A stretch of DNA of 64,000 nucleotides, taken from positions 62,001 through 126,000 of the forward strand of contig CAMPDV010000505.1 in the NCBI GenBank assembly GCA_946699065.1, in the 5' to 3' direction. Position numbers and translations under genes: made by a program. Shown in pieces: positions 1 through 64,000 of the stretch. Under the pieces are notes generated by a model. It did no database searches, had not been told where the DNA came from, and was given only the letters and a program-made list of their open reading frames with translations. Source of the stretch: Loxodes magnus. Taxonomy: Eukaryota > Ciliophora > Karyorelictea > Loxodida > Loxodidae. How positions within the stretch are numbered: the first letter of the stretch is position 1; each line of letters starts with the position of its first letter.

Positions 1-757
1 TTGCATAGAGATTTGAAACTGGAGAATGTGCTATACGGAATTTTTCCTTTTTAATATAGTGAAGTAAAATAGTTAAAGTGAAATGACGAGAGTAAGTACA
101 AGAAGGTAGAGTTTGGTTATGGAAGAATATCAGAGTAAGCAAAAGACTTAATAGAAAAGATGTTAGAAGCGAATCCTAAGTAAAGATGAAGTGCAAGAAG
201 ATGTTTGAAGCATGAATGGTTTAGTGATTTGAAGGAAGTGAAAATAAGGTATTAGAGGAGTATTTATAAAAGCTAGTAAAATTCTAAGTGAAGAAAAAGA
301 TTAAAATAGAAATATAGTGATATATAGTATCTTAACTAATGAACTCTTAAGAGTATGATGAATTAGCAGAAGAGTTTAATTAAATAGACTAAGACGGAAG
401 AATATCTGAAAGAGATTGAATAAATTCCTTTAAGAAGATAAAAAGAGTGAATCAAGAAGAAATAAAGGAGATATTTAACGTTTTTGATATAAACAACAGT
501 GGGTACTTAGAATGAGATAAGTTCGTAATAACAAGTTTATAATGAAGAAGAATTCTGATAGAAGATGAGAAGTTAGACTTAGTGATAAAAATGATAGGAA
601 ATAGAGAGATAGCAAAATAAACTACTTGAGCTTCTATAACTTTTTTAGAGGAAAGCTAAATGAATAGTAAATAAGAGAGATAACAGATGAGATAGAATTC
701 GACGAGAAGGATAACATAAGTGTTTAGTAGTTCAGAGAAATAATGTTAGAGGAATGA
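1..757 (+). pseudogene. Calcium-dependent protein kinase-like gene, 3' part, internally deleted
   Basis: The window opens inside a kinase catalytic loop (HRDLKLENV, bases 4-30). The next residues, LYGIFPF, belong to kinase subdomain IX, so the DFG motif, activation loop and APE motif are missing and the two ends are joined in frame. The C-lobe follows (ISEQAKDLIEKML, then CLKHEWF near 205-225). After a linker comes an EF-hand-like loop, FDINNSGYLE (about 480-512), and a second calcium-binding-like stretch ending QQFREIMLEE before TGA at 755-757. Joining these parts needs small frameshifts near 436 and 616. TAA/TAG are read as Gln and in-frame TGAs sit where Trp is acceptable. Kinase followed by EF-hands is the CDPK architecture common in ciliates. 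Without DFG and the activation loop it cannot be an active kinase. The N-lobe lies outside the window. Confidence 0.72.
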
Positions 758-829
758 AAAAGTTGTTTCTATAATGCCCTTATTAAGTTTATTCAAATAT
801 AATTTATATAAATTCTGTCTTTTATAAAT

Positions 830-3800
830 AGTATATAAAATTTGTTATCGACCATTAAGAAAAATGAGAGCAGATTTAGCTTCTCATTTAGCAACTTAGC
901 ATGAAAGAATAATTAAGATTTTTAGCTTTGGTTTGCTTTAACTATTGATAAGTATGCTCTAGATTTTAGCTGAAAGAGAAAGACACTTGAAGTTTACTGT
1001 TGAAGCTTAATTAACTTAATAGAGTCCTGAAACTTATAAAGTGGGTTTGCTCCTTTTTGATTACCATCTTTATGCTTATATTTCCTTATTTCATTTCATT
1101 TTCTGACGATATTAGGTCATGCAATTTTAAATCCATTTGACTGAATAATGTTTTGCTGATAGTTTGAGGTTTAGTGAGTCAAAACTTCTGTGAAAACTGA
1201 GATTGAGCCTTGTAATTCCCAAGATTATCCTTATAGGATTTTCATCAAAGAACGACTCTTAATTTAGGCTTTTAACTGTAGAAAAGTATTGCATCTTGAA
1301 GTAGTTCGTGTAGATCAGTTTTTATCTGTGACTGGCAAACTTTATCTAAAATTAGCTTGTCTTATATACTAGCTGAAAAATTTGCTTTATCTAGTTATTC
1401 TAGTCTGAAGTTAGACTCTAAATGCTTATTTGCCTTAAAAGAGACAACTTTGTCTTTATTCCTTAGGATATTTGAAGCTTAGCTTAGTTAGTAAATTAAT
1501 ATCCTTATACAATTTATTTTATCTACCTTAGTCTTGGGTAAAGATAAAACTTACCTTCTTAAGTACTTTTGATGCAAGTCCAGAATATTTTGCTTCACTT
1601 GGGTACTTTAAGCTTATAGTTCTATCTTCAAAGAGGTTTATCTCCTTTGCTTGATTCTTAGCGCTTTACTCATTTCTTTAGTATCAGCTGAGTACATTTT
1701 ATACCTTCCTGCATTTAAATTTTGCAGTTCTATTAGTGAAGTTTAGAGCTTTAAGGCTTAATCAGTGTAATATAGTTTGGCTTAAATTACTTTTTCAGTC
1801 TATTCCCTTCTTTAAGCACCAAACTAAGGCTAAATCTTCTTTCAGCCTCTTTTTATTCTTTCACTTTCATGATTAAATTACAAATTATGTCTAACCTTCT
1901 TGATCTTCTCTATATTACTATCATTAACTGAAATCTAGATTACCTTTGACTATTTAAAGTAAGGTAGATGTTTAACGTTTCTATAGAGATCTATGAAGCT
2001 CAATTTCATACCATTAAATGAGATATTTTGTATTTTTACTGCCAATGAAGAGCGGAGAACTGCTGTTCATGCTTCGAGATTTTAATTACTTTAAGATCTT
2101 TAGACTTATATAAAAAACTAAGCTTTGAAGCTTTATTAGAAGGTTTAAGTTCTAAAGTCTTTTTATCTCTTAATCAAAGAGAATAGAAGTTCTCCTAATT
2201 TGCCTTTTTTCAAAGCATGGCTTGATTTGATTATTTGAACGAGTCTGATTAGTTAATCAATCAAAGGTAAGAGATATATAGTAATTACTCATATATTGGT
2301 CTTTAGTTTTCTGATGCATATAAGATTCATAAACATCACGTTATGTATTATTTATTTATGCTATAAAGTATCTTTATTAAAGTAAGTTGGGCTATCTTCA
2401 ACCATAACATAGATCTAGAAGTTACTTTTAGGTTAGTTAAGTCAATTCCTTTTCTCATTTTAACCTTCCTTCATCTAATTACCATCTTAAGGAGGATGAA
2501 CTGCTTATGATATTTAGGATATAGTTTTATTCTTTTGTAGTCTAAGCATCTTTTTGAGCATTATATTGCAATAAAAGACTATAATGGATCAAATAGAGAT
2601 AATAGAAAATGTAGCTGGTAAAGAGCAAGATAGACAAGAATAGTTTCTTCAGTGTTAAAAAACGTGAAAATGTATGAAATTAAATTTAAGAATAAAATGA
2701 AGAAGTTAAATTAATGGCCTACTAGATTTTCTTAAACTATATTAGGATCTTTATGCAAACTACTTCCTTATAGGGATTCCTAAGCCTTCTAAAACCGTAA
2801 ATCCAAAATCTTAGCCTAAACTTTTCTATTAAGTAGCAATTATAAGGTTTACCAGAAAGCATCACGAAGCAATAGTAAAATCTATATACAAAATGAAATT
2901 TTTTTTAGAGCTTAGGATTGAATCTTTAATCAAGGAACTGTCATGAAAACATTAATTGCTCATTGTGATAATTCTGGCAGATTTAAAGAACTAAAATATA
3001 AAGCTCTATCTAAATTTTCCTTTTTCTTTGACATTACATGCAGAGTTATAAATATATAAATTGAAAAATATTAAACATAAGATTACTAATGATTAAGCAG
3101 GAATTGGATGCTTATAACTTGACTAATTTCCATTATCCTCTCTTAATTTCAATTAAGTCCAGTCCTAAGTTTGATTCTTCATAATTTTACATTTCTTCTT
3201 TTCTCTCTTCCTAAATTTAATTCTCTTAATCTTGCTTTTCTTCATTTTATCCTCATTTTCTTATTCTTCTACCTCTTATACAACTGAAGTTAGTATAATA
3301 AGTCCTGACTAACTACAATTTACACCTATAATAGTTAGCTAATTGGATTTTTTCTATTGAGCATGATGTTCCATTTTCTCATTTTTTTCGTTGATATCTC
3401 ACGATTGGCACACTACATTTGAAGGTGTTTAAGTTTGGTTATAGCTTAGAACGTATTCGACTTAGATTTTAAATTTCTTCAAATTATCCTTGTTATATAG
3501 AATCTATCATTTCAGATATTTAGTAAACAGAAGATTTAAATAATGGATATAACTAAAATCATCCATTTCACATGAATTGCTTCTTCAAATAAAAAGATTA
3601 CAACAAAGCATCCTTTAATATCATTGAATAGCTTAGGAATTACGCAGAGAAATTCCCATTACTATCATTATTTCTCCTTTTAGAGTTTCAACGGTTGAGA
3701 TCATAAAAAAGAAAAGACTCTAGTCTCGTAACTCTTTTCTTTAGTAGGAATTTCTTTCTCCTTTCATAGAATAGAAGAATTATTTACAAGATTTATCAAA

Positions 3801-5340
3801 TTTAGATTTTATAAGTTTTATATGTAAAAGTATGATTATTTATATAGTTAAAGATACTTCACCTAGTTATTAGACTAGGTTATACTTCTTGTTCAATGTT
3901 AAATTTTATATATTAGAACTGTTTAATTATCTACGTAAGCAAAGACGTCTAATTTAAGGATATCTGGTACTTTGTTTGCTAGTTAAGACATTGGTAGATA
4001 CTATCTATATAACTCTGCAGGTTTTCAGATGCTACATTTAGTCTTACTTCTTAGTAACTTGAAACTGCTATTACCATCTATTCTTGCTTCTCTATTTTTT
4101 AGGATAGATATCATAAGAACTGTTTCATATCTAGAGGAGAAAAACTAAGATTATTTAAATAACTTAAAGCTTTTAGTGTTAATATTCTTCATCTAATTTA
4201 AAGGAAATTCTTTATAGAATCATCCCATGCAAAAGAACTGGTATCTTAAGGGAAAATATCCATCTAAATCAGTAGCATCATCATACTTTAGAGTAAATAA
4301 GGTATCTCATGCTTTTCCTTTTTGAGAGCTCACTATAAAATGTTCAGCTTGAGGAGCTTTGTAAACATAGATTATTTTTGGCTAGTACACATGATCACTC
4401 CTTATACTTCAAAAATAAATGTATGATAATTTCCTTACTCTAGTTCTTATGCCTTAATTTATATAAACAATTAAGGGACAAAGAAGGTAGTAAATTATCA
4501 AAATCTACCGGAACTTTGGTATCAAGAAACTGTCTTTATATCTACACTTGAATTAGAAGATACTCCATACATTATAAAACAATTAGCTGGATTTATTTTG
4601 CTATATTCATTATTCTGTATCATTATAGCCACTGGAGATACCTTATTATTGGTTATATTTAAGTACACTTTATCAGAGTTTATTTTCAGTTGTTGAAATA
4701 AGCAAGTACATTAAGTTCTAAGAATGCTCATACTAGAAATAACTATCATTATAACGTAATGGAAGATGTAAAGAAATGACACTTTTCTTCTATTTCTTTT
4801 TTGATTGCCTCATTATATGAAGTCTATTTTTAGTCTATAGCTTAACAATTTCATTCAAATCTTAATTCTTCACTCGGACTATCAATCACTATTTTAAACA
4901 ATGTGCAGTTATCCTACAAAATAATCTCTCTATACTCATTACCAGAGATATAAACCTTCATCGTCTTAGTTAAACTAAAGTATAGGAAGATTAAAATCTT
5001 CATTTTACCAGAAATTTAAAATAAGAAAATTACAAATAGACCTTCATAATGCTATCTAAGTATCTTAATTTGAATCTATAAGTCTAAAACTATTTGACTT
5101 AATGTCTTGTTGATGAGTTAGAGATTCTATTAGTTAGTAATATTTTGCTTTTCTAAAGCTTTTAGGTAGATCATTAAGAGAAAGACCAGTATTATTAAAG
5201 TCTACTATCTTTGCCTCTGAGATATATTTTTGTAATGTCTTTGAAGTTTGATATCATTTAAAATATGAGATCAGTTAGGGTATGTAAAGTTATCTTTACT
5301 AAGTATTAAAATATCTATGTGATAAAAGCTTATTTTCAAT
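830..5340 (-). pseudogene. Decayed gene with REJ/polycystin-like extracellular stretch
   Basis: The minus strand has coding character over most of this interval, but in more than one frame. Around 4331-4212 it reads GKAWDTLFTLKYDDATDLDG followed by YFPLRYQFF. This resembles the conserved core of REJ domains in large ciliate surface proteins (G-A-T-F ... D-D ... PL-Y-F). Upstream (5340-4860) a single open frame contains EAKIVDFNNTGLSLNDLPKS. The stretch at 4690-4500 reads like an extracellular domain (KVYLNITNNKVSPVAIMIQN). The downstream part (2060-1130) reads as a charged, helical region, for example NDSNIEKIKKVRHNLQFN, with TGA at a natural Trp position (KRGWKKI). Several frame changes are needed; short introns could explain some, decay others. 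The 3100-3850 part is the least convincing. The REJ assignment is tentative. It converges on the kinase remnant. Confidence 0.45.
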
Positions 5341-5344
5341 GTAG

Positions 5345-7800
5345 CTTTAAACTTTCTAGGTTACTGAAGGAAAAAATGCATAAAAATGATTGATAAAATT
5401 TAAAATAACTAAAGTAAATACCTTTTGGCATAAAAAGAGTACAAATAAAGATTTAAATATACAAGCTTTCTATTAAAATTTAAATTTCATTACTACAACT
5501 AATAACAATAAATAAGATAAAAAACATTCAACATAATTTAGTTAAATAACAATACTCTTAATATAATGAAAATCCCTAATAAGTAGGAATTAAATAATTA
5601 ACTAAACATTTAATTTATTATTTAAGCGAAGAAGAATATACTTAATTATACCATTTTTAGATCTATTTAGTTGTAAAATTTACTAAAATAAATTTATTAA
5701 ACTAGATAAACTTTTGTCTTAGCTTCTTGCTATAAATATAATAAAATAAGCAGTTTAATAATTATTTTATTTCTTCTCTTTGAAATGTGAATTAACAGAC
5801 AATAACTAAATCTCATATTTCTCATCTTATCAATAAAAATAATCCTTTTTATATTGGTTCTATTTAAGTTAGAAATACCTACTCTAATTTTAAATAAATA
5901 CTAAGACGATTAAATTTCAAGCCTCTCTTTAGTGTTAAATGTAAATAATAATCTTAATAACTTTTTTAATAAGCATCTGATTAAAAAGTTTGAAATATGG
6001 TTCAAATATTAAATAGAGATATAAAGAAAGAGTATCCATTTATACTTTTAGTTATAGTTATATAATCTCAAACTTATTTAATAACTAAAGCTATTAATTC
6101 ACTTCATAGTTAACTATAATCCTTTTATTTATAGGTACTAGCTAATTTTATTTTTATGTTTTAGAGTATAAAATGCAGGATTAATATACCTTCTTATTTA
6201 TTAAATTGGAAATAAAGGATTATTTATTTAGGTTATAGTTAAGTATTAATAGATGTAAATTGTCTATCTAACTTGTTAGCTTAAGAGTAAGTTAAAGCTT
6301 AACTCTTTAATACACTTCTCTATTTTTAGTCTAACTTAAGCAAGCTAAAAAATGCTTTAATGCTATTTATTTGTAAATAATGAAATTAGTTAATTATAGG
6401 TTAAAAATAGGAAATAGCGAGCAAATAAGGTAAATGATATTAAAAAGGACTAAAGTTAAATTGTTAGCTAGAAGATATAAGTAATTTTGAAGGTGATAAG
6501 TAGAAATAATTAGAACTATAGGATTGTAAGAGATATGAATAAGTATGAGATGATTAGAGAAATATTAGGAGTGAAAAAAGAATATTAGGATATAATATAT
6601 CCTATTACTAGTAATACTCATTAAATTAAATTCATAATCAAATTATGATAAATAAGCTACCATTAAGAAATCCCTAATTAGTTATCAAATAGTTAAGAAA
6701 GAGAATTAGAACTCTCATATTATTATCTTAAAATTTGTTTAGGCTAATAAGAAACTATTTTCATTACCATTCTTAAAGAGAGATTTAATTCATTAAGGAA
6801 TGGTAAAAATTACTAGAAGAAACTACAAAGAATAAACCACATAAAAGTTTATCAGTTTAGCTAAAGCACTTGATTTTATAATCTTTCAACGTAGCTAATT
6901 AAATATTTCTAAAGCTTAGTAAAAAGATAAATAAGGTAAAAGAATGTAAAAAGGGATATCATATATAAAATGATTGCTTTTATTAATTATGCAATTAAGT
7001 TTTAAAACCAATTAATATAATTTTCTAGATTTTAACTGATTTAATATCTCTAATATTTAAGATAAAAGTAAATAGAATTATCTACCTAATTTCAAAGCTG
7101 AATAAAATTAAAAAATATAAAGTAGATTCTACACTTACTTCTGCTTAAATTATCCACTATTTATTATCTTAAGATATAAGATATGCCATTTATTATTCCT
7201 AAAAGTCTTTCTTCTAGTTAGAATAATGAGCTAACTTATTATATAGCTTCTAAATAAATCAACCTCTCTCTTTAATCTATTAACTTAAAATTATCTTATC
7301 TTTTAATTTGGTCTCTCATCTCTGAGGTATAGGTTTCGACATTATATAAAATCTTCTAAATAAAAAAATAAATTAAAAAGGCTAGCTTAGTAGAAAAGCT
7401 TAATAAAATAATTAAGTAGCAAAATAATCCTTTAAAAAGCTACTAATTATACTAAAAGTGTATCCTTCCTATTATAAGTAAAAGCATTATAAATAGATAA
7501 CTATTATTAGTATACAAAAGCTATGATAGTAGCAATATTGATTGCATTAAAGTTCTAAATGATAGACTACATGAGTATAGATAGATAGTGTTAATATGAT
7601 ATGGATTAAAATGAATTAACTAATAGCTAAATGTTTAATTAAGTTAATATATGAATTCTTAATTTAGAAAAGCTTCTTAGCTTTAGACTAGTATAGTAAC
7701 TATCTAATTATTAATAACTTATTATTTTCTTAAGCTTTTGTTTAGAATTAAACATAAATAGATTTAAACTATTTACTTTAATTCACTTTCATTATAATCA
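5345..7800. other. AT-rich stretch, no gene recognised
   Basis: Very AT-rich sequence between the decayed REJ-like gene and the RING-UBL gene. Both strands have open frames only because TAA and TAG are not stops. I saw no conserved motif, no ordered intron pattern like that downstream, and no repeat. The last 100 bases must hold the promoter and 5' leader of the RING-UBL gene, but I cannot point to a specific element. Confidence 0.5.
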
Positions 7801-7802
7801 AT

Positions 7803-10800
7803 ATGGCTGAATCCAACAGGTGCAGCTAATGCTTAGTTCATTTCGACTCTTAAATTCGAATTCCGGTAATCCTTCCTTGTGGACATCAAGTATGCCAAAT
7901 TTGTATTCTTGAAGAATACTTAAAAGAGGGTTCTAATCAGTGCCCAAAAAGAAACTGTAGAAAAGTTTCATTCAATGATCCAAAAAGTTTAATAAGCTAA
8001 AAGGGCTAATCAAGTGAAAGCAAATAAGAATATAAATAACTTCATCTTGAAGAAACTAAAATTGAGCTATCTTATTAGCAAAAACCAAAACTAATAAAAG
8101 TTAAGATTTTAAGTGAAAATGAAGAAGAGATAAACTTAACAGTAGAGGAAGGAGAATCAATTGAATAACTGAAATAAAAAGTAGAAAGACTAGAAGGAAT
8201 TGATGCTGATTTTTATGAACTTTATAGAGGATAAGAAAAATTAGATAGTTAGCATAGAATAAATAAAATGGAGAATAAAGATGAAGTTTAGCTAGACTTA
8301 AAGTTGAAGGAATGTAATTAATATAAATTTAAGGAGGTGAAAAATAAGATTTAGGAAGTAAAAAATAAAGATAGAAAGTAATTAATAAAATATTAGTTTT
8401 CGAGATAATGAGAAAATAATATGGTAAATAATATAATAATAGAATGTAAATAATAATAAAAATTAGAAAGTATTAAATAATCAAAAATAGGAGAAAGTAA
8501 GAAAATTAAAAAAGGCTAAAATGATTTCGAAAAAAGTTAGAAATAAATATATAGGAGGTAATTTTTAAAAAAGTGTGTAATATATTTAACAAAAGTTAGT
8601 AATACTTTAAAAACTAGAAAGTAATAAATAAAATTTAAGAATGTAATAAAATAAATAAGATTGTAAGAATACTAAGAAAGGGAGTAATAATTAAATATAG
8701 AATGTAAAAAATAAAGAAGACTGTAAAATAATTATGTTAAGTTGGTAATTTAGCAAATACAGAAAGTAAATTATTTATTATATAGCAAGTAAAAAATCAA
8801 ATAAAGGAGGTAAAAATTAAAATAAGATGGTATTTCTATTTAAAATAGAATGTAAGATAATTTAAATATTTATAGTTGGTAAGATATTTTAAATATTTAT
8901 AGAATGTAATATATTTAAATATTTATAGACGGTAAGATATTTTAAATATTTATAGATTGTAAGATATTTTAAATATTTATAGATTGTAAGACATTTTAAA
9001 TATTTATAGATGGTAAGATATTTTAAATATTTATAGAGAGTAAGATATTTTAAATATTTATAGATGAGTAATATATTTAAATATTTATAGATTGTAAGAT
9101 ATTTTAAATATTTATAGTGAGTAAGATATTTTAAATATTTATAGATAGTAAGATATTTTAAATATTTATAGAGAGTAAGATATTTTAAATATTTATAGAT
9201 TGTAAGATATTTTAAATATTTATAGAGAGTAAGATATTTTAAATATTTATAGTGAGTAAGATATTTTAAATATTTATAGATGGTAAGATATTTTAAATAT
9301 TTATAGAGAGTAAGATATTTTAAATATTTATAGATCGTAAGATATTTTAAATATTTATAGTGGGTAAGATATTTTAAATATTTATAGTGGGTAAGATATT
9401 TTAAATATTTATAGATTGTAAGACATTTTAAATATTTATAGTGAGTAAGATATTTTAAATATTTATAGATGGTAAGATATTTTAAATATTTATAGATAGT
9501 AAGATATTTTAAATATTTATAGTGAGTAAGATATTTTAAATATTTATAGTGAGTAAGATATTTTAAATATTTATAGATTGTAAGATATTTTAAATATTTA
9601 TAGTGAGTAAGATATTTTAAATATTTATAGAGAGTAAGATATTTTAAATATTTATAGTGAGTAAGATATTTTAAATATTTATAGTGAGTAAGATATTTTA
9701 AATATTTATAGATTGTAAGATATTTTAAATATTTATAGTGAGTAAGACATTTTAAATATTTATAGAGAGTAAGATATTTTAAATATTTATAGTGAGTAAG
9801 ATATTTTAAATATTTATAGATCGTAAGATTTTTTAAATATTTATAGGACGTAAGATATTTTAAATATTTATAGATTGTAAGATATTTTAAATATTTATAG
9901 TGGGTAAGATATTTTAAATATTTATAGTGGGTAAGATATTTTAAATATTTATAGATTGTAAGACATTTTAAATATTTATAGGACGTAAGATATTTTAAAT
10001 ATTTATAGTGAGTAAGATATTTTAAATATTTATAGATTGTAAGACATTTTAAATATTTATAGATTGTAAGATATTTTAAATATTTATAGGACGTAAGATA
10101 TTTTAAATATTTATAGATTGTAAGATATTTTAAATATTTATAGATTGTAAGATATTTTAAATATTTATAGAGAGTAAGATATTTTAAATATTTATAGTGA
10201 GTAAGATATTTTAAATATTTATAGAGAGTAAGATATTTTAAATATTTATAGAGAGTAAGATATTTTAAATATTTATAGATTGTAAGACATTTTAAATATT
10301 TATAGAGAGTAAGATATTTTAAATATTTATAGAGAGTAAGATATTTTAAATATTTATAGATTGTAAGACATTTTAAATATTTATAGTGGGTAAGATATTT
10401 TAAATATTTATAGATTGTAATATATTTAAATATTTATAGATGGTAAGATATTTTAAATATTTATAGATCGTAAGATATTTTAAATATTTATAGATTGTAA
10501 TATATTTAAATATTTATAGATTGTAAGATATTTTAAATATTTATAGTGAGTAAGATATTTTAAATATTTATAGATGGTAAGATATTTTATAAATTTATAG
10601 AATGTAAAATATTTTTTATTGACAGTTTGTATTTAAAAACTATTATAGCTAGTGTTTTTTATTATTATAAGAGGGTATTAAATTACCTCAGGCGGTAAGA
10701 ATCTACTTCAGGTACCTTTTTAATTTTTGATTGTAAGAAATAATTATAAGATGGTTTTGATTTTATTGAAGCTAGTATTTGCTTATATGAGCTTGTATTA

Positions 10801-11205
10801 TTTAACCTAAGTTAGTAATAAAATAATATAGAATGTAATATTGTTAATATTTATAGGGGGTAATGATTGATTTGAAAAGAAAGTAATGCCTTATATAATT
10901 GATTAAAGAATGTTATAGTAATGATTAATATTAGATTATTTATACTAGGTAGTTATTTTTCTATTTTAGGATGTAAATAATTTAATGATAAGTAAGTTTT
11001 TGATTATAGAGGGTAATTTTGATATAAGCAGAGATGGAAATAACATTTAACAACTTTAAATATTTATCTTAAATTAATGTTTAATTATTAATTAAATTTT
11101 GATTTAGATACTTTAGTTATTTTAAAGTTACTAAACATATTAGCATTATATTTTAAGATCTTTGCTAACTTTCTTGCTTTTTTTATTTTATTGATGAAAA
11201 ATTGA
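7803..11205 (+). CDS. RING-finger plus ubiquitin-like protein gene with a hyper-split 3' half
   Basis: Exon 1 (7803-8336, 178 codons) is intact. ATG at 7803 is followed by a RING finger: C7-x2-C10, then CGHQVCQIC giving C-x-H-x2-C-x2-C, then CPKRNC, an unusual C-x4-C last pair. Residues about 95-165 form a ubiquitin-like fold, from IKVKILSENEEEINLTV to ENKDEVQLDLKLKE, matching ubiquitin's beta strands, helix (SIEQLKQKVERLEGI) and YRGQEKL. Such proteins usually act as E3 ligases. From 8337 the gene is broken by GT...AG segments of 16-24 nt. If these are removed, the remaining codons continue the exon 1 frame exactly and read EEKFSRQ-W-ENNMNKEKAK, then MISKKECLKNIGNTLKQEMN. The TGA at 8409-8411 must then be Trp. 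The last exon is taken as 11029-11205 (TGA at 11203). The 3' end and splicing are inferred; the whole product would be about 360 residues. Confidence 0.72.
8337..8851 (+). other. Left intron array: about 22 unrelated tiny introns, mostly one-codon exons
   Basis: The stretch splits completely into GT...AG segments of 16-21 nt, starting with 8337-8354. The pieces between them are single triplets: GAA, AAA, then a 27-nt exon, AAT, AAA, a 6-nt exon, a 21-nt exon, GAG, TGT, TTA, AAA, AAT, ATT, GGA, AAT, ACT, TTG, AAA, CAA, GAG, ATG, AAT. Every exon length is a multiple of 3, so all introns are phase 0 relative to the RING-UBL frame. The intron sequences are not copies of one another beyond the GTAA start and AG end, so tandem duplication alone does not explain the spacing. 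Splicing itself is inferred; no RNA evidence is available here. Confidence 0.7.
8852..10603 (+). repeat. 27-bp satellite made of a 24-nt intron plus one codon, about 65 units
   Basis: The tandem unit is 24 constant bases, beginning GTAAGATATTTT and ending ATTTATAG, plus 3 variable bases. The constant part has canonical intron ends; the variable triplet lies exactly where the one-codon exons lie in the flanking arrays. Triplets seen are ATT, TGA, AGA, TGG, ATG, ATC, ATA, GAC, plus TTG, AAT and ACG at the left edge. Intron variants include GTAAGACATT (several units, mostly following ATT) and a 23-nt form starting GTAATATATTT. Higher-order copying is visible: the triplet order TGA-ATT-TGA-AGA-TGA occurs twice in succession around 9540-9810. 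Because 24 is a multiple of 3 and contains no TGA in phase 0, retaining or skipping any unit keeps the frame. One unit near 9064 has a 4-nt spacer (ATGA) with a 23-nt intron. Confidence 0.9.
10604..11028 (+). other. Right intron array: about 17 tiny introns with one-codon exons
   Basis: After the satellite the pattern reverts to non-identical introns. They are mostly 16-26 nt (for example a 17-nt GTATTAAATTACCTCAG) separated by TTT, CTA, AGG, GCG, a 21-nt exon (or one longer intron), ATG, CTA, CTT, TTA, AAT, GGG, AAA and AAT. The last few units (10918-11009) can be cut in more than one way, with candidate introns of 31 and 37 nt. The final clear intron is 11013-11028. The encoded residues read NFLRA, VPFQFLI, MLLLNGK, a mildly hydrophobic run unlike the satellite part. 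Confidence 0.62.
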
Positions 11206-11430
11206 TTCCTATTAAGGAGATGTTGGAATTAGTAATTAAGGTAATATTTTGATAATAGCTAGAGTTTTTTGCTGTGTATTAGATTTCTTGATAATAGTTC
11301 TTTGATTTTTAAATTATGTCTAGAAGTGTTAATTTTATATCCTTTCTAATTAATTAATTTCAAAAAAAAAGTTTTTGGACCGGAAACTCCTTTCCGATTG
11401 CACGATCCGACGCTCTCTTTTTAAGTAATA

Positions 11431-11664
11431 ATGGGAATATCCTGCTGTGCTCCAGACACAGCTGCTAGGGAGCTCCATCGCTATGAGCAGCAAGGCTTCA
11501 AGCCCCTACCAAAAGCGGATAATCTCAAAGACAGCGTTCCCTTCAGAAAATTACTCTGACCAGGGACTTTCTCAGCGACAGGAAAAGAACTTGTTCCTAG
11601 CCATAAAACCAGAAAGTTTAGTCACGAAGGTCATTCTCAGCTCCCACCATCTTTTCAATTATGA
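11431..11664 (+). CDS. Small protein with N-terminal MGISCC (77 residues)
   Basis: A GC-rich island stands out from the AT-rich surroundings. ATG at 11431 opens a frame of 77 codons ending in TGA at 11662-11664. The protein begins MGISCC, the pattern of an N-myristoylation site followed by palmitoylatable cysteines, so attachment to a membrane is plausible. It contains RYEQQGFKPLPKADNLKDSV and an in-frame TGA at codon 43 (RKLL-W-PGTFSAT). A second copy near 32.8 kb keeps the same frame, the same TGA and the peptide around it, which supports this frame over the others. GC-rich sequence continues about 50 bases upstream and may be the 5' leader. I do not recognise the family. It could also be a fragment of a larger dispersed gene. 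Confidence 0.5.
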
Positions 11665-11669
11665 TTTGA

Positions 11670-12781
11670 TATCCTTTCTATTAATCTTTAAAATAGCTTT
11701 AGTAATTTTTAAAGATAATATGTAATGATCTAATCTCCTCTTTACAAAAAGTGTGTTTATGAATTATAAAATACTTAGTTAAAATAATAGTAAATAAACA
11801 TATATTTAGTTAGTTTGATTTAGTTATGCTTGTGTAATAAAGTGCTAAAGTGTTACTGAGATATTGTTGCTGGTATTTTAAAAATTTGAATAGATAAGTA
11901 TTTAATTTATAATCTATGTAATAATATGATTAAAGCAGATGTAAGAATTTAGCTTATATAATTATTCTTGATATAAACTACTACTTGAATATGATTAATT
12001 TGAATTACTAATATTATAACACACAGTCTATACTTCATAACCCTATTTTATATTCTAATTAATATATTAACAACTTATTTTTACCTATTTATTAATATCC
12101 TCTATCTATATCTTCTATTTTATTTAATCTACTAATATTATTAGTAAGATTTCTCTAGTTTAATACTATTAAGATGTAGTGTACTCTTAAAGTAATTTAT
12201 TTACATATTTTATGATTAACTTCTAATTTATGTCTATAATCAGAGTTATTTATTTCTATTATCATTTCAAATCTTAAGTACACTCAAAAATTATATTATA
12301 TACAAAATTTTATTATTACTCTGTAGACATAAATAAAATAAATTAGCAATAAATGTCACCAACAAGTGTAATTACAACTAGAAAATGGTATTTTGATTTT
12401 AAAAGTATAATATAGCATAATATAAAAGTAAAAATTAAAAACATTATAATTTGCTTAATATATGCTAACAACATTTAATTATCACTCAAAAAAATTGGAT
12501 CATCTAATCCATCCTAGAGTAAATTTGAGATTACTATTAAATTAATCTTAATATTCTTTTTCAAACTCATTTGTTCAACTAGTGAGTCATAGATAAAAAA
12601 CTTATTATCAACCTAAAAATTATAAATATTATGGAATAAAGCTCTTATAAAGCAAAAAGATTAACTATTTTAACTATCAATTACGAAAAAGAGATATATA
12701 TCAAAAAATCACGAAAAATCAAACCCTAAAATTCCAAGTTTCAGATTTAAACGAAAAACTATAACATTTTTATAAATCGTT
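11670..12781. other. AT-rich stretch, no gene recognised
   Basis: The stretch separates the small MGISCC gene from the coiled-coil ORF. Frames are open on both strands but have no motif or biased composition. I see nothing specific. Confidence 0.5.
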
Positions 12782-13384
12782 ATGAAGATAAAGTAAGAAA
12801 ATAAGCAATTAAAAAAGTAAATCAACTAAAAATTGGAAATGCAAAATGTAAATTTCCAACTGAAGTAAATAGAAGATAGACTCAATAATTAAATTAAATT
12901 ATATTAATAATTAATAATATAGGAAAATTAAAGCAATGTAGATCCTATGGATATTGAGAAAAATCTAAAAAATAAATTAAATTATTTAGCAGATAAGAAT
13001 ATTATGATGATGATTCTGCAAGAAAAAGAATATCTAATAAGGACATGTTAACAGTTTAAAATTAAGTAAATACTATAAGTAAAAAAATTTGAAGAAAACT
13101 GAGTTAAAATATTATACGCAAGATGTCAAATTTTTTTTAATGATAAAGCTATCAAGGAATGGAATTAATGAATCAATAATAGAATTAATGAATCAATAAT
13201 GGAATTAATGAGCAATAAAATAATGAGGATAATATTTAAATGAGCTATAGAATGCATAGAACTAGAAGAGGTAAAAAGGAATTATCTTCAAGATGAAAAT
13301 TGAACCGAAGAAAAAGAAGATCAAGAAATCTACGAGCGACTTCGCAGGAAGTAGCAGAACTTTTATAAGAACGAGTACAAGTGA
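12782..13384 (+). CDS. Coiled-coil gag/ORF1-like protein, about 200 residues
   Basis: A single frame runs from ATG 12782 to a TGA at 13382-13384. Four earlier in-frame TGAs are best read as Trp, for example FEEN-W-VKIL, IFK-W-AIECIELEEV and QDEN-W-TEEKED. The N-terminal third is rich in Lys, Gln and Asn with heptad-like spacing (KQENKQLKKQINQKLEMQN), as in coiled coils. Then comes VDPMDIEKNL; a closely similar YDPMDVE sits just before a zinc knuckle in the ORF1-like protein at 61.3-61.7 kb, linking the two. No zinc knuckle is seen here. The same frame is open upstream to at least 12684. GC content rises toward the 3' end. It is likely the structural protein of a retroelement; no reverse transcriptase is adjacent. 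Confidence 0.5.
13155..13217 (+). repeat. Short tandem repeat, about 22 bp x 3, inside the coiled-coil ORF
   Basis: The segment GGAATTAATGAATCAATAAT recurs nearly exactly, then a third partial unit ends GGAATTAATGAGCAATAA. The period of about 22 bp is not a multiple of 3, so successive units are read in different frames within the ORF. Confidence 0.6.
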
Positions 13385-13389
13385 ACTTA

Positions 13390-14780
13390 AATAGGTTAAC
13401 CTTAGAAGCGTAGTGCCACTATTATTTATTTTTTGTTATTATTCATATTAAAAAAATATTTAGAATTAAAAAATATAGATAAATTTTCGTATACTTATAA
13501 TATATAAAAAACGATAATTTACTTAACCTCAAGTCATTTAAAAATAATATTTAGAAATAAATAATAGTTAAATATTATTAAAATTAAATTAAAATAAAAA
13601 AATTTTAATATCAGAAATTATTTTATCAAAAATTATTATAAAAAAGCAAAAAAGATATAGATAAACAGAAAACTAAAATTTATCAAGTTTTTAATTAAGA
13701 GCAAATTAAAAAAATATTAAAAGGAAATACGAAAAGAAAAAAATTGCAACTTTGATCCAAAAATTAAAAAAATTATAAGCAAAAAATTTGAAAAAAATTA
13801 AATAAAATTAATCTGAAATATAAAATTAAAATTTAGGTTATAAAAATCTAAAATTCCTTTAATTTATAAAAAAAATACTACACATTATAACAAAAAAAAG
13901 AAACAATTAAAAGATTAATTTATACAAAACTTTTAAATCTTTTAAGATAAAAATCTTAATTTAAAAAAATTTTTTTAAACAAAAAATTTTTTTTTTAATA
14001 AATAGAAAAAATGGATAAATATAAAAAAATCTAAAATTAAATTAAAGAACACACCAAAAAAAAGTTAATCTAATAAAAAGAAAATGAGAAGAAAAGAGAA
14101 TAAAAATAAAATAAAAATAATATGAAAAAAGACAAAGAAAGATAAAATATGAAAAAATTTGGAAAGAGTTTATTTTAATTTCGGTTTGAAAATTTTTTTC
14201 TTTAAAATTTTATTTTTACATATAATTTTACCTACATTTTTTTTTCTATCTCATTTTTGTTGTATTTATTTTAGTTAATTTATTATTTATTATCAATTAC
14301 AAATAACTTTTCTATTATTTATTCTTTTTGAGATAACTTTAATTTATATTTAATTATCTGGATAGAAACAATTTTTTTTCTGAATCTATTAAAGATGTAT
14401 AAATGATTAAAAAATATATATTTCAGATTTTTTTATGGGAAAATTCAAATTTTTTTTAAGTGATGCATAATCAATAAAATTATTTCCTTTTTTAATATTT
14501 GCATCAAAAATTTCTAAAAGAAGTCCTTTATTTAAACTATTTAAATTTTGTGACTATTTAATTAATGTTTTTGATTAAATTTTTATAATTTGGAACAAAA
14601 TTTTAATATTTTATCGAAAAAGATTTAGACTTATTGAAACGAATAATAAGATTTTTTATAAAAAGTACTAAGATTTAACTATTTAATAATTAATAATTTT
14701 TATCATAATTCTTTTTATGATATTTTAAGTAAAATACTCTAAACCCAAAAATGGTTTAATTATTAAGATGCTATAATATG
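13390..14780. other. AT-rich stretch with long A and T runs, no gene recognised
   Basis: The first half is A-rich on the + strand, the second half T-rich, with homopolymer runs of up to about 10 bases. No coding motif, repeat array or RNA-like structure was recognised. Confidence 0.5.
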
Positions 14781-14794
14781 TCATGATTCAAATC

Positions 14795-15660
14795 GGGATT
14801 TTTTGCGGCTCCAAAAAGGTAGGAGTTAACGACATCCTAGAGAAGTTAGGATCATGAAAAGGGAATCAAAAAGGTCAACATCAAATCGAACCACCCATTT
14901 GAGGAAAATCCTAGGAAATATACTAAAAGTAATATGCACTCGGAAGTCTCCAATACCATCACAGAATAGTAAATAAGACACGATTAGCCGATAAAAGTGG
15001 TGTTAGACCTCCAGAAGAGATCAAAAAACTGAAGAAAGTTAAAAAGAGAATAATGAAAAAACTTATAATTGCAGACATAATATAATTGAAACAAATGACC
15101 TAAAAAAGAGGCCTACATGCATTTTGCAATGTTTTACAAGACCAGGACAATTAATCATAACACTAACAATAGAAACAGAAAGAATTGGTCAACAAATTAG
15201 AAAAAATCGATGATGGCCAGCAAAAATTACAGCGTTAAATTGACCTAAAAGAACAAGGAAATGACTAAATAATAATTGAAAGAGAAAACAACTCAAGATT
15301 TAAACCTAAAAGAGAATCAAAAAAATACTGATATTGTAACTCTCGAACATATCTATGGAAAAGATACTAGAAATTTCAAAACTTTAAACAAGAATACTGA
15401 AACTACTAGAAGAATTTGGAAAATAAAAAGAAGATACAACAAAAACTAAAACTAAAAAGACAAAGACAAAGATTATATTGCATCAAATTTGGAAAAATAT
15501 ACAAGACTTAAGTTACCAATCATTATCTAGACGAAAGAATACCTCAGTGACAGTATGAATAACAAGATGAATATTTGTAGAGACATATTAATTTTTATAT
15601 TTGGCCTATAGAGCAGTCTAGAGGTTGGTTGGAAAGAGGTTGAAATACCTACAAGAGCGC
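14795..15660 (+). pseudogene. Retroelement gag/ORF1 relic with decayed zinc knuckle
   Basis: A moderately GC-rich block is homologous at DNA and protein level to blocks at 42.93-43.48 kb and 62.52-63.06 kb. The N-terminal part reads NDILEKLGS and later VVLDLQKRSKN, matching DILEFLRKVG in the second copy and TLDLRKKAKN in the third. Near 15,325-15,390 it reads YCNSRTYLWKRYQKF, a CCHC zinc knuckle in which the first and last Cys and the His have become Tyr. In the third copy the equivalent TYLW is preceded by CIYYNS, keeping the first Cys. Frame changes break the gene. The 3' end (GGTTGAAATACCTACAAGAG) matches the end of the 42.9-kb copy. Confidence 0.62.
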
Positions 15661-15904
15661 CAAACATTTAATTTTGTTTTTTTATATTAAAAAGATATTT
15701 TAAATATTAATTTTTCTTATCTAATAAATTTATGTCGTTTATTATTTTATTTTTAATTTATAAAAAATAAGAAAAATCTTTAAATGTTTAAAAAAGTATG
15801 TTTAAAAATAAGATAATATTTTTGAACTTATCAGAAATAAATCTCCATAAATTAAACATGTAAAAAGATAATAAAAATAATAATAATATAAAAAAAAAAC
15901 TAAG

Positions 15905-16445
15905 ATTATAGAGCGCGCAGCTCTTTAATTAAAGTTCTTTAAAGTTTAAAAACGTATTACATTACATTCTTCCCTGTGCTAGCATCCCTTGGAAATTCTT
16001 GTCTCCTATAGAACCAATGTCGGAGTGCTTCCCTAAAGAGACCTTAATCTTAGGCATCTTTCAACATATTGTTACTTGATGCCTCGGTCTTGACATCCTT
16101 GACTCCTGCCAAGATTGTTGTTTAGGTCTTTACATGGGTACTTCCTGGTAGCAGAGTTTTTATTAATCACAGTGGAAGGATTTGTTCTCCCTATTTAAAA
16201 TAAATGATATAAAATAAATCTAAATATTAGCAATAAATAATAAGAAAAAGAATAGTAATTAAAAATATATAAAAATGCTAGCAATAATATTAATAGTACA
16301 TTAGTAATAATAAAATTAATAACAAATTAACAAAAAAGATTAATAATTAAATAAAAACATAAAATAACATAAAATCAATATAAATAATAATAATACCAAA
16401 AATAATTCATTAATATTATTATAGAGCGCGTAGCACCTCTTTGGC
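15905..16445 (-). repeat. Segment bounded by direct GAGCGCG-containing repeats
   Basis: The sequence TATAGAGCGCGCAGCTCTTT at 15907 recurs as TATAGAGCGCGTAGCACCTC at 16422, in the same orientation. The first contains a near-perfect hairpin (GAGC/GCTC around GCGCA). Between them lie an AT-rich 220-bp part and a GC-rich open frame. This could be a small mobile element with short terminal direct repeats, or a gene with repeated flanking motifs. No target-site duplication was found. Confidence 0.4.
15950..16195 (-). CDS. Unknown GC-rich ORF fragment
   Basis: The minus strand reads as an open frame from about 16195, with GEQILPL-W(TGA)-LIKTLLPG, GVKD, TEASSNNMLKDAQDQGLF and REALRHWFYRRQEFPRDAST. 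Composition and amino-acid mix are far more protein-like than in the other frames, and GC content is higher than the flanks. No stop or start is clear, so it is probably partial. I do not recognise the family. It lies inside the GAGCGCG-bounded segment and may be the cargo of that element. Confidence 0.4.
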
Positions 16446-16859
16446 GATAGCTCTTTCAATAATAATATTTAGTATTAAAAAAAGTGCTCTCATACTTCTT
16501 GGTGTCATTCTAGCTGTTCAATAAGTCAATTCAATTTCTTCAAATGAGGAATCTGCCTATTGAATAATAGAAAAAATAAATTATGAAGAAAACTCCTAAA
16601 AAACTTCAATCTATTTTCCTTCTTTCCCAATTAACACTCATCTTATTGACTCTTAAATACGTATAAGTGATTATATGCAACTCCTTTATAATAAAGGGCA
16701 ATTTATTAACTTACACTAAGTTAGTTTTATTAAAAAGGGATTTTCATATTTATCATTATTGACTAACTAGAGGACTAGAGCATTGATTACTTCTTTTATT
16801 ATTAATTTAACTATCTATTATAGATTAGCCTTTAGATTATCTGATATCATTTCTATGTT

Positions 16860-17110
16860 TTTATATTACATTGATATAGCTCCCAATATAATTGATTTTT
16901 AAACTGTAAAGGTAATTAAAAATTTAATTATTGTAAATTTATCTGAAAACAAATAAGTTACATATCTTTCTTTTCCTCCTCTTTCTTTTATTGTCACTCT
17001 CATTTCCTTCTTTCCTTCTCTTCTTATCCTTCTCGCTTCCCTTAAACTTCATCTTCTTCATCTTCTTCATCTTGATTCATTTCTTTGCTTTCTACTCGAG
17101 AGATCTCCAT
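16860..17110 (-). CDS. Short highly charged ORF, possibly coding
   Basis: On the minus strand an ATG at 17110-17108 opens MEISRVESKEMNQDEEDEED, followed by a Lys/Glu/Arg-rich run with TGA at Trp positions (RRK-W-E-W-QQ). The plus strand gives only a Ser/Phe/Leu-rich shadow of this purine-rich sequence. The frame then drifts into AT-rich sequence with no clear stop. Acidic-basic runs of this kind can be real low-complexity protein or simple purine-rich DNA. Confidence 0.3.
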
Positions 17111-17114
17111 TTAA

Positions 17115-18660
17115 CTTCCTTTAATACTCTGCACCTAAAATTAAATTCTTTATACTTATCAAATATTGGGCATTAAAATTTCTATTATTTACTAGTATAG
17201 CAATCTATACTCTGTTGAAATAATAACGAAATATTCTCAACATGATATCACTATTTTAAAAGTTATTAACTTCAATACATATAATAATTTAGAGACTAAC
17301 TATTAGTTTAATTCTTTATTTAAGTAGAAAAAGTAAATAGCAAAATAACAAAATAATAAGTATTATTAAAATAGATACTCATTAATTAATATAAATCCTT
17401 CTTAATAAGTTTTTAATAATAATTTAATTATTAACTTTATATGCTATTTTTATTTATTTATGAAACTTCTATTTTTAGCAATCTGTATAAAATTATATTT
17501 GAAAGAAATTCCATTAGATAAAGAAAATAATTATTTTTATAAACAATCTTAAAAATAAAAAGATTTACATTATAATTATTATTTCTATTATTTATCTTTA
17601 TAAATAACTAAATTATTGTCTTTCCTTTATTATTTAATTATGATCTAGTTTTAATTATAATTTAACTCATCAATGTTTATATTTCTTTTACTATAAATTG
17701 TTTATCTCTAATTATTAGGAAATTAATTAAGAATTATTTGCCATTCAATTGTATCAGTAAATAGCTTATGTTAAAATATTAAATTTCAATTATATATTTA
17801 ATTAAGGAAAAAGAAGCTAACTATTGAAACATTTTTCTAATCTAAGATTCTTTTAATTATATATTTAAATTCAAGAGTTCTAATAAAAATTTATAATATT
17901 ATGACTTTAATAAAGACTGGATTTATTTATAAGAAGAAGTCCTACAATTAAAGACCAAAATAAAATAAAAACAGTTTGCTCAAGCGATGTACATTCAACA
18001 AACTAATTTTCAAAAACAAGTTGGAGGACTAGCAAAATCCTATGCAATTCTTTAGCTTAGAAAAATGAAGATACAAGATTTGGTGGTTTTCAAGGTTTTC
18101 TCTAAAAACTTTAAACTTAATTTTATCTTTTTTATTATTTTAATAAGGACTAATATCTTGCTTAGCTCTTAATTTTCTTTTTCTATTATTAAATTATTGT
18201 TCTCAATTAAGTAAACTTAGTTAGTTAAAGATGATGAAATGCTTTTATTCTGATATATCATATCTGTAGTTGGAAATTTTAAATGTGATTGATTAAAAAC
18301 TATTATTCATTTAACTAAATAAATAATGATATGAATTATAATTTATTATCTATATGGAAGCCTTCTATTATCTTAATTAATCCTTAAGAGTCTTATTTTA
18401 AATTAAAATATATAAAAATTAAGATAAATTATTATATAAGCTAGATCTAAAAAGTTAAGTTATTTAAAATATAAAGGAATATAATCCTTACTTAAAGCTA
18501 CTTTTTATTTTGGTTTATAAATTTTTGTGAAAACCAGTTTTAATTTATAAACTAAAGTTATGCAAAATACTCAAACCTAGTTTCTATTAAGAAATACTCT
18601 ATAATATTAAATTTTAGACTAAGAAAGAATAAATACCAGATTTAATAGTTTATATTATCT
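17115..18660. other. AT-rich stretch, no gene recognised
   Basis: The stretch has no motifs, arrays or repeats that I can support. A slightly less AT-rich patch around 17930-18060 gives no convincing frame. Confidence 0.45.
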
Positions 18661-18667
18661 GACTTAA

Positions 18668-19461
18668 CTAAAACAACTCCTCCCAGACAGCCTCAGAAAC
18701 ATAGCCATGCTACTACCTCAACGGAAAATCTTCCAAAGAAGCAGAAGATAAGCGACTTTCAGACGCAAATTCGGAACTTCTCACCATATATGAACCTCGG
18801 TGAGATAAACAAGGAATAAATACTCGGAATGGCTAAAGAGGAAATGGCTAAATTAATTATAGCGTTAATTAGCCATAACTAAGACCTAGAGAAATAGGTT
18901 ATGAAGCTTGCCCAAGAACAGCAATGACACCTGGACGACGACGAGATGCATGCTCCTAGAAACAAAAACTAAGCTGCCATGAATATTCGAATTGACGAAT
19001 TCGACAGGCAGTTGGAATAGCTATATGATATGAACGAGAACATGCACATCAAGTTAGAGAAAATTGAAAACAATATTAACCTTAAAATGGAGAATATCAA
19101 GAATGATATCAAGATCTAGACAGCACACTCCGTTCCAATGGAGTTGGAAGAGGTCTAGAATAAACAAATCGAATTAACTAAAGAAAGATACTTTAAGAAA
19201 AAATGCTTTATCTGTGGAAGAATAAACCATCTCTGAAGGAAATGCAGATAAAAAAAAGAGATCCAAAAGAAAATTTGAAACGAACTAACCTAATTCTACC
19301 CAATTAGCAGTGGGAATATTTATAGGAAGAAAAGCAATATTCGAAGCAATCCACTGCGAAGACTTGAAAGTGACTGGAGGAACAGACCACCAAGAGTTCA
19401 AGTACCTATCAGTTGGATAGGGAGTAGGAAACTATTAAGAAAACAATCCCTTCTCTGAATA
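18668..19461 (+). CDS. Gag/ORF1-like protein with CCHC zinc knuckle
   Basis: A single frame of about 260 codons ends at TGA 19459-19461. Order: a Pro/Gln/Ser-rich N-terminus (TTPPRQPQKHSHATTSTEN), a central coiled coil (MNIRIDEFDRQLEQLYDMNE), the motif VPMELEEVQNKQIELT, then a zinc knuckle CFICGRINHL-W-RKC (C-x2-C-x4-H-x4-C) near 19204-19246, and a basic tail. The Trp in the knuckle is encoded by TGA; in related relics at 15.3 kb and 62.9 kb the same place is TGG. Two other in-frame TGAs also fit Trp. The last 30 bases of the ORF resemble the 3' end of the LINE-like insertion at 30.1 kb. RNA-binding structural protein of a non-LTR retroelement is the best reading. The start codon is not clear. 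Confidence 0.68.
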
Positions 19462-19485
19462 ACTTAAATTTAATTTAATTTAACC
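19399..19485 (+). mobile_element. Retroelement 3' end with TTTAA-repeat tail
   Basis: The sequence GTAGGAAACTATTAAGAAAA followed by CAATCCCTTC and a tail of repeated AATTT matches the end of the insertion at 30.13-30.18 kb (GTAGGCATCTATTAAGATAA then CAGTCCCTTC and the same tail). The tail repeats are typical of non-LTR elements that prime reverse transcription on a 3' repeat. Confidence 0.6.
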
Positions 19486-19489
19486 TGAC

Positions 19490-22400
19490 TTAACTAAGAA
19501 TTCGATATTCTTATATCTAGATTTATTATTACTTTACTTGCATTAATTTGTACATCTTTTCCAAAAGTTGATCTTGATTAACTATTTAGTAGTTTCTTTA
19601 TTTAAAAGCAAACATTAATATTTTGATTTTAATAAGCTTCCTCTATTAGTTCTTATCTTTTAAAAGCATAATTCTTTATTTATTTAGATAGTAATTATTT
19701 AAATTAAAATTAGCTTTTATTTAAATGTAAAAAAGCTAACATGGTAGAATTTATAAGTATAAATATAAAGATACATAATAACTACCTAAGTAATTTATAA
19801 TAGTAACCTTAAAATTAATATTTATACTTTTATATATGCTATTAATTAATAAACCATTCGAACTAAAACTTACTAAATATTAAAACTTAAATTTTAATAG
19901 TAAAAAGCTATTTATATAGAAAGTAGTAAAGTTAAATAATAATTAAAATAAACTAGAAAATACATCATACATAAAACCAAACTATCTCAACTTAGTATAC
20001 ATGATAGCTTTAAATTTATATCTAATTATCTTTATTTATATAATTAAAGTTAAGAATTTAAGATATAAAATGCTTAAATTATCTCTCTAATTTAAAAAGA
20101 ATAATTATCTTTACAATTATAATAACCTAATTCAAATATTTTTATAATTAATTGCATATATTTTGGAACAAGAAAAGCTTGTATCTTTGTTGGAATCAAT
20201 AATATATCTAGAAATTTCTATTTTAATATTAAATTAATATACTTTAAAAATTAATTTTGTATTTAAGAAGCTTAATAATAAACAGGCTATTAGTTTCTTT
20301 TTTATAAATAAGAATGATGCTTTATAAATTAGCAAATCATATTTTCCTTTAATAGTTTGTGTGATATTGAAATATCTTTTAGAGAAATTTAGCTTTAAAT
20401 ATCAGTAAATTTCTATATATTCTCTTTATACTATTAGTTATAACAGTGGTATAATAGTTATAAGGAAAGCTATCAAATTTATTACTTGAGTAGTTAATTA
20501 ATCTAATTATCAATTAAATTATAAAGTGTTCTAATAATAAACATACATATCTAAGATATCCTTATAGATATTTTAATAGCTTAGATATTTCTATATCTTC
20601 TATTTTATATTTAAATCATTTAAATCATTTAAATCATTTAAAATTTCCTTTAGACATTTATTATATTTTTAGCTTATTAAATTATTATTGAAAATTATTT
20701 GTATATGACTATGCTATTAATCTGAAATAAATAAATTTGTCTTTTGATTTAGTTATTAAATCTCCTTTATTAATTTTAGTAACTTTAATTATGCTAAATT
20801 AGTTTTTTTAAGAGCTAGCTTAACTTTAGTAATTGAGTACATTTTAAAATTTATTAAAAATGCTTATTATTAACTTTATCTTTATTTTTAAATTTACTTA
20901 TATTTAGAGAAATCACTTAGAATCTATTTTTAATTAATAATAATTATTATTATTACTTAATCATTACCAAACCATATAACGATCTTGTTCATAAGTTTAT
21001 TCATAATATTTTAATTTTTCTTCTCATTCTAAACTTTGACGATTCTTAAGCTGATGAGAAGACTGATATGATATAATTTAAATATTAAACTAGATATATT
21101 TCTTTAAATCTAACTCAATATACTTAAGTTCCTATATTTCGATCTACTATATTAATCTTTATCCAATTAAATTAAAATTTTTTCCTTTATTATTTAATTA
21201 ATAACTAGAGACTGAAAAAATTCATTTTTCCTTGCGGATTAATTATTATTAAAATAATAATTTGATTATACTTACCTAATTTACTTTTAAAGGGTGTATT
21301 TAAATCAATATCTTCAATTTTATTTATTTTTCTAAATCATATTTCTTAGTATTATACCCATCTAACTTTATCTTTAATATAATAAATTGCTTATCTTAAT
21401 AATGCTTTCATTTAAGCAAATAATAACTTATATATTCCATTAGATATTGAAACTAATTGAATGTAAAAGGTTATAATTTAGGCAAATGATTATCAGATTG
21501 TTTTAGAGATATAATTTTAGAGTTATTTATTTAAATTATTTATAAATGTTCTCTGTATTAAAAGTGACTAAGTTATTAGTATTGGCAATCTAGAAATTTA
21601 GTTTATAAATGCTTTAATTAAATACTTAATTATTAAAAGTAAGTTATCTTTAAATTTAGATCAATACTTTTTTATTGTTTATAAGGTAGAAATATATCTA
21701 TAGAAAGTTAAAATTATATCTCTATTTATTTTGTATAAAGTATAAATTCCCTAAGTTAAGCTAATAAAGGTGGGAAATTCAAATTTAGTTTATATAATTA
21801 AAAAATGACTACAAATAGTATGCTTCTATTATATACTTACCTTGCATTTTAGTAGCATATCTTTATTATGATTTATCATTTTATATCTATAGACACTATA
21901 AAATCTTATAATTAATAATTCAAATGTTTATATATAAAAATTATGCTTTTACTTTCTATATTTAATTTACTATTTAGAAGGTTTAACTTCTAGCTTTTAC
22001 ATCTGCTTGTCATTTCTCTAACTAATTTAAACTTTGTTATCAAATCTATAAGTATCAATTTCCTAACTATCTTAAAATTAAGACATCAAACTTTAAATTA
22101 TTTCCCTTATACTTTTAGGAACTTAAAGGCTGGGTTTATTTACTAGATATAATATCCTCATTATATAAGCTTATAGTTATATTTCTATAAATAGTTAGTA
22201 GAACTTATAATGAGCAACTTAGTTACTAGCTTTCTAGTTATTAATAAATAGTTTATAAACTAGTTAAACTTTTAGATCTTTTATTAAATAATCAGTGTTA
22301 AATTCTTATTCCTAAGGTTATTGTTAGAAGTATAAATTTTAGCTTATTATTAACAAAATTATTTATATCCTAATTATCATTATTACTATGAAGCTAATAT

Positions 22401-22510
22401 ATTAATAAAGAGATTATTATTAAAATGGAAAACTTAGAGTTAAATGCTTTATACTATTTAATACAGTGCTTATTCAATTAAAGGTTTTGGGATTCATATA
22501 TATAAGGTTT
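19490..22510. other. AT-rich stretch, no gene recognised
   Basis: About 3 kb of AT-rich sequence on both strands without motif support. It contains one short tandem repeat (listed separately). Confidence 0.5.
20609..20642 (+). repeat. 9-bp microsatellite-like repeat
   Basis: ATTTAAATC is repeated three times plus a partial fourth unit. Confidence 0.8.
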
Positions 22511-22559
22511 TTATATCAGTAAATTATATTATATATAATACCTAAGAAATTACTTATTT

Positions 22560-23260
22560 CTGTAGCAAAACCTAATAAATCTTAGCAGAACGTGGTCATT
22601 TACCTCCTTTAGAAAATAAATAATAATTAACAAATGTTATCAGGGAACTTAATTAACGAACTAATTTGAAAAAATTCTTTGGGAAATTAAAAATCAGAAA
22701 ACTCAACTTTACGATAGGATTAAGCTCTAAACTTGTTCCTGTAGCAAATTTAAGGAAGAATATTAAAGATAGAATAGATCATAGAGGAAATTTTAAATAT
22801 TTTAAACTCTTGGCCAGAACATATCTAATAATTAAATGATCCAATGGATATTAAAAAAAACTCCAATATAAGAGATTCCCTATTGGAGAGTAGTGATATG
22901 TTGGTATTGCTAGTGAGCAGGAAGTAAAGTAAAAAGTTGCTACTAATTTAAATAAAAAGAACATAGAATAATAGAGAATTAATGGTAAGATACATTTAAA
23001 AAATACTGCAAAAGTGAAGAATACTTTATTGAAAAAAATATTCCAGCTAAACAAAGAAGCTTCTTATATCTGGTAAATTAGTTCAATAGAAAATTATTGG
23101 GATTCGATCTATAAGAAAAAATCAAGAAAATTAATCTTAAAATCTTCAAGATTCATGACAGTGAAGACTCAAGCAAGTTTTAGGTGAATATTTTATTTAA
23201 TATTAAGCTTTTTGAATTTTGACAAACCAAATAAAGGTGAAGTCACATTTATCTAATATC
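22560..23260 (+). pseudogene. Decayed ORF of a repeated family (copy A of family X)
   Basis: This coding-like block has relatives at 54340-55020 (the other duplication copy) and, more distantly, at 40915-41525. Shared features are a stretch around DMLVLLVSRKQSKK, a motif LNKEASYIW...SIENYWDSIY, and a conserved 3' terminus AAATAAAGGTGAAGTCAC. A single-base difference near 23023 (AATACTTT here, AATTACTTT in copy B) shifts the frame relative to copy B. The protein family is unknown to me; repetition at three loci suggests a mobile element. Confidence 0.5.
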
Positions 23261-23269
23261 TATCTATGT

Positions 23270-26200
23270 TTGATGGAAAGATCATTAATTTTCCAGCAAA
23301 GCGAAATATAAAATTAAAGAATAACTATAAAAATTTATAAACAAAATTAATATAAAAATATTAAACCATTATAAAAAAGTAACTATTTCTTAAAAGAATA
23401 AATTCTTACTTCATTTTATTTCATTAGTTTTAAAGTAGTACGGAATAGAAAAAATATGAAGCTATAAAATTTTATTAAAATAAAGTAAAATGTTTTTTAG
23501 TTTTAGATTGAAGCTTTCTTGGTCTTCCAAAACGCTTTTGTATATCTTATAAAATATTTAAAATAAAAAATTATGACTTTTATTAAAATTTATTAGAACA
23601 CCATTAAGTTCCATTATATTAACTCCATTTTACCTAAATTCAAAAATTATTTTTTATTATGATTGTTTGCTTTTAATTTTAATTTAACCTTGATAATTCG
23701 ATAGTTATTTGGCATAATCCTTTCCCTTATAATAAAAAAAGAAGTATTTCTTTCATATTTATAGCAAAAATATAAGAATTCTAATTATTTCCTATAAAAA
23801 TTAAGATAGAATAATTCTAAAATTTAATTATTTTAAATTTATAGATTTTTTGCAGAAAAAAATTAAATTTTTAAAATGAAAAACAGTACTATTTGTGTTG
23901 CTTCAATAATATTTATTTAAATTATATTAACTTAATAATAGCAGAATAATAGATTTTCCCAATAAAATTTTAACTAATCTTAGATTTTATAAAATATTAA
24001 TTTTTTTAAAGAAAATAAAGAATAAATTTTTTTAATATAATTTTTGACAATTAGAATCCCTTTTAAATGATAAATATCTATAAAAAGAATAAAATTTATA
24101 ATTTATTGATAAATATAATTAGCATTCAATATACTAAGTAAATTTATTTAATTTAAAATAAAATGTTTATAAATATAAATTATTATAATTACTTAAATAT
24201 ATTTAAAAACAATTTCTTTTTAATTTTCTACTTTATGTAACTATTTAATTTTAGATAGCAATATATAATAATTAAATTCATCTTTTAAACTAACTGCTTT
24301 TATTTACACTTAATAAATTTTACTTTGATTTAAGCAAATCTTTTCTAGAAATTTTCCATCTATCATAACTTCCCTAATATTTCTTAATTTCTAACTAATT
24401 TCTAAAGTGCAACTAATAATCTCATCAAATTGTTTTTATTTTAGGAGCAATATTTTCTTAAAGTTATTCATTATTATTTTATCAATTATCGATTTAAAAA
24501 TGTTAAATTTAAGTTTGAAAAAGTAGTAGATTATGATAGTAAAGAAATATAAATTTTATTTATAAGTAATTAAGAAAATTATTTAAGTATACTAATAAAT
24601 GATATAACTTCTATTTTAGACTAAAATAATCCCTATTATCTGTAATTACTTCTTATTTTTACAATAATTTGTTACAAAATATAATAAACATTTTCATATT
24701 CCATAGTTATTGAATAATTCAGAGTAATTAATGAAAAATTATAGTAATTATACAAAATAATTTCAATAATATGCTAGTTTCTAAACTGATAAGAGAAATG
24801 TTTTTTATGAGTTACTTATGATTAGTTTTTACATTTATAGTTTGAACTTCAAGTAATTCCAATCTTGAAGATCTAAAATTTATTTATTCCAGATTTTTAT
24901 TGATTTTCATTTTAAAAATTGGAAAAAAACAACCATAGAGTTTTTCTTTCACGTAAAAATCATAGCAACTTCAATTTTTTCATAAAGCGAAAAGGTTTTT
25001 TTAATATCTTAGCTGTATAATTCCTTTTTAATTGATATCATATAAGTAAGTAATAAATAATAATATAGAATAGATTTAAGAAGAATAGTATCTAATGCTT
25101 AATAAAATATTATGCTAATTATTTAATTAATAAAACTACTTATTATTTTAAGCTTTTAAACACTAATTTCTTTTAAATTTGTTACTATAAGAAAATATTC
25201 TAATTATAGTTGTTTTAATAAAATGATGCTTTTTGGTATTATATAAACTTTTGTATGATATTCGAAATAGTATAAGTTAAATAGCTAATAAAAGGTGATT
25301 AAATTTAATTATCTTCTTTAAAATTATACATAAAAATGAAAAAGATGCTAGGCAAAGATGAACAAACATGTTATAAACATTTTTTAAAGCATAAAGAATA
25401 AAATATAGTATAAAAGATTTATTCTGAGGTTATTTTGTAATTATAGAATAGAAATATATAACCTATTTTTAATAATTATGAAAAACTTATATGTAAGACA
25501 AAAATCTCTAAATAATCAAAGCTGCAATTATCTATAAATTTAATAAATAAAATATATCTTCAGTTAAAAAATAAAAAATAAATTATCTAAAATTTTATAC
25601 ATTCTTAAACATTCATATAAATAATGTTAAGGAAAAAATTAAAATAGAAACTCTTAAAAATAAAATTAAAATAGCATAAAAGTAAGCTATCTTCATTCAG
25701 GAAATTATTAAAAAAATAAAAATTGAAAAGTTATATAAATTACACTATACTAGTAAATAAAAGTATAAATATTCATAAATATAAGATTATTAAAATATTA
25801 TTTTAATCATAATTATTACTAATTTAATTAATTTTAAATTTTATTTAATTAGATTTAATTTAGTTGCAAAATATAGTATTAAATATAACCTTTATTCAAT
25901 TTTATAAGGTTAAATTTTTTCTTATTTTTTAATTATCATAATATATTTTAAGGATAAAAACAACAGTCATAAATAGCGTTAACACATTAAAAAAAAATTA
26001 GTCAAAATTTAGTTTTTACATTTTATATAAATAAAGGAAAAATTAAAATAATGTAAGAATATATAGTAGAATCTTAATTTAAGAGAATATAAAATAATAT
26101 ATTAAAATTAACTCCAAAGAAACAAATCTCTTCTGCAAAAACTTATTAAATCTTAAATGATGTTGTACAAGATATTTTCTTCTTTTAATGAAGAGATAAA

Positions 26201-29200
26201 AATTAACTAATACTATTAGTAATCTTTTTTAACAATTTTTTAATTTCATCAACACTTCAGATTACTTAAAATCGGAAAATAAATTTTTAAAATAGAAGTT
26301 AGCCCTAAACCCGTCCATAGAGGAAAAGAATCTGCCAAATAAGATGAGCAATGAAGCTTCTTAATTAAAAGACTTTAAGACAGGTATTAAAAAGCAAAAA
26401 AATTTAGTGATGATGTAAGTTGAACAACCAGATTAACTGAAAAAAAAAAAAAATAAGGAGATCTAAGAAGAGATTCTATGAATGCCACTCTCAGAAGCAT
26501 CTGCTTAGATATTGTACTTAATTTGAAAAGAAGAAAACCTTAAATGAGCAAAATAGATTTTTGATTATATCTAAAGGAATCTATAATAATAAGAAACTGA
26601 GCTAAAGTGTTATTAATCCTTTTATAAAGACTAAGATGAGCTTAGATTAATTAGAGAATATGGCATCTTTTAATGATTGATGATTAGAGATTTACTTTTC
26701 TAATTTAATTTTGATTTTTTCAAAGAATTCGAAAGTTAAATCAATTCTCAATGAAATTGTTTATTTTATATTTAGGACAAGAAGCGAGATTGAGTAATTA
26801 AAAAATTAATTTAAATTTAATTTACTTGATGTATCTAATTTAAATCACGTAACTATGCTGTAATAATCAAAATATTAAATTTCTATATTTGGTCCTTTCG
26901 AATAATTGATTTTTTATTATTTTCAAAAATAAAATAATTAATTTTGGAAACCAAATTATTTAATATTTCTTAAAATTTTTAATTTAAATATTACATAAAT
27001 AGCACAATTAAAAAAACGCTGGTAAAAAGCGTTTTTTTTGTAATTATAAAGTGAAGATAACATTTATTTTCGATTCCGATAATAAAAATTCTAATTTGAG
27101 TGAGAAAAAACTTTTTGTCATAAGATAAATTTTTTGAGAAAATCTAGTAGATTAAGATAAATTCTAAAATAATTTGATTCGATATTTAAATTATTTCCAA
27201 TATTATAACATTTGAAGATTATAAATTAATATAAAAATTAATTAATTCATAACTATTAGCTATAACTGCAGACTTGAATATAAGTCGAAGATCAGATAAT
27301 TATGATAATGTGATATTTAAATATCGGTTTGATTTATATAAATATTGAATCACAAATTTAACTTAAAATGAGTGATAAAAAATTGAAGTTAATATAAACT
27401 GCTGTTATAATGATAAAGGTAAGAGTAATTTAAAATTATTAATTATTTGATTAAAAATTAAATTTTTGAAATAAGTTTTATATATTAAGTTAAATAATAA
27501 ATTTTTTTGCACCCAGTATTTTTGGACATTTATCTTTAACTTAGTATGGAAAATTTTACAAAAATACAATTAATATTCAGTTAAAAATTAAAAGTTTTTA
27601 TTTTATCATTTATATTATTGCAAAATACTTCAGCTTTTAAAAAAATTTGTAGCAAAAGATCTATTTTTTTGGATTATAAAGAGTAAAAATTAATTATTAA
27701 TAATAAATAAAATAAAAAATTTATTGATTTTATGTTTATCAATATTTTAGAAAAATAAAAGACTTCAAAATAGAAATAAAGATGTAAAATAGTAAGTTTT
27801 TTATAAATAAAATAAATAGTAACTTCTAAATTTAAATATAAAAATTACTAATTCAGAGATAGTATTTGAATAGTAACTTATTAGAATTAATATAAATAAT
27901 AGATATTAAAAATATAATAACATCTTATTTTAAATAAATATATATCAAATAAATAGTAAGTAAGTTTTATATAAAGTCTATTATTATGCTAATTTTGGTA
28001 AAAAAGCTAAATTTTTATTTCATTTTTATAGATTTAATTTTATTAGTTTTAAGTGTTTATGTAATTTTAAAATATATATTAATTAACAGTTTTAGAACTA
28101 TAATACTCTGATCAATCTAGCAAGAAATGAAATAAATATGATAGTAAATTTTTTCTGATAAGGTTTAAGATATGATTAAAAAATTAATTAAAAGAATCGT
28201 TAATAGGTATATTTTTCAAGACTCATAATTTAAATGGTTTAACAAATACTAGGATTTCTTTTTTGTACTTATAAAGTTTTCTAATCATACTTATAATTAT
28301 TTTCTATCTTCATTATTAATATTATTATTATTAAAAGAGTAATTTTTCCAATTTTCGATAAAGGTACAATGGATTCCAAAACCATATGCAAATTATTCTC
28401 ATAGCAATCTATTTATTTATTTTGAACTTATTATATAACTTTAAATATATTTAATTTAAATCATTTTTATTAGATACTTACTTTTGAGTTCTTAGCAAAC
28501 TATCGACCATTATTACTCTCTTTTCTTGATAAAATTACTTAATTTTAAATATTTAAAGCCCTGAAATTATTCTTATAAATATAGATATAAATATAAATTA
28601 ATATTATACTTCCTATATCTAGCTTAAATTAAATCAAATTGCATAACTTTAACCTTAATCTAAAAGTCTAGAAATACATCTCTTCCATGTAAAAGGACAA
28701 GTAAATCTTTGAACCCATTATCTTCCTCTTGTATATTTCATTTGGCATTATTTGAGATTTAATTATTTCTCTTCATGTTTTATCTGATTCCATTTTTCTT
28801 AACTTCTTCTATAATTTTATTGTTTATAAATCTTAAAACTTCTTTATAGGAGGTAATAAAATGAAAAATAAAGGAGATTTCTCCTAACATTAAAACTAAC
28901 TTAACTTTGAAATTTGAGAAACAAAATTCTATAGTTTATAAGTAACTCACTTATTGGTTGCTGATTTATTGAAAAAGGGAAAGAAATTATTGTGTTACTT
29001 TAATTTAATAAAGCTAAAAATGAATTATTTCTTATTTCTTGCATCATTTACTATTTCATTTACATTTCATTTATTTTTATATCTTACGGATCTTATTTAA
29101 TTGAAATTAAAAGTTAAAATATTGCAAAGCTTTATTATAAGTACGTCTTTTTTCCTTTTTTAATCAGGTTTATAGTTTTAATAATCATAGAAATTTATAA

Positions 29201-29330
29201 AAAATGCTATAACTTAATATTATAATATTTTATAATATATTGATTCTATTTAAGTTTAATATTATATCATAAAAATGTTATAACATATAACATAATTTAT
29301 TAAAGTTATTTCACCTTTTTTTTGGTTAAT
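23270..29330. other. Interior of duplication copy A, AT-rich, no gene recognised
   Basis: Long AT-rich sequence conserved in copy B, with no motif that I can support. Short GC-richer patches (about 26300-26500 and 28370-28740) are kept in both copies but give no recognisable protein. Confidence 0.45.
27010..27038. other. Short hairpin with oligo-T tail, conserved in both duplication copies
   Basis: AAAAAACGCT, a 7-base loop GGTAAAA, then AGCGTTTTTT form a 10-bp stem. Copy B at 58772-58803 keeps the stem while its loop differs (AATAAAA). It resembles a terminator-like or small-RNA hairpin, but no transcript is known. Confidence 0.4.
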
Positions 29331-29339
29331 CACAAAATT

Positions 29340-30400
29340 AGAGTTTGTATAAGTTTTTTCTTAGCAGAAATCTTCTTCTTTGAAGTAGATTTTAATTATT
29401 TCTCGCTTTCCCTTGTTTCCACTAAGACTTGCATTCATAAACTTTCCTACATCAAGTCCATATTGTCTTTTACTCCATTCTCTTGCTTCCATTAGTATTA
29501 GAGGTATTGCTTGGATGATTTATTGTTCTTTTCTTCTATATAATTTTGCCTCTTTTGTGCAGTAAATTCAAAATATTTTATTGCATGTCTTTCGTTTTTC
29601 TTTTTTTCTTTTTTCCTAAAAATTCCAACAGTTCCTTACCTTGCAACCTTGCTTCTTGCAATATCAGCACCTTATTATCGGTCTTCTTTATTTATAAATT
29701 AATACTTATAATTGAAATTAAAGAGGGTGGAAATGGGACCTGAGATGCACAAGGGACCTTCAGCAGGTTTAAAGGGACTTGCGATGAAGATGCAATCCCC
29801 CGTGCTGAGAAATAGGCCATAGAAAGGCTGAACTACCCTCCCTCAATAACTTGTGCACTCTGTGGTGCATTCATCCTTGGACTTCCCAACTAAGGGACTC
29901 AATTACACCTCCTACTAACTTAGACTGAGGTGCCGCCTTGGAGTGATCTCTCCACCTTTTAGGAGCTACCTAGGCAGATCGGCGGTTTCTGCCAGTTGAA
30001 GACGGACTGGATGGCGATATTCGCCTATAAAACCGAGAAATGGGTCCAGGCGAGACAATAGGTTAGCCCAGGAAGACAACAACAAGAAGAAAAGATTAGT
30101 GATGATGTGCACTTAACACACATCAGGTAGGCATCTATTAAGATAACAGTCCCTTCCTTAACACTTAATTTAATTTAATTTAAAAATTAATACTTAATTT
30201 ATTTCTTCTCGTTCTGTCTCTACATCCATGGGATCATAGTTTATCTTATTGTGTAGTTCCTGATTCTTTTCCTAATTTATTCTTTGTAATTTTTCTTCGG
30301 TCTGCTGGATTAATGAGTATATTTGCCAGATCAGAAGGTCTATTTACGATATCTTATTTTAATCCATTGTTTTCCTGTTTCAGTTAACCAACTTGCTAAA
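29340..30400 (-). pseudogene. Gag/ORF1-like gene with zinc knuckle, split by an insertion (copy A)
   Basis: The minus strand carries the same gene as 61130-61680, described there: a coiled coil, YDPMDVE, and a knuckle-like CWYCKKQG. Here a LINE-like insertion sits between the coding parts at 29709-30183, so the gene is interrupted. The downstream part includes GLDVGKFMNASLSGNKGKRE. Confidence 0.5.
29696..30196 (+). mobile_element. 5'-truncated LINE-like insertion with 13-bp target-site duplication
   Basis: The insert (29709-30183) is flanked by perfect copies of AAATTAATACTTA at 29696-29708 and 30184-30196. The empty site survives in copy B at 61463-61475 with one base changed. The insert is much richer in GC than its surroundings. 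One frame is open through about 140 codons and contains CALCGAF...QLHLLLTQ, like the Cys-His zinc finger (C-x2-C...H) near the C-terminus of LINE ORF2 proteins, though the last Cys is missing. It ends in repeated AATTT. Truncation at the 5' end, a tail repeat and a variable target-site duplication are hallmarks of target-primed reverse transcription. The reverse transcriptase itself is absent. Confidence 0.8.
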
Positions 30401-30901
30401 TTAGAACAAAAATTTTGTTTGATAATTCTTAGAGTATCTGTTAGAGCTTAAGGTTTTCATTTTGTAGATGTTAAAGATCAATCTTTTCTTATTATATTTT
30501 GTTAGTCTAGTTTGAAGATTGTTATTTTTTAGGGGCCATTTTATATAATATATAATATTTACAGAAAATTAAAATAAAATCTATATCTATTATAGTAGAA
30601 TTTATTTGATGCTATATTGAAATATTTACATTTTTAATTTGACTAACTAAGATCATTATACTTTCTATAAAACTGTTTCTTTTCCCTTTAATAAAATTTT
30701 TATTGTATTGTGCATTTAATTTTTTCTAATGTTTTAATTTCCCATTTTTTATTCTTTAGATATTAAAAAAAGGAAATTTATAATAAAGCATCTTTTTTTA
30801 AAATTGAATCTTTAAAATTAATCGAAAAAAACCTTAATAAAGTACGCCAATAAAAGAAAGAAAAACAGAAAAAGTGATAATGAAGTTCTTACAGTAAGTA
30901 A

Positions 30902-31235
30902 ATGGGAATAAAGAGGTTCGAAAACGGACAAAAGAGATTTGATTCTGATAAGTAATTTCTAGAAGAATTGCAGAAAATAGCTCGTGACAAATTGGAAAAA
31001 TTAATCTGATAGATATCAAAAAATGTATGTACTGCCTAAAGTAAATAAATAATAGAAAGATAAAAAAAAGAAAAATTAAGATTAAATGAAGAGAAAATGC
31101 GCAACTAAAAAACTTACGAAATTAAACTAATAAGTCTAGCAATTAAAACTTAAGAGTTAAGTATTTAAAATATTCTTTATATCAAAAAAAGAAAAACAAA
31201 GAAATTAAGATCAAGCTGGAGAAAAAGATACTCAA
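30902..31235 (+). CDS. Coiled-coil ORF at the end of duplication copy A
   Basis: ATG at 30902 opens MGIKRFENGQKRFDSDKQFL, then EELQKIARDKLEKLI-W and IIERQKKEKLRLNEEKMRNQ. The same frame is open at 62182-62516 with substitutions that keep the character (EELEKIARDKLEQLI). The heptad-like Leu and charged pattern suggest a coiled coil. Similarity between copies ends inside this frame, so the 3' end differs at the two loci. Function unknown. Confidence 0.45.
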
Positions 31236-31239
31236 TAAA

Positions 31240-32800
31240 AAAAGTAAATTCAGCTTAGTAGCAAAGTTTTTCTGGTTTGTGGGCAAAAGTCAATTAGGAC
31301 TATTTTATAAAAGTAAAAATGAAGATAAAATTTTCAAGTTAATAGATAGGTTGTATTTTATGAAGACTGTAGTTTAAACTAATAAGTTTAAAATAAAAAA
31401 TATACATATATAAAATTGTGAAATGTTTTTTTTAATTTAGATTTGATAAAAAAATAAGTGAAACGATATTATCAAGACAATATTTAAAAAAATCTTAATT
31501 AATTTTAAATGATTCTTTTAAAAATTTAAAGAAATAGTAAAATATAAAAAAGCTATAAAAAAAAACTTAAATAGTGACATAAAAATAAATTAGTTATTCT
31601 AGAAACAATTTGAAAAAATATATATAAAACCTTTTAAAATAAAAAATATGAGTTTTATAAATTTTGAAGAAAATTTTTAATATAAGAAAAGAAGTTGTGA
31701 AAGAAATTATGAAACCCAATGAGAAAAGAAAAAATATAAAAGTATAATTTAAGATACTGCAAAATTCGAAAAAAACTTATTGTAAAAAAGTAAAGTATAA
31801 ATAAAAAATATATAAATAATAGAAAGTTCATATAAAACTAAGGAAAAATATAAGATTGTATTTGCTTTGATAATTCAATTTTTCATTTCACAAAAAATGT
31901 TACAAAAAATATTAAAAAAAATTCAAGAAAAATTTAACTTTTTATCATAAATTAATTTATGTGTTCCCCAAAATTACACTTAGTTCAGGCCTTAAAATAT
32001 TTCAATTTTTTCTTTTTTCTTTAAGCTTTGGTCTGCCTTCCATTTAATTTAGATTGCTCTTATTAAACCTTTTGACTTTTTATGCTAAAGTTTCTCTTTA
32101 CCCTAATTTTTGTTTTCGAACAATTTTTTTCGACATCAGATTAGTTTTTTCTTTTAGATATTTATTTCAAAATTAGAATTCTGTTTTTTGATTGTCTTTT
32201 CAATGAGATTTTTTAAGATATTTTTCTTCTTAATCTTGTTATTCATTTTATTTTATTTTTTCCTATGTTTTTATTTATTTTATTTTTTTTATTATTCTTT
32301 TCTGTTTATCTATTATTTTTCTTTCCTTTTTTCTTTTTAAAAATTTCTTTTACAGATTCAGTTTCTTTTTTAACTAAATTTTTTTATATTTTATTTTTTT
32401 GTATTTTGTATTTGTTTTTACATAAAAAATTTGGCTCCTTTTTTTTAATTTTTTTCTTTAAACTACTTTTTATGTATATTTTTAAGTTTTATTTTTTAAT
32501 ATTTTATATTTATTTTGTCAAAATTATTTTTTTTAGTTTTATGTTTTTTTTCTATCATGCTTCAGCTGCTTTTTAGAGTTTTATTGTATTCTGATCGTTT
32601 TTTATGTCTTTTTTATCTGTTTTAATTTAAGATTGCTTTATTTCTTTTTACTTAAAACACTCTTTTTGCTGAGTGTTATAATCTTATATTAAAATATTAT
32701 TATTTTACTTGTGCATTGAATGAGAATAGTTTATAAAGTTTTTAAAATTATTTTCTTACTTTCGATTTCTCTTTAGCTTTCTATTTAATTTTTCTAAAAG
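31240..32800. other. AT-rich stretch with a T-rich run, no gene recognised
   Basis: The part at 32200-32580 is very T-rich, and its open frame (nearly all Phe, Leu, Ile) is a composition artefact. The rest has no motif support. Confidence 0.5.
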
Positions 32801-32805
32801 TATTC

Positions 32806-32946
32806 AGAGCGGATAATCTCAAAGACAGTGTTCCCTTCAGAAAGCGACTCTGATCAGGGACTTTCTCAGCGACAAATAAGGAACTTGTTCCTAGCCAGAA
32901 AGTGTAGTCAAGAAGATCAATATCAGCTCCCACCATCTTTTAAATT
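32806..32946 (+). pseudogene. Truncated relative of the 11.4-kb MGISCC gene
   Basis: The block starts at AGAGCGGATAATCTCAAAGA and is closely similar to 11513-11655. In the matching frame it reads ADNLKDSVPFRK, then L-W(TGA)-SGTFSATNKELVPS. The first 27 or so codons, including the MGISCC start, are missing and the C-terminus is frameshifted, so this is a 5'-truncated copy. The retained TGA supports its reading as Trp. Confidence 0.65.
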
Positions 32947-32949
32947 AAT

Positions 32950-35900
32950 TATAAAACAATTCAAATATATTAGTTTTTTATTCTTTATTAATATTAATTG
33001 TAGCAAGATTTATTTTTAAAATATTAGAATTTTAAATTAAATAATTTTACTCAAATAAAATAAAATAAAATTTAACAGAATTCCATATTTTTTATTTTTT
33101 TAAAGTTACATAAAAAATATATCTATATATAAAATTGTAATTTTTAAATAAATCCTTATATGTCTGTAAAAAATTGCTTAATTTTGTGATATCATTCTAG
33201 TTTTGAGCGTGATATATCACAAATTCTATTCTTTAATCATTCCATTATTAAATATTTGAGCTTTCTTAAATAATAGCTTTAATAAAATATAATTTAAGCT
33301 AAATTTTTATTTGAATAAAATAAATGTTAATTTTTTGATAGCACGAATAAAGTAGCAGATATTTAATCCTTTGCAAAAATTTAATATGTTTTAAAAAAAT
33401 AAAAAAAAATAAATTTAGCAATATATAATATTTAAATTAAAAGTTATATTCTTTTATAAAATTATTACATTTATTTCTACTTTTATAATAAATTTAATTT
33501 TCAGATGTTATATTAGTATCTATAATGCTTTTATTATTTTTTATTTGATAGCAATAATAATTTTAGAAACAAATATAAATTTAAAGCAAAATAATTTTTT
33601 TTATTTCTTACTTATTTTATTAAAAAAATTAGATAAATGAAGAAATATTAATTTTTTTTAATGAGATTAAAAAAATTAAAGGTAAATATTTTAATTAGAT
33701 CTAAAAGAATCTATTACAAATTTAACCTATATTTATGTTAATTTTATTTAATAATAAATATTTCATTAAAACTTATTTTTCACTTAAATTTAATGCTAAA
33801 TAAGATAAAATTTTATTTTTTATAACTAAATATAAATTATTTTAATTTATAATTTATTTCTATATATTATAAATTTAACCTACATAAATTGATTTTCTTA
33901 AATTAAAAAATAAATTAGTAAACATAATAGAAAATATAAAATTAAATTGACTCTTAAATAAAATTTAATTTTAACAAATTAATTATAAAAGATAATAATT
34001 TTAAATATTTTATAGCTTTTTTTCTTAAAATATTTAATAACTATTAACTTTATGAAAATTAATTTATAATCTTAAAATTATTTATAATCTATATTATCTT
34101 ATTTTTTCATTTATAAAAGTTTAAATTATATTAATGTATTCTATATTACTAAATTAATTATATTCTGAGAGTAGTTTCTGTCAGCTATTTAAAATTTCTA
34201 TCTATTCTTTATTATTTAAATTCAATTTTCACATTAATTTAATTTATCAAATTAAATCACATTATGCTTTAGATGACTGATTATGAATATTAAAGATTTT
34301 ATGAGGATGTGTTTATTCTCATAAATAAATTAGTTTAATCAAATACTTGTATTTCTATTTAAAATTTATTTCTAAAACTACTATTTAAATTTAATTTTAT
34401 AGAAATGCTTCTTTTATGGATGGGAATTATAGGTCTAAGTATTCAATCAATTTTTCAAACTTGTTTTTTATATTTTATATCCTTTACCTTTGCTATTTTA
34501 ATTCGTATTGTATATTAGTTATTCATTGCTAAATTGATTCTTTGCATACTTCCTGAGATTATTTTTCTTGAACTTACTAAGATAATTATTCTGATAGGTT
34601 AGATTATTTCTTTTTTTAAATAAATGGGCCAGGAAAGGACTATTTCTTAAGTGCCATTTTATTCTAAATTTTTTATTATATAATATACTTTTCTTAAGTC
34701 ACAAATTATAATTTTTAGGTAGATAAATTATAAATGATAAACACTTCGAAGATTTAAATGTAAATAAATTTTTACTATTTCTAATTTATTATTTTTAGAA
34801 TTAATAAGAAGAAATTGTAATAATAAGATAAATTAAATAACTAATAAAAAAAAATTTAATAAACTAATAAAGAATTAGATTTTATGTTATTGACTCAAAC
34901 ATAAACTTAAAAATAATTAAAGTTAAATGGATTTAAAAGAATAAATTTTAAATCTTAATACTTTAGATTTAATTTAAAATAAAAATCTTGATCTACTTAA
35001 AACATTGATAATTGTAGTCAAAGATAGCAATAATATTTGGTAAAAAATACAAATTTAAAACATTAAGATGATAAATTTTTAATAGAGTATTTAGATAAAA
35101 ACTATTTCGAATAAAGTAAATTAGCAATATATAATCTTAAAAATAAATAAAACTAAAAAATTATTTAATTTAAGGTCGCTTATTTCCCATTGAAAAAGGT
35201 TAACTTTTCTACATATTTTTTAAGTTCAATAAAATTAGAAAGTACTTGTAATTTTTAAACATAAGTGAATTCTAAATTGACAGACCCATAACTGTAAGTC
35301 TTACTTTGGTTAATTAAGTTTATTTCCTTTCTTTTATCTGATCAGAAACTTTTTGGAAGTTATCGATTTGTGGAAATTTTTTACGCTAATTTACACAAAC
35401 CTGAAAATTAATTTCAAGTCCTAGTATTAGCAATTATCTGATATAGAAAAATATTATATAAAAAGGTAAATTGATTAAAAATCGATCTAATTTTAATTTT
35501 AAGCAGAAATAAATGTTAACAAGATTTTATCACTATTTTTTTTATGAAAAAATTAGCTAAAAATTATTTATTATAGTATTTTTTGAATAAAAGTTATCTT
35601 TTTCATTTTTTTCTTATTTTATGTATTAGACGCAGCTGATTCGATTTATTATTTTTACCATAAAGGAATTTTTAGAGATATCATAAGATTTATTTAGCTG
35701 ATTTTTTCTCATTAGAATAATTATGTCTTAAGAATCTTAATTTAAGCTTAACCCTGAAAAAATGCAATAAAGATTTGGATTAGGATTTTACACGGCACCT
35801 AAGAAACAAGATAAATCGTAATAATCCAACTAATTAATTAAAAACTATTTAAGAAAAAGTCTTGCTTTATTTTATAAATTCTACTTTTGTTTTATGCAAC

Positions 35901-36530
35901 CAAAAAATTTAGATATAGTTTCTAAGTTTTGTCAATGGTATCTTTTGAATTCTTAATATTTTATTAAAGTTTATTTTTTATTTTGATTCAAGTTTTCCTC
36001 TCAAATTATTGGAATTTCTTGCATTATCTTTATAAATGGTTTTTTTGTTTACAAAAGTACCAAACTTTCTTTTACTCGGTACAGTTTATAATTCCATAAG
36101 GAATTTTCTCTATTTCCATTTTAACTTCTGCGCAAAAATTTGGGTTTTGAAAGATAATTATAATTAAGATAGTAACCTTTCATTGATTTATTAATCATAT
36201 TCCTAAAATTTAATTTCTTATTATTAATTATGTATTTGGTATTTGTGTATATTTCAAAGGCTTAAAGATCTCTTTCCTAGCTTAAAAATCTTGATTTAGT
36301 TTTTTTCTTAAGATTTTGACTAATTAAATTATACATTCATTTTTTAAATTTGATTACTTCCTTAAAAGATTTTTGACTATTTCTACTAGTAAATAATTAA
36401 TAGTCTATTTTTCTTTAACTTTAACTAGAAATTTTTTAATTTTTTATATATTTCTGTTAATTTTTTGACTTTTCATTAGAAATTAATGTTCGAATGCTTA
36501 ATAATGACTCTAAGTTAAAATGTTAAGAGA
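32950..36530. other. AT-rich stretch, no gene recognised
   Basis: More than 3 kb of AT-rich sequence. A slightly less AT-rich patch at 34390-34660 gives no convincing frame. I see no RNA gene or repeat array. Confidence 0.5.
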
Positions 36531-36532
36531 GA

Positions 36533-36751
36533 ATGGAAGCAAATAAGAATGAAACGACAAAGACGAAGAATAAAAAGTAGAATAATGAAGATTATTTTAT
36601 CTTTTTCATTACCAATCAATAAAATTTTCTGATAGGATTTGAAAAATAGATTGCAAAACCTCAACAATCTCAAACTCAAAAATTTTATTATTATCATCTT
36701 AACTTAAATTTTCATTATTTCAAAATGACGTTTAATCATTTAAGTTTTTGA
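36533..36751 (+). CDS. Possible small ORF, 72 residues
   Basis: ATG at 36533 opens MEANKNETTKTKNKKQNNED followed by a Phe/Ile-rich part and a Gln-rich part, ending at TGA 36749-36751 without internal TGA. The start is polar and charged, unlike chance AT-rich translation, but no family or second copy was found. It may be noise. Confidence 0.2.
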
Positions 36752-36759
36752 TAATCAAA

Positions 36760-38730
36760 ACGATTTGCTAATTGATAGAAATTTTTAATATAATATTTTG
36801 TAATTTTTAATATAAAAAATTTAATTTTTCTTAGATTTGTTGGAATAAGTTCATATTCTTATTTTAACTTTATCTTCTAATAATAAGCATAACATATAAT
36901 TTTTATCTTTTTAAAATAAAAAAATTTAGATGAGTCTAAATATTTAAATATTTAGCAAGTTTCAACTAATTTTAATTTTAATTTTATTATTTTGCTTTAG
37001 TTTATTTAATATATACCTTTAAAAAAAGTTAAATATTTAGAGTAATATTTTTTATTTTAATCGTTAATTTATAATAAAAGCTTAACTTTTGAGATGCTAC
37101 TCGCTTTATAATCCAAGTTTTATGCTCAGATATAAATTTTAAAAAAAAATAATTACTAATAAATTACCATAGTAAATTTCCTTTTAATATCAGTTATAAT
37201 TTTAAAATCATGTTTTTAGTGATTTATTCATTTGTTTAATTTTTAATATTTTTCAGCAGTTTTTAAATAATTTTTGCTCTAGCATTTCTTTTTAAAATAA
37301 ATTCCAAATTTTTACGATTTTCTTTTAGTATTTCTAAATTTTTATATATAATAAAAAAATTTTGCTAAATATATTTTAATCATTTCATCTTTTTCTTCTG
37401 CTTTTGTAGAGATAATAACTTTAATTTTCTTTATTTTTCCTCAATAATTATTTCTTTATTTATTTAATTTTTTAAAATTTATTTTTTAACATCTAATTTT
37501 ACTATACTATTTTATACGTTTTATATCTTGCTATAGTAGGTTTTAAACTACCACTTTAATATAAATAATACTCCTCCATAATTATAATATCCATAAATAT
37601 TAACTTAATAAAGAGCTCATCCTCAAAGAGATTTAATACTTATCAGGAAGTATTTAAATCTAATTTTTTCTCTTAAAAATTTTGTTTACAATAATTTTTA
37701 TCTCATAAGCTTTCTAACATTAATTTTTTGTTAACTATAACTTTAAATTTTTATTTTTTTTATTCAAATTTTTAATAATTTACTATTAATATAAATATTT
37801 TGATAACTGGGATATAATAAAAATTAAATTCCTATTAATATTTTCACATATTATGCTACAACTTTTTTTTAATTTTAATTTTAATTTTTAAATTAATTAT
37901 CTATGTTATTAGATGATAGTATTTTTACTTATATAAAGTTTTCCATAAAATTTTTGATTAAAATGTAATAGATTTTATAATATCTATAATAAAATTTCTT
38001 TTTTATACATAAATGGTTAAACTTTAATCAAAATAACCTCATTTCTGTTTTATTAATTTATAAAACGATTTGTAATTTTTAAAGTTTAAGATATAATAAA
38101 TTTTTAAGTGATTTCCTAAACCTTCTAAAATTTCTCAATGATTTTAACAGAATGTTTCATAGAAAATTAAATACAATTTTTATCGTTATATTACTTAACA
38201 AAGTTTAAATAAATTTTGCTCATTTTCTTGGATTTTCAACCCATTACGAATTGTCAATTTTTTTTTGTGATCGGGATCAATCAGTTCTCTAAATAAATCT
38301 TCTCTGAAGTTCTATTCTAGATCAGTTTTTCATTTTTCTTGTAGATAATTTTCTATTAGACATTAAGCATCTTTCAATATTGTTATAATCATTTCTTTAT
38401 CGTTCAATTTCTTTCTTCTTAGTAAGCTTTTTATCTTTTTTAAAATAATTTGCATTATTGGTAGAGATTATTTTCACTTCTACAAAAGTAACACTTCTTC
38501 TATCCTGTTTAATTAATTTTTTCAGGTATAAAGAGTCTATGGAAAATTGTTTAAAAAGATTTTCTATAAGTAAAATCAAAATTTTCGAAAATTACATGAA
38601 AGAAATATGTAAAAAAAAGATTAATTTGCTTTATAAAATAATATATATCTATATATTTAAAGATATTTACTTGTACTTAAGTAAAAATTTTTATTTAAAT
38701 TTTGTTAATTTAAAGTTTAATTCTCATTGT
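36760..38730. other. AT-rich stretch, no gene recognised
   Basis: AT-rich sequence without supported features. The region 38459-38750 holds opposing open frames, but none has motif support. Confidence 0.45.
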
Positions 38731-38738
38731 TTCTTTCT

Positions 38739-40647
38739 TCAAGCACAGTAACGCTGAAACTAAAAATTCTTTCCCTTACACTTGGTTTTCGGATTTTTTG
38801 GATTCAAATAACAAATGCCATCCATTTTGAATGGTAAGTAGTTTTGGAATATTCCATTATAATTATTTTTGTATTTCTTACAATTGAGCAAAGAGCATTT
38901 ATTGAACGCTTCCATTGAATAATCAACACATTTTGAATATCTGTTGCTACAAAACTCACTAGTACTTTCATTGAAATCTGCCTAGTTTGTCTCAAATGAT
39001 TGTCTAAACTAGCTTAAAAGTGATTCTTTTAATTCTGGAAATTTGTTACAAATACATCCTTAAGAATAAGTTTTTTTAATATGTGAAAGTTCTTCATAAA
39101 GTCCTTCATAGTTGTCAATTCTATTTATATAGATTATATTTACTAAATATTTTTTGTTGCTTATTTAAGAAATAAAACGTGCCTTTTGTGTTTTACTTTT
39201 TAGAGAATCTTCTTATTTTATCAGTTGAATTGTCAAATCTATTTCAGCATCTCTTTCAAATTTCATTTTTAATGAATAATAATCTTTTTAGAGTTGTTTT
39301 AATTGAAAAACTTTGTTATAAAATCTTCTTTCTTAAAAATAAAATTGCCACATAAAATTTTCTAAGGATCATGCTTTCCTGCATATCTTGCATAAATTCA
39401 ATCAATAATTTGCTTTGTAAGAGATTAAAAATCTTTATAATCAACTTAGATTTACTATTCTTTAGAGCATTAACATAAAAAAGGGCTATTTAAGCATCTT
39501 AGCAACTTCTTTTATCAGGAATCTTCTTATTTCTAAGACTTATATACCTATCAGGATTAAACTTCTCGTTTTTTCATTAAATCTTTTAGTCTTTTAAATC
39601 TTTCTCGAAGGGAATTGTAATCAAATGCAAGATTGTAGCGTAAAGAATAAGTTTAGATATAAATCTCATTGTATTATGTCTTAAAATACCTAGACTGATA
39701 GGAATTTATTTTAAAAGCTTAGTGTTTTCTACAATTATAAGAATTAATAAATTTCTCTCATGAAATCCTCTATCTACTCCCGTAATAGGACTGTATCTTA
39801 TTCCAGGATTTCTCATCAGTATTAATATTCTATTTTTATCTTCATCTAGAAATTTTTCCGTGAGTTTAGCTAAATTTTTATCTATAATTTAAATAAAAGA
39901 AGCTTATTCATCGTGCATGGATTATAATGAACAAACGCAAATTTTTTTCATGTATAAATTATCAATTGAAGTAGAGAATCAAAAAGTCACTCGACCTAAA
40001 ATTTACCACTTAAGCAATTATTTATCAATGCCACTAATACTTTCTACTTAACAAAAAAATCTTAAAGGATATTGTCTATTTTAGGTCTTGTTTCCAAAGA
40101 ACTGTAAATTCAATTACTACATTATTCAGATCCAATAAGTGAAATTCATCTTTATTCTCATAGTTTGTGTTAAATAGAGTAATTTCCTGTTCTTTCTTTA
40201 TTCATTTCTATAATAATGAGCGTTTGTGCAGATAAAAATCTTGTCCTGAAAAATTTGGATTAATTTTTCGTTGGTTTTGATTTCAAAAGTATTATGAAAG
40301 ATAAAATCATAAGTTCTATAGGATCTTAGTTTATTTAAGAACTAAATAAAGTTTTTTGCATTTCTATAGAAAGGCATACGAGAGCTATAATCCATATTAA
40401 TTATGAAAAAGCTCAACTATCTTGAGCTTTTTGCTGCTTTCACTTTTGAACTTTCTTTTAGTTTTCAAAAAGCAGTTAATCTATCTTCTTTATTACATCT
40501 AGCAAACAAAATATCTTCTTAATTTTCTTTGAGTTTTAATTCATTCTTACTAATTTCTAAGTCTTACAAATTATTAAAAAGAGCTTAAAGAACTAAAATA
40601 TTTTTAATAAATTAAAGTAGTTATTATTATTAAAATTTTTAAATCAT
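38739..40647 (-). pseudogene. Decayed gene with a von Willebrand factor A-like N-terminus and Cys-rich C-terminus
   Basis: On the minus strand ATG at 40647 opens a frame with LEISKNELKLKENQEDILFA and then FFIINMDYSSRMPFYRNAKN followed by FIQFLNKLRSYRTYDFIFHN. This matches the start of vWA domains: hydrophobic strand, D-x-S MIDAS motif (here DYSSRM, the second Ser replaced by Arg), helix with K..FI..L, second strand with F-N. Downstream segments such as NPGIRYSPITGVDRGFHERN are protein-like in another frame. The end is Cys-rich (FCSNRYSKCVDYSMEAFNKC) with TGA stop at 38739-38741. At least three frame changes are needed (near 40200, 39450 and 39310). A 20-nt GT...AG segment near 39455-39474 could explain one as an intron; the others look like indels. 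TAG and TAA are used as Gln throughout. Confidence 0.5.
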
Positions 40648-40914
40648 TTAGTTTAAACAAAAAGACTTTCTTGCTTTATTGGAAGTAAATTATAATGAGT
40701 CTTTAAATTAGTTATTTTAATCTTTTTTATAAATATTTTTCATATAAAAAATGATATTACTTTTCTTAAAATTACGCCAAACAATATTTTACATTAAGTT
40801 AATTAAAAAATATTATATAAAAAAGGGAAATTTCTTTCAAAAACTTCTCTTCTTAAAGGGTTTTATCTCGGCTAAATTAAGATTAATAGAAAATAATTTA
40901 AAAACTTAAAATTA

Positions 40915-41525
40915 TGCAGCAAGAAAATTTTAAATTATTAAAGCAAGTATAAGAACTTGAAAGAAAAGCCGAATTTCTGATGATAAATATGCAAATACAA
41001 AAATTTGAAATAAATAGTCAGAAAATATTAAAATAAACTTATTAGAAAAAAAATTAAACCAATTTTCAGAGCTGATGGAAAGAATATTCTTGTCAAAACT
41101 TATGATGAATGATTTAATGAACGTAGAATAGAAAATCATAAAAACCTTTATTCCTAATAGGAAAATAATGAGATGTTGGTAATCCAAGCGACCAGAAAAC
41201 AAAGTAAGAAATTGTTATAACTTTTTATAAAGATAAAAGAAAATTATAGAAATTAATGCGAAAATATTTTTAGTATCTATTCCATCCAAGAAGGTAAAAT
41301 TTGCAGGAAAAATACTTTATCTAAACAAAGAAGCCCCGAATATTTAGCATGCAAATTATAATTCAATAAGAAATGAATGGGAATCAACTTATCTTAAGCT
41401 TTTAGAAAGAATAAATTAAAAATCATGAGGATTTATGAAGACACGATACAAAAAAATTTGAAGTTACTTTTAATTAACAATAAAATTTTAATTCATGATG
41501 AACCAAATAAAGGTGAAGTCACGTT
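40915..41525 (+). pseudogene. Divergent third copy of family X ORF
   Basis: The first part is a coiled coil (MQQENFKLLKQVQELERKAE). After a frame change it reads ADGKNILVKTYDE-W-FNERR and EMLVIQATRKQSKKLLQLFI, aligning with DMLVLLVSRKQSKKLL in the 22.6-kb and 54.4-kb copies. A third frame gives KILYLNKEAPNIQHANYNSI, aligning with QLNKEASYIWQISSIENYWD there. It ends in AACCAAATAAAGGTGAAGTC, the same terminus as the 22.6-kb copy. Frame changes show it is decayed. Function unknown. Confidence 0.55.
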
Positions 41526-41539
41526 AATTAATTATTACA

Positions 41540-42860
41540 ACTGCTTTTATACCTCCTAATAAAAATATTTTTTATAATATTCAGTAATATTAGTAATTGT
41601 TTCAAAATTATGCACAATCGTTTTTGATGTTTTAGTTTATTTGTTTAATTATTAATTTGTTAGAATTTAACTATAACTTTCTTAAGTTCTCTTAATATTC
41701 TGATCAGTCTAGATTTATTAATTAGTTTATTATAATTTTATATGCACTTCTTAAAAAGTTTAAATTTGATTATCAGAATATTCTTTTAAATAATTTCTTA
41801 ATTAGTTGATATAGAATTAAGCTGTATTTTAAATCTCATTTTATTAAAAAATCTCTAAATATTAATTTTTATGTTATTATATCTACATTTAATATACAGA
41901 AATTAATTTTTTTCTTAAAACTATTATTTCTATTCTTGTTTATATTTTAAAGTTTTATTTTTTAATTAATAGCACTAATTATCTAATGATTAGATATAAC
42001 CTTGCTATAATTAGATTTTTGTGAAAGCTTTATTAAGATCAATTAATTAACTGCTTTTTTTATGCTTTTATCAATAAATCTATAACTATTTGTAACTTTC
42101 CACCAATTCAAATCTTTTATTTAATATTTTTATAAAACATTTATTACTTAAGGAAATTAAAGTCCTTTTAAGTAAACACTTGATCATAAGGTAAATTTGT
42201 TTAAAGTATATACATGATTTACAAACTATTCCGTGTAAATTTCTTACTAATTAATATGTATTTAAGTTTATATTTTTTACTTAACTAATGATTTTAATGA
42301 AGTAAAATAAAAGTATAATTTTATTTAAATGAAATTAATTTACTTTTATACTTAATATTTTAACATTTTTGCTAATTATTTGCTATTATAAATATCTTAT
42401 TAATTATCTTATCTAACCTGAATGCTGAGGATCCTTTATGGTTAAATCTATTATATCTTATTAATTTAAGTTTAAATTAAAAAATATATTTAATAATTAA
42501 CTAAATCAAATTTTGAAACTTAATTATAGATATTTCTTAGTTAGATAGCAGCATTTGGGAATTATTATTTTTTGTAATTTCATTTTATATAAAAACTATC
42601 TTTTCATTCCTTTTGCTTACTATAACCAATAAGAAAATGTATAAGTTCTAATTAAAGAGAATAAAATAATTACAAAAAGAGAATAATTAAAATTCAACAT
42701 TTTTTTAAGATTAAATCAATTTAATACAAAAGTTATTATTTTCTATCAAAAAAAAGATATAATTTCACATTAAATAATAAGTTAAAAAATAATGATTACA
42801 AAATAAAATTACAATATTATATCCTTTAAAAGGAAAATAAAAAACTTAATATTATGAAGC
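41540..42860. other. AT-rich stretch, no gene recognised
   Basis: No motif, repeat or RNA-like structure supported. Confidence 0.5.
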
Positions 42861-42867
42861 AATATTC

Positions 42868-43490
42868 AAAAAAATGGAAAGAACGGAAGAATTACATAAA
42901 GTTTTTCATGTTTCTAAAAAGAAGAAGTAAGTGACATCTTAGAATTTCTGAGAAAAGTGGGAAAAACCGGCAAGAAGGTCACCCATCAAATCGAGACTCC
43001 TACCATTAAAGAGAATTCTAGGAATTTAGTCAAAATATTTTTCACTAAAAAATTTTTAATTTCACCACTGAGCATCAAATTATAAGATTAATAAATTAAA
43101 GCGGTTTGGATCTTTTTAAAGAGACCAAGAAACTAAAGTAAGATAGTAACAAAAATTATAATACTAAAAGAAATAAAGAACAAAAAAGTAACTCAATGAT
43201 AATAAAAGAAATTATCGAAATGCTAAACCTATTTTGAGTGAATTTTTTTGCTGAATAAATAAAAATCAATTTTGCCAATGACATTGCTATTCTGTAAAAT
43301 AATAAAAAATACTGTGAAAAGAGAAAATGACGAGAAAGGGAACGGATTTAATATTTTAAGAAAGATTAATACTATTCCTAAGGAAAGATATATTAAGAAA
43401 ATATTATCAGGTCCAGTACTTGAGAAGAATGTTGCGTAATTTATGGTAGTTTTAACTACAAAGATAAATCGATTGCTCTGAAATGGGTTG
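42868..43490 (+). pseudogene. Gag/ORF1 relic related to the 14.8-kb element
   Basis: It reads EEVSDILEFLRKVGKTGKKV then THQIETPTIKENSRN, aligning with NDILEKLGS...HQIEPP in the copy at 14.8 kb. DNA similarity continues through the following 150 bases. The 3' end (GGTTGAAATATCCAGAAAAAG) matches that of the first copy. The zinc-knuckle region is not recognisable. Several frame changes are present. Confidence 0.55.
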
Positions 43491-43499
43491 AAATATCCA

Positions 43500-45015
43500 G
43501 AAAAAGAGAAAATATTATTAAAAATTTATTTAAGTTCTAATAATAAATTTATGATAATTAAATATTTTAACTTTTTCAGATTATCTATAAAATAGACTAT
43601 TAGATCTCTCTTCTAAATTATTTCTTTTCAGCTTTTATATAATTGATTTGTTGGGGATCGTTTGGTTAAAGATACTTAGCTTTTAATTATTAAATATCAT
43701 CATTTACTTTATTCCATAACCTATTTTCTTATTAGAATATTTCGTTAAAGTAACTAGACTTATAGATAAATAGCTTAATTAGCAGTCGTTTTCTCCTGAA
43801 GATAAATAAGGTTTGTTAGCAGCAAAACCTTATCTTCACCATTAATAAATACCTCTGTTCGCCCAAAGCAAACGTGAGGCTGACTATTGTAAATTTCCCA
43901 ACTTAAATTTTTGAATTATTTTTCTATATAAAAAGTTTTAATAATAATTAAAAAAAATCTGTATATTTTACTTTAAAGCTATAATATTTGAAAAATAAAT
44001 GGATATAATTTAATAAATTAAAAAAGATATAAATGTTTCATTTAAATTTCTTAATTACAAATTTTAAATAAAAAATTATAAATTTAAAATTATAAAAATT
44101 TTGTATTATAAGAAATTAATAAAAATTATTAGTTATAATTAACATCTATAAAAATTAAAATAACTATTATTAGCTGAATCTTTAATTTTAACAGATATTT
44201 TATTATATATTGTCATCTTTTTATATCTAAAAGAAAAACGAAATAAAAATAAAATATTAGTTTTAAGATATAAAATGATTTTTTAATGTAGTACAAAATA
44301 GTAAAAAACTTAGTAGATAATTTAGAATTAGTTTAAATAACATTATAATAAATAAAATTAAATCCAATCAAAAATGTAAACAATTTGGTAAAATATCAAA
44401 TAAATTTTTCTATAATAATAAAGATGAAAAAATTAAAGCATTTTTATTATGCTTTTTAATAAAATAGTTTTTAATAAAGATTTTAAAAAATTAGTTTAAT
44501 ATTACAGGGCTTATAATATTAAATTTTAAATTAAATTATAAATGTTATAGATATTAAATTGCACTTTTAATTTTAATAATAAATTACTCTGACAGTTAGA
44601 AATAATTCGCTTTTTTATTTTAATTAAATTAATAAATTCGATTAATCCCATATTATATAATGGCTTATCAGCCAAAAAAGGAAATTAATATTATACTATA
44701 GAAATTTCGTTTACTAAGTTTCAATAAGATTAACTTTTATTTAAAAAATGATTTATTTTTACCTTATATAAAAAATTAGATTTCCTTTTTTCTATTTTTA
44801 ATCTAATATAAATATCTAGATATTCTAAAAAATATAATTATAATTAATGTTATCTTTTTAAATATTTTGAGAAATTTAACTATTTAAGGATTAGTAATTT
44901 TATCAAGAAAAGAGAATAATACTGACCAATAGTTTGTAAAAATTCTAAAAACAATATCTTATAAAAAAATCTAAATTAAATATGTTTTAAGTTATTTAAA
45001 TTTAAATTTAATTTA
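43500..45015. other. AT-rich stretch, no gene recognised
   Basis: A GC-richer patch at 43640-43890 gives no clear protein. The remainder is very AT-rich. Confidence 0.45.
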
Positions 45016-45019
45016 AAAT

Positions 45020-45720
45020 TGCTAAACAATAGTTGTATCACTGCCGTTTAAAATAAGTTTGATAGTCTGAAATTGCTTGATTGTTGATATCTTGACGAAT
45101 TTTTCTTCCTTATCTAATTTTTTTTGTTTTCTTGCACACTTAATTTCCTTTCCTTCTATGGATTTCTCATTTTCTAATACAATAAAGTTGTTCTCTTGGA
45201 TTTAATAATTTTCTTAGTATTCTAAAATTTCTGGCATTTCTTATATAGATATTATGCGCTATTACAAAAAGCATTATTTTCTGAATTTTTTTTCACGCTA
45301 TGTAGTTTCCTGCGGCCTATATATTAAATGTCCATATTTAATTTAAGTAGGCTCTTCTAGTTTTGTATGACGTTTTCAATTTTTTAACTTAAACCTTAAA
45401 TCTTTGTATTTAAGAAGTCGCTTGACTGAAATGGTCTCGCTGGTTATTTTATAGTGTGTCAATTTTCCTTTCTTGGTGAGCCATTCTTAAATCTATAGGT
45501 TACTAGTTCTCTAAGTTCTCATTTCCATTCTGAAGCTTCTCAACTTCTTCTTAAAGGTTAAGTACTACTTTGATGAGCTATCCTATGCTCACCTGACAAA
45601 AAAGATAAATTTTGAAATCTTCTCCTAATTTCTCGATTTATTTTCCTAAGCTGGAAATAAAATAGTATGAGCGGTTTTCAGTGGTTTATTTCTTCCTGAT
45701 ATTTTTGTTTGGATCGAAGA
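45020..45720 (-). pseudogene. Coiled-coil ORF1-like relic
   Basis: The minus strand from about 45695 reads ENRSYYFISSLGKQIEKLGE, then QVSIGQLIKVVLNLQEEVEK, LQNGNENLENQQPIDLRMAH and QERKIDTLQNNQRDHFSQAT, a long heptad-type coiled coil in one frame with TAA/TAG as Gln. It is followed by a basic, aromatic stretch without a recognisable zinc knuckle. It resembles the other ORF1-like proteins in layout but I could not align it with any one of them. Start and end are unclear. Confidence 0.42.
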
Positions 45721-45724
45721 TTTT

Positions 45725-47480
45725 TTTTTTTTGAGTGGGAAAGAATCTCTTTTTGAGGTTTAATACCTTTTATTTTTTTAAGTTATATAATAAATTAAAA
45801 ATAAATAAATAGATAGCGATGAATTATATTTCCACACAGTTTTCTGCAATCTACGATATCTTTATCGAAAACGAGAAATATCACTATTCCTACAATAATA
45901 ATATTAATAAAAGATAGAAAGTAATTATAAGTACGATTAGAAAACTTTAAAATTCAAAAAGAAATCTTAGAGTGGTTAAACAACTTAAATTATTATTGTT
46001 AAAAAATATACTATTTTAAGATTTCTTTCATTTGGATAATAGTATTGAAATTATTCATTTATTTATCTTAACTATCTTTATTATAGGAATAATTAAAATG
46101 AAAAATTGAGTTTTATATTTGAAAAACAAATTTAATTATGATTTTAACTTTATAATTATTATAATAATTACTAAGATAATTGCTTATTTATAATATTTTT
46201 ATAACTTAATAAAATATAACATCATCTTTAATATTTTATATATAAATTAAAGTTATAAATAAAAAATATTACATTCATAAATTTATAAAATGAGCTAATT
46301 AAGAAATTCTATGATAAATTAGGATATAACTTATGGGTATTTCTTTTTTCTCAAATCCTCTTTACATATTTAATTTTTTCTTATTATAACTAAACCTAGA
46401 CGCAAATTTAGGTAAAAATTATTTATTAACTTAAAATCAACATTTTATATGAAATAAGAATCAAAAACATAATTTTCTTATTTTTGGAAGTTCTTTCCAA
46501 TAAATTTTTATACCATATCTTATACCTTTTGAAAAATATTTTAAGTTATTTCATTTCTTACTAGAATAGTCAGAATACTTTAGTTCTAAAACGACTAATT
46601 AATAATATTTTAAAAATAGTTAAAAACTTAAAATTAGCAAAATAAAATCTAATTCTAATAAAATAAAAATTATTTCTTTTTTATAATAATTATTTGATAG
46701 TAAATTTGATATAAAGTTTACTAGTTTTATACTTTAAAAATGTTTTAGATTATTCAGTTTTACTATAAATATTAATTTTTATAGGTTATATTAAATATTA
46801 TCACAATAAAGTAATTGTAATATTTAAATTTAGAAAATACTGTTTATTTATTTTATAATAGCAATTTTCTTTTCTGCTTTAATACTATTTATATAAACTT
46901 TTATTTCCATAATATATTTATTAATATTAAATCAGATAAAATTTGCTATTTTATTTATTATGAATTAATAGTCCTTAATTCTCTTACCTCCAAAGTATAA
47001 ATAGCTTGCTCAAAAAATTACTTCTTTGTTGCTAAAAATGGTTAGTTAATCTAAAATTGTTAATATAAAATTTAGTAATATTAAATTGAATATAAATCAT
47101 ATAGCTAAAAATAAAATTTTGAAATACAGAGATCATAAATAAATAAATTTATTATTAGATTTAATAAAATAAACTTCTTTTACAAAATTAAGTTTCTAAT
47201 ATTTTTAACTATTTCTATTCTAATCATTATTACAAAACTTTAAATTATCTAAAAATTTTGCTTCTATATCTCACTCATTTTAAGTTAAATATATGATTAA
47301 AATATTTATAAAAATCAAGCAGTTATTTAAAAAATAACATTATTAAATATGTTATTAGACGCAGTTATGAAGTTACCTAGAAATAAGGAAATAATTAATT
47401 TTGCTATTAATTTTCTATTATAAAGTATTATATTGCTTAAAATAATTCAAATATAAAAAAATATGTAGATTTTCAGAAAA
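45725..47480. other. AT-rich stretch, no gene recognised
   Basis: No supported feature. Confidence 0.5.
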
Positions 47481-47499
47481 GATATTTTGCTGTCCAAAG

Positions 47500-48260
47500 A
47501 ATTTAAATCCTGTAACATAGTAGAACTATGAGGTGACTAAAAGCTGTAGAAAACGACTCATGATGTAATAACAACTACTTTGAAGGCGAAATCGAGAAAT
47601 AGACGAAGTTCGCCTTACATCAGGAGGTCTCAGAATTCAATCATTCATGAAGATCTAATTAAAGTGATATTGAACCTTGAAGAATAAATTATGAAATTCT
47701 GAAAGGAAAATATTAAGCTGATGGAGAAGATCTAACACATGCTTTATGATATGCTTGATTTGAGAATGACTATTTTAGAGAATTCGATTGATACCTTATG
47801 AACTTATTAGCGAGTAGTTTAGTCAGACAAACTCTCAAATATGAGAAAATTTAGAAACAGAACCAAAAAATTGAATCCGAATTTTTAAGCATAAAATAAG
47901 AATATTAAGCTAACAGTTTCTTTAGTGGAAGAAAATGGAAATTTACCAAATCGAAGTAAAATAAATTCAAACATAAAAAATTCCGAAAAATAAGAAAAAC
48001 TTTTACTATTACCTTAAGAAAGGACATATATTTAAGATTGTTGGAATTTTTAAAACTTTAAAAGCAAAATTGGAAGAAATTAAGGCAAATATAAGAAAAA
48101 TAATGTTGCAAACCGGATGGAGAAATATACAGAAGAAAATGATCTCAATAAATAAGGAGATTGATATTAGCAAGTTCTGGGTGTAGATGACAACAATTAT
48201 TAATACAAATGATATAGAGGCAGACTTAAATATTTTATTTAAGCGAAAGATGGTATCAGC
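47500..48260 (+). pseudogene. Gag/ORF1 relic with decayed zinc knuckle
   Basis: One frame reads DLIKVILNLEEQIMKFWKEN and IKLMEKIQHMLYDMLDLRMT, a coiled coil. Further on, near 47995-48040, another frame reads NFYYYLKKGHIFKIVG. This is a zinc-knuckle pattern x-Y-Y-x-L-K-K-G-H-x4 with the Cys positions replaced by Phe, Tyr and Val, each one base change from a Cys codon. Frame changes show decay. Confidence 0.48.
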
Positions 48261-48264
48261 TACT

Positions 48265-51200
48265 ATATAATTTTAAGAAATAATTAAATAAAATAATTCA
48301 AATATTGAGACAAATTATTTTATAAATTGATCTTAATATACTTAATTATCAATAAAAATTCAATTATTTGTAAAAATTTTGTTGAATTAAATTAGAATTT
48401 ATATAATAAGAATAAAAAATAAATATTTTATTATTATTTTATTAAATGAATTTATTAAAATAATTTGAATTTTTTTCTTTTTGAAATTTTTTTTGTTCTT
48501 TTATAGTTTAATTCTAAATTTTTTAAGCATCTTAAATAATTCAATTTTCTTGCAAAATTATTTTTTATTTCAGGAGAAACATTTATAGAAAATAAAAATT
48601 TCAGAAGATTAATTATTTTGAAAATTTAAGCATTTTTGCGTGATTGCAATGGGATGTATCATGAAAATTTTTCCTAAATTATTTTTTAAATACTCAATCG
48701 TGCTTCTTGATTTAAATCTAAAATAAACAACTTGATTGAGAATTTATTTACCTTTCGATGTGTTTCTAAAGTTAAAAAGTAAATTAAAGGATGGATAAAA
48801 GTGAAAGGCTTTTATTCCGATAAATGATAAGAAAATTAAATTAGAAATAATGGTTAAAAATCATGAAATACTGGAAACTTTATGTTATGCTAAGAAATAA
48901 TTTTTAATTCAATATTATTTAAAAAAAAGATTAAAAAGAACTAAAAAATTTTCAATAATCATAGAAATAAAAAATTATTATTATTTTAAAAATTTGTCTC
49001 TTAAGCTAAGCAATTTTAGTTTTAATAAAATTACATTATAGTAGAAATAAATAATTTCAGGAAATTAAAAAAAGTTGATAGCATTTCAATTTTTAATCAA
49101 AATTCTATTTATAACTATTTAATTTGGAAAATCCAAGTTAGAAAAAATATAAATTAAAAGTAAAATAATAATAGAAATAATAATATTTTTAGTAATAAAA
49201 ATAATTTGCGCGAAGAATAAAGTTTTTTATAAATAAATATTTTTTATTTATATTGTATAATAAAAATATAATTAGATGTATATAAAATAAAATAGATTTC
49301 AATTTTCGAATATTGATTTCTTGATTTAGCTTTATGAATTAAAGATAATTAATTATAAAATAAGATCTTTTAATAATGAGTAAATAAATAAAACTTAAAA
49401 TTTTTTCCCCTTTATAGATATCTACGAGACAATAAATTTTGCTTTTTCGCTTAATTATTTTCATTCTTCTTAATCGCCTCTAAAATGTTTTTCCAATTTA
49501 AGAAGTTAACAAGCCAACTAAATAGCTTTAAGCTTTATAAAAATTACCTAAAATTTTTATAATCTTAGTTTCTTCATTTACTTAACAAATATTTAAGTTA
49601 TTCTTGAATGCTTATTAACATAAAAATCATACTATATAAATAAAAAAATTAATTTCAATATAAATATTTCTCCATATGTAAAATGCTTCAATAATAAATA
49701 CAACTTTTCAGTGATTTTTATAAAATATTTTTATAACTGAGTATCCATTTCTTTCCCTTTAGATCTAGCAATGGAATAATCTTTAAAAATGTTTTTTTAC
49801 TATATATTTGTAATTTTTTCAAACTTAATTTTTAAATTTATTTTACTATTTAACAATATTTTTTAATTTCAATAGTTTTACAATCTGCTGGCACAAATTT
49901 TTTATAATAATAAAAAAACTATAAAAGTTTCAATATTTGAAATATTGAGACATAACTGCTAATTATTATTGGTAAATAATCATGCAAATTATGTTAAATT
50001 TAATATTTTCTACATTTTCAATCTTGGCTCTCTTTAACTCTCATATTGATAAGGACTTGATTATATCATTAATTCTTTTTATTTGTTTCTTTTAATAGAA
50101 TCTAATTCTTCTTCACTCTAGTCTTTAAATCTTTAGTCTTCTTCTAAATTATAGATGAAATATTTTAATATATTTATCTACTTTAATCATCTTATTTTTT
50201 GTAAACTATTGCTTAATATAGCTTTAGTCATATAAATTAATTTTATACAATCTTTTCAGTAATTATTTTGTGCTTATTAAAATTACTAAAAACTTCTCTA
50301 TAATATTACAATTTAAAGTGTGCTAAAATGTACCAAATTTCTATCTAAATAAACAAATTTGAATGAATTAAATTTTGATATATCGCTGATTCAGTTCATA
50401 TTAAAAGATATAAACATAAGTCCTTAGTTTATAGATTGGAATAGTTTCTTGAATTAGATATCAGTTGTATTTAATGTTTGCTATTAAAGGGAAAACATTT
50501 AGAGTATTTTCTATTTAATCAGCAAATCTTTTTGTTATTGACTTGACTGCATTAAAAACTTTTATAATTAAATAAATTTATCATATTAAATTTATCGTAT
50601 TTCTATACTTCCTATTAAATAATTTTATTTTTGCCTATTTTACTATTCAAAATTTACTTTTTAAAGTTTATAAAAAATTCAAACTTTTGCTTCCATATTT
50701 CTAAATTTAATACTAATAAAAAGATAAAAATAAATTCATTTTCATATAATGATTCAAATTTCATATCTTTGCTAATATTTTTCTTTTAAAGCAACTTATT
50801 TGTTAAAGAATTTCAAAATCCAACAACAAAAAATTATTATTTTCTATAAATGTTACTAGCAATTAGTAATACTAATCTTTACTATATATATTATTAATTT
50901 CCTAATTATTATTAAGTTAAATATTTAATCTTTGCAATTTTAAATTAGAAAAAAATTAATTGCTAATAAATAGCTTTTCTGATAAATATTGCTTAATAAT
51001 TATTTTTTAATTTAAGAAGAGTATGAATTTCTAGTATCAAAAAGCTTTTATTTAATATGATAATAGAATAATAAGACTGAAGTTCTTTTTCAAATTAAAG
51101 AATTTAGATTATATCTAAAAAAAAATTATTAAGCTTTTTTAAACCTTCATTTGAAAAAAGTGATGTATAATATATATTCTTTAATCAGACTCTCTAATAG

Positions 51201-52090
51201 TAATAAAAGAACATAATAAAAGATCGTATTAGTGATATTTAGTACTATCAAATATAATAAATTTGCAACCAAATAAAATTAAAGAATCCAATAAACTTTA
51301 AAGCCCGAAAAAATAACATTTTTATAGTAAATGAAACTAAACTTGAAAAGAATTGTTTTATTAGATTTTTCATAAAATAAATTATAATAAAATAATAAAT
51401 TTAATAAATAATATACATTTCATATTTAAATTAAATTAAAGCTAAGATAGGATTTTAATAAAGTAAATGGATTTGATATTAAAAAAATATTTAAATTATA
51501 TTATAGTAATCGTTAATTTAAAAATTTTACTAGATTGGTAGTATGCTTAAATGGGACAATCTTTTTTTAAGAAAGATACAAAAAATGAAGTAAAATAAAT
51601 AATATTGAAAAAAAATTTACTTAATAAAAAAAAATTTCGAAAATTTAAGGAATATTAATATTCTTAAGATATTGAAAGAATAATTTATATTAAAAACTAA
51701 TAAAAAAATTCAAATAAAATTATTTAAATTTTAGTTTTAGAAAAAAATTTAAATTTAGAAGAAAAATATATAGAAATATAAATAAATAAAATAATAATTT
51801 TTGTGTGATTTTTATTGATTAGCTATAATAATAAAAAATGATATAAAAGGCTAAATATTTTGAATATTGGAACATAATTGCATAATTGCTATAACTGATT
51901 AGTTATTAATATAAAATAAATATTCTTTTTAAAAAAGCTAATAATGCAGATTTATAAAAATAAAAAAAATAAAGTAAAATTATCAAGTAGTTAGTATATA
52001 TAAAATTATAATTATTTCATCTTCTGAAGATTATTATAATAAAATTATTTTATATTAAAAATTAATAAATATAAATTTATGATGCTACCT
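48265..52090. other. AT-rich stretch, possible weak coding traces on the minus strand
   Basis: Mostly very AT-rich. On the minus strand, 49560-49410 (LEKHFRGDQEE-W-KQLSEKAK) and 50160-50000 (NMRVKESQD-W-KCRKY) have protein-like composition and may be remnants of one gene, but the sequence between them is not convincing. Confidence 0.35.
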
Positions 52091-52094
52091 TCAA

Positions 52095-52788
52095 TAGGAT
52101 TAACTACTGTTAATTAAAAAAGTTTTCAGATCAGTCCCATATTTCCTTCTAGTTTAATGCTGTAATTTTGTTTATCTTCAAATTCTTCTTACAATATTTC
52201 CATAATTTCTTTCTTTGGTTAAGTTTTAATATATTTCCATCATAAATCTTCTTTTTATAGTTAAATTCTTTTACTAATTTGGATTTTCCTATAATTGCTT
52301 TGTATATTTAATATCATCGTTCTATGTTTTTTTTATTATTTATACTTCTTAATTATTATTCTATATTATTTTGAAATTAAAAGATCAATTCCTTGCTTAA
52401 TTTTCCCTTTAAATCCATGTAAGCTCATTTGAATCTTTCTTGTAGTCCTTCCCTCTGATTCTTCGACCCAGTGAAGAATTTTACTTAGATATCCCTTTCT
52501 TTTTTGATCGATATTTCTTTTATGAAGTCATTTATTATTATATCAATTTATTCTTTTTAGTTATATTTTAATATACCCATTTAAATTTTAATTTTAATTT
52601 AAGACTTACATTTCTTCTTCTTAATCTTGTTTGTTCTCCACCTCAATCTAAGCTTGCTTGCTAAAATGCATATTTCATCTGATTTCCAGTAGCATCATGC
52701 TTACTTGCACTTCCTTTGATCTTTTTTTATCTCTAATGATGCTTCTTTCCTTCATCATTACTACATATTATGTTCCGATTGGTTACAT
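52095..52788 (-). CDS. Unknown basic protein, about 230 residues
   Basis: On the minus strand an ATG at 52788 opens a single frame through about 52100. It contains MMKERSIIRDKKRSKEVQVS, NLNGYIKIQLKRIN-W-YNNK-W-LHK, GYLSKILHWVEESEGRTTRK and IQMSLHGFKGKIKQGIDLL, and later EILQEEFEDKQNYSIKLEGN. In-frame TGAs fall at sites where Trp fits. The part around LHWVEESEGRTTRKIQ is the most protein-like. I do not recognise a family. The stop is ambiguous: a TGA near 52120 (GLI-TGA-KLF) or further on. No frameshift is needed, which is unusual in this window. Confidence 0.42.
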
Positions 52789-52799
52789 TATACATTTCT

Positions 52800-54290
52800 T
52801 ATCTGCTGGGTGATTTAGTAAAAGGTTATAAATTTAAATAATGTAAGTAAAAATTTGAATTAACTGATAGTATATTAATTTATAGATTGAAATAAGTTTA
52901 ATTAATTCTTATTTTTCTAATTATCATTATTTTGATTTTATCCTAAAGCTTTATCTTAATAATTTTTAATTTTTATCTGTTTTATGTATTATTATATAAT
53001 ATGAAAAAAGTAAATTTATTACTAAATTTAAATATTTTTCTTCTGTATATAAAGCTATTAAAACTAAAATAAATCTAAATGAATATATAAATAGATTTAT
53101 CTAAAAATCAATAGAAACATGATAAAATAATATTCTTTTTATATTTAGTTTCTTCTAAATTATGCTATAAAGTAAAAATAGATAAGTTACAACAATTATA
53201 AGAAAACATTATTTCTGATAATAAAAATACTAAAATTTATTAATTATTTATGAAAATATTTTATTAGAATATAAATATTATCAAATAATAGATAAACTAG
53301 CTTATATATTAGAAAAATATATATCTTATAAATGTAAAATCAAATTACTTTAAATATTAAAATAATTTCATTTTTTAACTCAAAATTGTAATTTATTTTA
53401 CTTTTTACTTTTAAAGAATTTTATTTTATATTTTATGATTATTAGTGTAAGTTTTTTTTACTGAAGATTACCAACAATAACAAATATATTTTAGGAAAAA
53501 AACTTGAATTTTAAGATATTTTGAAAATATGAATATCTGTAAATTTTATTAATAATTATAATTAAAATAAAAGTAAATCTTAGTTATCGAAAGTTAGTTT
53601 TATGTGATTAAATATTAATATCTTAAATAATTTTTACAATTTGATAGTTATTTGTAATTGCTTTAATAGTAGGATGCTAAATTATTTTAATAATATAAAC
53701 TTTTTATGATTTATCATTTTTAAATTAAATTAGTGATTTAATTTTATACGTTTAGTATTAGAAATAAATTGTAGTAACATAATTTGGAATATTAAAATAA
53801 TAATATTAAATTAAATGAACAAAAATAAGATAATTAATAAGAATTATATAAGTAATAAATAATAAATTTTGCTATAAGAATAGATAGCTTTTTTAAATCT
53901 ATCTACTAAAAAATATATATAACTTTAATTTTTAAATAAAGATAATATTATAAAAATTATCAATTAGTTTTAAACTAAGATGTGAATAAAAAAATGGGTA
54001 TAATAATAATTAATAAATTATATTAAAATTATAAGAACTGAAAAAACAAAAGAATTTCCTATTAAAGATGTTATTATTATTTGATTTTAAAATTAATATA
54101 TTTATTCTTTTATAAAATTGATAAAGAGAATATCTTAAATTATAAAACTAAATAAAAATTTATAAAGTTAGATTAAACTTCATATATAGTATAAAAGCAA
54201 TACAAATCTTATCTAAAATTTAGAATAATTATTATTAAAAGTTAAATAAAATACATTAAATTTACATTATAAGATAGTTATTAAGTGAGT
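52800..54290. other. AT-rich stretch, no gene recognised
   Basis: No supported feature up to the start of duplication copy B. Confidence 0.5.
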
Positions 54291-54339
54291 ATATCACTAA
54301 ATTATATATAATATCTAAGAAATAACTGATTTCTGTAGC

Positions 54340-55020
54340 AAAACCTAATAAATCTTAGCAGAACGTGGTCATTTACCTCCTTTAGAAAAGAAATAATAAT
54401 TAACAAATGCTATCAGGGAACTTAATTAACGAACTAATTTGAAAAAACTCTATGGGAAATTAAAAATCAGAAAACTCAACTTTACGATAGGATTAAGCTC
54501 TAAACTTATTCCTGTAGCAAATTTAAGGAAGAATATTAAAGATAGAATAGATCATAGAGGAAATTTTAAATCTTTTAAGTTTTTGGCCAGAACATATCTA
54601 ATAATTAAATGATCCAATGGATATTAAAAAAACTCCAATATAAGAGATTCTCTATTGGAGAGTAGTGATATGTTGGTATTGCTAGTGAGCAGGAAGTAAA
54701 GTAAAAAGTTGCTACTAATTTAAATAAAAAGAACATAGAATAATAGAGAATTAATGGTAAGATACATTTAAAAAATACTGCAAAAGTGAAGAATTACTTT
54801 ATAGAAAAAAATATTCCAGCTAAACAAAGAAGCTTCTTATATCTGGTAAATTAGTTCAATAGAAAACGATTGGGATTCGATCTATAGGAAAAAATCAAGA
54901 AAATTAATCTTAAAATCTTCAAGATTCATGACAGTGAAGATTCAAGCAAGTTTTAGGTGAATATTTTATTTAGTATTAAGCTTTTTGATTTTTGGCAAAC
55001 TCAATAAAGGTGAATCCTCA
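54340..55020 (+). pseudogene. Family X ORF, copy B
   Basis: Same element as 22560-23260. Here one frame stays open through GEQ-W-YVGIASEQEVKQK, IEKNIPAKQRSFLYLVNQFN and INLKIFKIHDSEDSSKFQ. The frame that aligns with the 40.9-kb relative (DMLVLLVSRKQSKK) is a different one, so which is original is uncertain. The 3' terminus has diverged (AATAAAGGTGAATCCTCA). Confidence 0.48.
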
Positions 55021-55029
55021 TTAATCTAA

Positions 55030-58000
55030 TATCTATCTATGATTGATGGAAATTTAATTAATTTTCCAGCAAAGTGAAATACAAAATTAAAGAATAAATA
55101 TAAAAATTTATAAATAAAATTAATATAAAAATATTAAACCATTATACAAAAATAACTATTTCTTAAAAAAATAATCTCTTATTTCATTTTATTTCATTCA
55201 TTTTAAAGTAGTATAGAATAGAAAAAATAATAAGCTATAAAATTTTATTAAAATAAAGTAAAATGTTTTTTAGTTTTAGATTGAAGCTTTCTTGGTCTTC
55301 CAAAACGCTTTTGTATATCTTATAAAATATTTAAAATCAAAAATTCTATCTTTTATTAAAATTTATTAGAACAACATTATGTTCCATTATATTAACTTCA
55401 TTTTACCTAAATTCAAAAATTATTTTTTATTATGATTGTTTGCTTTAATTTGAATTTAACCTTGATAATTCGATAGCTATTTGACATAATCCTTTCCCTT
55501 ATAATAAAAAAAGTAATATTTCTTTCGTATCTATAGCAAAATATAATAATTCTAATTATTTCCTATAAAAATTAAGATAGAATAATTCTAAAATTTAATT
55601 CTTTTAAATTTATAGATTTTTTGCAGAAAAAAGTTACATCTTTAAAATGAAAAACAGTACTATTTGTGTTGCTTCAATAATATTTATTTAAATTATATTA
55701 GCTTAATAATGGCAGAATAATAAATTTTCCCAATAAAATTTTAACTAATCTTAGATTTTATAAAATATTAATTTTTTTAAAGAAAATAAAGAATAAATTT
55801 TTTTAATATAATTTTTGACAATTAGAATCCCTTTTAAATGATAAATATCTATAAAGAGAATAAAATTTTTATTTATTGATAAATATAATTAGCATTCAAT
55901 ATACTAAGTAAATTTATTTAATTTAAAATAAAATGTTTATAAATATAAATTATTATAATTACTTAAATATATTTAAAAACAATTTCTTTTTAATTTTCTA
56001 CTTTATGTAACTATTTAATTTTAGATAGCAATATATAATAATTAAATTCATCTTTTAAACTAACTGCTTTTATTTACACTTCATTAATTTTAATTAGATT
56101 TAAGCAAATCTTTTCTAGAAATTTTCCATCTATCATAACTTCCCTAATATTTCTTAATTTCTAACTAATTTCTAAAGTGCAACTAATAATCTCATCAAAT
56201 TGTTTTTATTTTAGGAGCAATATTTTCTTAAAGTTATTCATTATTATTTTATCAATTATCGATTTAAAAATGTTAAATTTAAGTTTGAAAAAGTAGTAGA
56301 TTATGATAGTAAAGAAATATAAATTTTATTTATAAGTAATTAAGAAAATTATTTAAGTATACTAATAAATGATATAACTTCTATTTTAGACTAAAATAAT
56401 CCCTATTATCTGTAATTACTTCTTATTTTTACAATAATTTGTTACAAAATATAATAAACATTTTCATATTCCATAGTTATTGAATAATTCAGAGTAATTA
56501 ATGAAAAATTATAGTAATTATACAAAATAATTTCAATAATATGCTAGTTTCTAAACTGATAAGAGAAATGTTTTTTATGAGTTACTTATGATTAGTTTTT
56601 ACATTTATAGTTTGAACTTCAAGCAATTCCAACCTTGAAGATCTAAAATTTATTCAGATTTTTATTGATTTTCACTTTAAAAATTGGAAAAAAACAACCA
56701 TAGAGTTTTTCTTTCACGTAAAAATCATAGCAACTTCAATTTTTTCATAAAGCGAAAAGGTCTTTTTAATATCTTAGCTGTATAATTCCTTTTTAATTGA
56801 TATATTATAAGTAAGTAATAAATAATAATATAGAATAGATTTAAGAAGAATAGTATCTAATGCTTAATAAATATTATACTAATTATTTAATTAATAAAAC
56901 TACTTATTATTTTAAGCTTTTAAACACTAATTTATTTTAAAATTTATTAATATAAGAAAATATTCTAATTATAGTTATTTTAATAAAATGATGCTTTTTG
57001 GTATTATATAAACTTTTGTATGATATTCGAAATAGTATAAGTTAAATAACTAATAAAAGGTAATTAAATTTAATTATCTTCTTTAAAATTATACATAAAA
57101 ATGAAAAAGATGCTAGGTAAAGATAAACAAACATGTTATAAACAGTTTTTAAAGCATAAAGAATAAAATATAGTATAAAAGATTTATTCTGAGGTTATTT
57201 TGTAATTATAGAATAGAAATATATAACCTATTTTTAATAATTATGAAAAAATTATATATAAGATAAAAATCTCTAAATAATTAGAGCTGCAATTATCTAT
57301 AAATTTAATAAATAAAATATATCTTTAGATAAAAAATAAAAAATAAATTATCTAAAATTTTATACATTCTTAAGCATTCATATAAATAATACTAGCCAAA
57401 AATTTAAATAGAAACTCTTAAAAAGAAAATTAAAATAGCATAAAAGTAAGCTATCTTCACTCAGGAAATTATTAAAAAAATAAAAATTGAAAAGTTATAT
57501 AAATTACACTATACTAGTAAATAAAAGTATAAATATTAATAAATATAAGATTATTAAAATATTATTTTAATCATAATTATTACTAATTTAATTATTTTTA
57601 AATTTTATTTAATTAGATTTAATTTAGTTGCAAAATATAGTATTAAATATAACCTTTATTCATTTTAATAAAGTTAAATTTTTTCTAATTTTTTAATTAT
57701 CATAATGTATTTTTAGGATAAAAACAACAGTCATAAATAACGTTAACACATAAAAAAAAACTAGTCAAAATTTAGTTTTTACATTTTATATAAATAAAGG
57801 AAAAATTAAAATAATGTAAGAATATATAGTAGAATCTTAATTTAAGAGAATATAAAATAATATATTAAAATTAACTCCAAAGAAATAAATCTCTTCTGCA
57901 AAAACTTATTAAATATTAAATGATGTTGTACAAGATATTTTCTTCTTTTAATGAAGAGATAAAAATTAACAAATACTATTAGTAATCTTTTTTAACAATT

Positions 58001-61000
58001 TTTTAATTTCATCAACACTTCAGATTACTTAAAATCGGAAAATAAATTTTTAAAATAGAAGTTAGCCCTAAACCCGTCCATAGAGGAAAAGAATCTGCCA
58101 AATAAGATGAGTAATGAAGCTTCTTAATTAAAAGACTTTAAGACAGGTATTAAAAAGCAAAAAATTTAGTGATGATGTAAGTTGAACAACCAGATTAACT
58201 GAAAAAGAAAAAAAATCAGGAGATCAAAGAAGAAATTCTATGAATGCCACTCTCAGAAGCATCTGCTTAGATATTGTACTTAATTTGAAAAGAAGAAAGA
58301 CTCTAAATGAGCTAAATAGACTTTTGATTATATCAAAGGAATCTATAATAATAAGAAACTGAGCTAAAGTGTTATTAATCCTTTTACAAAGACTAAGATG
58401 AGCTTAGATTAATTAGAGAATAGGGCATCTTTTAATGATTGATGATTAGAGATTTACTTTTCTAATTTAATTTTGATTTTTTCAAAGAATTCGAAATTTA
58501 AATCAATTCTAAATGAAATTGTTTATTTTATATTTAGGACAAGAAGCACAACTGAGTAATTAAAAAATTAATTTAAATTTAATTTGCTTGATGTATCTAA
58601 TTTAAATCACGTAACTATGCTGTAATAATCAAAATATTAAATTTCTATATTTGGTCCTTTCGAATAATTGTTTTTTTATTATTTTCAAAAATAAAATAAT
58701 TAATTTTGGAAACCAAATTATTTAATATTACTTAAAGTTTTTAATTTAAATATTACATAAATAGCACAATTAAAAAAACGCTAATAAAAAGCGTTTTTTT
58801 TTTTGTAATTATAAAGTGAAGATAACATTTATTTTCGATTCCGATAATAAAAATTCTAATTTGAGTGAGAAAAAACTTTTTGTCATAAGGTAAATTTTTT
58901 GAGAAAATCTAGTAGATTAAGATAAATTCTAAAATAATTTGATTCGATATTTAAATTATTTAAAATATTATAACATTTGAAGATTATAAATTAATATAAA
59001 AATTAATTAATTCATAACTATTAGCTATAACTGCAGACTTGAATATAAGTCGAAGATCAGATAATTATGATAATGTGATATTTAAATATCGGTTTGATTT
59101 ATATAAATATTGAATCACAAATTTAACTTAAAATGAGTGATAAAAAATTGAAGTTAATATAAACTGCTGTTATAATGATAAAGGTAAGAGTAATTTAAAA
59201 TTATTAATTATTTGATTAAAAATTAAATTTTTGAAATAAGTTTTATATATTAAGTTAAATAATAAATTTGTTTGCACTCAGTATTTTTGGATTTTTATCT
59301 TTAACTTAGTATGGAAAATTTTAATCATTTTCACAAAAATACAATTAATATTCAGTTAAAAATTAAAAGTTTTTATTTTATCATTTATATTATTGCAAAT
59401 ACTTCAGTTTTAAAAAAAATTGTAGCAAAAGATCTATTTTTTTGGATTATAAAGAGTAAAAATTAATTATTAATAGTAAATAAAATAAAAAATTTATTGA
59501 TTTTATGTTTATAAATATTTTAGAAAAATAAAAGTCTTCAAAATAGAAATAAAGATGCAAAATAGTAAGTTTTTTATAAATAAAATAAATAGTAACTTCT
59601 AAATTTAAATATAAAAATTATTAATTCAGAGATAGTTTTTGAATAGTAACTTATTAGAATTAATATAAATAATAGATATTAAAAATATAATAACATATTA
59701 TTTTAAATAAATATATATCAAATAAATAGTAAGTAAGTTTTATATAAAGTCTATTATTATGCTAATTTTGGTAAAAAAGCTAACTTTTTATTTCATTTTT
59801 ATAGATTTAATTTTATTAGTTTTATGTGTTTATGTAATTTTAAAATATATATTAATTAACAGTTTTAGAACTATAATACTCTGATCAATCTAGCAAGAAA
59901 TGAAATAAATATGATAGTAAATTTTTTCTGATAAGGTTTAAGATATGATTAAAAAATTAATTAAAAGAATCATTAATAGGTATATTTTCAAGACTCATAA
60001 TTTAAATGGTTTAACTAATACCAGGATTTCTTTTTTGTACTTATAAAGTTTTCTAATCATACTTATAATTATTTTCTATCTTCATTATTAATATTATTAT
60101 TATTAAAGGAGTAATTTTTCCCATTTTCGATAAAGGTACAGTGGATTCCAAAACCATATGCAAATATATCTCATAGCAATCTATTTATTTATTTTAAACT
60201 TATTATATAACTTTAAATATATTTAATTTAAATCATTTTTATTAGATACTTACTTTTGAGTTCTTAGCAAACTATCAACCATTATTACTCTCTTTTCTTG
60301 ATAAAATTACTTAATTTTTAATTTTTAAAGCCCTGAAATTATTCTTATAAATATAGATATAAATATAAATTAATATTATACTTCCTATATCTAGCTTAAA
60401 TTAAATCAAATTGCATAACTTTAACCTTAATCTAAAAGTCTAGAAATACATCTCTTCCATGTAAAAGGACAAGTAAACCTTTGAACCCATTATCTTCCTC
60501 TTGTATATTTCATTTGGCATTATTTGAGATTTAATTATTTCTCTTCATGTTTTATCTGATTCCATTCTTATTAACTTCTTCTATAATTTTATTGTTTATA
60601 AATCTTAAAAATCCTCTTTATAGGAGGTAATAAAATGAAAAATAAAGAAGATTTCTCTTAACATTAAAGATAATCTAACTTTGAAATTTGAGAAACGAAA
60701 TTCTATAGTTTATAAGTAACTCACTTATTGGTTGTTGATTTATTGAAAAAGGGAAAGAAATTATTGTGTTACTTTAACAAAGCTAAAAATGAATTATTTC
60801 TTATTTCTTGCATCATTTACTATTTCATTTAAATTTCATTTATTTTTATATCTTACGGATCTTATTTAATTGAAATTAAAAGTTAAAATATTACAAAGCT
60901 TTATTATAAGCACGTCTTTTTTCCTTTTTTAATCAGGTTTATAGTTTTAATAATCATATAAATTTATAAAAAATGCTATAACTTAATATTATAATATTTT

Positions 61001-61120
61001 ATAATATATTGATTCTATTTAAGTTTAATATTATATCATAAAAATTTATAACATATAACATAATTTATTAAAGTTATTTCACCTTTTTTTGGTTAATCAC
61101 AAAATTAGAGTTTGTATAAG
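55030..61120. other. Interior of duplication copy B, AT-rich, no gene recognised
   Basis: Collinear with 23270-29330. No supported gene; the hairpin at 58772-58803 is conserved. Confidence 0.45.
58772..58803. other. Short hairpin with oligo-T tail, copy B
   Basis: Same 10-bp stem (AAAAAACGCT/AGCGTTTTTT) as 27010-27038, with a loop that differs at two bases. Confidence 0.4.
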
Positions 61121-61129
61121 TTTTTTCTT

Positions 61130-61680
61130 AGCAGAAATCTTCTTCTTCGAAGTAGATTTTAATTATTTCTCGCTTTCCCTAGTTTCCACTAAGACTTGCA
61201 TTCATAAACTTTCCTGCATCAAGTCCATATTGTCTTTTATTCCATTCTCTTGCTTCCATTAGTATTAGAGGTATTGCTTGGATGATTTATTGTTCTTTTC
61301 TTCTATATAATTTTGCCTCTTTTGTGCAGTAAATTCAAAATATTTTACTGCATGTCTTTCGTTTTTCTTTTTTTCTTTTTTCCTAAAAATTCCAGCAGTT
61401 CCTTACCTTGCAACCTTGCTTCTTGCAATATCAGCACCTTATTATCGGTCTTCTTTATTTATAAATCAATACTTATTTTATTTCTTCTCTTTCTATCTCT
61501 ACATCCATGGGATCATAGTTTATCTTATTGTGTAATTCCTGATTCTTTTCCTAATTTATTCTTTGTAATTTTTCTTCGGTCTGCTGGATTAAGGAGTATA
61601 TTTGCCAGATCAGAAGGTCTACTTACGATATCTTATTTTAATCCATTGTTTTCCTGTTTCAGTTAATCAACTTGTTAGAT
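61130..61680 (-). CDS. Gag/ORF1-like protein with a variant zinc knuckle
   Basis: On the minus strand one frame from about 61625 reads LIQQTEEKLQRINQEKNQEL (coiled coil), HNKINYDPMDVEIEREEIKQ, then RC-W-YCKKQGCKVRNC. The last is a CCHC-type knuckle spacing (C-x2-C-x4-?-x4-C) in which the His is replaced by Cys. The second knuckle residue is encoded by TGA. The YDPMDVE motif before the knuckle parallels VDPMDIE at 12.95 kb and VPMELEE before the knuckle at 19.2 kb, so the proteins belong to one superfamily. Downstream the frame stays basic. The equivalent gene in duplication copy A is split by an insertion. Confidence 0.55.
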
Positions 61681-62181
61681 TAGAACACAAACTTTGCTTG
61701 ATAATTCTTAGAGTATCTGTTAGAGTTTAAGGTTTTCATTTTGTAGATGTTAAATATCAATCTATATTTCTTATTATATTTTGTTAGTCTAGTTTGAAGA
61801 TTGTTATTTTTTAGGAACCATTTTATATAATATATAATATTTACAGAAAATTAAAATAAAATCTATATCTATTATAGTAGAATTTATTTGATGCTATATT
61901 GAAATATTTACATTTTTAATTTGACTACTAAGATCATTATACTTTCTATAAAACTGTTTCTTTTCCCTTTAATAAAATTTTTATTGTATTGTACATTTAA
62001 TTTTTTCTAATGTTTTAATTTCCCATATTTTATTCTTTTGATATTAAAAAAAGGAAATTTATAATAAAGCATCTTTTTTTAAAATTGAATCTTTAAAATT
62101 AATCGAAAAAAACCTTAATAAAGTACGCCAATAAAAGAAAGAAAAACAGAAAAAGTGATAATGAAGTTCTTACAGTAAGTA

Positions 62182-62516
62182 AATGGGAATAAAGAGGTTC
62201 GAAAACGGACAAAAGAGATTTGATTCTGATAAGTAATTTCTAGAGGAATTGGAGAAAATAGCTCGTGACAAATTGGAACAATTAATCTGATAGATATCAA
62301 AAAATGTATGTACTGCCTAAAGTAAACAAATAATAGAAAGATAAAAAAAAGAAAAATTAAGATTAAGTGAAGAGAAAATGCGCAACTAAAAAACTTACGA
62401 AATTAAACTAATAAGTCTAGTAATTAAAACTTAAGAGTTAAGTATTTAAAATATTCTTTAGATCAAAGGAAGAAAAACAAAGAAATTAAGATCAAGCTGG
62501 AGAAAAAGATACTCAA
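62182..62516 (+). CDS. Coiled-coil ORF at the end of duplication copy B
   Basis: Counterpart of 30902-31235, opening MGIKRFENGQKRFDSDKQFL and continuing EELEKIARDKLEQLI. After the duplication boundary the sequence runs into the gag relic, so no natural C-terminus is visible. Confidence 0.42.
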
Positions 62517-63060
62517 AAGTCTAAAATTTCAACTCCAAGCAGCGAGTAAACTATGATTGGCTGATCATTGTGACACTGGACCTCCGGAAAAAGGCCAAAA
62601 ATCGAATAAAAGCAATAAAAAATTTAAGGAGAAGTTAAACGTAAAGGAAAAAAATAGAATCGAGACATATGGCTTAAAAAAGAGGCTTTAGCATCTTTTC
62701 AAATAATTTATAGACCAAAATTAATTTGAAAAATAAGAGTATAAGCAAAAAGTACTGGGTAACTGAAAGAAAAAATAAGAAGAAAATAAACATAAATTGC
62801 AGGTTTAAATGAAACTCAGATAATAAAGAAACGACCTAACTATAATTGAAGGAGAAAAAAGCTCAATATTTAAACCTAAACAAGAAACGAAAAGATGCAT
62901 TTATTATAATTCTTGAACATATCTTTGGAATGATGATAAAATTTTCACATCTTCAATTAAAAACACTGAAACTACTATAAGGGGTTTTAGAATAAAAAGA
63001 AGAGATAAACAACAACTAAAAATAGAAAATTTATATTGCAACAAATTCGGAATTATACAC
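62517..63060 (+). pseudogene. Gag/ORF1 relic, third copy of the 14.8-kb family
   Basis: Homologous to 14975-15500. An early part reads VTLDLRKKAKNRIKA, like VVLDLQKRSKN in the first copy. Later KRCIYYNS-W-TYLW (near 62900-62940) corresponds to the zinc knuckle with only the first Cys left. The last part (AACACTGAAACTACTATAAG) matches the first copy closely. It begins exactly where duplication copy B ends. Confidence 0.58.
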
Positions 63061-63104
63061 AATTAAATTAAATTAATGAAATAGTCAGAAATATTTGTTA
63101 AAAT

Positions 63105-64000
63105 CCTTTTTACCCCAGTTGCTACTTTTCAGCGGGTTATCGGTTTTCTTTCCAGTGAGTTATAATAATCAAAATGACTTGGGTCGTCTAGTATGCTTCG
63201 CATGAAGAAGTAGTCTTCTGGTACGAGATAAAATCTGTCTAAGGTTGAAGTTTTCCTCTTGTACATTCTCCCGCTAGGATCACAGTAGATGCGATTTTGC
63301 ATTCTTCTTAAATTTTGTATCTTTTGTCTTTATTTCTTAATCGCTTACTGCTCCTGATAGGTTTAAATTCTCCAGTATTTTCTCTATTTTTTCAACAAAA
63401 GTTTTGAATTGTCTATAGAGGTGCCAAGCACTGCCACACAGGTAGCATTATTTCTGAGACTTGGCTTACTAGTTTTTTGCGGGAGAAGTAGGGTTAGGTT
63501 AGGAATGCCAATTCTCTTCTAGTTCCATCATTTCAGAAACTATTTTTTGCTGTTATAACTGCTCTTGAACTTTGTCCGACTTCTCGAGATGCTCCGTTAG
63601 CTATTATCTAAGGTCTTTCACTTCATTTCTAAGTCCCTGGACTTCCTTTTCAAAGCGGGCCTGGAGTTTCTAGTTTAGAGTCAGCCCGTTGTTATATAGT
63701 TTCATAACATATTCAATTTGGGCTTTGAGTCTTCCCACCTCCTGGTTAAGTTCGGTAATTATCATTGTTATTACTTCAGATTGTTCTTGTTACTCCGACT
63801 TAGTCGTTTAGAATTCCCTGACCTCTAGTATTTTTTTCTTAGGATTTTCAGCTCTCGGAGGGGTATCTAGTTAAGTATAAGGGTGCTTAAAGAAAGGCTT
63901 GAAGGTTGCTTACTACTAGTGTTAGGCCGTAGTTTGCTCAACTCCTTCAATTTTCATCTCTACCTTTGTCAAGTTGGTGAATGCCTTCCTTTTTTTATTA
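63105..64000 (-). CDS. Gag/ORF1-like protein with coiled coil and zinc knuckle, 5' end outside window
   Basis: The minus strand is open in one frame from the window edge to about 63105 and is clearly less AT-rich than its surroundings. Order: basic N-terminus (KRKAFTNLTKVEMKIEG), a Pro-rich linker, a long coiled coil (TELNQEVGRLKAQIEYVMKL and EKEVQGLRNEVKDLRQQLTE), then CYLCGSAWHLYRQF near 63450-63410, a C-x2-C-x4-H-x4 knuckle whose last Cys is Phe, and a basic tail (LSRTRRLLLHAKHTRRPKSF). Two TGAs near the end (after AKSHLL and after RPKSF) are Trp or stop. This is the best preserved ORF1-like protein here besides 18.7-19.5 kb. It is convergent with the relic at 62.5 kb. Confidence 0.62.

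Follow-up and report, generated by a model that had tools for sequence, protein, structure and literature searches.

The window, by which we mean the whole 64,000-nt stretch of a Loxodes magnus contig that was analysed, carries on its forward strand a RING-UBL exon followed by about 100 GT..AG segments, which according to our parse extend from 8337 to about 11011, are mostly 16-24 nt long and lie 3 nt apart (Table 1). In exon 1 a RING finger precedes a ubiquitin-like domain, the order that defines the RING-UBL family; the Pfam match to zf-C3HC4 exceeds the cut-off (4.6e-06) and that to ubiquitin is slightly under it (1.3e-04). Relative to the copies L269-L272, the codon differences in exon 1 are 12 synonymous and 9-14 nonsynonymous, and among L269-L272 themselves the exon is without a synonymous excess (for example, 4 vs 16). 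Exon 1 stops one base into a codon (phase 1). The intron that follows was called in two parses, in the second with an intron-opening of 0.02, and GT..AG is present at the matching place in all fitted homologues but C52. The array takes its frame from the removal of this intron: the RING-UBL frame runs on only if it too is taken out, and then with codons split N|NN, so that an exon is not a codon. The original prediction, which overlooked this intron, had the RING-UBL frame running on to MISKKECLKNIGNTLKQEMN, a peptide that in fact belongs to another frame. Three zones can be distinguished in the array, a left and a right one that are non-repetitive and, between them, a middle one of tandem units. 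Scanned for Rfam families and tRNAs, the window gave no hit.

Table 1. Parsed features of the array-bearing gene, with positions counted from the first letter of the window.
Feature	Position	Strand	Basis
Exon 1, RING finger and ubiquitin-like domain, intron-free, 511 nt	7803..8313	+	Pfam; codon differences
First intron, 20 nt, overlooked in the original prediction	8314..8333	+	Parse; homologue fit
Left array, phase 1; introns non-repetitive, 16-24 nt long; 3-nt exons, with longer ones at 8397-8423 (27 nt) and 8515-8535 (21 nt)	8334..8851	+	Parse; chains; homologues; joined-frame conservation
Middle array, 65 tandem units, each a near-constant 24-nt intron (four times 23-nt) and a variable triplet	8852..10600	+	Unit parse
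4-nt exon ATGA of the window copy	9064..9067	+	Parse; copy comparison
Right array, non-repetitive introns; exons of 3 nt and one of 21 nt (10712-10732)	10601..10908	+	Parse
Likely 3' terminus of the array, in the range of about 10908 to 11011; more than one parse fits and the stop codon is not pinned down	10909..11011	+	Parse

Chains of segments at exactly 3-nt spacing reach 15 in the left zone and 9 in the right, against a maximum of 3 in 500 dinucleotide shuffles of each end, and the spacing that had been proposed from 8337 onwards is thus borne out. At other spacings (1, 2 and 4-8 nt) the array ends give chains of no more than 3, as do the remaining 1-kb pieces of the window on both strands, bar a chain of 4 overlapping the beginning of the array. 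Elsewhere in the genome, 23 arbitrary stretches of 10 kb yield longest chains of 2-4, both strands considered. The 27-nt and 21-nt exons expected in the left array were both recovered; a 6-nt exon, expected with them, was not found in the window, and exons of that length are present in the relatives C52 and C124. For the right array, a reading with 3-nt exons throughout, in phase 1, gives FSKGGTFLIFDYATFKWEKCY. The ends of the 184 introns in eight fitted sequences (177 GT, 3 GC and 182 AG), together with their lengths of 16-24 nt, are those of the tiny spliceosomal introns of Loxodes (GT..AG, mostly 16-25 nt), and for L. magnus the genome paper gives a mean of 19.3, a mode of 17 and a negligible share below 16 (PMC11441545).

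The array is not confined to this locus. A search covering the 705.7-Mb genome yielded 40 scored matches at 96-100% identity, the window included, and there are five divergent homologues. Such a many-copy, recurrent architecture was unforeseen in the original prediction, as was the hypervariability of the middle zone between copies. The left array was fitted in 10 sequences, of which 8 were counted (L269 and L271 were omitted as near copies of L270/L272). In a fit that favours template lengths, exon length departs in 2 of 176 slots and the introns differ in length at 22 of 23 positions, and in the left zone of the near copies all eight indel columns fall in introns and none within 622 nt of exon. 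Splice sites are partly lost in C52, C450 and L269, so that some copies may be decaying. We put forward, with a probability of roughly 0.84, that the gene belongs to a multi-copy family in which an uninterrupted RING-UBL exon is followed by about 100 spliceosomal introns split by 3-nt exons; as far as the sequence allows, the best reading is that the array consists of real tiny introns that would be taken out successively and would encode a fast-changing C-terminus. Searches for that C-terminus elsewhere gave little: the spliced left-array DNA had no match in its own genome, in a search without a positive control, and no spliced retrocopy was found; the left-array peptide gave three weak hits there (best E 0.95, 43% over 35 aa), with one weak hit at C3281:2993-3097, and no clear uninterrupted homologue; among 5.8 billion proteins, none of 547 candidates was a homologue of the spliced protein at E<=10; and Pfam found no domain in the array peptide.

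The middle array is built of 27-nt units, 61 of the 65 being exactly 3+24 nt, in which the per-site difference is 0.014 for the 24-nt intron vs 0.596 for the triplet, and it is the triplets that differ between nearly identical gene copies while the introns stay constant. The 4-nt exon ATGA shifts the middle frame relative to the left array; it is absent from the matching place in the other parsed copies, and L272 has a different 4-nt exon. An explanation that takes only the left and right arrays as spliced, and the middle as an unspliced coding minisatellite with a 9-residue repeat and one or two variable residues, draws on the divisibility of 24 nt by three, on a unit that lacks UGA in two frames, with a 733-aa open frame (code 6), on a total unit length divisible by three in 8 of the 11 copies parsed (L268 left out), and on the broken donors of some units. 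We nevertheless consider it unlikely. The 23-nt introns, which occur in 7 of the 11 copies at 3-8 each, would repeatedly shift the unspliced frame; the exons add up to a length divisible by three in 9 of the 11 (two are end-cut, and the parser has a preference for such lengths); and the middle introns have the same ends as those that flank them. A scenario of intron copies inserting into coding triplets that stay fixed was dropped, near-identical gene copies having different middle arrays. No further copy of the 24-nt intron with five or fewer mismatches and intact GT..AG lies elsewhere in the window, and an exact search in viral contigs gave no match.

Whether the joined exons form a coding sequence bears on a second alternative, in which a single long intron or a 3' untranslated region holds the array, the protein stops at the UBL domain or close to it, and the lattice of GT and AG is a decoy or a fossil. 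Left unspliced, the frame of exon 1 hits UGA at 8409-8411, and UGA in Loxodes is a stop or Trp depending on context (PMC11441545). Codon usage in the window is not clearly coding: the joined frame is reached by 2374 of 5000 shuffles in the left array, where the frame of the original prediction scores higher, and by 4318 of 5000 in the right array, where the frame is unsupported. Against this, amino-acid conservation in the joined frame of the left array is reached by only 5 of 1000 column shuffles (seven sequences; L269, L271 and L272 omitted), compared with 341 in the frame of the original prediction and 867 in the third, so that conservation appears only in the joined frame; the divergent homologues keep exon lengths as the introns drift; and in the array of the ubiquitin-like gene C61 the joined frame has the best codon usage (140 of 5000 shuffles). 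We therefore regard this alternative as quite improbable. At one conserved Trp the window and L270 have TGG, and C52, C77, C450 and C653 have TGA, an exchange that is synonymous only under code 27 (UAA and UAG as Gln, UGA as Trp or stop), the code indicated by three first exons (57 TAA, 42 TAG and 1 TGA in 812 codons). The codon-usage tests as a whole, which took in all parsed middle arrays but L267 and L272 (9 of 11), are mixed; the synonymous fraction is not significant against column shuffles (120 of 500); and on our reading of the alignment five sites vary in the right-array exons, none of them synonymously. The dozens of consecutive tiny exons originally predicted appear to be upheld, their 3-nt lengths being kept and their residues conserved in homologues, but the equation of each exon with one codon finds no support, in view of the phase 1 introns and the frame conservation. 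Ciliates excise DNA between nuclei, which might suggest that the segments are internal eliminated sequences removed as DNA and not as RNA. This is hardly credible, since the assembly fits the macronuclear genome in size, where excised DNA would be missing, the segment ends and lengths are those of L. magnus introns, and extensive elimination is not reported for this species in the part of the paper at hand (PMC11441545).

Arrays with unrelated introns follow three other ubiquitin-like genes (C61, C41 and C10) and one kinase gene (C16), all four from seven pattern hits sought outside the near copies; of the other three, C6 on our reading looks like a decayed relative, and C1 and C154 are not arrays. 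In C61 and C41 the ubiquitin match is over the cut-off and the RING match under it, and in C10 ubiquitin is over the cut-off with no RING match at E 0.01. Exons of 3 nt make up 82 of 87 in C61, 69 of 80 in C10 and 46 of 56 in C16, and chains at 3-nt spacing reach 33, 34, 14 and 21 in C61, C10, C16 and C41, well above those of the arbitrary stretches. The array peptides of the window and C61 have no detectable likeness (465 of 2000 shuffles). In viral and prokaryote collections, the 12 longest chains among 237 loci from the matches listed are 6-10, and those loci inspected were rejected as mostly short-period repeats.

If the array is spliced as we propose, each intron would be recognised on its own (intron definition) and the introns would be removed successively, since an exon of 3 nt falls within the footprints of both adjoining splice sites; after every splice, the next donor would stand 3 nt away from the new junction. 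The frame survives however many 3-nt exons are skipped, and errors would therefore cost residues, one for each exon lost, but not the frame. The middle would evolve by exchange of 27-bp units, with its introns homogenised and the coding triplet free or selected to vary, and each copy would thereby gain its own C-terminal segment. A bolder and tentative extension, which we hold as possible and rather doubtful, is a splicing-based diversity generator in which a large E3-ligase-like family, and the kinase gene, have a C-terminus written in 3-nt steps by strictly sequential splicing of adjoining introns, and copies exchange units of 27 bp, of which the 24 constant bp would be lost in splicing, allowing recombination to alter single residues without shared coding sequence.

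Known systems share parts of this arrangement. Schistosome micro-exon genes have several small exons in succession, roughly 6-36 nt and multiples of three, with ordinary introns and fast-evolving proteins; the array has 3-nt exons and 16-24-nt introns, tens of times over. Introners and introner-like elements are near-identical intron copies across many genes, whereas those of the array adjoin one another within a single gene, 3 nt apart, and other Loxodes arrays use other introns. In TAL effector and fungal HET repeats near-identical units also reassort, with variation in one or two codons per unit, but there the constant part is protein and here it is predicted to be spliced out. Arabidopsis reportedly has a single-nucleotide exon. 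The Drosophila homothorax gene has a single 3-nt microexon (PMC7392893); microexons of 1-3 nt are spliceable, as those of the array are predicted to be, yet isolated, whereas the array has dozens consecutively. The tiny introns of L. magnus and heterotrichs have in common with the array GT..AG ends, 16-25 nt, code 27 (UGA as Trp or stop) and a very A+T-rich composition, but they are described within ordinary genes, and the accessible part of that paper mentions no runs of 3-nt exons (PMC11441545). A literature search, with thin coverage of bioRxiv preprints and subscription papers, found no paper on genes with consecutive 3-nt or codon-sized exons.

Should transcripts confirm the reading, these would be genes with dozens of successive 3-nt exons, far under the limit expected from exon definition or from simultaneous binding of neighbouring sites, and, with as many as roughly 100 splicing events in each transcript, they would be a natural substrate for studying the spacing limits, order and fidelity of splicing. 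Short-read mapping and ordinary gene finding would probably overlook such genes, so that more may hide in other genomes. The copies also form a natural experiment in intron turnover: at the ends the 3-nt exons are kept as introns drift, and in the middle the introns are homogenised as triplets differ.

Downstream of the RING-UBL exon 1 (7803-8313), a dynamic-programming parse cuts 8314-11011 into 105 GT..AG segments, putative introns separated mostly by 3-nt exons, arranged as two non-repetitive zones around a tandem middle (see table). The longest chains with exact 3-nt spacing reach 15 in the left zone and 9 in the right, while dinucleotide shuffles of these zones (500 each) never gave a chain above 3, spacings other than 3 nt gave chains of at most 3, and 23 arbitrary 10-kb stretches of the same genome gave longest chains of 2-4. 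The genome searched, in which the window occupies C505:62001-126000, comprises 705,730,643 bases in 7843 contigs; the published account of L. magnus gives a 706 Mbp macronuclear assembly, genetic code 27, and introns averaging 19.3 bp, with a mode of 17 and almost none shorter than 16 (PMC11441545). The window is ~80% A+T, and its RING-UBL exon uses TAA and TAG as sense codons. The window copy has one 4-nt exon and may be a damaged member of its family, and the 3' end of the gene can be placed only approximately, perhaps at ~10908-11011.

Array zones, other arrays and accompanying features (coordinates in the window unless prefixed; G000, the L. magnus genome; C, contig; L, locus)
Feature	Location	Strand	Description
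Left zone	8334-8851	+	non-repetitive
Middle	8852-10600	+	65 units: 24-nt intron (23-nt in four) + triplet
Right zone	from 10601	+	non-repetitive
G+C-rich island	11373-11660		3' of array; A+T-rich surroundings
Island similarity	11514-11661 with 32808-32947		84.6% identity
Direct duplication, ~7.2 kb	22525-29709 with 54298-61476		96.7% identity
Direct duplication, ~1.1 kb	30174-31235 with 61454-62516		96.7% identity
Open frame	63280-63957	-	coiled-coil look; CYLCGSAWHLYRQ motif
C61 array	C61		88 introns, 16-31 nt; 3-nt exons 82/87; 3' of UBL exon ending in phase 1
C10 array	C10		3-nt exons 69/80
C16 array	C16		3-nt exons 46/56; 3' of kinase domain (PK_Tyr_Ser-Thr, 6.1e-41)
C41 array	C41		tandem part: 29-nt intron, triplets ATG, TGA, GGA, ATT; non-repetitive introns follow
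Kinase gene of the C16 array, continuing into its putative 3-nt exons (L287, L284)	G000:C16:342900-346100
Satellite	G000:C59 ~925728-1012692		10-bp unit TAGATAGTAA; imitates junction pattern
Marginal SNORD36 match	L251:7997-8061 (G000:C8)		31.1 bits vs cut-off 30, E 1.3

The exon pattern of the left zone is held in relatives of the gene. A search of the genome with the left array yielded 385 first-look candidates, and the 40 that were scored, the window (L264) included, are 96-100% identical; we examined 11 other copies or part-copies (L261-L263, L265-L272). In the left zone of these near copies all eight indel columns lie inside introns and none in 622 exon nucleotides. Five divergent homologues (on contigs C52, C77, C124, C450 and C653) match the left array exon for exon in a fit that rewards the template's exon lengths: across eight sequences and 22 exon slots only 2 of 176 exons depart in length, both being 6 nt, and intron length varies in 22 of 23 slots. 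A free parse, with no template, finds the same triplet run in C77 and C653, and also in C124 except for the 21-nt exon, which it cut. The fit of C52 and C450 requires some non-GT/AG sites, and these two may be decaying copies.

The original prediction, that removing the segments continues the RING-UBL frame, holds provided that 8314-8333 is removed as well. Exon 1 then ends in ...GAA T and the codons run T/GA, G/GA, A/AA, giving KEWGKIFEIMRKQYEQKSQNDFEKRVFKKYWKYFETRD; we call this the joined frame. A codon/intron Viterbi parse at an intron-opening value of 0.02 agrees on this first intron and frame; at 0.1 it is unreliable because it also cuts into the RING domain. Since code 27 leaves each of the three frames open, an open frame is no evidence here. 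Among seven of these sequences, 5 of 1000 column shuffles attain the residue conservation of the joined frame, compared with 341 for the frame first predicted and 867 for the third. At one Trp position, the window and L270 have TGG, and C52, C77, C450 and C653 have TGA. A simpler synonymous-fraction test gave 0.251, not significant against column shuffles (120/500). By our reading of the near copies, four of five variable left-array exon sites fall at joined-frame third positions and three of these four changes are silent, against no silent change among five sites in the right array. Codon-usage tests are mixed. In the left array, a model from exon 1 alone ranks the joined frame first (4.8, -9.1, -25.8), not significantly against base shuffles (369/2000 reach it), and a generic model prefers the frame first predicted there. 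A model from three first exons gives the joined frame no preference in the left (2374/5000 shuffles reach it) or right array (4318/5000) and favours it in C61 (140/5000); among nine middle arrays this frame ranks first in five (window, L261, L262, L266, L269), comes close to a tie in L263 and is outscored in L265, L270 and L271. For exon 1 itself, the window differs from L269-L272 by 12 synonymous and 9-14 nonsynonymous codons, and this excess over the random synonymous fraction of 0.195 points to purifying selection; comparisons within L269-L272 show no such excess (e.g. 4 vs 16).

The middle is hypervariable: among 61 full units of the window the per-site difference is 0.596 for triplets and 0.014 for introns. 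Triplets come from a small vocabulary (TGA, ATT, ATG, AGA, TGG, GAC, GGA and a few more), and their strings differ even between copies 99.6-100% identical to the window over the upstream 1.26 kb. Aligned units agree at 30 of 47 positions between the window and L262, and only L262 and L267 agree fully (49/49). The 11 parsed copies, of which two are truncated where the retrieved sequence stops, hold 42-71 units; 23-nt introns occur in seven, eight have a total middle length divisible by three, and nine (all but the window and L272) have a summed exon length divisible by three. Where a pair of units is flanked by two matching units on either side (78 comparisons, not independent of one another), the triplet is changed in 13, in 7 of them at every base, and the intron is changed in 7. 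Splicing alone would not explain so constant a middle intron, since very different introns serve at both ends, and our preferred reading is that the units were homogenised recently and that selection or a mutational bias favoured diverse triplets. Some donors of array introns are GC instead of GT in L269, L271, L272 and others (units CGG*TGA recur ~nine times in L269), and TT, AT or GA in a few cases; GC is the commonest known variant of the splice donor.

The architecture is found in more than one gene. A pattern in which two acceptor-NNN-donor junctions flank a 17-nt intron matches 571 times in the genome versus 34 for its reverse, most places listed being the C59 satellite; with an 18-nt intron the counts are 116 and 6. 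Seven pattern places outside the near copies comprise four arrays (C61, C41, C10, C16), two chance matches (C1, C154) and one that looks like a decayed relative (C6). Chains at 3-nt spacing reach 33 in C61, 34 in C10, 14 in C16 and 21 in C41; other spacings (1 to 6) give at most 5 in the first three, and the C41 array, being tandem, rises to 10 at spacing 5 and 12 at spacing 6. The UBL exon upstream of the C41 array ends in phase 1, as for C61. In Pfam, C61, C41 and C10 have ubiquitin domains above the cut-off; RING scores below it in C61 and C41, and C10 has no RING match at E 0.01. The window's array peptide shows no detectable likeness to that of C61 (465/2000 shuffles reach the score).

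From the genome sequence of one species, we propose that intron definition would act on the 16-24-nt units, that introns would be removed sequentially and that exon skipping would be frame-neutral. The predicted product is probably a ligase-like RING-UBL protein whose C-terminal segment changes fast and, as a guess, might serve as a variable substrate-recognition tail.

The G+C-rich island has no Rfam match. The minus-strand open frame has no Pfam family above cut-off; we take its motif to resemble a gag-type zinc knuckle. A single mobile or segmental repeat probably accounts for both direct duplications. On each of C505 (the window's contig), C156, C326 and C1099, copies of the array gene share one strand and stand ~68-117 kb apart, as tandem repetition of large segments would place them.
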